A stretch of DNA of 64,000 bases from Bolinopsis microptera (Eukaryota; Ctenophora; Tentaculata; Lobata; Bolinopsidae): assembly GCF_026151205.1 (NCBI RefSeq), contig NC_087076.1, positions 6,982,902 to 7,046,901 on the forward strand. The letters run 5' to 3'. Both the position numbers and the translations under genes were made by a program. Numbering within the stretch: the stretch's first letter is position 1; each line of letters begins with the position of its first letter. This document shows positions 1-64,000 of the stretch, one piece after another. The notes below the pieces were generated by a model that was not told the DNA's origin, ran no database searches, and saw only the letters and a list, made by a program, of their open reading frames with translations.

Positions 1-532
1 CAGCGCAAAGAAAATGTCCCTTTACCTCTGAATGTTGAGTCTTCAAAATCCGTTGTTAGATTTGGAGCATCGCTGTAATTTGTTGTCATCGCAGCTAAGG
101 CTGATACTATTAATCAGTTTATATTTATCTTATTTACTCTCTGTCCATATAATCTTTGGCAAAGTATACAAAGCTACGACAAAATAACGTCATAACTTAA
201 ATAAGATCATAATCAAGGATGCAACTGCAATGCTCTTTAGTAATTAAGTTTTAGTTAAGTAATTAACCTACGAAACAGAAGGCAAATTCTCAAAATATGA
301 ATATTTTTATTTCACCCAATGTTTGTTAAGAAAGATTTTGAATTTGTGTGACGGATTTAGTTGATTGTAATGGACTTCCTCAATTATCAAACTCTGCTAT
401 TGTCAGCATTGTAATGATCATAACGGGCATAATATAATAACAAAGGGTTTTGACATTCTTCAGCGTATTTGTTTATTTTAATTATTCAACAACATTTTAT
501 CGATTAAATCATAATCATTCTTCCGTTCTAGG
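1..532. other. Upstream region / probable 5' UTR intron of FAM193
   Basis: No ORF or repeat stands out. A pyrimidine-rich acceptor (ttccgttctag) ends at 531, one base before the ATG at 533. The first coding exon is therefore preceded either by a 5' UTR intron whose first exon lies outside the window or by a spliced-leader acceptor. The sequence alone cannot tell these apart. Confidence 0.4.
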
Positions 533-3500
533 ATGTCCAGCTTGGAATTGAAGTTCAGCGTTACCAGCGAAAGTGATGTAAGTAACTAAACTGTTTTAGA
601 CCGCCCCAAATTTAATGTCGTTTACGTAACGCGCGGTATATTTTTAGCGATTCAATATTAATATATTTCGCGCAAAACGCGCACGATTTATTATTTGCAA
701 GTTTGCACGAGCACCGCTATCTAATAATGAACAGATACAACAGGTAATTTCTGTCTGATGTCATCCTCAACAACGGCCTTCTTAGCCCTAACCGTGTATA
801 AATTACACATAATCTACGCTACCATTCTTCCCCATCTAAGACTACAGTCCATTACCTTTCCGAGCTATGAAGCATGATACATTGGCCGATCTGTAGTAAT
901 TTAAAATATCCTGCGTCATCAGTCATGAGTCATGCTAACTTCGTTAATACGCTGATAATGCTTTTAAGTGGTTCAGTGCTGCTGTTAATGCATGCTACAC
1001 TAACATTTATCGCCAGGTCCTAGCGGAGGGTGGTGCTTTAGCTCCGGGCAAGTGCTTATTGTGCCAGAAAGTTCAGCCCAAATCCGCAAAAAACAGTACG
1101 TGCTTTTTGTGATAACTTCAAATAATTTTATCAGTATATTTTAAAGAGTATCATAGTACCATGTGTGCCCTTGAACTTTGAGGGTCAAAAAGTTTCAAGT
1201 TTTATAAATGCGAAATAATAATATTTTTGTTATTTCAGATGAGGATCCAGAGAACAAGTTTTTCTGGGTTTGCTGCGAGTGCAGACAAATTGACAGCACT
1301 GATCTACTACTGGTGAGATTTAGCGCATACCACATACCTACATATGGAGATATTGCAGCCTGTTATTTTGCGTTCGGAATTTGCATTCGCAGATGACTAT
1401 AATGCAATGTTGAGAACGTGATAATTGTATGCTGTAAGGTGTGAACTCTACTTAAAAGCGAAGTTACTTAGTTAAAATCTTTACTGGCATGAAAACGGGA
1501 ATTATTCTTGCTTCCCTGCAATAACATGTGCTATTCCAGGGCAATGATCTGAAATTAGGTAACATATACGACATATTGGGGGAAACGAGAGGTCCCAGTA
1601 ATCGGTACAAGTCTGACATTGACTCTCAGGCAGCCCAGGTTTCTACTCGCAATTTAATTTATAATAAGTTTAATTTAAAGTAGCAACTTAGCTGGTTCAT
1701 TAGTCTGTAATTGGAGCTTCTGATCGGCAATTTCAGAATTATTTCAGAAAAATGCTAATTTCTGTACATGGTAAAGATTTTAAAACTTCCAACTCTCAGC
1801 AAATCTTCCCTAATTGCTCATACACATTGAAAACGCTCCTTTTAATATGATCCATTGACCATTCCTCATTCTCTTCTATTTTTCAGCTGATGTGGGTAGA
1901 GTTGCGGCACACTGTGAGGTGTATTTACCGCAAAGCTGGCACAGAGCTAGCAATTGATCACATGCTTGACGTAGAGAAGATGAAATCTCTCGTTCACAAG
2001 TTCGTAACCTCAGCGAATGCTGAAACGTAAGAAAAGTTTAGGAATGTTGAGATTTATAATTGATAAAAAATATTTCGATTCTTATGATACTGTTTCTCGA
2101 AGAAAAACAAAACAATTGATGTGTCTAATTTAATTTCTCCACCGTAGGCTATGCGAAAGAGGTCCACAGCAGCTTTATCACCAGCTGGAAACTCAAGGGA
2201 GGGAATACGTGGAGGAAGTTAAGTTTCACCTCCTAGAGCATCTCCTCTGTCATCCCTCCTCTATTGGGATACCTCAACATGCTCGCGAATTCGCCCAGAC
2301 TCTTCTTGATGAATATGAACAGGTGCGAAGAATCTCGTGCTAAATGCTAATCATATTGGAGTTTGTTTAACTATCAAACGAATTCAATCCAATCAGACTA
2401 TAATCTGGCTGCGATTCAATTACACAAATATAATCCCATCTCATTACCTTCTCTTATGTCATGCAGCTCTTGTGCGCAACCATTACTCTGCAATCGTTCC
2501 TGGTGGAGTTGGAAGACGAGCACATGGCAAAGTTTGGCATTACCTGGATGTTAGTTAACCAGCATCTCTTCCACCAAGTCGTCTACTCAGATCCTATCAT
2601 TCAGAAAAGCTTACCTGGTAAGTTTTACTGTGCTGTGTTTTTGTAGTTTTTTAGTTGTTTTCTTGTTCCTGTAATTCTTCAAGTTACTTCAACTTCTGTA
2701 TATTATGTTAACTATAAAATCCGATTCCTTTCTCTTGCATTTTTCTGTTTCAACGGACTGATTACAATAAAAATGCGGTTCAAGTGCGGTAAAAGCACGA
2801 TAAGCACGAGTTGTACACAGCTCGCTTTAGCGTGTACTCGTGTAACAGCTTTATATCATGCAGGTTAAAGTCCTATGTAGAACATTATACTGTGTACTGT
2901 GTAATGTCTATTGTCTTCAAGACACTGAACATACAGCGTCTCTCAACATGGCACTATTGTATAGGGGCTGTTGTGAATATGAGAGGTGGTGTGAATATGA
3001 GAGGTGGTGTGAATATGAGAGGTGGTGTGAATATGATCTGGTATTTGATGTATCGCACATCTACCAACAGTGCTTGTAATTCACTATCTGCTTGTAATGA
3101 CCGGCAATAAATTACCAAAGTAATGAGTCCGTTGTAAACAGAGGAAGTGTAACAGACATGTAATGTTGGTGAGTAGTAACAGATAATGAGTATTTAGCGT
3201 GTAATGACAGATAACGACTAATGAGCGTGTAATTACAGATAATGAGTTCTCTCTCTCTGTTGCAGGAGTTTGTATCCAGTTAAAGTACGGAGAACTGCAG
3301 CAGGCCAGTAACACTAACTCAAAGTTCGAGAGTTACAGCTCCGTGTATTACAGGTTTGTAATTGGGTTCTCTCTCTCTCAAGAAACAGTAACTGCTCTGT
3401 TTTTATCTTAACTTACACAGTAACTTTCATGAAAATATGAAACACATTATATTATGTTGCTTGATGGTAGAAGTAAAACTAATAGACCACATCCTAGTGA

Positions 3501-6500
3501 TGATCTGTTGCAGCCTGTAACTATACATTATCTGTAACTATACATTATACATTATCAATCGTTCTCATGTCCCTAAGATCAAGAGTTATTGGTGCAATTT
3601 GAGCTCTGTGTTGGCAAGGTAGCAAACGTGACGTCGAATATAATTCAAACTGTCCCGTGAAACCAGACACCCTCAAATGCTAACTGTATTTTTAACGTTC
3701 ATCTGATCCGTTGTTAATTCTCCCAAAACATGCTGCTTGTCTTCAGACTAAAAGCGTTCGAAGAGGAGATGGTTCGAATAGAGCAGCAGTGGATCAAAGC
3801 AATAGTCTCGCTGGCCAGTTTTGTGAACAACGAGAAGGTGGCCAGTAGCGAGAAGGATCACGAGGAGTGGGAGTTTCTGAGCAGACAACATCTCATCCAT
3901 GCTCGGGAGAGGGCCATCAAAAAGTATGATTCTTTTGTTTTCTGCGGAATGCAATTTTATATGCTCATATTATACAGTATACAGATAATAATATATTAAT
4001 AGGTGGGACAGTGTGTTATTGTTGAATGTATGAGTGTAATGTAATAACAGTCTTTAGCCGTGTCAGAATATGTCAACGCTTTTTAGCCGGCCTTGTTCCA
4101 GGAATTTAATCAAGGACGAGGGACAAGCCTCATTTGAAAACGGGGACGAGAATCTGCCGTCATCTTTAAAAGGAAAATTTATCTTCGCTTCTCAGAATTC
4201 GACGAAAAGGTGAGAAAATCGCGCCATTTTTCTGATCAATGCAGCAGTTGTAGTTGCAGTCTCTCATTCAAATGCTTTTCAGTTTGAAGTGAATTTGAAA
4301 TAAACTTTATAAATTTTCGGTGCACACTAGGTTTTTCAATCATTTTTGAAATCATCGTTTATTTGAATCATTTCATCGTAAATTCTGTATTCTATTAAAT
4401 TTCAGTCAAGAAGATTCAGACTCGAACAAAGAAGAAAAGATCGAGAACATTCCATCTTCGCTTCTGGGACATAAGAAACTTTTCATAAAACACACAATTC
4501 CCGCCCCACCTATTTATCCCAAAACACAACTTAAAGCCGCCAGCGAAGTCCTCAAAAGTGTCAAAGTAGACAAGCTCTCGTCAGGTAAACCTAAATATGA
4601 CTATTGTTGTTCTTACCTACCTTATTTAGTTTCAAGTAACTTGAATAGGGATTATAATCTTATAATATCACGTACATAACATTGACCACTAGAAACTGAG
4701 TAGTGTTTTCGTGCTTTATGATACGTCATGACTAACTCACATTTACTCTCACACTATGACTAATCATGACTTTGGCTGTGAACGATATTTTTTGATGCGG
4801 TAAAAATTTTCGATTAGGTTATAGAACTTTGTCGTCAACGTCAACTAAAGAACCGTACTTTTTACAGTATAGAGCTACAGGGTGAGTTGAAAATAGTGTG
4901 TGGAATGTAAATTTTATAAGCTGTAGATGAAGGAGAGCAATTAGAACATAACTGATTTTACACTCTCTCGAAAATAGTTTTCGACTGGCGGGTTTGGTCG
5001 GCACACGTCAACTTATCCAGAATCATATAATATATAATACAAGTAATGGAGTGTAGCACCCAAGCCACAAAGAAGAACAGATTTGATGTCCTAACCGTGT
5101 GGATTAGGCACCAGTTTTCAGAGGATGTTTAACCATTATCAGCTTTAGAGTGGTGTCATAGAGGATGTCAGGAAAACACACAGGACTGGAGCACAAACCC
5201 AGCTGATATTATACAGCCATCCTATTCAGGACTCATGTCTCATACACTCTGTATATAATGTATATTTATTTGTGGAATAAACACATTTAAGAAGTGACCT
5301 TTGCGTCCCTGTAGCTAGGCTGTGGTAACCTGATGAGCTTACATGAATATACCATCGACCTACCAGTGACCTTCTCTCGACTTTTTGTGCCAATGTGCAT
5401 ATATACACTCTTTATATGTTGTTTTTTGTGGAATAAACACATGTAAGCGGTGACTTTTGCGTCCATATTGTAAGGAAGTATTGTATGCAAGACTTTGCAT
5501 AATATTCAGCCTCGCAGAATGCTGTGATCCTATTGGCTAGTGTTATGCTCACACTCCCTCCTCATTGGATAACGGCGTTAACATCCTCACATTCCAACTG
5601 ATCTGAATTCTACTGCAGTAATTTAACACATTCACTCTGCTCACTGCTGTTAATAATGTTATACACCTCAATTGTACAATTGTATTGTTTACTTTCACAT
5701 AATCTCGTACAGATCTACTACTTGTGTGTAGGATGGTGATTGTAATATAATACCTACTGCAGTATGTAGCAGGTGTCTGCAGTATATCTTCATGTTAAGC
5801 GGTGACCTTTGCGTTCCTTTGGTAATCTGATTATCTTAGTGTACGTGTTCTTATGGCCATGGTAATTCAATGGTTTCTGAGATGTTGGTGTCTACAGATT
5901 GCAGCGATCCTATTGGCTGTGGGCTCCGTACTCTATCCTCATTCGATATTGGGGCTAATTTAGTCACAGTTACATTGATCTAATTATCGCATAACTCTGC
6001 AAAAACATACCAGTAACCTTCTTGGAACTTTTTACGCACATGCACTCTGTGTTTTATATCATAATTCTGTGGAATAAACACACATAACTGGTAACTTTTG
6101 CGTCCATGTTGTAATCTGAGAAGCTTTTAATTCATATGGTAATCTAATATGCAGGACTTTGCAGCCTCGCAGAATGCTGTGATCCTATAGGCTGTGTTAA
6201 GTTCACACTTCCTTATCATTCGATAATGGCATTAACGTCCTCACATTTCCACTGATCTTGTTTCTGTTGCAGTAGTTTAATGTTGTTCCTTTCACATCAT
6301 CGTACTCCTTTTGTGTGTAAAACATGTACCCTGCTGTTAATGTTGTAGACGAGCTCTAGTACTGGGTTGGTTGCCAGGGTACCATTTAAACTCAGCACTA
6401 CAAATATTGGTATTCTCCAGCTTTGGCTTTACTCTTTCATTATGCCCTAATAGCCTAATACCGCGACCGAGTCGCTTTGAATTATTATACGCATTTGTTT

Positions 6501-9500
6501 TTGATTATTTTAGTAAATTTAGGCTTGTCACTGGATGCGAACTGGCATGGTGATCCGGCTGGTATATTATAGTTGTTGCGTGCTTGCAATTATTTTGTGG
6601 ATAAGGTAATTAATTGTCAAATATCAACTTTCAACTATAGTGTACGAAAAACCCTCTAGTCGAAAGCTACAGTAGTATTGCCAGACCCCAGTTCATTTTT
6701 TACGGAGATTTATGTTAACAGGAAACGATGTAAAGATGTAACAGAGTCTATATATTTTATTGTTGCCATGGTGTGCCCAGTCCCCATTCATCGTAGTCCG
6801 ATAGTTTGTAAAAATGTAAAATCAGGTATGTTTTAATTTCTCTTCTTCATCAAGCTCCATACTGTAAAAAGTACGGAGTTTTATTTGACGTTGACGACTA
6901 AGTTCTGAGTATTCCCTAATCGATACTTTTTATCACACCAAAAACATCAATCACAGCCAACGTTATGATTAGTCATAGCGTGAGAGTAATTAATGTGAGT
7001 TAGTTTTGTCCATTATTAATGGACTTCGCTCACTTCCGACATTATTTACAAAAAAATAAGGCATAAATCAAAATTATAAAAATGCTGAAATTGGGTTTAA
7101 CGGATAGTCACTTTTTGGTAAATTTGTGTTTATTTATACCGTTGCCGGGGAGATTTGGTCAAGTTTAAAATATAGTATAGATAAATCTTCTCCTCAGGGT
7201 CTATAGAGATAAAAGCTACTCGTGTAGAAGATGACTCTTCGTGTGTGTGCGACTGTGCAGCTTGTACCACTCTAATGGACTCACTGGCGGCTAACGAACC
7301 TACTGACGAGGAATCTTCTCCCACAGAGGAATCATCGCCGTTAGAGAAGAATTGGGTTCACATACTCAACGATATCAAGGACGTTGGTCAGTCAATATCA
7401 AGATATTATTGGTCAATAATATAATATTAAATATTTGTATCTATTCTATATATTATGCGCATAACATTCAGAACTGGTCCGGTCAGTTATTAGTCTTATG
7501 AGTCCATGACTAGTAAAGCTCCTGTTAAAAAAACATGTCTAATAACGACCCCATTTGCAGGTTGTGACAGCAGTACGCAGACTATAGACGACGGAGAGGA
7601 CCGTCCCTCGTCAGAACGGCGCCTCTCCACCAGCTCCATGTCATCCAAGGATTCAGACAAGCCTAAATACTGCGCGTGTTGCTACTGCGAACTGGTCGGG
7701 CATCCCAACCCCTCCGCACAAAACTCGCACAATTATGAGATCTTCCGAGAGAAACTGCGGAAAAAGTTAGAGTACAAGAGAAATCCGGAAAAAGCGCGGC
7801 GAGAGCTCTGTGCAGAGCACCAGAACAATTTCAATCTAAAAGTGGACGCTCAATCAAACAATGTCAGTAAGAATGAAAATGATTGTCAGGGGAGGCCAGC
7901 TAATGCTGTAGATAGTCGGAGCGTGGAGGAATTGGTTTCATTTATCGAGGGTAAGGATGGCAAGGAAACGAAACGAAGGAAAAGGAAGAGCAAGCCAAAG
8001 GATCACAGTAAAAATGAAGATGCAAGGAAAGAATCTTCCTCTGGACCAAAAGCGATGGACAAAGCAGACAAATTGTCGGAAACAACAAATATGGACGCTT
8101 CACCATCGTTAGAAACGAGAAGTGAGCGTCGGAGCCAGAGTAGCGAATCAAATCTCTCTTCGAACAACACAGCTCCTCCGATGAGTGTTGAGACGGAGAT
8201 GAAAACCGACGAAAAGGAAGACGAAGAGAAGCCACTAACGTTCTCTTTCCACCTGGATAAATACGATAGTCTGAGCAAGGAACAACGTGCTCTCCTCCTC
8301 TGCGGTTACAGAATAGATGACCATCCCATGTATCGCAAACAAACCCAGCAGATTGAGTCCATGAAGCTGCCGCGTGAAATGATGGATCGTTCTAACCGCA
8401 ATAACATGCCCAACGGCAAGCTGATGCCGACATTCCAGTTCTTGAAAACTATGGATAAGGTATTAATGTATATTCAGTGTTAAGTAGAAATTTCAACAAT
8501 TTACTGATCGTGTAATTCTTAAATTTGGGAGTGTTTTATTATCAAGATTCGATCATTGCCCGATTAATTAAAAGTTATCCATTTCAGGAGGCTGATCTTG
8601 CTGCTGAACCTCAGGACAAAACGGAATCAGAGAAGGCCAGAGAGGCTATCATCGTTGAGACCTTGAAGAAAGAGCGGCCCAAACCAGAGCCATCTTCGAA
8701 ACCAAAGATCAATGTTAAAGAGGCCTATCACGGGAAGAATGCTGGAAAACCCATCACTCTACCAAAGTCTGCCCAAAGATCAAAACCTGTTATCAACTCG
8801 AACACGCCTTACGGTCCACCTCCCCCTCCGCCAAAAGTTAACAATGTCGAGTCGAAACCTATTTCAACCAAACAAATCGAACAAATAAAAGTTATCCCTT
8901 CCAAACCAGATTCACCAAAACTTGCTCCAATCCAGAAATCTCCAGTCTCTCAAAAGAAAGTTTTACTGAACCAGAAGCCTGTTGAACTCCCAAAACAGAT
9001 CAAGGAGAACCAACTCCCGACGAAGCAGTCTGTCCAGCCGCCGGCAAAGCCAGAACAAGCTCCAATTGACAACAAATCAGTTGCTGCTAAAGGGAAGGCG
9101 CTGCAGGGAAAGGTCACCAAACAGCCCCTCAAGGAAACTAGAAGTGATCCAGCCCCGAAAAGGCCCGCTGAGCAGAAGTGTGTCTTCAAGGAAGAGTCGA
9201 AGGCCAAGGAAGATGATACATCAGCCAAGAAGAAGAAGTTCAAGAAGAAGAAGAAGAGGAACGAGAGTTTAGGTATGTTCCTTAAATACTTTTTATCATC
9301 ATATCATATTCATTATTCGTTATCATATTTATTGTTATTCAGTCACAAAACACCCTAGGTTTTGCGGCTGAATAATAATAAATAAGAACTGGTGGTGATT
9401 ATAACACTCACTTGTTAAGCAGTGTAGAGCACTAGCAACCTGCCCTGCCAGCAGTGACGGTACCAACACAAGTACTCCACTGGGACATGTACTGCAGTCC

Positions 9501-12500
9501 ACCACACCTGCGGAAGAGAGAGCCGCGCACGGCATGCACGTGCGCGCGTGATCTGATAACTGCTCCTCGAACTTACAGTCTCCTAGTTGGAGGTGGAATG
9601 TTTGGAAATTAAATTTTAAAATACAAAATAAACTAGCTCCACAAAATGCGCCAATCATAAACCATTAAATTCACAAATAACCAACATTACTATGGTTTAT
9701 GGTGAGACACTTCAAAATTGTCAGTATTTGATGAAGAGACTTTAACTCACTAAAACTGCACGTGTAGGTGACTGTAAGATATTTCCCCACCCCACGACAA
9801 GGGTCACCAAACACCTCATTATTTGCATTAATCTCGCACGTCTTCTGATCATCACAAGCTCCTGATACTATCCCCAAGGATCCTGTTGCGTGGCAACTCC
9901 TTGTTGGTTCGCCGTAACTTGCTGACTCAATCGTAATGAAACCAGTTTCACATGTTATCTTCAGAGTTTGATTTTCTCTCACTTTCGGGGTCGTTATTGA
10001 AGTGGAGGATATGGTGATGAGTATTATCACTGCTGATAATGACACTGTTGACATATCCACATGGATCTACCAAATATGTCACGTTAATCTTTTAGATAAT
10101 AATGGTTACCCAATCAATACTCAATAAGTCACCTTTCCTTAATCATGTGATCTCTTATTGACTAAAAATACGTCCAGACATTTAAGATTATGAAATAAAC
10201 GATACCTGGCATTGTAAACGAAAAGATAATTGGGTCAACGAAAGATAATTCAGAGGCACAGTAATATGGGTAGACCAAAAATAAATCAAGTACCAAATGT
10301 ACGAATAAAATTACAGCTGCAGACACTGCAAAAAGGCTGAAAAGCTACAAATACAAACAATCAGTTTGTAAGTGTTACCTTATATTTAAACAAATAATGA
10401 CATCAGTTGTTTAGCCACAGTCTAGTGAGTTTACCAAACTTCTCCCAAACATATTGCCTTATTTGTGCAAAATCGTATAATTTTCCTTTAATTGAGATAA
10501 GTTTCTTTGGAGGATGTCCTCTAATTGAGATAAGGTTCTTTAGAGCTGATGTCCAAGGTGGAGTAATTACTTCTTTCCCCCAAATCATCATTTTAAGTGA
10601 AATGATGACCGACCATCTTAGCATCTTTGGAACACTCCTGTTTATTATGTATTGCTCATTTAAAGCTTGTGCAAATGAGGGAAGCAAGAAAGCGGCCTAT
10701 TTCTTAATAATTATAGCGGGCTCACGTAGATTTGGGGTTGCAACCCTTTATGCTGACATAAAAGCTGTACCGAAAGGGCCGTGACCGAAAATCAATTAGA
10801 CCGCGAATAGGTTCCCTGACTGCGGTCGACCAAATTATTTATCTATTATTATATCGGGTCTCAATAAGAGGTCTCGACTGCCTTGGCATCAAACCTTGGC
10901 AATCGGTAATTTTTCCTCTGGCCCAGAGTCAGCTGACCCTAGGGACCAGAGGATAAAGGCGTAGAGACTGTGTGTATCTACAAAAGTGGTTATTTTTACA
11001 AGAGACAGGGCTTGCAACGCAAGGGAAGAAAAACGGGAGAAACAAACACAAAATGCATATTAAATGACTTAGCAAATACAAATTCAATCTATTATTATTA
11101 TTATACTACTCCGATCATAGTTATTCTCAAGTGTCCATATGTTTAACAAACTCTCATTTTCAGATGACATTTTCCTGCCAAAGTGCGAAGTTGATGTAAG
11201 TCTCTTTTAAGTCTCCCTTAACTTACCATTATGTACTCTAGTAGCAGGGAATAGTTGAGTGTGCACTTCGATGTACACGATTTCTGACAACACAGGGTTG
11301 TTTGTTAGATCATTCTTAACCAAAATCGTTTAGGTACGCAATTTGTGTCGCTAGACATAACCCTACAGGGCAACTTTTCTAAATTACCCTCAGTCGCGTA
11401 TACGGGATTTTTGTATTTCAGCTCCTGAAGGTCATAGAGACTTCAATTTTAGCTTAAAATTACCGCAATTGCCATATTTATATACAAGTTATGAAGCAAT
11501 ATAAGGTCTCCAGTGCTTTGTTTTATAGATATTGACAAAAAACTGTTTTTTGGCTCAGCGAACCAAAAATGGGACTGAATTTTGGTAACTTGAACTAGGA
11601 AAATCGTAGAGACTTGAATTTTAGCTTAAAATGAGCGCAAACATCACATTTATATACAACTTATAAAGCAATATAAGCCATTTAATGCTTATTTGTTAAG
11701 ATATTGACAAAAATCGGTCATTTTGGCTACACGCGTGAGGAAAAATACCAAATTGGGCAACAACTTTGGTCTTTTTTTGACCAGTTTTGTGCTCAAGTTA
11801 TTAAAATGTGCTTTGATGTTGTAGATCGGGTGTTTTCTTCCAATATGAGTTTCGGTATAAATCCGGAAGCACCCGGTTCATGGGTGATAGGGGTTAAAAA
11901 CCCTAAAATGTCAGGTGATGGGCGAGACAATTGTCTGAATTTGGTTATAAAAACACTTGCACTCTTTGCTAGGGTTTGCTTTTTTCTGCTACATCGATCC
12001 GATTTCTAACTACTAATCATCCCCCACTACATCATTCTCTTTTAGATACATGATTTCTATAAGTTCTTAAAGGTACATCCGGCATGATGTAAAGTCTATA
12101 GCAAAGCATTTTAATGTGGTTTTAACAAGTTGCAAGATATTCAAGTTCACTAATAAAATAAAGATTGTAGGTTATCCTTCTTTTACATAATATTGAGCAA
12201 TTGTGGGCTTTTTGAGGGGGAGGCTATAAAATGGCCAAATATAACTTTAACGTAAACGACCCAATAATAATATTAAACGTAGAATGAAACTACTTAAAAC
12301 TTATACAGATTCATGGTATCCTGTTTCAAGACGCTTGCTCCTGATTTTTAGCAACAATATCAACTGACCCCACGACGTTGTAATATAATTGTGGGTAGGC
12401 AATCACTTGATCTATAAGTTTTGAACGGTAGTTTTTAAAAATAATTACATTCTACAAACATTATACGCTCCTACTATGCAATTACTAGCCTCTGGATTAA

Positions 12501-14537
12501 GTCCCAATCATCTGTCCATATTTAAATGGTGTTTCTGGACAGATAGATGGTGTATGATGCCCTCATGCTAATTTCAGCGATCTTCATGCAGGCCTTTTTC
12601 TCTTTAGTGTTTACGATCAGGTGCAGTGGTTCATAAAGGTTTGGAGGATGCAGTTGTAAATGCCTCGAACTGCTACTGTCTGGAGCTTGCAATCTCTTCT
12701 GTCAATTGCTGATATCTCTTCATATTCTTTTCTCTTGATCAGAAAAGTTCTCTTCATTCAGATGCACATTCTTCGCTTTATCTGAATAGATCACTAGATC
12801 TGGTCTCAGTGGTATTACACTAGTTAATGTAATATCTAACAATAAAGTTTATAAGTGCTAAAATTTCGAACTAGCGGACCATATTCGGAGGAGAAATTTG
12901 GGACACTTTTTTGCTTGGAAATACTGATTTAATCGAATTTTAACCACAAAAATGACTCCCAATAATATTCTTATGGAGAGTGTGGATAAATATTAAATAT
13001 TTAAAATAATACAGGTTTGACTATGAAGTTGCGTCAATAATCATGTAAAGAATAATAGATAACCTACAATCTTCGTTTGGTAAACCGATTTGGTATCTTT
13101 CCTCACATGTGTAGCCAAAATTACTCGATATGTAAAAGAACGATAACCTACAATCTTTGTTTTATTAGTGAACTTGAATATCTTGCAACTTTTAAGACCA
13201 CATTAAAATGCTTTGATATAGACTTTACATCATGCCGGATGTACCTTTAAGAACTTATAGAAATCATGTATCTAAAAGAGAATGATGTAGAGGGGGATGA
13301 TTAGTAGTTAGAAATCGGATCGATGTAGCAGAAAAAAGCAAACCCTAGCAAAGAGTGCAAGTGTTTTTATAACCAAATTCAGACAATTGTCTCGCCCATC
13401 GCCTGACATTTTAGGGTTTTTAACCCCTATCACCCATGAACCGGGTGCTTCCGGATTTATACCGAAACCAATAGGCCATATTGGAAGAAAACACCCGATC
13501 TACAACATCAAAGCACATTTCAATAACTTGAGCACAAAACTGGTCAAAAAAAGACCAAAGTTGTTGCCCAATTTGGTATTTTTCCTCACGCATGTAGCCA
13601 AAATGACCGATTTTTGTCAATATCTTAACAAATAAGCATTAAAGGGCTTATATTGCTTTATAAGTTGTATATAAATGTGATGTTTGCGCTCATTTTAAGC
13701 TAAAATTCAAGTCTCTACGATTTTCCTAGTTCAAGTTACCAAAATTCAGTCCCATTTTTGGTTCGCTGAGCCAAAAAGCAGTTTTTTGTCAATATCTATA
13801 AAACAAAGCACTGGAGACCTTATGTTGCTTCATAACTTGTATATAAATATGGCCATTGCGGTAATTTTAAGCTGAAATAGAAGTCTCTATGACCTTCAGG
13901 AGCTGAAATACAAAAATCCCGTATACGCGACTGAGGGTAATTTAGAAAAGTTGCCCTGTAGGGTTATGTCTAGCGACACGAATTGCGTACCTAAACGATT
14001 TTGGTTAAGAATGATCTAACAAACAACCCTGTGTTGTCAGAAATCGTGTACATCGAAGTGCACACTCAACTATTCCCAGCTACTGGAGTATGTGATTATA
14101 TGAACACAGTTAGCACAATTTCATAGAATTAGATGCAAAATTCTCAATTTTCTGGTTGGTAATGATATGATGAACTTTTGATATAAGGCTGTTATTAAAA
14201 CCTGGTATTTTTCAGGAGATGGACTATTTGGACGAATCTGAGAGAGAGCTTGAAGCCTTTAAAAGGTAAGTTTTTAAAAATCTTCTCCGCGCACTTCGTT
14301 TTTTAGAAGAATCAGTGCTCTTTCCTACTTTTGGTACTAGTTAAGATACTTTTTATGGTGCCGAATTCTTCATTACAATAATTCACATCATACACTGCAC
14401 TGCACACAACATATTCTCCACATCCAATAAAACACGTGACCTCCAGGTTTTGCATGGACACACAACCCCTGAAGACCCGACAGAAGATCCAACTCAACTG
14501 GAAAAATATCAACATCAACGCCAAGAAGCCCATCTGA
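533..14537 (+). CDS. FAM193A: FAM193 family protein (17 coding exons, apparently complete)
   Basis: Coding exons: 533-577, 1017-1095, 1239-1312, 1540-1638, 1887-2026, 2148-2322, 2467-2617, 3266-3353, 3747-3923, 4102-4209, 4406-4584, 7198-7386, 7561-8459, 8588-9272, 11164-11195, 14216-14265, 14447-14537. All junctions are GT-AG and the phases join into 1086 codons plus TGA. Human FAM193A is somewhat longer. Seen: N-terminal Cys pairs (CLLC near residue 28, CCEC near 53); a helical core with family-like stretches (EFAQTLLDEYEQ, VELEDEHMAKFGITW, KAFEEEMVRIEQQW); a Cys cluster (CVCDCAAC) in exon 12; CACCYCELVGHP in exon 13; a Lys/Pro-rich low-complexity exon 14 with a KKKKFKKKKKR basic run; and a FAM193-type C-terminus (DDIFLPK, then ESERELEAFKRFC and LNWKNI). 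The molecular function of the family is poorly established; the Cys clusters suggest zinc binding (inference). Introns 14 and 15 carry a lectin gene and a giant palindrome. Alternative: FAM193B-like; one ancestral gene is likely. Confidence 0.9.
2974..3043. repeat. 18-bp tandem repeat in FAM193 intron 7
   Basis: About 3.7 units of TGTGAATATGAGAGGTGG in direct tandem. It is intronic, between exons 7 and 8, and short ORFs across it are artefacts. Confidence 0.85.
4728..7024. mobile_element. 2.3 kb element with ~165-bp terminal inverted repeats (FAM193 intron 11)
   Basis: The stretch at about 4730-4885 is the imperfect reverse complement of about 6855-7022. Matching blocks include CTAACTCACAT / ATGTGAGTTAG at the tips, GTCGTCAACGTCAA / TTGACGTTGACGAC, and TACTTTTTACAGTAT / ATACTGTAAAAAGTA. 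The interior holds diverged repeats of a unit containing 'ggaataaacacat...tgcgtcc' (near 5272, 5431, 6070) and 'gatcctattggct' (near 5527, 5907, 6181). No transposase ORF is seen, so it is non-autonomous. I found no clean target-site duplication, so the superfamily is unassigned and the tips are approximate. Confidence 0.65.
9671..10060 (-). CDS. Secreted SUEL-type (galactose/rhamnose-binding) lectin-like protein, nested antisense
   Basis: A 129-codon ORF on the minus strand inside FAM193 intron 14. It begins with a hydrophobic signal peptide (about residues 1-23, VSLSAVIILITISS), then one SUEL/Gal_Lectin domain (about 24-102). Family hallmarks: ITCETGFITIESASYGE, the second-half cysteines (SGACDDQKTCEI) and FGDPCRGVGKYLTVTYTC. 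The family folds into a small beta/alpha domain that binds rhamnose or galactose outside the cell. The sugar-contacting YGR motif reads YGE here, while DPC and KYL are kept, so specificity may differ. Only six Cys lie in the domain instead of the usual eight. A good splice donor (GTGAGT, minus strand at 9750-9745) follows the last Cys, so the ORF tail may be intronic and the protein may continue in an unseen exon. Confidence 0.75.
   Translation of the reverse strand: MDMSTVSLSAVIILITISSTSITTPKVRENQTLKITCETGFITIESASYGEPTRSCHATGSLGIVSGACDDQKTCEINANNEVFGDPCRGVGKYLTVTYTCSFSELKSLHQILTILKCLTINHSNVGYL
10060..11163. other. Remainder of FAM193 intron 14, no recognised gene
   Basis: Overlapping short ORFs at 10403-10784 (both strands) have no family signature. 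They contain an imperfect internal duplication (ctaattgagataag... near 10487 and 10520). The GC-richer patch 10790-11030 looks like transposon debris, but I cannot assign it. Confidence 0.3.
11235..14089. mobile_element. Giant inverted-repeat (foldback) element in FAM193 intron 15
   Basis: Arms at about 11235-12190 and 13133-14089 (about 955 bp each) are near-perfect reverse complements, separated by about 940 bp. The outer tips match as ACTCTAGTAGC...GGGAATAG and its complement. The sequence TATGT at 11230-11234 recurs at 14089-14093, so a 4-5 bp target-site duplication is plausible. The ORFs in the arms (11704-12009 and its mirror 13420-13620) are the same arm sequence read twice and show no transposase motif. 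The loop has no coding signal. The element begins 40 bp after the 32-nt exon 15. A transcript of this intron would form a roughly 950-bp duplex. Fits a foldback or non-autonomous DNA transposon; class unassigned. Confidence 0.85.
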
Positions 14538-15397
14538 GCTTGTTCGCCTACAAGTACAATGACTGAACCAACCGTAGAAATTGTAACAGATGAAATTGGT
14601 GCCAGACTGTTAATTAATGAGCGTTTTAATTTAAAACTCTGTGCATTTAAAATTTAGATATTGATTGTAGTAGATCTGTCAATCAGCTCTACTTCGAGTT
14701 CTACATTCTAAATTTAATATAAATTTTGTATATTTTCTAGTTTTTAGAATTTTATCAAATCGGTTAAACCTATTTGTTATAAAGGGTGTATCAATTCTGT
14801 CTCAATTACTGGGGGAAGGGCCTACAAATTCCTTAAAGAGAGAAGCGAGTCCAGTAAACTTGGTAAAATAAAACAGCTCTCAGCTCTGTAAATGGTAAAC
14901 TGTAAACAAAGAGATGTTGCGCACGCACTGGTGATCCTTGATCAACTTGCTACACGTCGCGTATCCCTTTAGAGGGGTATATGATATCATTAGCAGCGCG
15001 TGTTCCGTAAGAGGTCTAACCTTATCTAGCTTTACAGAGAGAGCGGTTACCCAGCTCCCTTGCTCGCTTCTGCGTGCTATTAGTCTAACTCACTCTACAC
15101 TATAAGCCGAAGCGTGATATATTAATAAGCAGGACCGCTCTTTTGTTATATATAATAAACGTAGGATCTGTGTTATGATAATTGAAATTCGTGGTGTACG
15201 TAGTATAGGCGCCTCCGTGCTCCAAGATCAACCTCTCATTGCATTAACATAATAGCTTGAGTTTAAACGCTGATTCCGAATCACCCTCCATGACGTAGAG
15301 GGACTTTGTTTCGCTGGTTTTATTATAATTAGAAACTTGACCATGGTTCTAGCCCTGTTATATAACGGACTAGCTCTGCGCGCGCTACTAATTTACC

Positions 15398-15465
15398 TCT
15401 TGCCTCGGGCTAATAGTTCGAGAAGAAAGCGGCGCGCGCTACTTCGAAGAAATTTAGACGAGTAA
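15398..15465 (+). repeat. GC-rich repeat, copy 1 (inverted copy near 27805-27870)
   Basis: The core TTCGAGAAGAAAGCGGCGCG followed by CTACTTCGAAGAAATTT recurs as the reverse complement near 27805-27870, where it reads AAATTTCTTTGAAGTAGCGC then CGCCGCTTTCTTCTCGAA. It is shared mobile DNA of unknown class, rich in GCGC palindromes. Confidence 0.6.
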
Positions 15466-15542
15466 CATCCGTCAACGCTCAGCCTATCTGCTATCATTGC
15501 GCCGAATTTATATTTCATTTATGAACAATATAGCAATTGTTG

Positions 15543-15748
15543 TTGTATCGCGATGCGTTACTGTGCCGCGCCGCGCACTCAATGAGGTTTCTCACAGATC
15601 GGCAAGATGCACTACTGTGCCGCAAGATGAATTGACATCGTCAATTAAAGCTTGTTGATTCACGATGTCAATGCTTCGCATAGCTCGCCGATCTGCATAT
15701 GTGGTTGCGAGAAAATGCGCGGCGCGACCCAGTAGTGCATCGCGCTAC
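15543..15748. mobile_element. Inverted-repeat MITE with TGTAGCGCGATGC ends
   Basis: The left end TGTATCGCGATGCGTTACTG and the reverse complement of the right end TGTAGCGCGATGCACTACTG match, then stay similar inward through CGCGCCGCGCA. The interior contains the TTGATTCACGATGTCAAT module seen again at 16051, 28187 and 28797. No ORF. It belongs to the small TTG/TGT-ended family clustered at 27.5-29.1 kb. Confidence 0.65.
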
Positions 15749-16050
15749 AAAATCGTTGTGAACACAAACAAGAATTTGTGCGGCCCGTTGAAGCGGCAAA
15801 GTCAAAAGTCTTCCAACATCAGGGCCTTTTCACATTAATTTAAAAACTAATTGCATGAGATGAGCGATTTAGCGAAAGAAAAATAAAAGATTAAAATATA
15901 AATTTAGAGCCAGTTAATTTAATTGTCATTTGGTTACTTTTACTATTGACGGATGTTTTTTATTTTATTTGAAAGTTCAATTAATTAACATAAATATAAA
16001 TCAAGCGTTACATTTCAGCCATGCCACATGCAAAATTACAATGCCATATT

Positions 16051-16134
16051 TAGTTGATTCACGATGTCAATCCTTCGCAGATCGGTGAGGCACAGTGGTG
16101 CATCTCGCCGATCTACCGAAGGATTGATGCATAA
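16051..16134. mobile_element. 84-bp hairpin element, TTGATTCACG module (short form)
   Basis: It begins TTGATTCACGATGTCAATCC and ends GGATTGATGCATAACAA. The inner CAATCCTTCG pairs with CGAAGGATTG and GATCGG with CCGATC, so the unit folds on itself. The same left module forms the first half of the elements at 28187-28310 and 28797-29053. No clear target duplication. Confidence 0.55.
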
Positions 16135-18064
16135 CAACAAGACACGCGCTAAAGACGCGCATTTTCTGAGTGATATTAACGATAGCTTTAAATTCACTGA
16201 TGTCATTATTATTCAGCGTGTCCGGTAATAGTTTAAAAATCAGAAGGAGAAAACACATGTATAAATTACTAAAAAAGGAGTATTACTTTACAGGATTGAA
16301 TTTAAATATAGTCATAATAGATAAGAGAGGAATTTGTTTCCCTTTGAATCAATCGAACTAGATGAATTGTTGTAAATACTGAGATCAAACTATCAATCTA
16401 CAGGCTATCGTCAAACATGTTGAAAGGCGTCATCTTCAGTGACATAATAGATAAGAGTTTATTAACTATCATGCCAACTTTAGAGACGGTAACCACATTA
16501 AACTAAAGTTTTCCCAATCAAAATAAAGGGTTTATGCAAAATAAAAGGTCTATGCACTAGACTGAGAGACAATTAACCTTATGCAATGCAGGTTAGTATA
16601 ACTATAATATCGGACTGAGTTGAAATTTCTGAGAGCATGATACCCCAAAATAAATATATGCCTGTGTCTGGCAATACCGTTCAGATGGCTTCCGAACTTG
16701 TGCGGATAAGATAATATAACAAATACAAATAAACTATATAATAACAATCTGAAAATTAATGTATCAGTACAGATCTTATACTCGAAATCAGGCACTTTCA
16801 AAACATTTCTCTTAAATTATCTTTCTTAACACCGTTCAATTGTAACTTTAAATTAAAATATTATGATGATCCGGACGATGATAAATATTAAATGGTAATC
16901 GATCATCGGCAGATGGATAATCGTTAATTATAGGTGTGCATAATTATTATTACAACTGATTATATTTATGGATTTCGGCCTGTCGATGCTGGAAGCTGAT
17001 CAGCTAATCGTTAATCGTTACCATGTGACAAGAATAGTATGATGAACCTCCCAATCAGTATCTATGTATCAAAAGAAAATATTGATATAATTCAAATCGT
17101 CGGGAGCCCTTTTGAAACATCTCGAAGTTAGAGTGCAGAGTGCATGATTACTGATTATCAGCACGATTGGGTGAAACAAAGACGAAACCGTGTGTTGATT
17201 AGAATTAAAAGAGGAAGATATGTAGTGATAAATTGTGCACTCTTGCATTTAAGTTTTAATTGTTAGACTTGTTCGATGTAGGGCCTTTAATTTAACCTAA
17301 TACTAATGCAGTTACTTAATACTTGGTAAGTCTAGGGAAAACAGGTGCTAGTTGTCGGAAATGAAATGGAGTCTGTTCCTGATCGAAGTTACATGATGCT
17401 GATAGATTTGATGCAGCTCAGCACTCAGCAGCCACTGTCTTCAAATAGAGTGTTCCAGTTCTGCAGTCTCAAATTTTTTCGCCCAGCTTTTCTTTTCATC
17501 GTGGTTATAGAAGACAGACCTGAAGAAATACTAGTATAATGATAATTATATAGGTAACATGTCCAGAATGAGTAAAATTGTATTATCGGCAAATTTACTT
17601 ATGTGAAAACTCCCAACAGGGTGGCGCTGGCCCAGAAGTAACTGCACACAAGCAACCCTTTAATGATCACGCACGTAATTTGTGTGAAAATATGTAACTC
17701 ATTTAACGAAGTCAGTGAAAAGAACCTACTTTATTTACCAATGGCGATTTTTTGCTTGTGATGAAGTAGTCCTCGCAAATGTGAGATATGTATGTAGTTT
17801 GTTTTTAAAAGTAGGATTGTAGTCATAGTGGAAACTTTTCCCGTGCCATCTCTGCTGCTGAGTCATCCCAAGACTCTCCTAACCCGTTGAAGGAGGACCA
17901 ACTCCATGTCTCAGAGTATGGTTTGAAAAAACTTTGTTTGAATATTAAACTTGGCCTATACCGTGCCTTTGGTATGAGATCCCCTAGAAAGCAGCCCCCT
18001 ACAGAGCGTTAGATTAACCCTAAAATTCAAGAAAAAACAAGTATCACGAGATCAAGTCGCTGTG

Positions 18065-21000
18065 ATGTCCTGGAACATCCAGGACAGCACAGGAGACGGG
18101 TCTAACAAATTTGAAAATAGCGAATTTTTGTCAATCCTCAAACAAGCTAACATTCTTTGTCTCCAAGAAACAAAGAAGCAAGTTAAGATTGAAGGATACC
18201 TCTCTTTTAATAGCAACCGCAAAAATTCACGCTCAGGAGGGGTCTGCATTCTTGCTGAAAATGGCCTAAGAAAAGGTGTCTCTAGTGTGCTTTGTAATGA
18301 ATCTGATGACATTATTGTTGCTAAACTGGACAAGAACTTTTTTAAACTTGATTTTGACCTATTTTTGGTATGTTATTATATTAGCCCTGCATACTCGTCC
18401 TATGTCAAGAAGAATCCAGATTATACTGCTAATACCTTCTCTGCTCTTGACTCTATCTGTATCAGACTACGTCAAAAGGGAGAAGTTATTATGTGTGGCG
18501 ATGCAAATGCAAGAACTGGAAAACTCCCAGACTATATCCTTTCCTGTAATGCACCTGCCATCCATGACATCTATAACGACATTGGACTCGAGCACGACAT
18601 AGAAGAACCAAGAAATAATTCTGACCTTACAATATCTGAACCCCACTGCCAACACTTTCTTGACATGGTTATCAATAACCAACTCAAAATTCTTAATGGT
18701 CGTACCCTTGGGGACACCACTGGAAAAATGACCTGTCACAAATACAATGGAAGCAGTGTGGTTGACTATTTTGTAATCACCTCATGGGCAAGAGATCATG
18801 TAAACTCTCTCCAAGTAAAAGAGTTTACATCATACTCTGATCATTGTCCATTAGTCTTGAAACTCACTACATTTGAACCATTTGTCGCAAACTTCCAGCT
18901 CCCAGACTTTTCTAACTTTCCTTGTGGCTATAAGTGGGATAGCAACACCTCCCATTCACTATTTAAAAAAGCCCTTACCTCGCCCGAAATTATCAACAAT
19001 CTGGAAAGCATTGTGACAAATGAATTTAGCAGTACTCTGGAGGGCAATCACGAACTGAACGATGCAGTCATAAAATGTCTCCACAGTGCTGCTGATATAG
19101 CCTTAAAAGTGAAAAAGCCTCCCAAAAATTCTGCCCGTAAGAAATGGTTCGACCCACAAGTCAACTCCTCACGGCGGAACCTAAATAGGCTAGCAAACCG
19201 GCTTGGTAGTAAGCACTGTAACTGTATCCTCAGACGAGAATACTTTAAGCAACGCAACAAGCATAGCAATTTTGTAAACAGTAAGAAAGTAGCTTTCCTT
19301 AAGAAGTTAAATGAAGCTATAGAAGAAGGTCACATACTCGACTGGAAAAAATTTAAACGGCTTAAACAAGAACATGACACTAGCCCCTTACTTGACAAAT
19401 TTGATTTAGCTAGCTTCCATGACTTCTTTGCATCCCTTTATAAAAAACCAGACCAGGAGCCAGATCTCACTCACCACAATCACAAACATTACCCTGAACC
19501 ACCAGATCTGGATATCCTAAATAAGCTCATGTCAGAATCTGAAGTGACCTCTGCCATCAAAAATCTCAAAAAAGGTAAAAGTTGCTCAAACGACTTGATA
19601 TCCAACGAGATGCTTCAGAGCGTAACTCCGCTTTGTCTCAAAGCCATCCTCAAAAACTTCAACCACTCACTGGTCTCTGGTTACTATCCATGGCACACCA
19701 GCATCATTACTCCTATTTACAAGTCTGGCAACCCTTTCAGCCCGGACAACTACAGAGCAATAGCTGTTGGTAGCTGTATGGGTAAACTATTTTCTAGCAT
19801 CTTACTTGAGCGTCTCCTGCACTTCAAAAAGCTCTACTGCCCTGACCCAAAAGAACAACTAGGGTTCTCTAAGGGTGCTCAAACAAATGACCACGTTTTT
19901 ACCCTTAAGACAGTCATTGACAAATATACCAAGGTTAAGAAAGCTCGCCTCTATGCATGCTTTGTTGATCTAAGAAAGGCCTTTGACACTGTATGTAGGG
20001 ACCTCCTTCTGCACAAAATCACATGCCTTGGAATAACTGGAAACTTCTTCAATTGCCTAAGTGATATGTATAGAAACTCAATAGCTCATATAAAAATCTC
20101 CAAACTCTTGTCCCCTAATATTGACATTGGAAAAGGAACAGAGCAGGGACACCCCCTATCACCGGACCTTTTTAAAATCTATATCAACGACTTGTCATCT
20201 CTCCTGAAATCTGTTGGTGATTATCCTATTCTAGCTGACGTCCTAATATCACATCTGCTCTGGGCTGACGATCTTGTCCTACTTGCCCTAAGTCCCAAGG
20301 CCTTGCAAGACAATATAAACATCCTATTCGACTTCTGTAACTCTATGGGCCTTGAAGTAAACATTAAAAAAACCAAGATTCTCATATTCTGCCCTCCTAA
20401 AAGAAAACAATCCTATGAAACATTCATTTTGGGAGGCCAGCCCATCCAACACACCGAAAAATACTGCTATCTTGGCATTATATTCCACAGAAATGGATCT
20501 TTTACAGCAGCAAATACTGAACTGAGGGCCAAGGCTCTCCGTGCTCTCTATGGCCTCAAAGGCAATATCGTCAAAGATGCCCTCTCTCACCATTCCCTAA
20601 ACATTCTATTTGACTCTCTAATAAAACCGATACTGCTCTATGGCTGCCAAATCTTATGTCCTCACTCAAAAACCATGAGATACCTCTCCAAAACAGATAG
20701 CAAAGCCAACCCCCAGCATACTCTCAGGTACATCTCACAAGACCATTATGAAAGATTCCACCTTAAGTTTATCAAGTGGTCCTTGTCTGTCCATTCAAAA
20801 GCATCAAATATAGGCTGCTGGGGCGAAAGTGGGCGCCACCCCCTCTTCTTTGAAGCCTGCAAACTTGCAATAGATTTCTATAGTCGTCTTGAAAGCACTG
20901 AAAATGAACTTCTCTCCGCTGCATTTCACGAGCAGATTATGCTGGGCCTTCCTTGGTACACCAACATCTCTAATCTTCTCACCAAATATAACTTCCCCCA

Positions 21001-21550
21001 CTCATCCTCTTCAAAATCCAAGCTCTCTACCCAAATCAGTCACATGAGGGAAGAATTTGTGGATACCTGGAAATCTGCCAAGGCATCCTCACCTAAATTA
21101 GAATTCTACAATCAAATTAAACATGATTTTGAACCAGAAACATACTTAGGAGTGGTTAAGATCCCCGATGCTCGGAAAAGCTTAACAAGGTTTCGTATTA
21201 GCTGCCACAATCTTTACATTGAGAGGGGCCGTTACGAAACCCCCCTAGTACCAAGAGAACATCGATGGTGCACTTTTTGCTTTCTCAGCAAGGGGCTTAA
21301 GCCTATTGAGGACGAAATTCATGTTCTAACTGACTGTTTACTCTACTCCTCAGTTAGAGAAAAATTTAACTTCCATCCCAAAAATATTACTGACCTAGCC
21401 GGTTTGCTATCCGATAAAACACTAGACCCTACAAAATTTAATGCCACAGCAAGAGCAATCCATTCAATTCTCTCTGTGAACGAACATTTTACAGCCTACT
21501 ATAAGAGCCCAGATTTCCACTCAAATACTGGCCAATGCATAATGCTATAG
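18065..21550 (+). CDS. Non-LTR retrotransposon polyprotein: APE endonuclease + reverse transcriptase (intact ORF)
   Basis: A single 1161-residue ORF with ATG at 18065. The N-terminus is an AP-like endonuclease: SWNIQ, the catalytic-Glu motif LCLQETK, RSGGVCIL, GDANARTG and the terminal SDHCPLVLKL. The reverse transcriptase follows with YRAIAVGSCMGKLFSS, GFSKGAQTNDHVF, the catalytic FVDLRKAFD (about residue 634), GTEQGHPLSPDLF and LLWADDLVLLA (WADD at about 733-736; most LINE families have YADD or FADD). The C-terminus has a Cys/His patch (WCTFCFLSKG...HVLTDC). The protein nicks target DNA and copies its RNA into the break. No stop or frameshift interrupts it, so the copy is young. No ORF1 is obvious upstream. 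The 3' tail carries (TATCCTTG)n. Clade is probably CR1/L2-like, not certain. Confidence 0.93.
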   Translation: MSWNIQDSTGDGSNKFENSEFLSILKQANILCLQETKKQVKIEGYLSFNSNRKNSRSGGVCILAENGLRKGVSSVLCNESDDIIVAKLDKNFFKLDFDLFLVCYYISPAYSSYVKKNPDYTANTFSALDSICIRLRQKGEVIMCGDANARTGKLPDYILSCNAPAIHDIYNDIGLEHDIEEPRNNSDLTISEPHCQHFLDMVINNQLKILNGRTLGDTTGKMTCHKYNGSSVVDYFVITSWARDHVNSLQVKEFTSYSDHCPLVLKLTTFEPFVANFQLPDFSNFPCGYKWDSNTSHSLFKKALTSPEIINNLESIVTNEFSSTLEGNHELNDAVIKCLHSAADIALKVKKPPKNSARKKWFDPQVNSSRRNLNRLANRLGSKHCNCILRREYFKQRNKHSNFVNSKKVAFLKKLNEAIEEGHILDWKKFKRLKQEHDTSPLLDKFDLASFHDFFASLYKKPDQEPDLTHHNHKHYPEPPDLDILNKLMSESEVTSAIKNLKKGKSCSNDLISNEMLQSVTPLCLKAILKNFNHSLVSGYYPWHTSIITPIYKSGNPFSPDNYRAIAVGSCMGKLFSSILLERLLHFKKLYCPDPKEQLGFSKGAQTNDHVFTLKTVIDKYTKVKKARLYACFVDLRKAFDTVCRDLLLHKITCLGITGNFFNCLSDMYRNSIAHIKISKLLSPNIDIGKGTEQGHPLSPDLFKIYINDLSSLLKSVGDYPILADVLISHLLWADDLVLLALSPKALQDNINILFDFCNSMGLEVNIKKTKILIFCPPKRKQSYETFILGGQPIQHTEKYCYLGIIFHRNGSFTAANTELRAKALRALYGLKGNIVKDALSHHSLNILFDSLIKPILLYGCQILCPHSKTMRYLSKTDSKANPQHTLRYISQDHYERFHLKFIKWSLSVHSKASNIGCWGESGRHPLFFEACKLAIDFYSRLESTENELLSAAFHEQIMLGLPWYTNISNLLTKYNFPHSSSSKSKLSTQISHMREEFVDTWKSAKASSPKLEFYNQIKHDFEPETYLGVVKIPDARKSLTRFRISCHNLYIERGRYETPLVPREHRWCTFCFLSKGLKPIEDEIHVLTDCLLYSSVREKFNFHPKNITDLAGLLSDKTLDPTKFNATARAIHSILSVNEHFTAYYKSPDFHSNTGQCIML

Positions 21551-21714
21551 GACCTCAAAAATAGTATTATAAAACATTTCTATTTTATCCCTACACATTT
21601 GTAAATAACTAGAATTGTGTAACCTTAAATTATTTCAGAATTATAACTATTGTGAATTCAATAAAATAATTATCACTTTTGTATCCTTGTATCCTTGTAT
21701 CCTTGTATCCTAGT
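21551..21714 (+). repeat. LINE 3' UTR ending in a TATCCTTG tandem tail
   Basis: Short AT-rich 3' UTR after the stop, ending in about four 8-bp units of TATCCTTG (21679-21713). Short 3' terminal tandem repeats in place of poly(A) are known for CR1/L2-type LINEs. This marks the likely 3' end of the element. Confidence 0.7.
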
Positions 21715-22520
21715 CGATGTATAGCGACGGTAGTTTACCAGCAGCTCCCTGTACAAATAGAAATGTGGTTTTTATATAATATTACTAGTTAAATTATTGA
21801 GTACAATGCAGGAATAAAAAAATGTGTCTTAAATGTTTTATATTAAATGTGTTATAATTATATTAACCACCTTATATTCGTATAATATGTACTCATAAAC
21901 AATAATAGTCCCAATTGTTTTTAATTGCCTATAATTTAAACCTTCTTATTAAATAATTTAGATGACTGTGTCTGATCTAAAATTGCACGAGAAATAGATA
22001 AAATTAGGTCTCAGACAGAACTCGACCGGGATACCGGCGCAGCCGGAATACCGGCTGGTATTTGGCGATTTTGTACCGGTATACTGGTACCGGCCGGGAT
22101 TTTGGTTTTAGCCGGGATTTTTCCAAAATAAATTCAGTTTTTCTCAACGTTAATTTGAGTCCAAAATTAACAAATCTGTGAACATTTTCCTAAAACATTT
22201 TGATGAAATCATTGAACAATGGAGACTGGAGTCAATCTATATTTAACATAATCATGGGTGTACGAATTATGGACTTCTTCATAAGTCTTTCTGACTTATG
22301 ACTTAATTATTGTGACTAAGTGTCACGGCTCACGGTCTTGTGTTACCGAGGGACAAGTAAAACAGAGTTCTCCGGGTAAAGACAGCATTAATAAATGCTA
22401 TTCAGTATTCATCCTATTCAATTATTCAGGTAAGGTGATGTAAACTGTAAAGTGATAAGCTCCAACGTCAAACACCATGTTCAATTAAATAAGTTTAAGT
22501 AACCAATACCAGATCACAGG
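21715..22520. other. AT-rich spacer with a GGTACCGG-type repeat patch
   Basis: Nothing coding. 22025-22125 is rich in ATACCGG and CCGGTA palindromes (gaccgggataccggcgcagccgg...), a repeat style related to the ACCGGG arrays 2 kb downstream. It is probably part of another transposon end. Confidence 0.4.
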
Positions 22521-22542
22521 ATTTTTATAGTTACGGAGACTG

Positions 22543-22932
22543 TTGGAAACGATGCAAACCAGGATCGGACTCCTATCAGAAATAGTCGACCACGGTCCAG
22601 CCTCCCTCAAACTCAAATGCCCTACCACTACCCCAGACCACATCCACCTCTTCAGCCAGGAACAGCGCTCCCACTATACCACTACCAGCAGTTCCTACCG
22701 CCTCAGAGGATACACTGCACGTGCCCGTTATTCCTCATGCCTCGTCTTAAATGTCCAGTCCATGAATCCTAGTGCATCAAGTGCGAGTAGATGGGAAGTG
22801 CCAAAAATCTCAGCTCTTATTCAGGAGAAATCCAAAAACCACTCGTTACCGTTTATTGCACTTACGGAAACGTGGCTCAAGTCCTACATGTCAGACAAAT
22901 ACAAAATGTGCATCACCTCTTTCTCCTGCTGA
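22543..22932 (+). pseudogene. Truncated LINE: N-terminal APE endonuclease fragment
   Basis: The 129-codon reading frame carries VLNVQSMNP...KISALIQEKS and LPFIALTETWL, the first conserved blocks of a LINE APE endonuclease (the ETW Glu is catalytic). It ends in a stop after SDKYKMCITSF, and the rest of the endonuclease and the RT are absent. It differs from the intact element at 18065 (LTETWL against LQETKK), so it is a different family. It is a dead fragment. Confidence 0.7.
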
Positions 22933-23323
22933 GCAGAACCTCCCCCTTAAAAGTAAACAAATCTGCATCGCCTCCCAACGACAATCCAGATATATTAAGC
23001 AGCAGAGACAATCATTTAAGGAGACTGTGATATCTATCAGGATCATGATTATACTGCCGTGAGAACTCAGCACTTCAGGATGAATCATATAATATTTGGT
23101 TTTCTCGATTTCATTCATATTTAGACAGAAGTCCGTGTAGATAATTGGTTATAGAATAATTGGATATAATTTTATGCGAAGTTGTGTCTGCGAAAATATA
23201 CGTGTGAACTGGTCATCCCGCAAATGCTGAAAAAGTAGATGTTACCTATCATAAAATAACCGCTCGCACCGTACACGACATCGAGTTGTGACTGCGTTTA
23301 CAAATTCCTTATCATAATGATTT

Positions 23324-23337
23324 GTTGCCATGGCAAC
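23324..23337. promoter_or_regulatory. Perfect palindromic X-box (RFX-type site)
   Basis: GTTGCCATGGCAAC is a full two-half-site palindrome matching the RFX X-box consensus. It lies in a gene-poor stretch with no gene close by, so function is uncertain. Confidence 0.4.
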
Positions 23338-23584
23338 CGAACTCCATCGGAAGATCGGCCTGTAAGGTATAATCATGATAATACACAGTATCAAAACATT
23401 GCCATATCATAGCAATTAGCAACATTCCAGAGATTAGATTATGTGTGTGTAAGAAAATGTATGTTATAGTATTATACAGTCTGCTAGAACATTCCGTTTA
23501 CACATGGTAAAATAATAATCATGGTGCCTGGTGGCCGATAACAACTTGTTTAATTTATCTCCGAATTACACACAAATTTCTGAA

Positions 23585-23841
23585 CGTTTCGTAGACTTAA
23601 ATCAATTACAGAGGGTGTGGCTATTGGCCAGCCCCTCTATTTCACTATTATGGTTGAAACTATAAGAATACAGATTATATTATTACAGTGATTTTACAAA
23701 AGTCGAAACAGTAAACACCAATTTGTAGGATAGTTTAAATCACACCAAAATTGGTCCCAGAATGCAATGAAATCTGATGGCGTCTTTTCAGTGAAAAAGA
23801 GGCCACACCCTCTGTAATTGATTAAAGTTTACGAAACCTTT
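23585..23841. mobile_element. ~257-bp MITE with ~40-bp inverted ends
   Basis: Left end CGTTTCGTAGACTTAAATCA, then ATTACAGAGGGTGTGGC. The right end reads GCCACACCCTCTGTAAT, then TGATTAAAGTTTACGAAACC, the near-perfect reverse complement. No ORF. Target duplication unclear. Confidence 0.75.
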
Positions 23842-24107
23842 AGAAAATGAGTTATATAACTTGCAACTTAAACTAGGATAAATTGAGTATTTATACTCAA
23901 TTTATCTTAGTTGCATGAGTAATATATATATACTCTCATTTTTTCAGAGCAAACGTAATTTAAATGGCCAAACACAATTCAATAAAATTTGGCTCGATCC
24001 GATTATCCAAACTATCAAATAAATGCGAAAATGAACCTTCTTTTGAAAAAAATGAACACAAATATGTTTCGATTTGACAAATTTCTCGAACCAGTGGTGG
24101 TAGTAAG

Positions 24108-24938
24108 CAGGAGGTGACCGGGACATGATTTCAGGCCTGACCGGGACCGGGACCGGGACCGGGATACAAAATGTGACTTGACCGGGACCGGGACCGGGAC
24201 CGGGACTGAGATTATCAATTTACCGGGACCGGGACCGGGACCAATAATTTCTGGGATTTCTATCTTACCGGGACCGGGACCGGGACCGGGACCAACAATC
24301 CAATTTTACCGGGATGACCGGGATGACCGGGACCAAAACTGGTATTCTCATATTGAAAGCTGCAACTTTCATTTACATTATAATTGAACAATTTGAATAA
24401 GTAATAACTAGAATATTAAATTAGAAAAAACTAGTAAAAACCCGTCAATATGGGGCATGGGCCTAATGTACTACACCAATAATGTTCATGTACTGATTAC
24501 TCAAGTTCACCCTCATTCCTCATTCCTCAATCAATGATCCCTCAAATTATTCAACAGTTTCATTCTCCAATTCCAATTGACAATTGGGCGTAGCCCGAGT
24601 TGAAAACTTGATGTTACTTTGCACTTATGAGTTATGTAACGATATTAGTTACCTAAACTTGTTTAGCAATTTTAAACATTGTTTTATTTGGCTCAGAGGT
24701 TGTTTAAAGATGAAATTCACAATGAATGAAAGTAAAAACTTAAAATCACAGTGAATGAAATTATGTAAAAGATCCCGGTCAAAATCCCCGCTAATTTGAG
24801 TGATTGACCGGGACCGGGACCAAGAATCCTGAATTAACCGGGACCGGGACCGGGATCATAAATCAGCATTTGACCGGGACCGGGACCGCGATGAAAAATG
24901 TGACTTGACCCGGTTCCGGGAATCCCGGTCACCTCCTG
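24108..24938. mobile_element. hAT-like MITE carrying ACCGGG hexamer arrays
   Basis: It begins CAGGAGGTGACCGGGA and ends TCCCGGTCACCTCCTG, so the ends are perfect inverted repeats of at least 16 bp. GTAGTAAG lies at 24100-24107 and again at 24940-24947 (one extra A intervenes), giving an 8-bp target duplication. CAG...CTG tips plus 8-bp duplications fit the hAT superfamily. Both subterminal regions are arrays of GGGACC hexamers (about 24133-24330 and 24803-24915), interrupted by short AT words. The centre is AT-rich with no transposase. Confidence 0.8.
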
Positions 24939-24947
24939 AGTAGTAAG

Positions 24948-27780
24948 TCATACCAGAACAAATTATTTCAATTGGGCACTCAGTGACTGAGCTATTAAGG
25001 CCAACGTTTGCACACTGACTTTTGGCCCACCCTGTATATTTATAATATACGGCTGGAAAAAATGTAACTGGATATCTGCCACAATGCTGCTATTATTAAG
25101 GTTAAAGTAACATTTAGCACATAAAGAAGTCTGGTTTGCTAGGTTTTAATTGGTCGTATAATAACAAATAAAAATGAGTTAAGACTACAAAAACGGTCAA
25201 TAGAACCTAATTATAATACCTGTATCGAGAACTCGACTTGAATGCACTGATAGCATTGGTACTAACATTCTATCAAATTATGTCATATCTTGAGACTTGA
25301 TAGCTGCCTGAAACAGTTTTGAGTCAACATTATCGTGATATTCTAGAAATTGAAACCAATTCTCAACTTTAAAAAAGCAGATTTCAATAAATGCCATAGA
25401 ATTAAATTCTACCTTTTTAAATTCTAAGAATTTGTTGATTTATTAAAATTCTGTCTCAATTAATATATAAGGGTACATGCAATGTAGTTCGACACGCACT
25501 GTAGACTCACTTATTGGGTTCGTGCTAGATGCTGTGTACGCCACCCTCTTAACCCCCTCTATGGTGAAGATGAGGATGGTAAGTGCAAGTATAGTAGTGT
25601 GAGGAGAGGATGGGTATCATTTAGCACATTTTTGCTGTAGGTGTAAAGTAGCTCTTAGTCAAGGAGTATATAAATGACTGCACGACAAGGTTCTGCAACA
25701 GATCTCTGAACATGTTATCTTGTGAGCGCCGAGTGAACACTTATAAGAACAAGGCCAGCGATGAAAGACAGTATCATTGCTGGGAGGAAAAAAGCAGGTA
25801 CAGACGACCGAAAGGAGTCGTGGTTTGGGATCCTGAGTGGGTCTCGATATTGGATAGTGCTCTTATATATCGGACCTTATGATATTCTCAAGGTCACCAA
25901 GACGGCACAGTCTTATGGCGGGAGGTAACGGTACCATCTAAAGAACAGATTGCTGAATCATACAAGTAAAAACTCTACCGGTACAGCAGTCTTACAGCAG
26001 ACTGAGATTCAAGCGAAAGAATTGTGCTGTTATAATTATGCGGTTAAAGTTCTAGCACCGGGAGTGGTTGTTCACGGTTTGGAAAGAGCTGAGTAGGCTA
26101 GTACGGGATAGAAGGGAAGAAGCAGCTCACTGTTCCAGATGGATCTACTTCTTATCAAGGAAGAAGGAGTGGTAGGTATAGTAAGGAAGATTGGAGCCTG
26201 AGAGTTAACTTAACATCTAGAGGTACCACAAACTTTATCTCGTCGCCAATTGCGAGCTTTAACGGGTTTCCTCAAGTGACTCGATGGTTTAATTGTGACA
26301 AATCATGATACGAACTTTGATGAACCCATAATAGTATAGTGCAATAATACTATGATAGTATTCTCATAAGTTCTACCCTTGCAACCGAGTACAATGTACA
26401 TACTAAGTGATATCAAGCTGCAATCTAAAATTTATTAATTGAATCTCAAAATAACTTCAAATCTTACGTACCTAACAATTGCGACATCGTTTGTCGTTGG
26501 AAGTGAGAAATAAAATACATTAAATTTTAATCCAATTCTGCGAGAGAAGATTTGCCCAGACAGCTGACAAGAATGTATTACCATACTTCCTGTAAATGTG
26601 GTAGTTATTAGGTCATATCAAACTTGGAAATTATGTCAAAGTTTTTCTCAGTCTCTGGTGTCAATCACCAGTAGAGTGCCCAGCCGCACCAAAACAACCT
26701 GCGATTTTTACGTGGGAAACATCGTATAATACACATGCTATACACTCTAGTTTCATAGCAGCTACTGATATCATGCGGCAGTATTAATAAGCATACAAAT
26801 TCAGCGCAAAAAATTGTGAAGACGACACAAATTCATGCGGGATGTTAATAAATGTGTCCATGTTGAACTCAAACTCCGACAGAATAATATATCAAATCGG
26901 ATATATTATTATTAATCAAATGGTATCTGCTCATGTTCCGTCTATATAAACTACAAAACTTAATAAATTAGTGAAGTTCTGAAACAAAGATCACGACTAG
27001 GTTTTATCAAAATTGAAAAGAAAACCGATCGAAGTGCACTAGAGAGACAGTTTAAGTTTAAAGGGTCATCATTACTAAAATCTCTTCCTAGCTCCTAGCA
27101 ATCAAGTTGTTAATCCTAGTTTTACACCTAAACAAGTACAAAATTACAGCATTACAATTTGAAATTTTTCGATATCCAGCTCAACATAAAACTTCGATAC
27201 CAATAATGGGTACATACCGATGATCGGTGTTCGTAAATATTTGATTATTTATAGTATTGAACTTGAAGATTAAAATCTTCCTAATTATGTAAGAATAACA
27301 AAAGGAAACACGTACTAGTGTGCTGTTACGAAAAACAACTATTTAATAAAATAAATGAACGGCATTCGAATACAAAATTAAAAATGCAGATACCAACGTA
27401 ATCGACAGACAAACTCAATAAATGAAGATTTCGTCGTGAAACGAGCTATATATACAGCTATAACGTAGCGCTCGACTCCAGTCTGAACCAAAATTAAGTC
27501 GCGTTCGTAGGAAATTGACCACCAGCTGCTGGTGGTTCGAATGTTGGTTTGCACACTACTGTGGTTGCGAGAAGCATTATTTGATGCGCGCGCGACCCAG
27601 TAGTGCATCGCGCTACAACATATTTAGCTATATACTAATTGATAAATGGTACTGTAATATTGAATATAAGTTGCTTAATGTTTGGCCGGATGAAAACTAA
27701 CTAAAAGAAAAAAATAATCTTGATTACATAATAATTAATTCGGCTGAACTAACACATAGCAAAAGCCACAATAACGTTGG
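24948..27780. other. Gene-poor spacer
   Basis: Mostly AT-rich. A more balanced stretch (25490-26230) includes a TATA-like site and a 56-codon ORF, listed separately. A partial copy of the right half of the TTGATTCACG...CGCGCTACAA element lies at about 27562-27618. A perfect hairpin (ACCACCAG, loop CTG, CTGGTGGT) lies near 27520. Nothing else recognised. Confidence 0.4.
25712..25882 (+). CDS. Possible small ORF (56 aa) behind a TATA box
   Basis: ATG at 25712 opens 56 codons (MLSCERRVNTYKNKASDERQ...), rich in Arg, Lys and Trp, ending TGA. A TATA-like GTATATAAATG lies about 45 bp upstream and the local base composition is less AT-rich than the flanks. No family is recognised and no signal peptide is seen. 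A possible donor (AGCAG|GTACAG) lies inside, so this could be the first exon of a spliced gene, or a chance ORF. Confidence 0.2.
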   Translation: MLSCERRVNTYKNKASDERQYHCWEEKSRYRRPKGVVVWDPEWVSILDSALIYRTL

Positions 27781-27804
27781 GCCGTCAAAAATAGTCGTCA
27801 AAAT

Positions 27805-27890
27805 TTCTTTGAAGTAGCGCGCCGCTTTCTTCTCGAAATGGCCCGATGGCAAGTGCTACGAAGTAGTGCGCGCCGGGCCAGACCATTAAC
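27805..27890 (-). repeat. GC-rich repeat, copy 2 (inverted relative to 15398-15465)
   Basis: The reverse complement contains GGCCATTTCGAGAAGAAAGC, then GGCGCGCTACTTCAAAGAAATTT, matching the 15.4 kb copy. An adjacent block (AGTGCTACGAAGTAGTGCGC) is another GCGC-rich palindromic piece. Confidence 0.55.
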
Positions 27891-28018
27891 AATGGTCAAC
27901 TTTTACTACATGACAAAGGGTTTTTATGAAATTTACTCAGATTTTATTGAATTTTTGAGGGGTTTTTACTCAGATTTTATTTTTAATTTATGAATTTAGT
28001 AATTCATTAATCGAACCT

Positions 28019-28123
28019 TTGTCATACGTTGTATGACCCGCCGCGCACGAAGTGCGCGGCTCCCCCTGTAGCGTCGAAGACGCTACATAGTGAAACGACC
28101 GTGGGGGTCGCAACGTGATACAA
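28019..28123. mobile_element. 105-bp triple-hairpin element B, copy 1
   Basis: It starts TTGTCATACGTTG and ends CAACGTGATACAA. Three perfect hairpins sit in a row: GTCATAC-gtt-GTATGAC, GCCGCGCAC-gaa-GTGCGCGGC and TGTAGCGTC-gaa-GACGCTACA. The last two have 9-bp stems with the same GAA triloop. Flanks TCGAACCT (28011-28018) and TAGAACCT (28124-28131) match at 7 of 8 positions, a diverged 8-bp target duplication. No coding capacity. Confidence 0.8.
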
Positions 28124-28186
28124 TAGAACCTCATGCTTAGACGATTACCATTAATAAATTTAGTTTTATGTATTGTTTGAATGAAT

Positions 28187-28310
28187 TTGATTCACGATGT
28201 CAATCCTTCGCAGCTCGGTGAGGCACAGTGGTGCATCTTGCCGATCTACCGTGTGGTTGCGAGAAGCATTATTTGATGCGCGCGCGACCCAGTAGTGCAT
28301 CGCGCTACAA
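28187..28310. mobile_element. 124-bp element A, copy 1 (8-bp TSD)
   Basis: It runs from TTGATTCACGATG to GCATCGCGCTACAA. The direct repeat GAATGAAT sits at 28179-28186 and 28311-28318, an exact 8-bp target duplication. The left half pairs with itself (GATCGGCAAGATGCA with the upstream CTCGGTGAGGCACAG); the right half contains GATGCGCGCGCGACC and GTAGTGCATCGCGC. Non-coding. Confidence 0.85.
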
Positions 28311-28542
28311 GAATGAATTTTCCACTCTTTATTTCGAAAGGGATAGGTGTTTTAATGAAAAATCATCCGATTCGGCAGCAAAACTTTACATATACTGGTC
28401 AACTTAACATTTGCATTTGGTCGGTATATATACTAAATGTTCAGGACACAAAAACAAAATCTCCAGAGGCGCCAAAATAGTTCCAACTTAAAAAGTATGA
28501 TGATATGAAAATATAAATATTATAGGCTACAATGAGCATTTT

Positions 28543-28620
28543 TACTGGGCCGCGCTCAGCCTGTCATTCCGCCTAATCTCTATTATGTTAATGAACATAA
28601 TAACCTGGGGTCGCCAGGTA
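28543..28620. mobile_element. 78-bp mini-element C, copy 1 (11-bp TSD)
   Basis: TACTGGGC...CCAGGTA is flanked by ATGAGCATTTT at 28532-28542 and 28621-28631. It contains the near-perfect hairpin TATTATGTT/AACATAATA and a small CCTGG...CCAGG hairpin. A second copy of exactly the same length lies at 60269-60346. No pol III box or poly(A) tail is evident. Confidence 0.8.
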
Positions 28621-28796
28621 ATGAGCATTTTAGTAACAAATAGTATGATAGATCTGAAATTTAAAAAATAAAATCCCTAAAAATATTTACACCCCAAGTT
28701 AAAAATATAAATACTTTATTTTTAAAACAGTATCAAATAAGGTGGTTGATCAGGCACTTGTGTCATTACGACGACGTCGTTATATCAAGTCAAAAT

Positions 28797-29053
28797 TTGA
28801 TTCACGATGTCAATCCTTCGCAGCTCGGTGAGGCACAGTGGTGCATCTCGCCGATCTACCGAAGGTGGTTGCGAGTTGTCATACGTTGTATGACCCGCCG
28901 CGCACGAAGTGCGCGGCTCCCCCTGTAGCGTCGAAGACGCTACAGGGTGAAACGACCGTGGTGAAACGACCGGCCGTGGGGGTCGCAACGTGATACAAGT
29001 TGCGAGAAGCATTATTTGATGCGCGCGCGACCCAGTAGTGCATCGCGCTACAA
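28797..29053. mobile_element. 257-bp element A, copy 2, interrupted by element B
   Basis: It has the same ends as the copy at 28187 and an exact 8-bp duplication GTCAAAAT (28789-28796 and 29054-29061). It is longer only because a complete element B is inserted inside it (28876-28998). Outside that insert it is nearly identical to copy 1, so both insertions are recent. Confidence 0.85.
28876..28998. mobile_element. 123-bp triple-hairpin element B, copy 2 (nested in A)
   Basis: TTGTCATACG...GTGATACAA is inserted in element A and flanked by GTTGCGAG at 28868-28875 and 28999-29006, an exact 8-bp target duplication. It keeps the three hairpins of copy 1. The extra 18 bp come from local duplication around GTGAAACGACCG near its right end. 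Confidence 0.88.
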
Positions 29054-29061
29054 GTCAAAAT

Positions 29062-29500
29062 ATTCCCCAAAATAATTAAAAGACGATTCCCGATCGAAAA
29101 CGTTTTGGTAGAAAAAGTTTCTCAAGTTACATAAATATCATTGGAAATGCAATTTTATGGATAGAATCAATAAATAAAGCTCACAAGTAAATCCCAAAAC
29201 AAAGTAACACACCCAACAATGGTTGAAATGTGATACATCCAAGCAGTCTAGGTCGACAATAATATCATGAGCTAATCTAAAACTAGCTCCAATGTTCATG
29301 TTACCAGACAGGTTCTACCAATCCAAAGAGTTAAGTAGGTTTCCATTCAGTCAGTAGTAAACAGTGTCTAGCACTGGTCGTCCTAAGAGGGACTCCCCAT
29401 TTATTACAGGCCTGGGTAAGGCCGCGTACATACCAATGGATAGAGCATTGGCCGTCTAATATAGCTATAATATAGTCCCTATATATAGGGACTAGACTCC
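29062..29500. other. Spacer, no feature seen
   Basis: AT-rich unique-looking sequence. A short palindrome at about 29459-29492 (ctatataTAGGGACTAG...) is the only structure noticed. Confidence 0.3.
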
Positions 29501-29504
29501 CCAG

Positions 29505-30246
29505 CTAGGCGTGGGTGGGCCCTGTAGAAATACATATCTTCCTTCTTAGCTTGAGGTCATCATTGTTCACACATTCACTGCAGATTTGGATGAATTTTGG
29601 ATCTCTGGAGCAGTTTAGGATCGCCAAGTGTGGAGTACCCAGATCTTCCAGACTGGAGACCTCGTTACGAACATTGAGAAGATATGAGGCTTGGTCCCTA
29701 AGGTCTTCGTCAACATGACCACAGCTAGTCAGTATATGAATTGCAGTTTGTTCTTCATGACCACAGGAGCAATAGGGAGAAGGCCATTTCAGTCTGTCAA
29801 GGATATATAGAAATGAGTTCAGAAGATTGTTTTTGTAAAACAAACTCATAACTAGAACCTCAGTTTCTCTGCTAGTATAGTGAGGGAACTTCAGGGGGGG
29901 GGGGGGGGGGGGGGGGGGTGGTAGACACCATGGGAATTTGAGACCAGCCCTCCATTTGTAACTGGTTCTTAATAGATTCCTGCCATGCGAATTCAGTGAA
30001 TTGTTTGATAGAGGCCTTGGTGTAATTGCAGGCTTTCCTAGAGAGCTCGAACAATTTCGAGGCATCATTCAGTCCAATTATTTTTGAATCACCTGGCAGG
30101 ACAGAGTCAGCATATAATACTTTCACCTTCCATTTTAGAAATTCCAGCACATCCCGCATCTGGCCCAGAATTTTTGTGTTTCCGGATTCTATCTCTCTGC
30201 ATATGAAGTCAATTCTCAGTAGATCGTAAAGTAGAAAGTAAAGCAA
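29505..30246 (-). pseudogene. LINE ORF2 C-terminal remnant, frame broken at a poly-G/C tract
   Basis: On the minus strand two overlapping reading frames join at a 25-bp homopolymer (29894-29918). The upstream frame reads ...LEFLKWKVKVLYADSVLPGD...WQESIKNQLQMEGW. The downstream frame reads ...SLFYKNNLLNSFLYILDRLK, then YCSCGHEEQTAIHILTSC, the Cys/His patch typical of the extreme C-terminus of LINE polyproteins. No RT or endonuclease domain is attached. It may be the 3' end of the family whose endonuclease fragment lies at 22543, but this cannot be shown here. Confidence 0.55.
29894..29918. repeat. Homopolymer G tract (25 bp)
   Basis: Uninterrupted run of 25 G on the + strand inside the LINE remnant. 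Its length may be uncertain in the assembly. Confidence 0.9.
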
Positions 30247-30283
30247 TTCAAATAAAATATAAATTGTATTGGTTTATTTATTT

Positions 30284-32481
30284 ATTTTTTTTTTTTTTTA
30301 TTTATTTTAGTAGGGTGAGAATCCCTGCCACGTTTTTGGTCAGTTTCGCCGGGGCTCATGTCTTTCCTCGAGGGAGCATTAGTGTCTACAGAAAAACTGA
30401 CAAATCCTAGCGAAGTCCAATCCGAACCACATCTTCCATCAGAGGTGGTGCTGGGTCAGCTGGTTACTGAACGGATTGGCCTGGAGAATGGCATAGTCCT
30501 GTTACTCTCAAGTTAACCATAGAGGGGGACAGGCGCTGTTCGCTCACGGCTGGTTCTTGGAGCCAACACCCTCAGCCCCACATAAGTGGGAGCACTGTCG
30601 GTGGTGGCTCACCCAGATAACGGACAGTGTCTCTCCTTCTTTCTTCTTGGACTTGCATTGTTGCTGGCGAGTCAGCCAGTAGCAATGCAGCATCTCACTC
30701 ACTCAATCACCTCGTCAATTCGGTCCTTTTTTTCATTTGCATTACTTTCGCTCATTCTCCTGTCATAATGCATTCTCTGCTACCATAATGCCTTTCTTAC
30801 CACGGTGTAACGCATGTTACACCTTGCGTCTTTCTCTAACACCATCATCATTTCAGCAACCTTGGAATTTCAACCCTACACAGGTACACAGCACTATGGA
30901 TATCCACTCTCCACTCTACGGCGAACACAAAGCTAGAGATCTAATTAGGATTCGAGTACCCCGGCTACCCTTGTGACATACATACGTGGAAACCAGTTTA
31001 AGCAGCAGTACATCGACACAATGGATCAGCACTACGAAATCTGATATCTGCATCATACTACTCCGATCCAGAAATCTTCGCTAAACCATCACATGAGATG
31101 AATAACTACAAGTTGGACTCCACATAACATTATTCCTTGTTCTGATCAGTCAATAAATGTAATCTGCATCAATTTTCCAATAATTACATCTTCTTACTAG
31201 TTTATTTTCCCTCTCAGGGCTGGAACGCAATGTTACAGCCCACTTTATAAATTACTAACTCGAGTTATTCCAGATTGACGACTTGACACAGATATTCATC
31301 AAACAACCTAAATAAAGGACTCCCACTCTCCAAACCAGTAGAGATCCAATCACTGCCTCCAGGGTACCCCTTCATCCGGTATTAGCAGTTCCTCCACCAC
31401 CACCAGGTTAGAACACTCCCACTAATCACCCCTAAAAAACGAACCTACCGCCTTGCTCCACCAAACACAACTTCAATCAAATCCAGTTACTCAAACCGGT
31501 TAAATCCGTCCTTCAAATTTCCCGCATTAAACGTAACGCGCGAACGCCATACAACTCAAGGACGTAGCAACCTAATAGTCGTCATTTTTTAAACAGAAAA
31601 TTTAGTGCGCGCGCGAGCCTGCGCGCGCGCGAGCTTACGACTAATCCACGAGATTACGACAAATCCACATAATTGAAACGTTCCATCACTCCAGGTTGAT
31701 CTGATTAGTAAACTCAAGGAAGATGATACCAGATCAGTCCCGAACTTCGCCTCAGCATCATACTCTGCCTAGTGTCGATAAAGAGGATTCACAAACAATC
31801 GAGATTCACTTACAAATATTTGCTATTACTTTTTACAATTGCAGTTATATTCGTTGTTTTAATTATCTCCATCAACCTTGAATCTGTCACTGCCCATACT
31901 ACATTCCCAAAATTATCTTAGCGCTCTTCCATCGTCAAACCCCACTAGTTCACTATATACGCCAACCAATAAACCTCAATTAGGATGGTTTTTGCAACAC
32001 ATTCTACAAGCTTAGAACTTATAAAGTAACAGCACCATCATAACCCACACATTACCTTCGCACAAATCAGCTATTCCCCATTCACTCACGAGCGTCGACA
32101 TATCTCCGCATGTACATCTGTAAACTGGAGCGGCCCCCCGCGATGCGGAGCAGGTGAGCTACCTGGTTCGGGCTACTTCACTTATCAGAGTACGCTAGCT
32201 CCACAATACACTCGCTTCAAGCCCTCAGATTTGCACGCATCCATCACCTTCACAGGGCCGGCTGCCCACATCCTGTAAAATCCTGATTCTATATGCTCGC
32301 GGGGTCTATTACCTGTTTGAGCTTTATTATTACGCGCGCGTGCCCAGTGTACAGCTCACCGGCTTGCGCTGTCCTCTTGGCATTGTTGTCGCCTTTATGA
32401 CCTTCAAATCTAAAAGTAGGTTGAGGGCACTACATGGGGTCTAGCGCTGCCCCGTGTCAAAATACATACATACATACATAC
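30284..32481 (+). mobile_element. 2.2 kb inserted element with 16-bp TSD and (CATA)n tail
   Basis: The 16-bp direct repeat ATTGGTTTATTTATTT lies at 30268-30283 and 32482-32497. The insert between ends on the + strand in a (TACA)n microsatellite tail (32463-32481), and its left end opens with a poly-T-rich stretch. A long target duplication plus a simple-sequence 3' tail indicates target-primed retroposition. There is no long ORF, so it is a degenerate or non-autonomous copy. A CG-dinucleotide hairpin patch lies at 31605-31635. Confidence 0.65.
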
Positions 32482-32497
32482 ATTGGTTTATTTATTT

Positions 32498-33181
32498 TTG
32501 AGGGTGTCTAACCTTACATAATAGCTAGACAATTACCATTGTTGAAATTACCTGTTTATTTTTGACAGTTAAACACTCTAAACAGAACGTAATTACCACA
32601 AAGCCGATCAATATCATTGCACTTGCACATGCTCATTCAAACACCGTTGCTATGCAACCTTTTGATTTTTTACCTAACTTCCTATTTCTCATCTGATTTG
32701 CACGTGGGTGGTCGTACATATATTCTACATTATACAAAAAACAATTCTTTGAATTATAATAATGACTAGAAAGCCCGTGGTCACAGGGATGAAGCTAATA
32801 GTATTCTTGGGTAGTCAGTTTTTATAGCACCAACAAATGTCCATTAACCGAAGATATAGCCAATTGAAATAGAGCTGGCACTGAACACCACCTAATAACA
32901 AAAAAAACGATCAAAATGCCCCTTTCAAATCCTTGCACATGCACTTTTAACACCGTTACCATGGTTATTATGCAACTTCTTATTTTTCATCTAAATTGCA
33001 CGTGGGCGGTCGTACAGCATACAGCATAAATAATTTTCTGAATTATAAGTAAGATTATATTTCCAAATTATTGAATCCAAAAAAATTCAAATTATTGAAT
33101 TTGTGTTGCAAAATTTTAGATTTGAAATTTTGAATAACCCCCATTAGGTTTTCATGCAAGTGCGTGAATAAATAGATACAG
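32498..33181 (+). promoter_or_regulatory. Putative ABCB1 upstream region with duplicated X-box/E-box module
   Basis: A module of about 90 bp occurs twice (about 32626-32717 and 32931-33016). Each copy has TTGCACATGC, an X-box-like palindrome (GTTGCTATGCAAC at 32646-32658; the diverged GTTACCATGGTTAT at 32955-32968) and GCACGTGGG(T/C)GGTCGTAC with an E-box CACGTG. The second copy lies about 165 bp before the ATG. Promoter role is inferred from position only. Confidence 0.35.
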
Positions 33182-36100
33182 ATGGCAGAGAAAAAGGTTA
33201 CTCCAGACCTGGAAAAGAATGGAACTGTAATTGAAAATGGTGTCAGCAATGATACAGCCATCGACTTGAGGTAATAATTTCCTAGTTGAAGAAGGTGAAT
33301 TAACTTACCTCACATTTTAATATCTGTGGAACTATAATACCTAAGCTATTTCTTCAGTCTTAGATCGTTGACTGTAAAAGATTTTGACTGCACAAATGTT
33401 ATTTTCCAAAATTTATAACTGGCTCATTCCCCTAGGTTTTCCAAGTCTTGTCATGTGAGTGTAAGAAAGTGGCATTTAACTTCATTTACACAACATAAAA
33501 TATCTGGTCCGAGTAAGTAATGTTTCGGTGTGTGCACATTCCTTGCCCCGTTAGTTGCCTGTCCGTTTTCAACCCAATTAGCAGTGAAGGACAGAAAGTC
33601 ATACAAAAAATGAGCATTATATTCTTATTGTTATAAATTTGTTGACTCTGTAAAATGTGCTAAAATTAAATTTCTTCAAGTTTCATTGAAACAATTTCTT
33701 GTTTCATTGAACTGACAGTTGAAATATTGTTACAATTATATTGTAAATGTTAAATGTGTTTTTCAGTGATGATAGTGATAAGAAAGGTGATAAGAAAAGT
33801 AAGAAGGGGAAGAAAGGAAAAGGAAAAGATGAAGAAGAAAAAAAGCCAGACCAGGTTACATTTGGCCAATATGTGAGTCAAATGAATCATCATTAATTAT
33901 TACACTCCTGCTGTAACATCAACAATCCATTACACATGTTGTCCTTACTTATGATGCTTTATTATTACAAATTAATAGAATTCACCATTTTCAGTATCGA
34001 TATGCCACTAAGTTAGACGGGCTCTTTATCACAGTTGCCATATTCTTTGCTGCTATAAAAGGGTTAGGCTGGCCTTCTATCATGATTGTTTTTGGTAAGT
34101 TCAATAAAATTTGAATGAGTAAAATTCTGGTGATAATTATTTTCTTAGCATTCAGAGATTCAGAGAATTACCATTTGATATTTCTCGATTTGTTCTCGAC
34201 TTATCGTAAGTCCCAAAACCTAATCTCTGTAATATCATTTAAAAAATATTTCATGCTCCAGGATTAATGATAGATGATCTAGCTGGCGTTGGATTAGATG
34301 GAACGGTTCGTGGATCGCAAATGGCTATGTTTGCATACTTTTACATCGGATTGGGCTTTGGTATGTAAAAAGATATGAATAATTTAAATTCATATATTTT
34401 TCATATTTAAGATTAACACTTTCAACTCCGGATTATTTGCAGTTTGAACAATTATACTTTATTACTTCTAATAAACAAATCAGCTCGCAAGGGCATCCAA
34501 CATCGGTTTTCCAGTGACCATCATCAATACTTAGCCACCTCTTCTGCTGTTATTCACACATTTATTTCGATGTAAGGTCTGACAGTGTATTATAAATTAC
34601 AGTGAACATATTAGCTGGATACCTCTCGACCACGCTCATGCTCCTGTCAGCGGAACGACAGTCCAGCAAGGCAAGGAACGAGTACTTCAGGGCTATCATG
34701 AGGCAGGAGATAGGATGGTTTGATGAAACCTCCAGCGGAGAACTCACAACTAGGCTCACTAGGTTAAATATTCATAATTTTAATCTTATTACTTTATTAG
34801 GAGGGTTTGAGATTGTAAATTTCAGTGTTAAATTGTTTGGTAATTTGACTCACGTGGTACATACTTATAATACCGTGTTTTTGCATATTATAGCTTTAGC
34901 CACAGGGTTGTTTGTTTGCAAACTTGCAATGTAACCTTGACTACCCCACCATTAGTGACATTACGTCAACCTCACAATCTGTGCTTTGGACCTTAAATCG
35001 TGTAAATCGTGTAACTTTATGTGCCAAGAGATGAAGAAAGTATTACTTGAAAAAACAGCTGCCTTAATTACCGAGTAAACTGCTGGCCACCTAACAGGAG
35101 TATCATTTCTCTGTAATTTCTAACTGTGTCATTCACCTTGTCTCATACAATGACTTTACTCTTGCCTACAATTTATAGAATAGTCAATCAAAAATAAAGT
35201 GATATGTCAGAATCAGAGTCATTGAGTAATGAGTTCGTATTCTCAGCTCTTCATTTAATAGAAAATAGGACAAAATCAAATTACCAAAAATTTTGTTATA
35301 CAATTTCTGTCGCGCAGTCTCTCAGTTAACTAGGTCTCAAATGTAAATTCCTCAGCATCAAACTGGGGGCCAAAATATGTAATCAATGTTATTTCTTGAC
35401 ACGAAGGAAAATAACAGTGAACATATTTCAGTGATATCAGTAAGCTGAGAGATGGTATGTCGGACAAAGTATGTTTGGCAGTCCAGTGGATGACAGCATT
35501 CTTGGCAGGCTTTATCATTGCCTTCTGTTACGAGTGGAGATTATCTCTCGTTATCATGTCTACTTCACCTCTTATGGCTATTGCTGGATATCTCATTAGT
35601 AAGGTTAGCCGACAGTTCTCACTTAATGATATATGATAAGTATTTAGTCTAAAAACTTTAATATCATTATATTAAGATTCTTAAACTCTATTATTAAAAA
35701 TACCACCGATTTATTTAATTACTGAGAGTCGTTATTGAAAGTATAGAAAGTTGTAGCCATGACATTGAATAATAATAGAGTAAGTGAAATTAGCATGTTA
35801 TTTTGAATCGAAACAAGACGATTTACACAAGTATTTTGAAAGCTCCTGCTAATAAAATCTTTCGTATCACTTATATGTTTTAAATATCCCCCTCCAAGTT
35901 ACATTACATTACTACATATTTTGATTGTTATAGTGATTACTCATCACATAAATTTGCAGATCATGGCGGGATTTGCCGAAAAAGAGCAGAGTGCGTACGC
36001 AGCTGCGGGAGGTATCGCGGAAGAAGTTATAGGTGCAATAAGGACAGTGGTATCATTTGGGGCAGAAACGCACGAGTCAAAACGTTACAACGAGAAGTTA

Positions 36101-39100
36101 GCATCTTCAGAGGCATCAGGGAAGAAAAACGGACTGTTCAAAGCACTTTCTATTGGTATCACTATGTTGATCATGTTCCTTACATACGCCCTGGCTTTCT
36201 GGTGAGTTTTTCTATTGTTAATATTATTTTCTGATTTTATCGATTTCTAACGAGGTATAGCCTGTCAAATTTCCTGTAACAGTGTAACAGTGTAACAGTG
36301 TAATAGTGTAACAGTGTAACGGTGTAACAGTGTAACAGTAATTAATATCCGACTATAACTGTCAGGTATGGCGCTAAGTTATGCGGTGAAGGGAAAGCTC
36401 TCCCTGGTGACATTCTCATTGCTTTCTTCAACATCCTGATTGGTTCCTTTGCAATGGGCCACGCAGCCCCTCATTTCCAAACCATGGCAGAGGGTCGAGG
36501 TGCAGCTTTTACTGTTTTCAAAACTATTGACAGGGTGAGTTGAGAAATATCATAGCTAGGACATGTTTAATAAACAATGTTACAATGTTTAGTATGAATC
36601 ATGGTAACACGTGCATTACAGCTGCTGTACTTAGTAGCATATTCATCCAATTATAGAAGATATCCCTGAGGCTTGAGGTATACTCAATGAAACATAATAC
36701 ACGCGACAGTTTCTTGCTGAAAAGACCGCACAGTGAACCGCTACTTTGTATGTAGCTGTCAGACTTGGGACAGCTAATCTGTTATCTGTTTCAATCGCTG
36801 ATAATTTATTTATGATTAATGAACTCTAGTCTATCATCTTCATAGTCTTGGTTGCACTGAAATATGCTGATGTGGTGATGCCATTACCATGAATACTGAA
36901 TACTTCAGCTACCATAGTATATTACTAACACTGGGCTTGCACAGCAACACAAACACTATGTGTAAACCAAATTAAAATAATTTACGATTCTTATAATATC
37001 TACACTATGATTCACACTTTAAGGGAGCATACACCAAACCTGTCAAACTGCGCCAGAATTCAGAGAACAATTTCATGTCAAGCATCAAAACAATCCGATC
37101 TTCCCTGACTGACTTTTTGGTTAAAATAAGCCTGAAAAGGACAATTTCAGCTTTTTGACTTTAAAAATTTATAAAAACGCAGCCTTTTTAGATACGATAT
37201 CAAGATTTTACACACACCTTGAAATAGATGTGAATAGACGGCGAGCAAAATTTCAACCCGATACCGCAAGAAATGATTAACTTATAGCCTCTCCATGAAA
37301 CAAATTGTGTTTTTCCGAAAATGCCACTCTAACCAGGAAATGCTCGATTACAAAAATGGGTATTCTCAAAATAATTATTTTTTGGTGTGGAAACGGTGAG
37401 CTAGAGGGTCACTGACTTGCCTATGAGGTCATTTGGGTTGGACGGCACAAACCACTGTTTTGGTTATGCCCCCTTAACACGCATGAACAAAATCATTAAT
37501 TTACGTAATAATTTGCGTTTGGACACGTAGACGGCGAAAGACTGATTATTTTTATCATGTACTAGAAACCTGCTAGTCGAAAGCTTTGTTCGAGGAAATT
37601 TAAAACTCCTCAAGACACGCTAGATAGAGACAGTATATATCTATAATGTCTACTATAATGTCTACTATAATGTTTACTATAATGTCTACTACAATATCTA
37701 CTATAATGTCTACTATAATGTCTACTATAATGTGTACTATAATGTCTACTATAAAGTCTACTATAATGTCTACTATAATGTGTACTATAATGTCTACTAT
37801 AAAGTCTACTATAATGTCTACTATAATGTCTACTATAATGTCTACTATAATGTATACTATAATGTCTACTATAATGTATACTATAATGTCTACTATAATG
37901 TCTACTATAATGTCTACTATAATGTCTACTATAATGTCTACTATAATGTCTACTATAATGTCTACTATAATGTCTACTATAATGTCTACTATAATGTCTA
38001 CTATAATGTCTACTATAATGTCTACTATAATGTCTACTATATATAATGTCTACTATAATGTCTACTATAATGTCTACTATAATGTCTACTATAATGTCTA
38101 CTATAATGTCTACTATAATGTCTACTATAATGTCTACTATAATGTCTACTATAATGTCTACTATAATGTCTACTATAATGTCTACTATAATGTCTACTAT
38201 AATGTCTACTATAATGTCTACTATAATGTCTACTATAATGTCTACTATAATGTCTACTATAATGTCTACCATAATGTTTACTAATGTTTGTCAGGAATCA
38301 ACAATAAACTACGAGGAAGATAAGGGATTGATTCCCGAGTCATGCGCTGGGAAGATCGAGTTTAAGAATGTCGGTTTCTGCTACCCTTCAAGAAAAGATG
38401 TTCAAATCATGAAAGGTTTGGCACAACATGTTGGTCTTGAAATACAACTTTTTGATACGAATGGAGTAAATTGCAAAACTTCTATGAAATATTGCGAAAC
38501 TTAAGGGTCTGCCCACACTACGGGCCTGTTGGCGACGGGCCACATGGCCTGAGTCTATGCCCGCCACCTAAACACACTGTGCCACTTGGCGTGGATTTAG
38601 CAAGGCCCGTATTTTTAAAATCCGAGCCTCTATTCCTCGAGAGTCTCCACGCCAACTGGCGGGAGCTCTAAACACACTACGTGCCTCGTTGCGTGACTCC
38701 GGTGACTTGTGGCGGGGCCTCTGGACACACTGTGACTTTTGACCCACGCCAAGTGGGCCGTCGCCACATGGCGGACCCTAATACTCGTCACTCACTCAGG
38801 GTTCAATTTAACGCTGGAGACGGGTGAAACACACGCTCTGGTTGGACCCAGTGGTTGTGGTAAAAGTACCGCTGTAGGGCTCATTGAGAGGTTCTATGAC
38901 ACTACTGAGGGAGAGGTGAGTTTTACAACTCTAAGTTTTACAACTCTAAGTTTTACAACTCTAAGTTTTACAACTCTAAGTTTTACAACTCTAAGTTTTA
39001 CAACTCTAAGTTTTACAACTCTAAGTTTTACAACTCTAAGTTTTACAACTCTAAGTTTTACAACTCTAAGTTTTACAACTCTAAGTTTTACAACTCTAAG

Positions 39101-42100
39101 TTTTACAACTCTAAGTTTTACAACTCTAAGTTTTACAACTCTAAGTTTTACAACTCTAAGTTTTACAACTCTAAGTTTTACAACTCTAAGTTTTACAACT
39201 CTAAGTTTTACAACTCTAAGTTTTACAACTCTAAGTTTTACAACTCTAAGTTTTACAACTCTAAGTTTTACAACTCTAAGTTTTACAACTCTAAGTTTTA
39301 CAACTCTAAGTTTTACAACTCTAAGTTTTACAACTCTAAGTTTTACAACTCTAAGTTTTACAACTCTAAGTTTTACAACTCTAAGTTTTACAACTCTAAG
39401 TTTTACAACTCTAAGTTTTACAACTCTAAGTTTTACAACTCTAAGTTTTACAACTCTACGTTTTACAACTCTAAGTTTTACAACATGACCACTTGTTGAA
39501 CTGCTCAACGTTTCCGACAGTATTTCAAGAAATTTAAAATAAAAAAAAACACTTTAACTTGCTCCTCCCTTTGAGTAAGCACAACCTCAGATTGACCACC
39601 AACTCACCAACAGTGTACCGAACTGATTGATTACTCCCTTCATCCCAGGTATTACTGGACGGAGTGAACATCAAAGATCTCAACCTACAGTGGTTGCGTA
39701 ATCAGATCGGTCTGGTTGGCCAGGAGCCAGTTTTGTTTGCTACTACTATCGAGGAGAACATCAGATATGGCAGGAGTGACGTCACTCAGACACAGATTGA
39801 AGAGGCTTGTAAGAAAGCTTTCGCACACGATTTCATTATGGAACTGCCAAATGTAAGTTTTCAGTCCTGGCATCCAAAAAAAAGTATCATTTCGATTTAG
39901 ATCAGTTCACGCCACACACTAATTGCATTCGTTTGTAATTTTGTTGTCTCTTGCTTATCTCGCCTATTACTATGTGTGCTTGTAGCGTTTAAGCCATGGC
40001 TACTGTTAACGACAAGGAGTTGGAGGATCTGCTTGGTAAATGTTCTGCTTGGATACCTAAAGCGCTGGAACAAGTTCCAGTTGAAATGACGTCAGCAGTG
40101 TGTTAACGTGCGATGAAGGACGTAACACTTTCGCATTACTAGCAGGAACCCGTATAACACTAAAATGGTGTCAAGACTCAAGAGACTAAAATAATTATTA
40201 CCTATTTAATTCGCGTTTTTGACACCACTTGGGGGTCCAAATTTTGGGCTCTAAAACCCCTATTCCTTGGCCAATTGTTTGTTTTTTCATGCTGAACTGA
40301 AGGCCATTAAAGCATTTGGCCCAGTCAAAAACTTTTCAGTTGTACTTGTATATCTTTTACGGTTTTTGCGGAAATTCGCGTTAAAGTTGATGCCGTGGTG
40401 TCAGTAAAATGGCACGGAACCATATATATCGTCTCGCTTTATATATAGTAAGATTGTTTTCTGAATTGTTCAACTTAGTGTGGTTTCAGGCGGAATAAAT
40501 GAAACAGCTGAAGGCTGAGCTGAGCTCCATCAAGAGCCAGCTAATCGAGAATGAGATGTGGGTAATTAGACGTACAGGAGCAGATTGTCGACAACAAGGA
40601 CACCTAGCCTGACGCAGTAAAGACTGTTGTAAAGTCGTCAGCGGAGAGCAACTTAAAAGAACAGTTTAAGTCATGCAGTGAAGCTGCTGCGGAAATCGTT
40701 TTGGTCTGCCAGACTGATAGTTAATGGCAGATCCGGCTGAAGAAAGTGGTCAAGTCCGTCGTCCAGGAGGAGAATCAGAGCAGGAATGATGTATTGTTTG
40801 GACTGCCAGAACAAGAGGACGAGAATGTTGAAGAGCGGATACAAGAGGTATTCCAGGAGATAGGACTATTTAAAGTTGAGCCTACTCTGCAGTCTGCTAC
40901 CAGAGTAGGAAAGATTGAAGATTCGTAAAGATAATTCGATTATCCGAAGCGCCCAGTCAAAGTTTCGTTATCAAGTCACAGCACTTTCCATCAAGTGCTA
41001 TGTCAAGTTAACTTTAAGAAGCTGCGCCACTCAACGACAAAGTGTATGTGAGACCAGATCTCTCCGAACTCCGAAGAAGAGCGATCTCAGGACAGGCTCC
41101 TGAGTCCTGGTTCATGAACTGGTAAAGAAAAGAGAAATGGAACCGGATAAACTCTCGTACGATCAGGGACAAATATTTTTTTAAAAAAGCCAATCAGGTG
41201 ATGATGTGTGTCGTGGCTGTGTGAGGTTTTAAAAGATGGCGAAAAACCACCTTGCACTAGCTTTTCTGTTTTCGCATCATATGAGAATACAAAACTTCAT
41301 AGTTTTCGCAATATTTTGGTTTGTTGTTGTTTTGACTTGTGTTGGAGTGAGTTCATACCAAACATCATTCATGAAGCATATAGTGTGCAGTGCCCTGAAC
41401 AGGGATTATTATTCACTATTATTTTATATCTTTTAATTGGTCATTAGAATAATAACCGATTTAGTCTTAGATCAAGTGTTTACTAGTAACTATGTTCTAG
41501 AATGCTGTTTTAAAACTATCACAAACACGTATCCTTATCTTCACTTTCATCAGCGATACCAAACTCTATGTGGAGAACGCGGATCCAAATTATCGGGCGG
41601 TCAGAAACAGCGTGTTGCTATTGCACGTGCTCTGGTGCGCAACCCTAAGATACTGCTCCTGGACGAGGCGACGAGTGCGCTGATAACAAGAGCGAGGATA
41701 TTGTACAGGCGGGCACTGGATTTCGCTGCGGAGGGCAGAACTACTCTCATCATCGCTCATCGGCTCTCTACTACCATCAACGCTAACACCATCTCTGCTA
41801 TTGGTATTGTTTTTTATTATATTTTTCCAATTTTTATTTTCCTTTCTCAGAGAAGCTAATTCATTAGTTTTACGTCAGTAAACTAACGAATCATATTTTA
41901 ACCAAGTATTTAACCCCGAACCCTCTGCTCCTTTACTAATTACTAAGTGTTAATTATAATTTCAGGAGAAAACCAGTGCGTAGCAGAGGAAGGAACGCAC
42001 GAGGAATTGCTAGCAAAGGAGGGACTTTACCACACTCTTGTCATGTACCAGCAACAAGTACAGGTATAAACTTGCCGAGCACGTATATCTGGATAGCGTT

Positions 42101-45100
42101 ACAGTTTCTCCAGGCTATAATAATATGTGAATTAAGTAAACCATCAGTCTCAATCATAGCTACTAGAAATACGGACCGATGATTCTTAGTCATCATCAAG
42201 GTGCAGAAAGATTACCTTCTTCTCGCATTTTTACACAACAGCTCCGGCTTTACACTGAAAAAGCCGCATATCAATTAATTATGAATATTTACGTGTGTAA
42301 ATTTTTTTTTTTTCCTTGGCTGATAGTGGTGTTGTACCACGTCACGTGCGAGTGTGCACAACAACGTGCTACTTTCCAAATGCTACGTTTAAAACACAAT
42401 GTTTCTTATTGTAACTGACTGGCGCCCACTATTTATAGCTGTGGTATGTGGTATGTCCTGGCAACTGGCCAAGTTTCTTGATAAAGTTAGGTTCCCTGAT
42501 GGGTATTTTAATGGGATTTGAGAGCAGCTTTCAATTTTAAGTCGTGTTATTGTCCTCAGAAAGGTAAATGCTAATTTAATTGTGCACCCTTCCGTATTTT
42601 AAAAGAAACCAGGCTAACTTGATGCACCATCTAGCTAAACAACTAAGAAATACCGCTCCGAACGAAACAATCAAGGTTCCCAGATAGTGTGTACCTTGTA
42701 CGTGATATGACTATCAATCAGTGTACATTATACATTATACACTACGTGTGGTGTAAGGCTGAGCCTTAAAAAACTAATGATCTCATTACAAGAAATATTA
42801 TGTGGAACTTCTTCAAGTTCCTTACTAAACATTCTGGAATATTCTTTGTAATGTCCCGTGACGACCTTGCCCTTATTACACAAAATTGATGTAAACATGA
42901 AAACGACGTATCTCAAGACGACCCGCTCGTGACTCAAACATGATGTTTCTTTTTCGTGTGTTAGTGACTACAATCAATCTTAAGATCCTACACTCGTTTA
43001 TCTTGAGGCGACTGCAATGCAGCCGCTGCATACCATTATTACACAAAATTGATATATAATAAACAATAAACATGAAAACGACGTAACTTGAGGCGACCCG
43101 CTTGTGACTAAAGATGTTTAGTTTTGATATATTCATGACTAACATCAATCTTAAGATTAAACACTCATTTATCGTGGGGCGACTGAACGTCAGCTGTTTC
43201 ATTCTGAATTGTTGGGTTTCAAAAGGATTACCAATTATGTGATTTTGTGGTATGTGGTGTGGAATTTAGTGTCCAGACTCAGAGATAAATCCAGGTTGGT
43301 AAAATCCACTTTCATGTAATAAAGGTTGTGAAATGTGTTCGTGTACATAGAAACTGGAAGTCCTTAATTCGGCTGCATTCAGATACTCCACGTAGAATGA
43401 TGAATATAATACTTAATATCGGAGATTGTTTTCGTCGGATATGATGACGTAAATTTGAATTGTTATGTCAATTGTCAGACGATATAATAGATTAATTTTG
43501 TATCCGACGAATAATTTTGAATGATGAATAAAAAATACCAACAAATGCTAATATACACCCTAGTTTATTGAACGCCAATCCGGTTTACGAAATTAATATT
43601 TTAGCAGTTAAAACTACATAGGCAGTTCCAGCTTAACTTGGCAATGTTCCCGATCTTGTAGCCCTCCAGCTGCATTATACTATGTTACCCTATGTTATAG
43701 TTCTTCCTACTATTATATAACTGAGTTAGACAAGGAAATATTGTTAGTAAAGTTAGATCTACCAAACTGTAAAGATAGATAAAGGACTTAAAACGTCAGG
43801 GAGGCTAGGTGAAGGAGAGGAAGCGGACTCAAACCTTTTGGTAAACCGTCTGCTACCAAGCTAATCTAGCACTTGTCATTACCTAATTGATCAATTAGTA
43901 ATTACTTAAATGATTATCACTCACATTCAAACGCGTTTTCAAAATTTGTTTGCTGAGCTGCGTGTTCTTGCTTGTACGCACATAATTATCCTACATTCTT
44001 CACTACAGATCTCACACAATCAGTAGAATATGTACATTGTACTTACTCAATCGTTAGTTACATGCTATGTTACACAGTTTATAACTCAAGTTAAAGGCTT
44101 CACATATCACATTATTAGCCACGATGATTTGTGTACATTTAATTTTCTAAATTATCGTCCCAATTATTGGGGAATGTTCATGTTCTTCAAATAACTATAA
44201 TACTATAGCTAACACTGATCGATATGTGCATATAATATGTTTCTCATAATTATTGATCTTCTAAAATTGGGGTTCGAGTCATTTTGCCATATTGATTTAA
44301 ATTACAGTTATATTGAAATAATGAATAACTATTAGTGTCTTCTTGTTTTGCTTGGCTGAAAATATCTGTTCTCAATGTGTAACTTAACTTGAATTGGTCG
44401 TCTAAGGATATCGTATATATTATATTGTATTATATGTTGTGTATTCTGGGTAAAATTATCTTTATCCCGGTTAGTTGCGACAAGTAAAAATGCTCTTATT
44501 AGGGAAAGGAGATTACTCGACGTTTCAATGTAACTACATCGTATTCATGATCTAAAAACAAGTGTTAAAAATTCAAAACGTAAAAAACATATATCTGAGG
44601 CAAAATTTGTGTACATTAATTTATTTTTAATCAATCAACTTTATCCAAAAATTCGATACAAAAAAGTCATAACAAAATTCATAACAAAATTAGTTTTTAC
44701 GACGACAAACTTTTATAGTAAATACTGTACATTCCTAAAACTACTACTAAATATACTACACATGATACAGAAGCATGGAGTGCTACAACGGTGAACAGGT
44801 GCATGATGTGAAGTGTGTAGGTATGTATCTAGTGTGGAGTGAAAATGGCGGGAATCGTACTGACCAATGAGAAGTGTGAAACGTGGGAGCCTAATATGGT
44901 TTGATTGATGTTATAAGGGTTAGTGTGTTGAATAGGAGGCGGAAGTGTGCGTGTGTGAGATGTGGTCCCTGTACTCAGAAAGTAAACAAAACCTATAAAT
45001 ATCACTAAATATCACTACATATGTGTAGACAATCCCCTGTCTGTAAAGTATAAAATATGTTACACCCTGTTTATTATGTACTTGTTACTAAAAAACGTTT

Positions 45101-48100
45101 GATGGTTTCTAACTCATCTCTCTTGTTAATGTTAGGTTTGAACTTCAAAATAAGCATTGCTTCTGCAATCTTTCTTCTAGCTGTGTTGCTTTCTGTTTTT
45201 AAAATCTCAAATTCTAAATTGGGTTCTGACCCTCTATGTAAACTGTTATAACGAATAGCAAAAGCTTGACTAGTGTTAGAAGGAGTTAAAGGAAATTTAG
45301 CATATCTTAGGTGCTCTCCGAGCCTATCATGTGCCCTCCTGCACGTCTCACCAATATAAATATTATTACAGATTTTAAAGGTAATCTTATACACAACGTT
45401 CTTCACCTCACAATCTTTATTTTCAGTTTTACAGGAGTTAATAATACAGGTTCTCTTATCATACGGTCTGTTATTGCACACAATATTTCTTAGTTTTCTA
45501 GCTGGGGAAAATATAACTTTAATAGGTAAATTATTCTGTTTAATATGAACAGAACAACGTCGAGTAATCTCCTTTCCCTAATAAGAGCATTTTTACTTGT
45601 CGCAACAACCGGGATAAAGATAATTTTACCCAGAATACATTACAACAATGCGACTCATAAATAATACTCCAATCCGGATTTTACATGTATTATATGTTGT
45701 TGTTATTAATATTCCCTCCTGGATAGGCACCAGAAAGACACATATTTTCAGTGCTTAGAGAAACAAATCATATATCGTGTCCTGAGACTTATGTCTACAT
45801 TCTACATTGTATACGTTAGAGTAAAATGTACAAGGTGTACACAGTGTACAAAACATCTTACATCAACTATCCGTAGTCACATATCTGATACTGAGATACA
45901 ACTACCTCCTAGACGAAGCAATGTTTCAGTAACTGTACGTGATGGTCTTTCTCAAGCAAATAATCGAGCAAGCTGGACATCAACCAATAAACTACGGTCA
46001 AATTATTAACTTTAAGACACATGACATGCTGTGTTGGTTATTATTCATCATTCAAATGGTCACATACTGGTAACCTACTAGTCACATACTGGCCCTTCAA
46101 ATGGTACTTACATACATATTTTATTACATTTTTACCACAAACATGGTTACGTTACAAAAGCTGTGCTGTTAAACTAAGTAGAGTTAAACTGAGTAAAATA
46201 TTTTTTATGTGGCGGAAAATTCATGCTGGTTTTATATTCACAAGCTTTCTGATATTACAATAATTGTGCGAGGTTAAGATTGGCTAATTTTACAAAGTTA
46301 ACATTAACAAGCAAGTTACCGCCTATTTTCTGTCAGTCTGGACTGAAATGTAAAAGCTCTTACTTCTTAACTGAAACTGTGAGTATAGTATGCTACTTGC
46401 TACAAAATGCGCAACAAGTTCCAAGCTAGATATTTAAAGGGTCGGCAAAAATTTACTTAACGTTACGCAATACGGGATGAACCTCATTTTGATGTGCAGT
46501 ACATACATCTAGATTGTGTTCATTATGGCCCACCTTTAGCTAAATTTGCGCTTAAAAATCTATAAATTTTTGCTAAAATTCATAATGAAAACCGAAAAGA
46601 TAAGATCAATACCTGTATCAAAATGAAATCACGACGAAGAATTTTCGTAAAAGTAGTGTGAGTTTTGAATGATAAGGTAGATACTAGACGGTATAGAATG
46701 GGTCCTGCCGCAAGCTATAAAATAACAACAACCGTTGAGCCACCAAGACCACAAGGGCATACCATCATTGCTTCTCTAATCCTGCATACAGAACACTTTT
46801 CACTACTACAATACCATTAGTTGAGGTAAGGTAAACCGTGTAATTGCAGCTGTCCCAATACCATTAGTGAACTAGTAGCTCACTGCTTACTTGCCCAGTT
46901 AAGAACGTATGTAAAACATATTACATTATACTGTCGTTCTAGAGAGCAAAGAAATATCAGAGTTACATACTCTGTCTGTGTTATAAAGATTAAAGAAGCT
47001 CTAGCTCAAGCAGGTAAAGAATGCATAAATCACAGTATCAAGTATCAACCCAAGATGTTTCAAGTACCGTGGATTCACGAAATCATGCTCTATCCCTCAA
47101 TGTGATGATTCCGGCCATTTTTATGCCCAAGATAAGCACTTAGCTCCAATCAGAAGCTAATATATCTTGTATTTGATAAGAGACATCGCAAAATCCATGT
47201 TAAACGGCGATATAAATATACCGCTTTTTTTTGCTCTCACGAGTAGAGATTGACGCACCAAATATTGTTTCTAGAAATGTTGATGGATTTGAATTAAGCT
47301 TACTACATAAAGAGGAGAACTCAAGCACGGATAAATTTATGATAGGAGAAAAGGCAGGTATTTTCTTGGCAAGCATTTTCTAGTTCCGTCACGTCCCCGC
47401 CGGTTATTTTGATAGTTAAAAAATAAAAATGCCAACGGTGCCCTGGAAGATTTGGATATCTGAGTTTGAGGAAAAGTTAATTTTATATTCATAAACAACA
47501 GTTTGCAGAGTACCAATGGGTTGGATCATTGGGTTGCCTTGATTGACGATGTCAATCCCTCGCGGCCCGCAGCTCTACCAAGAACGAGAATCATGTATTG
47601 ATGCGCGATGTGGTTGGGACTGGGTACTGCAGTGACCTACTGACTTTCTCTTAAATCAGGTTGCGCCATAGGGTTAGGACTGGGTCTCTGGATGTATCAA
47701 AATTATTTTGATTATATAAAACTCTACCGGGTTTTAGTAAATTGTGATGGGTCGCGAAGAGATTAGTGATAGTATACCTATTGTCTGCAGGCAGAAAGGT
47801 TGCTCCTCCCAGCCCCAGGACCCATCCTCCAGACATGTGATAGTGTGAGAGCCAGTGTTCACGTGACCAGACCTACACTTCACTTCCAGGGTACTTCCAG
47901 GGATCGGAGGATACTCAGGGTCAAGGTCCGTGTTTGGAAACGTTGGGGTCTTGCATATCACTGTAAGAATGTGTTTAAAATAAGGGGAATTCCAGAGTTT
48001 TTACATGACCTGTTTGACTTATAACGGTCCTTTTTAAGAACAAGAACAAGAGCTTCTACTAGACATTAGAAAAATGGCCCCATTTCTAATACATAACCTT

Positions 48101-51100
48101 TTTTATTTTACCTGATGGTTTGTAGAAGATTGTTGGTGAAGGGGGGCTGCCAGTCTCGAACATAAGATAAGATGAATCTCTGGTGAAGGCAGCATGACAT
48201 TTATCTGGGAAACTTCTGTACTCAAAGCTCCAAACTTCAACTTTGTTACATTCTATCTTCAGGTGAGTGGGTGTTTTGAATATAGTCCAAGTTCTGTAGA
48301 AATGAGCTGGAACGTTGGTCATTGTGAAGCCGTCTTCCTCTGTACCCACCATTACAATCTGGGCCTAACCAGATACTGAACTCGTTGAACTTAAATGACA
48401 TCCAGAACACTTCCGCTTTTGAGGCGTCAGAGAACTTAATCCAGAGCTGAGAGTTGTCGTTATCAGCCCAAGTTCTAAGTAGAAGTGGAGTTGTTTCAAT
48501 GTCAAAGTTAACGACTTCTTTTAGTTTAACTGCTTTCCAATCTGAGATGTGAATCAATTAAACATCATGGATTGATTGGAAATTTAAAATATTATGACTT
48601 TTGACAGCTATCAGTAACTGGAGTATAATAATAAGAAGATAACTAAATATTCTGATCTTAAAGAGTTCATCTAAAAGTTAAACGTAGTTTACCTGATGCC
48701 CTGTACTGCTCAGCGACTTGTGAGCTGTGATCCACAAAGAACATTTGACGTGATGGTTGGTTGAAAGATGTGCATTTGATGTCTCCTAGAACAGAATCAC
48801 TGTAAGTGTACTTCAAGCAAAACTCCCCGTTACACTCAATAATCAACTCTTTAGATGTCTTGAAGATTGTCCAAACTACTTCAGTTGTTGCTGGTTCCGG
48901 GTTAAGTAATGCTTCACCTGGGCCGTTACAATCTGCCAACCATGCGCTGTTGTCCTCGATTAATATTCCTAACGAGAATACATCAAGACCACTTATAGGA
49001 ACTGCTATGGTTCCTTGAATCCAGACATATTTGCTAGGGGTCCCAGTAGCGGTGTTAGACTTTATTTCCAGTGGTACTTCATCCAAGATATGGTCAAACT
49101 TTACTCCTTTCTCAACGGTCTGCCACTCTGCAATAGCGATGATCAAGATAACCCAAATTTCATCTTCCGATTTAATATACAGATAAACACGATTATATTG
49201 TGTACTAGACGACTGGATAGCACGATTATTTAACTCGATGACTCACCTCTAGTTTCAGTCGTGCTCACAGGCACAGTCCACAATGAGAGCACAAAGATGA
49301 CCTGGTGTTGCTTCAGCATGACATTTCCTATTATAGTGTTACAAAACGTTCAGTTAGTTAAATGTTACAAATTATTTAAATGTTAAAGGAAGACGGTTAC
49401 AAACACTTCCAACTGAGGCAAATTTCTAACCAATATATCTATAGAAAAGAGAACAGTTTTTATCTTATTGGAGGATTATTTTCGAACCGGCACGTCTCTT
49501 CGCGAACAAACAAAAACAGGTGTTATCACCATCACGGGTAAGTGATTTGTAAATTATTTGCGAATTTTCGATTTTCAGCTTTTTAGTAGACTTCTGATCT
49601 AGGTCTACAAGTGCTTCTTTCCTTGGGAGCCATTATATTTTCTAACTCTTCCTTCGTCCCCATAGCTAGCAGCCGATTTTTCAGGCTTTAAATGTTTTTC
49701 GATTAACAGCCTCCATCGTATTTTTATTTAAGATCGGTTAATAAATATCGGGAGAGACCAAATTGTTTTTCAACTTTACAAATGTCTTCAGTACAGCTGA
49801 CAATCTCAAACGTGATGAAAATAGTAAATTTTGGACAGATGGTCGCTCTAATCTTCGATTATGAACTTTAATTTCTACAAATATTTTCTGTCCTCATAAA
49901 AGGGGTTCGGAGATAATATATAAATAACATGATGATTATGCAAAATTCTGTTATACATTGCATTGCAAACGAAAGTTAAGAAAATCGACCAAAGAATACC
50001 AGCGATTTTCAATTCGTGATGGTCAGACTCTGAATGATTTTTAACCCTTATTCGCCTGCCATAATGTGACAATTGCGTTTTCCATTCCCTATTGATCTGC
50101 TTTTATAGTGGCAGAAACAAATGTTTTAAGTTTGTTATTTGGGGGCCGGATAAAATTTTCTATAGCCAGTTTTTCCCAGCAGGTTTATTTTATAAAGTTA
50201 TGAAGTTGTTGTTGTTTTTTCAGTATTTTTCCCACTTTCAACATAATATATTCAATTCTATCCACAGTGTTAGCTGTTTTAAAGTGTTATTACTGCATGA
50301 GGGGGTTGTCCACAAAGTGACACGTCTTAAACAAGGAAATTGGCTATGTTATACACATAGAAGTTTTATGAGGCACCCTTACCTGTATCAAAATGAAATC
50401 ACGACGAAGAATTTTCGTAAAAGTAGTGTGAGTTTTGAATGATAAGGTAGATACTAGACGGTATAGAATGGGTCCTGCCGCAAGCTATAAAATAACAACA
50501 ACCGTTGAGCCACCAAGACCACAAGGGCATACTATGACCATTGCTTCTCTAATCCTGCATACAGAACACTTTTCAACAAGCTATTCACTACTATAATACC
50601 ATTAGTTGAGGTAAGCCCAGTTAAGAACGTGTGTACAAAATATTATATTATACTGCCGTTCTAGAGAGCAAAGAAATATCTGAGTTACATACTCTGTCTG
50701 TGTTATAAAGATTAAAGAAGCTGCTCAAGCAGGTAAAGAATGCATAAATCACAGTATCAAGTATCAACCGAAGATGTTTCAAGTACCGTAGATTCACGAA
50801 ATCAAGAACTTAGCTCCAATCAGAAGCTAATATATCTTGTATTTGGTGCGTCAATTTCTACTCGTGAGAGGGTTTAAAACGGTATATTTATATCGCCGTT
50901 TACCATGGATTTTGCAATGTCTCTTAAGAGATCTCTTAAGAGATCTCTTGATTGTTCTAGAGATCTCTTAAAAACTTTTGAAAAAAAAAAGCCCTTTAAA
51001 TCTTAAAATATTAGTACCAAAAGTTTCGTCTCGATGAGCTGATTACGATACCATAATAATTATGTGATAATAATCGAAAATGTGAAAGTTATAGGCCAAA

Positions 51101-52642
51101 AACTAAAAATTTGCGCGAAAAAAGCACGCACGGCGAACAAGCGCCGTGTAGCATTTTTAGCGAAAATTGCTACACGGTGGATTTATTTTATTCACATTTT
51201 AGACAACTTTTGGTACCAAATTTATCGAAATCGGAGAAAAAAAGTTCTGTGCTCGCGCTTGGCGCTTATTACACTGACTATACATGAAGAGGAGAACTCA
51301 AGCACGAAATAGAAAAATCCGAGTGACCGCAAAACTCTAGAAAAGGGTGTGGCGCCCATCATCTAGAGAGGTGATGACCGTTGAGAAATTGCTTTTAACA
51401 CGAAAAGCTAACGAGAGAGCCTTTTAGAACGGTTTGTCTCCGACTAATAGAGCTAACTGCTAAGGGAATTTTAAAATGTATGGCATTACAAGGTAAGCGT
51501 GTATTTGTATGATCTTAGACTTAATTCGATTCTGAGACCTAGATATATATCGCATTTAACTTATTTTGTACACTTACACTGCAATAACCTCCACAAATCC
51601 ACATGAACATTCCTGTCTGAAGGGATTCTTTTAATTCCTTACTTCGTGAACTATATAAACTGATTTAAAAAAAGTTGATTATAGCAGTACTATTATAAGT
51701 AATGTTGTCTTACTAAGTTCATTGTATCGGTTACATGATATTTAATACTAAAACAGCTGAATGAATGGAAGATTGAGATGAGGAATAAAATACGAATGAC
51801 TTGTAGATCCGTAACTGTATGATAATAATATTTGAGCTATTTTTAGCCATCCACTTTGTGTGTAACAGAGGAGGAGTATATTGTTCTAGACCATTGTTTG
51901 TCTATACACAATATTGAGCTCTCAAAATAAACAACATTCCAGCAATAGTTTATAACAAAACGCATCATCTCAGAACGAAGGTGGAGAAGAGCTACCAGCC
52001 CTACCCAGCATTGAGGACGTCCAGAAAAAGGTATGTGGACTGTGTATTTCAAAAATAGTTACAGTACAATGACCGTCAATGCCTGAATACAATTACTAAC
52101 AATAACTTTCAATGGCCTGAAATAACTACTATAATACTTACAGTAACTTACTGTACAATAACTTACAATTTCTTACAACTATAGTCAACAGTACTACCAT
52201 TATCTCATTGTTAGGGGGTCAAACCAATACTGGCTCCCATTCTATCAGATCTAACGTGCACTTCTTTTCATAACTTCACATAGACTCAAGAGTGGGTCCG
52301 TTTACAACAACAACCCTCAGCTCTGGTTGTACTTATCCGGCGAAAGAAAATAGGGAGGGGGTGGCCAATCAATTTGTTACCAATTTATTACCAATTTATA
52401 TCCCAACTATCGGTCAAATGGACATGGGCATTGATGTTTTTAAGCCTTCTTATTGATGCCAGTTCAAAGATGTATATTTTGTACGTGATCTTCCTGGAAT
52501 CAAATGAGTTGCATTGAAGCAAATTGAAAGTTGTCAATATCATGCTAAACAGTCTTTGTTTAAATCGTTGATTTACCGAATCAATACCTTTCATCTCGAG
52601 ACCCGAATCAAAATTTGTTTTGCTTTTGTTGTGAAAGTTCGT

Positions 52643-52690
<48 letters not shown>

Positions 52691-55600
52691 TTAGATCACC
52701 GTATCTTAATGACATAATGCTGGCTGAAATTAGATTACAGAAGGCAGCGCCATCATGATATTATGTGATGATCTCATTCAAATAGTACTGGCACTGGTAT
52801 GCCTGATGACGTGGTGAGTGGAGACGTGTCAATGTGAACGTATCAAAACCTTAAATCTAAAAGTTCTAGAAATTTCTTGTCGACCACATGACATTTGCCA
52901 CTCATAAAATGACTGTACTTAGGGCTAGAAACTCGATATTTTCTGGATGCCCTTGGTAATATTAGTTCAAAGAAAAATGTTTTGTTCGTGTTCGATCTTT
53001 TATAAACCAAAACATAAGTGTTAATACGGAATACCCCAATTGTACAAGAAAAATGATAATTTTTCAGGAACGTTTTGAGTTGAATATCAATATGGGCGTG
53101 GCTTTTGTGTAATGTGTATGGGCTGAAAGTCAAGTTAAAATCAGAAATTGGTTTAATTTGTCAAAAACACAGGTTTTAATACCCCACTTTTCCAAGAAAA
53201 TTACCAATTTTGTTCAGCTTTTCGGGAATTTTGTTGCTCAAATATCAATGTGGGCGTGGCTATATTATTTGAGTATGTTCTAAAAATAGACATCACCAAT
53301 CGGTTTCTTAGTTTTAAAAAATCATATAATTAAAATTTGAGATTTTCCCACGATCGACAAAAGGGCGTGGCCACAGACTTGGTGGAAACATAAAAAATGT
53401 CTCGAACCAAATTTTTTTGATCTATAGACCCCAATAGACCAAAATAACATCACAAACCTTCCACACTCAAAACATTGTGCGGCTTTCTGGCCAGATACTT
53501 GATACCCATATTATGTGCAAACAACATTTTAATCCTCAATACAAGGGATTTGAGGGTATTCCTAATGTAAATGTATTACAAATTCATACTTAGAGCGGTG
53601 GTGTCGATGCAGATGTTCCGTTATTTATGATATCGTATTGTATTACCTTGTTCCTCTCTACCAGAATATATATATTTTACAGTGCAGTGGTAGTAACTAG
53701 TAACTTGTTAGTAACTAGTAACTTGTTAGTCTTACTATGTATGTTTACGGACGGACGGACTGATTAGCGACTGACTGACCACTAACTTCAGCTTCTGTTC
53801 CCGAAAAATGATCAGGAAATATTGCAGGCTTCAGTAAAAGAACTGGTGTCCAAGAAATCCATTAAACAAGCTGTATCTCAGAAGGAGAAAGAACTCGAGG
53901 TGAGATATTGTTAATTATCGATTTAGTGAAAATTTGATAAAATCTACTTTCAAATTTGATTTCATAGAGTTTCATCTATGTTTTTCAACATGAAACTAAT
54001 TTTACCAAAACGTTCTTGTAATTTTTGCACATTCTAAAATTTTATCAGGTAGCAATTAAAGACCCGAAAAGTAAGGAAAAGGAAGGAGCACAGGAGATGG
54101 CAAGCTTCTGGGAGATAATGCAACAGAACAATGCGTACGAGAACGCGTGCATCCTCGTGGGTATGTCAACTTTTCATATATTTTATCTGAATTCTCATTG
54201 GAAGTGTCAGATGAAGATTCGTTTGATGTGTCACATGATTTTAAAGAAGTCATCAAATTATTGATGGTTTAATTTTATCTGAATGATTTTCTCCAGGTGC
54301 ATTCGGTGCTGCCGTTAACGGTGCACACATGCCAATCTTCGCAGTCCTCTTCGCGGAAGTTATTGGGGTTTACATTATCTCTTTAAATTTCTTAATTTCT
54401 ACTGATTGTTTAACGTTTATTCTAGATTATAGATATTATCAGTTTCCCCTTGATCGAGTTATCGCAACGGGTCTGGATCTAATGAGTCCAGTGAATCAAT
54501 CCAGATTGAATAGTCGATCATTGAATTTACCTGCAACGTAGATTCAAAGAAATGCGACTACATCCCACGCTTTGATATTCTAATGGACGTTACACTATGT
54601 CTATATGTGATTTAAAGTACGTGAGGTACATTATACATTATACATTAAATACATTATACATTATACATTATATCCTAACATTCAACTTCTCAGGCCCTGG
54701 CTATAGTGGTGCCGGATCCAAAAAACGCGGACTACAAACCTGACTACAGTGAAACCAACAAGTGGTGTATATTCTTTATAATTGTAGGGGTTGTCGCTGG
54801 TCTTGCCAACTTTTTACAGGTATGTAGGATTTTGTATGTATCTCAGTTTCAAATCTCTTGATTACAATTTAAAGGAATATGTTCAAGCTCTTTATGTAAC
54901 CTCTGTGTTTTCAGATAAGTCCGGGAACAAAAATAAAACAATTTCTCAATTGTTATGTTTCTGAATCTGGAAATTATCGTTTATATGGCAACCCTTTACC
55001 CATTGTTTCAAAATGTAACCGGTTCCCTACTGCCATTGTGATTCTAAAACTGTGTCCCATTATTTCAGATTCATTTTATGACCCTCAGTGGTTTAAGCTT
55101 CACCACCAGAATGCGGCAGAATGCGTTTAAAGCTCTGCTCCGAAAGGTAGGTTCCTTTCTGTTAAAAAAACTTTTTTCCAGGCGACACACAATAAAAAAG
55201 CATCCAATTCCCTTGAATTAGATGTGAATTTTTTTGCGGATATGATATGTATAAACGCCTCTATTGTCTAGAACATGGGGTACTTTGACCTACCAGAGAA
55301 CTCGATTGGAGCACTTACTACTCGCTTATCAGAAGATGCGGCTGCTATCAAAGGAGCTACTGGTATGTTTTCTAGTTTATACATGTAGCTAGTTACAGGC
55401 TTGTTGCTTATAAAGAAGCTTTTATTTAGATGAATTGTTGGTCACGTGGTTTTTACTAGGAGAAATCCTTTTCTGCACCAGATCTGGTCGGCTACAAGTT
55501 CAAACAATCGTGAATTCTTTAATATTCCCTCGGCTTCCTCAGGAGTAAGGATCGGTTCGATGTTACAAAACATAATTGGATTGGGAGTTGGTATCGGAAT

Positions 55601-58600
55601 AGCGTTCTTTGCAAGTTGGCGTCTGACTTTGGTTACTCTCGGTTGTATACCTTTCGTAGCTGCTGCAGGTATTCTATATCATCTTCGTTATTGTAAAGTC
55701 ATTTATCATTCATCCATGGAAACTTTCCTAACAAATGGATAACAAAAAGACGCTGACCCCGGCGGCCCCTTTCCCTCCACATTACTTTGTTTTTCCAGGA
55801 AGTGTACAAATGATGCAATTATCTGGGACCATGAAGTCTATGACAAGGCTTTTCGAACAAGCTGGCCAAGTTGCTGCTGAAGCCGTCGAAAACATGAGGA
55901 CTGTTTCTTCGCTGTGTATTGAGCCACTGTTCTTAAAGAAATACGCTGACTCCCTTAAAAAACCTTCCCAGTAAGTGTAACTTAAATATAACTTAAACCC
56001 TATATATTTTGTGTCAGTTCTGTACAATGTTACTTTGTCAAAAAGAAGATATTTCATACATTCCGATTGCCAAATAATAAGAATTGTAAATCTCAGGAAG
56101 TTTAAGAAGCAAGCCCATTTGTCAGGACTATCCATGGGGCTGGCTGAAGCTGTCATATTCTTCACATATGCTGCTGTATTTACGTATGGTAACTATCTCA
56201 TGAATCTTGAAGATGGGCACAGTGGTAAACTGAGTTTTACTGATCTCATGAAGTAAGCTTTATGTTCATAATTATGTCATAATTATGTCTGATTAATTAA
56301 CATGCATGTATTTCTGTTTGATATCCATTAGTTAGAAGTTGAATATTGTGCTAAATAATTTTACAATGTGAATGGCAGTGGCCCCGCTGACCCCGGGGAC
56401 AATTTGGAAAAACTTAACTAAAGTACTAGCAAAACTGCGCTTTTTTTGCTCACACAATTTTTAGAGATTTACTGGCGTATCCTCTAAAATCGTAACGCCA
56501 CTGGTTAATCGTATCGCTCACATCAAGGTAGCTGTGTCCTGATGTTGTGTCAGCCAAATCGCAAGGGAACCGTCCTACTCAAGCATCAGTCTGAAACAAA
56601 ATGCAGTGAATGATTGAAAATATTTTTTACAGGGTATTTTCTGGGATAGTCTTCTCGGCCATGTCAGTCGGTCAGACAATGGCCATGCTACCGGACTACG
56701 GAAAGGCAAAGGCTGGTGCTTTCAAGCTTTTCAAACTCATAAAAGAACCTCCCATCATTGACGCCTACACCGAGAAAGGAATAAAGGTAATAAGATTATT
56801 AGACTTTGGTTGACCTTCATATCAACTACTGTAATAATTCTATGCCAAACATATACACTGAATCAATCTAAAACGTTCAGATATAGATGGGGGCAAGCGT
56901 GCCACAAATTATTGCTATAAATGGGCCCGTGTGGCGTGTGTTTCAAATGTGCTACAAATTTTGAGAAAACATCGCAACACAAATCGCAACACAAATCCCC
57001 TACAGGGGTAAAGATTCTCATTCTGGATTTTTAGGGGATTTTTCACAGATTTTAGGTTATTTAGGATGGGTAGCCTGAGTGGGGTTGTGTGACTTAGTTA
57101 TTCATATTAGTGTCTATAAATTCGAGGAGTTTATTCTGACGGCTACCGTCTTAAATTCTACAATGATAAATATTTTAATGTACGTGGGCGCGTAAAATCC
57201 ACTACAGAAATAAATCCACTACACATGTTAAGGAAACGTCTTCTGGCTGAACTTGCAGTAACGCGCCGTCTTTTAAGTCTTGATAAAGATGGCGCTGATA
57301 GCCGACACAATCAACATGCAGCGTGTACTGTGAGCGTGCGCGCCTAATATTATAACAACAACCGAACAACACGAACGTCCCACACATTTATTGAGATTAT
57401 TAGTATAGATACCGTATTTCAGCCTGAAGTTAAAGGACTTCTCCGGTTCAACAGCGTCAAATTTAACTACCCGTCACGCCCTGACCTGCCTGTTTTGAAA
57501 GGTAAAAATTCAATAATGATTCTGAATATTTCGTTTATGGACACGTTCACTTGAGTTTTAGGATATTGGTAAACAAAATAAATAGCGTTATGATAATAGG
57601 TGCACCACTACATATCGTTTTTGTTCAGGTCTCTCGTTCAATGTCGACAAAGGCAAGACAATCGCCTTGGTCGGTGAAAGTGGCTGTGGAAAATCCACCT
57701 CAGTTCAACTTTCAGAAAGATTCTATGATGTGCTCGACGGCAATGTGGTAAGTTGCAACTTGCAGTGGATATTATACCTCAGTGATTCAAATATCTAGAG
57801 TGGCATCACATAATATTTTGGTTGATATATTTTAGCAATACATAACTTAAATCTATCAAAATGTTTGATAACCGTCATGGCTCCTATTTCAAGGTTATTT
57901 AGAAGAAAACAATCTATTCATAACGATCTATGTATAAACTTGATGTTATTATAATCAAAAATGTCCACTCTCAGACGATCGATGACATTGACATCAGAGA
58001 GATTAACGTAGCGCATCTGAGACAACAGATGGGGCTAGTTTCTCAGGAACCTATCTTGTTCGACTACTCTATTGAGGGTCAGTACAGTTTGTAGCTGAAC
58101 ATATTTGTTGAAATTACAGGAGTATACAAATAGGATTACATTATAAAGATGTGTGATTTCGTTGTCACCTATATTCGTCAATAAAGTAAAAATAACTGAC
58201 CAATAAACAGAGTTTTTATTCAGAGAATATAAAGTACGGAGCTCTATTCAGAAAGGTGACAGAGGATGAAGTCCGGAGAGCTGCTATCGCTGCTAACATC
58301 AACGACTTCATCATGTCTCTTCCCGATGTAAATCGCGCAGAATACTCTTACATTCATTATTCACAGTATTAGTTGGTGTCTGATTCTAATTTTCTAGTAC
58401 TTAAGTATTTAAACCAAATTAAGTATAAAATTTAAATTTAATATTCCAACTCACTGTTCACCATATCAGGGGTATAACACCCGTGTTGGTGAAAAGGGGA
58501 CACAGCTCTCGGGAGGACAGAAGCAGAGAATAGCCATTGCTCGGGCTCTAGTTAGGAACCCTAAGATACTGCTCCTAGACGAGGCAACCAGTGCCCTGGA

Positions 58601-58986
58601 TAACGAAAGCGAGAAGGTAAGAGATATAGATGATCAAGTGATTTTCTGATAAAACATGCTGCGGAATTGTTACAGTGTTAAATCCATTATCGGCAATCAA
58701 AAATAAATGAGCAGATCCACAATTAAAATTAGTATCACAATGTTTGTATTGTGAACAAGTATGTACTTGTAGTCCTGATTATCCCCAGGTCGTACAAGAA
58801 GCTCTGGACAGAGCACGTGAAGGCAGAACATGTCTGGTGATCGCCCACAGACTCTCAACCATCCAGACAGCAGATCTCATCTGTGTCATCCAAGAGGGTT
58901 CAATTGTGGAGAGTGGGACTCACGCGGAACTGATAGCCATGAAAGGGGTTTACTACAACCTCATCAAATCCGCTGACCAACATTAG
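33182..58986 (+). CDS. ABCB1: ABCB1-like full ABC transporter (P-glycoprotein / MDR), 30 exons
   Basis: Exons: 33182-33270, 33767-33872, 33995-34094, 34262-34360, 34603-34762, 35432-35603, 35960-36201, 36366-36534, 38295-38415, 38800-38915, 39649-39852, 41554-41803, 41966-42063, 51974-52030, 53816-53899, 54049-54160, 54297-54367, 54694-54819, 55069-55146, 55272-55362, 55543-55668, 55799-55970, 56097-56252, 56633-56786, 57423-57501, 57629-57747, 57975-58077, 58224-58327, 58470-58616, 58789-58986. All junctions are GT-AG and phases join into exactly 1300 codons plus stop (human about 1280). Order: Lys-rich N-terminus, TMD1, NBD1 (Walker [10 protein letters not shown] 435-443; LSGGQ 539-543; ILLLDE; IIAHRLS), charged linker, TMD2, NBD2 (Walker [10 protein letters not shown] 1093-1101; LSGGQ 1199-1203; SALD 1227-1230). 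An ATP-driven plasma-membrane exporter of hydrophobic compounds. Oddity: NBD1 residues 570-579 are frame-shifted, so SALD reads SALI. Confidence 0.95.
36281..36345. repeat. 8-bp tandem repeat (GTGTAACA) in ABCB1 intron 7
   Basis: About eight units with two single-base variants (GTGTAATA, GTGTAACG), located 20-85 bp before the exon 8 acceptor. Confidence 0.85.
37642..38285. repeat. 12-bp minisatellite (TCTACTATAATG)n ending at an ABCB1 acceptor
   Basis: About 53 units with a few variant units (TGTAC, AAAG, TATAC) near the left end and one ATAT phase slip at 38041. The right edge lies about 9 bp before exon 9 (38295), so the array replaces most of a normal acceptor tract. Because the unit length is a multiple of 3, long ORFs appear in both strands (ST-I-M, NVYY, VDII repeats); these are artefacts. 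Confidence 0.97.
38504..38778. mobile_element. GC-rich MITE with TA-flanked inverted ends (ABCB1 intron 9)
   Basis: The left end AGGGTCTGCC and right end GGCGGACCC are inverted repeats flanked by TA. Further in, GGCGACGGGCCACATGGC on the left has imperfect complements (GCCGTCGCCACATGGC) on the right. It also contains two 'aaacacact' repeats. GC content is far above the flanking intron. The TA flanks suggest a Tc1/mariner-type origin; tentative. Confidence 0.55.
38921..39484. repeat. 15-bp minisatellite (TTTTACAACTCTAAG)n starting at an ABCB1 5' splice site
   Basis: About 37 near-identical units begin 5 bp after the exon 10/intron boundary (38915|GTGAG). The first unit supplies the last base of the GTGAGT donor. 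Only one unit differs (CTACG near 39458). The array stays open in frame with exon 10 (FTTLS repeats), so intron retention would not stop translation within the array. Confidence 0.97.
39985..41170 (+). pseudogene. Degenerate LINE ORF1-like remnant (ABCB1 intron 11)
   Basis: Fragments in the usual order of a LINE/L1-type ORF1: an N-terminal piece from the ATG at 39995 ([19 protein letters not shown]); then after an interrupting stretch (about 40110-40495) a helical piece ([19 protein letters not shown]) at 40500; then [20 protein letters not shown] near 40770; then in shifted frames [17 protein letters not shown] near 41033 and [18 protein letters not shown] near 41110. Multiple stops and frameshifts make it non-functional. 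Confidence 0.6.
42875..43205. repeat. Tandem duplication, ~160-bp unit (ABCB1 intron 13)
   Basis: Copy 1 (about 42880-43035) and copy 2 (about 43036-43205) share ACATGAAAACGACGTA, GACCCGC(T)TGTGACT and CAATCTTAAGAT...ACACTC, diverged by point changes and small indels. No coding signal is supported. Confidence 0.7.
44441..45685 (-). mobile_element. Truncated Penelope-like element with inverted LTR pieces and 15-bp TSD
   Basis: TGTATTATATGTTGT lies at 44426-44440 and again at 45686-45700, an exact 15-bp target duplication. Inside, about 82-bp terminal segments are inverted repeats: 44441-44523 (GTATTCTGGGTAAAATTATC...) and 45557-45638 as its complement, differing by one small indel. Between them, on the minus strand, is a GIY-YIG endonuclease domain. 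Penelope-like elements carry a C-terminal GIY-YIG after an RT; the RT is missing, so this is a 5'-truncated copy with the rearranged LTR ends typical of the group. It sits in ABCB1 intron 13. Confidence 0.85.
45074..45481 (-). pseudogene. GIY-YIG endonuclease domain of the Penelope-like element (5'-truncated)
   Basis: A 135-residue frame. A Cys/Lys-rich N-terminal part ([12 protein letters not shown]...[10 protein letters not shown]) leads into the GIY-YIG core: [20 protein letters not shown] (the family's Y...YIG strands), then the catalytic-type Arg/His segment [12 protein letters not shown], then [20 protein letters not shown], where the Glu (IAEAM) matches the metal-binding position. The frame is open, but the upstream RT domain is absent. 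Confidence 0.8.
46611..47329 (+). repeat. Dispersed repeat D, copy 1
   Basis: It matches 50381-51306 over most of its length, starting ACCTGTATCAAAATGAAATC and ending GAGGAGAACTCAAGCACG. Relative to the second copy it has small indels and an internal segment (about 47176-47258) in the opposite orientation. No ORF. It sits just downstream (3') of the nested CCP gene. Confidence 0.75.
47778..49319 (-). CDS. Secreted protein: two copies of an unassigned extracellular domain + CCP/sushi (nested antisense, partial)
   Basis: Minus-strand exons: 49319-49247 (signal peptide [19 protein letters not shown]), 49127-48693, 48541-48112, 47960-47778; splice phases are all 1. Exons 2 and 3 encode repeats of one roughly 140-residue domain. 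Each begins (E/D)WK/QxV..., has a W-L-DCNG segment, then WTIFKT...L.IECN and ends YR/YKPSG. I do not recognise this domain; it loosely recalls beta-sandwich extracellular domains. Exon 4 is one CCP/sushi module ([10 protein letters not shown]...PFC, four Cys, Gly-Ser-Trp). It is inferred to be a secreted recognition or adhesion protein. Exon 3 contains a 1-nt frameshift near 48355 (DCNG, then [10 protein letters not shown] in another frame): sequencing error or pseudogene. The gene lies inside ABCB1 intron 13; the 3' end was not found (a donor GTATAC at 47777-47772 implies more exons). Confidence 0.7.
50381..51306 (+). repeat. Dispersed repeat D, copy 2, with inverted segment and insertion
   Basis: Same start and end sequences as the copy at 46611. 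The segment 50846-50935 (GGTGCGTCAATTTC...ATGTCTCTTA) is the reverse complement of 47176-47258. After it lie palindromic AAGAGATCTCTT units and an extra block (about 50975-51285), related in inverted orientation to 61590-61720 (TATAGTCAGTGTAATAAGCG). Confidence 0.75.
50928..50972. repeat. AAGAGATCTCTT palindrome cluster
   Basis: Three adjacent copies of the self-complementary word TTAAGAGATCTCTT, the last interrupted by GATTGTTCTA. The stretch can form a nested hairpin and sits at the edge of the inverted segment of repeat D copy 2. Confidence 0.8.
52646..52688. repeat. Homopolymer G tract (43 bp), ABCB1 intron 14
   Basis: An uninterrupted run of 43 G on the + (transcribed-sense) strand between exons 14 and 15. 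It can form G-quadruplexes in DNA and pre-mRNA. Its true length is likely uncertain in the assembly. Confidence 0.95.
53690..53732. repeat. 19-bp tandem repeat in ABCB1 intron 14
   Basis: Two copies of TAGTAACTAGTAACTTGT, each made of smaller TAGTAAC words, about 85 bp before exon 15. Confidence 0.7.
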
Positions 58987-60268
58987 ATTGAGACTTTTCC
59001 AGAGTATTAATAGAGACTTTTTGGCCACATGTAAGCTGGCATGGAACCGGCTGCGGTTTATAACTGAAATTTCAAACACAAAATACAAAACTTTCTTTGG
59101 TATACAAGCTAGCTGTAAACCTAAAACGTGTATTTAGTTAATTTTAAGATGGTCTGGACTTAATCGTAGATAGTTCTTTTGTCCCTTGTCACTTCCTTCA
59201 CGTCATGACTAATGACACATTTATATTTTATGTCTAATTTCACTCTATTCGCTAATTTCTTGAAATTTCTGTATACATTTTCGTTTGCCCTTTTCTTGTA
59301 AATCAATCGCTGGATAAAATGTTATTATCAAACTCACCAAACGATAGCATTCTTTTTTACGACTTATCTATAAATACTGTTAAATGTTCTTTGTTTATGT
59401 TACATTAACATAATATGTCATGTGTAATGTGCATGCATCAACATAACCAATTCTTTTGTACACTCTTATCTTGTTTGTTGATTCTTTATAGTTGTATTGT
59501 GTAGAATATTGTTATCAGATAACTAAAAAATGTTTTGATGAAAGGATGTATTTTAATTGTTACCACTGGCTTAAAATTTAGACTTAATCCAATGTAAACA
59601 ATCTTTAATCTAGGCTTCAACTAGCGCAGTGCTCATCCTGAAACAGGTCTAAATTGAATGTATGCAGACTTTTTCGTAGATAGTTCTTTTGTCCTTTGTC
59701 CCTTCCTTCACGTCATGTCTAATGACACATTTATATTTTATGTCTAATCCCACTCTATTCGCTAATTCCTTGAAATTTCTGTATACATTTTCGTTTGCCC
59801 TCTTGTAAATCAATCGCTGGATAAAATGTTATTATCAAACTCACCAAACGATAGCATTATTTTTTACGACTTATCTAATACTGTTAAATGTTCTTTGTTT
59901 ATGTTAAATTAACATAATATGTCATGTGTAATGTGCATGCATCAACATAACCAATTCTTTTGTACAATCTTATCTTGTTTGTTGATTCTTTATAGTTGTA
60001 TTGTGTAGAATATTGAACTATCAGATTGCTAAAAAATGTTTTGATGAAACTGAAAGGATAGATGTATTTTAATTGTCACCACTGGCTTACAATTTAGACT
60101 TAATCCAATGTAAACAATCTTTAATCTAGGCTTCAACTAGCGCAGTGATCACCCTGAAACAGGTCAAAATTAAATGTATGCGGAGCTTTTTCCTATAATT
60201 TATAACCAATTTCCTATAATTTATAACAATAATATCATTATCAATATCATAAGTATCCGACAATTTAT
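58987..60268. repeat. ABCB1 3' flank with 511-bp tandem duplication
   Basis: 59166-59676 and 59677-60190 are two direct copies (from CGTAGATAGTTCTTTTGTCC to GTATGC(A/G)GA), differing by scattered substitutions and short indels. The duplication begins 180 bp after the ABCB1 stop and may be part of its 3' UTR or just downstream. No ORF. No canonical AATAAA was noticed in the first copy. Confidence 0.85.
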
Positions 60269-60346
60269 TACTGGGCGGCGCTCAGCCTGTCATTCCGCCA
60301 AATCTCTATTATGTTTATGAACATAATAGCCTGGAGTCCCCAGGTA
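60269..60346. mobile_element. 78-bp mini-element C, copy 2
   Basis: Identical in length to 28543-28620 and differing at only a handful of positions. Here the GGCGG...CCGCC hairpin and CTATTATGTT-tatg-AACATAATAG are perfect, and the tips read TACTGGG...CCAGGTA. Flanks show only a weak GACAA match, so the target duplication is not clear at this copy. Confidence 0.75.
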
Positions 60347-61380
60347 AGGACAAACGTGCTGTTGAAAAATGATCTGCAGTCTGCACCTCTAGCAAGCTCG
60401 GCAGGCGGTATAAGGTTTTCTGGGCGAAAGAGACGAGAGTTCAGAGTTCATAGTGATCAGCTGCAGAAGAAGAAGCAGAAGGAAGAGGGGAGGGAGGTTG
60501 AATTTCTTCTAAATCTAACCAGAGCTCCCTCCCGCGCTTGCATTCACGACAGCAGTACTGACTACTGATGCATGATGGATTTTAAGTAATATTTCAATTT
60601 CAATGAGATCACTTTCGCGATTATAACTGCAAACCGAGATACACTTACATTGTACATGAAATTTTGTTCATTTTTTGTGGTCTTATTCTTAATTTTGTCT
60701 TAGTATCCACATTTCAACTATAACTCACGTCTCACAGAGAATATGTACAATATAGTTTAGGCTTCCTACCTACCTATGTTGAGATTCGTTAAGCCACCCC
60801 ACCCTTACCTTTCATATAAAGTTATTCTTATTCAAAAATATTCATATCTGACCAATCTATGGACCAATTAAAGCTGTAAACTTTGGTGCGTATGACCAAG
60901 CTACAAGTACAAGTACAGGTAGTGGTACTGGTAGAGCACGCGTAATCTCGGTTTTGGTGTGATTTGGCAAAATTGGACCAAAAATGCACCGGGTCTTAGT
61001 TTGTTGGTCCATCTCGAAAACAAGTTCACAAAAATCAGAGTGAACCCATTCACCATTGATGTCTCACTTCCCACGTTTCTTTATGAACAACACTGATTCC
61101 CGATCAGGAAGTTATGGTTGACTGATATTCAAGTTAGTGGCATAAAGGGCCAGGGGAACTAACGAGCCGTATTATGAAGCGAACACGTCATTTCAAACTT
61201 ATGTGTGAGAGACAAATATGCCAAATTTCATTGGATCGTTTCAAAATTAAAATGATCGAATATTTACTGTACAAACTATGAGCAAAATACAAAGTATCCA
61301 GCAATATATCACTTAATCTGGGGATGCAGATGCCAAAAAATGTCACCATAGACTGAAGACGATCCTATTACAGTCCTGCG
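60347..61380. other. Spacer, no supported gene
   Basis: The 85-codon ORF at 60311-60568 starts inside the mini-element and shows no family signature. The rest is AT-rich; AGTACAAGTACAGGTAGTGG (60905) is a small degenerate repeat. Confidence 0.3.
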
Positions 61381-61790
61381 CTATTAGTATAGACTATAGG
61401 GGTCGTTCACATATTACGTAATCAATATTTTAGCAATTTTTACCCCCCCCCCCCTCCGTGCTCCGTGATCAACCGTGATCAATAGCCAACCCCCCCCCCC
61501 CTCCTGACAGTAATATTACGTAATCATGGCCTGACCTCCCCCACCCTTGAATTTTTTCCCTAGAAATCACTTTTCTCTGTTTCATGCTATAGTCAGTGTA
61601 ATAAGCGCCAAGCGCGAGCACAGAATTTTTTTGTCCAAATATCGTTTATATGCTTTTTAAAGTGTGCGGGGGATACGGAAGCATCGAAATTCACCGTGTA
61701 GCAATTTTCACTCGCTTAATTTGACACTGATATTATTTTTTTTGGGTTTTGATTGTCAATGTGTAAAAACGTTTTCTTACCATCATCCGA
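61381..61790. mobile_element. DNA-transposon remnant with poly-C tracts
   Basis: GGTCGTTCACATATTACGTAATC opens the block; TATTACGTAATC recurs at 61512. Two poly-C runs (about 61442-61454, 61489-61501) flank a CCGTGATCAA duplication. The adjoining stretch 61590-61720 (ATAGTCAGTGTAATAAGCGC, CCGTGTAGCAATTTTC) is related in inverted orientation to 51150-51285. Class unassigned. Confidence 0.45.
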
Positions 61791-64000
61791 TGAGTTTTTT
61801 GGTCAAATTTTGATACCAATATTTATCTCATCAATGTGTTATGAGTCCTACACCTTCATATTATGAATTCCTGCATTGGTATGCGAGTTATTTCAAAATA
61901 AAAATTCCAGTGATCCGCGCTACGAAGAGTTCACGTTCAGATCAAAGTGTTAACGCATTGACTTTTTACATACACATAATAATTTTTGGCGCGCGCGCCA
62001 GCGCTAATTCTTGCTAAAAGCATATGGTTCTTATTCTCAGCAAACAACAAAATGGCGAACCTTTTCTTTTTGCAGTACGGCCACGGTCCTTTCGGTCAGA
62101 TTTCCTTGCAACATATTCGAAAAGCTCTCTTGTTATTTTCGCAACTCTTATGGGATCCAATACTATTTGCACCAGAATTTTATTATCAGACTTTAAGCTG
62201 CAGGTTTCATGCTTATTTTTTAGCTACTAACTTTATTATCTACTTAAACCATGCTAAACTATAGTGAGGCCGGTGAGTACAAGTTCAGAGCCATAAGTTT
62301 AAGTTTAAGATTTCATCCAGCATGTATAATTATTGTATATATACATACTGGATAAAATCTTAGATATACTACATCCGTAAAATAAGCTATTGTTTATAGC
62401 TTGTACGTAAAATAAAAAGAATGCCTTCCTAGCAGTAACAGCAGTACAGAGGTCAAACTGAAGTTTAAGTTACATGTCTAATGGAAGAGGGCATTTCTCT
62501 GCTATTTTTGTGATTTCAAAAATAAACGGCGCATTTGATTGCATTTGATTGAACTTAATTTCAATTAAAACATATGTACAGTCATTAACAGTCATATATG
62601 AAGCTCAAATCGAATATGAAGCTATAAAATCAGACCCTTAATCGAATCGAATCGAGAGATGCTTATACAGTTTAAAATTTTGAAGTTAAAATGTCTATTT
62701 TACTAGCAGTCAATATAATATTTGTTTCATACAACAAGACTTGCTGAATAGCAAGGTTGCGGCTGCTTTTTAATCATTCCATAGATGTAAGTTTTAATCA
62801 ACGGTGAAAAATGTACAGCCTTTAAGTCCTCTTCATTTGTACCCCTCAAAACTGGTTAGCGTTTATGTAACATTTGTTTCTCGTAAACAATTTTATTACA
62901 TCATCAGATAAGAAATATTTTTAAAACCATTACTCATAATATGTACTATGATTCGAATAAATTTATAACAAAAATACAGCAGATTTCCTTCTCAGTTAGA
63001 TATCAGCAATAAAGTTTAAGTTAAAATACGTTCCCTAATCCTTTCACAAGACCTTGCGAGTTATGATATTAAGAATAATTCAAGTTGATGCCGGACTTAT
63101 TAATATTCAAATAACTTATTAATATTAAAATAAAATGGGTAGGCATTTTTTGTCCTGTGAAATGTGACCTCGAAGGACGTATTTAAGATTTTTAATCCGT
63201 TGAGTATATTAAATTACGGTAGTTCGGGAGGTATCCACTTTAACTACATAAATTACCTCAGTATGTGCAAGCTTTTTAAATGTTAAGGAAAAGTGACCTT
63301 TATTCCCTTTATCAAGTGCAGTTATCCTGGATTATCATAACTGGCAACATGACGTACAATTATTATCCGTTTAATCGCTTATGTAATGGACCAAATCTAA
63401 TAAATCAAAAACGATGTTTAATATGTATAATCATGTAAGATGTATGATCCGTTGAAATGGAGTTGGTCCTCCCCAAATTGACGCCATGTCGTCTGCTTTT
63501 TTTATACTGTCGTGTGCTCACTCTTAAATGAGTTAGGCAAATACAGAATAAAGCGGCGAGACCGATTAAAACTTTGAACTAATTACAACACTACAAATTT
63601 ATTATATTTATTGAGAATTATGTAATGTAACGTGATGGAAATATTTTAAATGGGCATATCCTGTCCAAACCCAGGATGTACCTACTACATGAAGAATTCG
63701 TTTTAACTTTGTTTGAAAAGCATTAATATAATATAACGGCTCGTTGCCGATAAGCGCAGATAACTGATATATATACGTGATTGCAGTAAGATAAATTCGG
63801 ATTTCCGACAGATTTATTAAGTGTGGAAATGGCCGTTACATCTCAAAATGCGAATAAATATAAAACCTAACCTTACACGTCCTAGATACTGATTTTGAAG
63901 ATATTGATATGTATGGTTATCGTTTCGGTTTAGAGCAATGAGCCAAAAAATTCCTTGTGAACAACTTCAGCATATGCAAAACTGTCTGTGCTGGCTGTAC
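61791..64000. other. Gene-poor right end of window
   Basis: AT-rich, with a GCGCGCGCGCC palindrome at 61989-61999 and the ORF 61986-62264, which has no signature. I see no exon with convincing splice sites or family motifs and no RNA gene. Confidence 0.35.

Follow-up and report, generated by a model that had tools for sequence, protein, structure and literature searches.

Probable MITE families with a common palindromic end design, and a long element carrying the ends of one of them, in the ctenophore Bolinopsis microptera

The small elements with TTG...CAA tips found around positions 28011-29061 of the window are very likely MITEs, that is, non-autonomous cut-and-paste elements whose two ends would be recognised by a transposase outside them and which insert at sites cut with an 8- or 9-bp stagger. 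The window is the whole stretch of DNA that was analysed, 64,000 nucleotides of contig NC_087076.1 of Bolinopsis microptera, and unprefixed positions refer to it. The original prediction had taken them for mobile non-coding DNA with TTG...CAA tips, 8-bp duplications and many copies, and the copy counts, duplications and nested insertions reported below bear this out. Within 28011-29061 we found the following features.

28019..28123, + strand: element B copy 1, 105 bp, flanked by TCGAACCT and TAGAACCT, a 7/8 match
28021..28037, + strand: left terminal palindrome of B copy 1, 7-3-7 with loop GTT, exact
28040..28060, + strand: hairpin 2 of B copy 1, 9-3-9 with loop GAA, exact; stem retained in most typed B copies
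28067..28087, + strand: hairpin 3 of B copy 1, 9-3-9 with loop GAA, exact; intact in part of the B copies only
28187..28310, + strand: element A copy 1, probable MITE of 124 bp, target duplication GAATGAAT at 28179-28186 and 28311-28318
28189-28205 and 28292-28308: terminal palindromes of A copy 1
28542..28621, + strand: family E element, 80 bp, target duplication TGAGCATTT
28797..28875, + strand: element A copy 2, left part, target duplication GTCAAAAT at 28789-28796
28876..28998, + strand: element B copy 2, 123 bp, within A copy 2, target duplication GTTGCGAG at 28868-28875 and 28999-29006
28999..29053, + strand: element A copy 2, right part, opening with the second GTTGCGAG, target duplication GTCAAAAT at 29054-29061

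The two A copies and two B copies lie where they had been predicted to lie; the family E element was missing from the earlier list of small elements in this stretch. The insertion of B into one A copy was also read correctly. GTTGCGAG stands on both sides of B copy 2, and A copy 2 minus B and one GTTGCGAG equals a plain A copy (L019) but for one indel (one extra base), so that the nested pair supplies its own empty site. B copy 2 has additional interior sequence compared with B copy 1. The three perfect serial hairpins that had been described for B, two of them with GAA loops, are exact in B copy 1.

The genome scanned was the 264.65-Mb assembly, of which contigs C1-C13 make up 258.1 Mb (97.5%). 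On first look, the search for copies that had been suggested yielded rough counts of 2,025 candidates belonging to A and 1,531 to B, which are not few. Among the matches listed, 40 of 43 for A were full-length with 97-100% identity, as were 44 of 45 for B with 88-100% identity. The loci used below are mostly the best-scoring copies with their surroundings, and the sample therefore favours young copies; L001, L025, and L034, which overlap with the window or with L026, were excluded from the counts.

Target duplications were counted after merging shifted readings, and only elements with an exact duplication were taken in. Two A rows were left out, L008 1501-1961 (its left end is that of another row) and L037 1824-2005 (it encloses another element). 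A has a duplication of 9 bp in 21 copies and of 8 bp in three; the 8 bp that had been given for A is found in both window copies, whereas the usual length is 9 bp. In B, all 22 duplications found are of 8 bp. The numbers of 9-bp and 8-bp duplications are 7 and 3 in A2, 5 and 2 in C, 2 and 4 in D, 2 and 0 in E, and 2 and 0 in F. Not all are exact: among the query copies, an exact 9-bp duplication flanks 15 of 19 for A and an exact 8-bp duplication 17 of 18 for B; the other four and one, respectively, have none, and the flanks of B copy 1 match at 7/8 positions.

When elements were called by their ends plus a duplication, the loci and the window together held 76, compared with 0, 0, 1, 0, and 0 in five block shuffles; most of these loci had been fetched because they hold A or B. 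A chance origin of the elements was rejected on these numbers. Ten of 77 testable elements are nested within an element of another family, and in these the joined flanks match the host across the junction. The empty-site check that had been suggested thus returned a related empty site for 10/77 elements. By our reading, five of the ten nested sites overlap a terminal palindrome, yet the terminal palindromes make up about one third of an element; an insertion preference for the hairpins of other elements therefore gets no support.

A and B are accompanied by further small families, A2, C, D, E, and F, which have TT(G/A) tips and 8- or 9-bp duplications; in most families the elements are 60-185 bp long. 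Families A-F are clustered in the genome. They cover 14.7% of the sequence around A (19 loci) and 14.8% around B (18 loci), about 4% within each figure being the query copies themselves, compared with 0.2% of 68.8 kb at 20 loci chosen for transposase and receptor genes; in the window the coverage is 1.9%. The observed/expected ratio of CpG is 1.58 in B, 1.33 in A, and 0.79 in the window. Members of these families elsewhere in the window are listed here.

15378..15475, - strand: family C fragment
15543..15648, - strand: family A2 element
15655..15750, + strand: family A element, short variant
27792..27899, + strand: family C element without the left tip
47539..47576, + strand: A left-end fragment, 84%
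60268..60347, + strand: family E element, 92.5%, flanks without an exact duplication

One end design is common to A/A2, B, C, D, E, and F: TT, a 7-bp arm, a 3-nt spacer, and the complementary 7-bp arm. For the tests of this design, one representative was chosen by the analyst for each family end. Across 13 family ends, 72 of 91 positions pair at the design centre, compared with 18-26 of 91 at eleven other centres. With the two ends that resemble the A left end left out, the remaining 11 ends form 59 of 77 pairs; arm shuffles gave a mean of 28.7 and a maximum of 48, and none of 20,000 reached 59. At six of the seven paired positions, the 11 ends use three or four different Watson-Crick pairs, while the outermost is G-C only. 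Pairing is kept while the sequences differ between families, which is covariation between families. The original prediction had proposed selection for folded or palindromic DNA; this proposal is supported at the element ends, with 72/91 pairs across families, and not for the internal GAA hairpins.

The two ends of a family are not equally well formed. Usually, one is near-perfect and the other degenerate (the F left end pairs at 2/7 and the B right end at 4/7), and a perfect palindrome is therefore not needed at both ends. The inverted repeats between the two ends of an element are poor, at 7-10 of 13 positions. An F copy (L019) carries at its right end the same 20 bases as an A copy (L008) carries at its left end, as if the families had exchanged ends.

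A search for an autonomous partner with the same tips had been suggested. For A, a long partner with such tips lies in the window itself, though it shows no transposase.

16054..27618, + strand: long A-ended element, an 11,565-bp copy of the parent form of A, target duplication CATATTTAG at 16045-16053 and 27619-27627
17830..21702, + strand: LINE inside the long A element, with endonuclease and reverse transcriptase, open frame 17978-21550

In this copy, the 5' half of A begins at 16054, preceded by CATATTTAG, and the 3' half occupies 27560-27618, again with CATATTTAG behind it. The LINE is not present in the copies of the long element on contigs C6 and C3. The C6 copy aligns in four blocks of 96-98% identity and has a right tip shortened by about 18 bp; the C3 copy measures 7,995 bp and has AGCTCCGGC on both sides. 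A LINE copy that begins within the LINE open frame (window 20407-21712, 99%) was seen at L011/L121.

A 4,941-bp query from the interior of the long element gave 28 scored places (2,243 candidates), whose main pieces are mostly 99-100% identical; six of these places span the whole query and 14 carry a 1.24-kb tandem duplication. Eight further long copies were read at their ends. In six, both A tips are present and the flanking 9-bp duplication is exact; of the remaining two, one is without the right tip, and the other has its left tip outside the stretch read. To judge from this near-identity, the long element is recently amplified. Near-identical long copies without long frames include one of 6.8 kb (L012:1963 to L120) and one of 8.0 kb (L138:33-8027).

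The 126-bp A copy at L003 consists of the first 67 bp and the last 59 bp of the 7,995-bp C3 element (67/67 and 59/59 identical). The exact match to the left end of the C3 element is 64, 68, and 69 bp long in other A copies and 52 bp in A copy 1 of the window, where there is an inner difference; at the right end, the match is 58-59 bp where measured. These alignments show A to be an internal-deletion derivative of the long element. The varied junction lengths may reflect more than one deletion event, or a single junction that changed later. A longer parent with the same ends was found for A only; B shows just a 684-bp variant.

Outside the LINE, the longest open frame reaches 125 aa in each of two copies without the LINE, and in the window copy 133 aa. 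Pfam searches with ten frames from outside the LINE returned just two sub-threshold rows (E 0.065 and 0.13), and the 4,941-bp interior, searched as six read-through frames, had no match at E 0.05. A frame with LPFIALTETWLKSYMSD resembles, in our reading, the remnant of a LINE endonuclease. By these searches the long element appears non-coding, small spliced exons being possible. Its near-identical copies, the absence of long frames, and the lack of a Pfam match point to a long non-autonomous element that moved recently.

Among the matches listed for the genome, transposases comprise 58 Merlin, 88 MULE, and 150 hAT (366 candidates); none of the MULE matches lies inside the long element of the window. 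We read 10 MULE, six Merlin, and four hAT loci and could resolve the tips in 6/20 (four MULE, one Merlin, and one hAT). All six begin with GG, GA, or CA, not TT: the Merlin tips are GGCAGTCTACAAGA and GGCAGTCTAC (L043), the hAT tips CAGGGGTCG (L069), and the tips at the four MULE loci begin with GG or GA, with duplications of 8 or 9 bp. TT-palindrome tips were not recognised at any of the 10 MULE loci read, four of which have resolved tips. The MULE elements at L046, L047, L048, and L050 have inverted repeats composed of short tandem repeats, for example CGACATCTGTCCGAAAG and CGACAATTGACCCCC. The models for P elements (PF21787), which make 8-bp duplications, and for KDZ and DBD_Tnp_Mut had no matches in this genome, nor in the control genomes.

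A transposase gene was also sought beside element ends. For B-left ends, we read the 56 occurrences of TTGTCATACGTTGTATGAC that have a base other than C behind them (five as loci and 51 in 50 short stretches); for A-left ends, TTGATTCACGATGTCAATC has 68 such occurrences, of which 40 were retrieved and 39 proved long enough to read. A few hundred bases beside each of the 56 B-left ends and 39 of the 68 A-left ends contained no transposase gene; this search covered the ends that lack a following C, most ends having one, and it misses autonomous copies that share more of the MITE end. Three odd ends were traced for 4.3-7.5 kb; one closes as the 684-bp B variant and two enter simple repeats. At L180/L114 (C12:4.26 Mb), a B-type left end leads into another interior, which holds a GC-rich hairpin with a GAA loop, and then into simple repeats.

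MITEs such as mPing/Tourist, Stowaway, and the mosquito MITEs are short, non-coding elements of high copy number with inverted ends and target duplications. The elements described here are like them in all these respects and in the origin of A from a longer element. They differ in that the end-to-end inverted repeats are poor while each end is a 17-bp palindrome, and in that several unrelated interiors carry one end design.

The known superfamilies fit the swarm to different degrees. Members of the hAT superfamily have CAG or TAG tips and a strictly 8-bp duplication. The 8-bp duplications of family B are alike, whereas the resolved hAT copy has the tips given above and A has mostly 9 bp. The TT tips of the swarm do not fit hAT, and neither do the 9-bp duplications in 21/24 A, 7/10 A2, and 5/7 C elements; 9 bp is also found in 2/2 E, 2/2 F, and 2/6 D elements. 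Merlin elements make 8- to 9-bp duplications, as seen here, have GG-type tips, and are present in the genome. The tips of the one resolved Merlin copy are unlike the TT tips of the swarm; these TT tips do not fit Merlin, and neither does the long element interior, which has no Pfam match. MULEs make duplications of 8-11 bp, usually 9. The 8- to 9-bp duplications agree with this (the four MULE loci here show both lengths), and there is a loose tip likeness, GTANCRCGW. In contrast, the resolved MULEs begin with GG or GA and have tandem repeats in their inverted repeats, whereas the tips of A and B are TT, and the interior of the long A element is without a Pfam domain. The duplications and the tip likeness weakly favour MULE, and we regard the driver as probably a DDE transposase, either a MULE or one related to MULEs.

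It is possible, if rather unlikely, that the driver instead belongs to an unrecognised transposase superfamily with TT plus a 7-3-7 palindrome as its hallmark, unrelated to MULE, Merlin, or hAT. Every small family has the end design, as does the long parent, none of the six resolved MULE, Merlin, and hAT tips fits it, and the P and KDZ models match nothing (nor do they in the control genomes). However, the loci read were few (10 MULE, six Merlin, and four hAT, with 6/20 tips), and a TT-ended subgroup of a known superfamily may have been missed. An extended form of this idea, in which such a superfamily reads the 7-3-7 palindrome two bases from the tips and thousands of CpG-rich palindromes seed binding sites for ctenophore DNA-binding proteins such as CTEP1/2, seems to us improbable. 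CTEP1/2 are reportedly methylation-sensitive tethering proteins at Mnemiopsis loop anchors.

For the preferred cut-and-paste reading, the mechanism would run as follows. A transposase made elsewhere would recognise both ends and excise the element, and insertion at a staggered cut leaves the 8- or 9-bp target duplication that the copies display. The small elements would be mobilised in trans and, since the long element appears non-coding, so would the long element, from which internal deletion has given rise to A. The terminal palindrome (TT, then 17 bp) is the putative binding site for a transposase dimer. The centres of its two half-sites are separated by 10 bp, roughly a single helical turn, which would place the dimer on one face. 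With this spacing, no hairpin extrusion is needed and the palindrome could act as double-stranded DNA.

Alternatively, the palindromes could be recognised as folded single strands, as in IS200/IS605-type or REP/REPIN elements, the movement of the latter being attributed to an enzyme from outside the element. We consider this very improbable. The terminal palindromes stay paired across families, and as single-stranded DNA B folds strongly (z -5.47, with 0/200 shuffles equal); in contrast, the folding of A as a whole is ordinary (z -1.37, with 20/200 equal), and many B copies have a disrupted hairpin 3. To our knowledge, IS200/IS605-type and REP/REPIN systems make no target duplication, whereas 8- or 9-bp duplications are the rule here. 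Bacterial REP/REPIN sequences (PMC3733652, PMC3116915) resemble the present elements as many small palindromes. Unlike A and B, they reside in bacterial hosts and are not known to make target duplications.

The internal hairpins of B were compared among copies. Hairpin 2 was typed in 35 of 43 distinct B copies, the other eight lying outside the pattern used. The loop is GAA in 18, GA in 10, and GG in two; three copies have one-sided changes and two have longer arms. Hairpin 3 occurs in 29 variants, of which 12 fold without the stem (some perhaps shortened by the search pattern). The covariation check that had been suggested for the GAA hairpins turned out against them: there is no compensated change in hairpin 2 among the 35 typed copies, and hairpin 3 has a single compensated pair, at L004 (TATCGTC...GACGATA versus TAGCGTC...GACGCTA). 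Selection on the internal hairpins as the main story was dropped, with hairpin 2 uncompensated and hairpin 3 often broken. Under cut-and-paste movement, the GAA palindromes may be by-products or extra binding sites and would not be folded RNA. The length changes of B concentrate directly behind hairpin 3. This hairpin has grown in the B copies L006:387-677 (a tandem array) and L031:709-833 (a much longer stem); the growth and the length changes look like slippage or template switching at the hairpin.

A role as transcribed RNA under selection for its fold, for example in small-RNA precursors or in retroelements resembling SINEs, is extremely unlikely and was rejected: RNA could form these hairpins, but window positions 15000-30000 have no Rfam match at E = 1 or below, ARAGORN (bacterial code) found no tRNA gene in the window, both ends are fixed, A derives by internal deletion from a long element whose tips it shares, and hairpin 2 is without compensated change in the typed B copies.

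The original prediction knew of no named family of this kind, and no matching family or description was found in the literature searched, which consisted of papers, without Dfam/Repbase consensus sequences. MITEs are a known kind of element; what seems new here is the end design, together with the families themselves and the parent element. One end design over different interiors offers a direct route to the transposase, as a protein that binds TT plus the 7-3-7 palindrome, and an A MITE together with a near-identical 8-kb parent gives a view of MITE origin within a single genome. For Mnemiopsis, sections of PMC12221973 describe loop promoters rich in DNA transposons and loop anchors that carry a GC-rich motif with two CpGs. 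Since the loop promoters are described there as rich in DNA transposons, CpG-rich elements like these are candidates to check in Mnemiopsis loops.

A long G run lies in the window at about 29895-29920. Elsewhere in the genome, glutamate-receptor genes form clusters at C12:11.78-11.81 Mb, with long intron-free frames, and at C3:15.86-15.94 Mb. Among the matches listed for the glutamate-receptor channel model, 10/32 lie in open frames of at least 900 codons. When two of these receptor genes were compared with solved structures, Mnemiopsis ML032222a was the best match for one and a lower-ranked match for the other.
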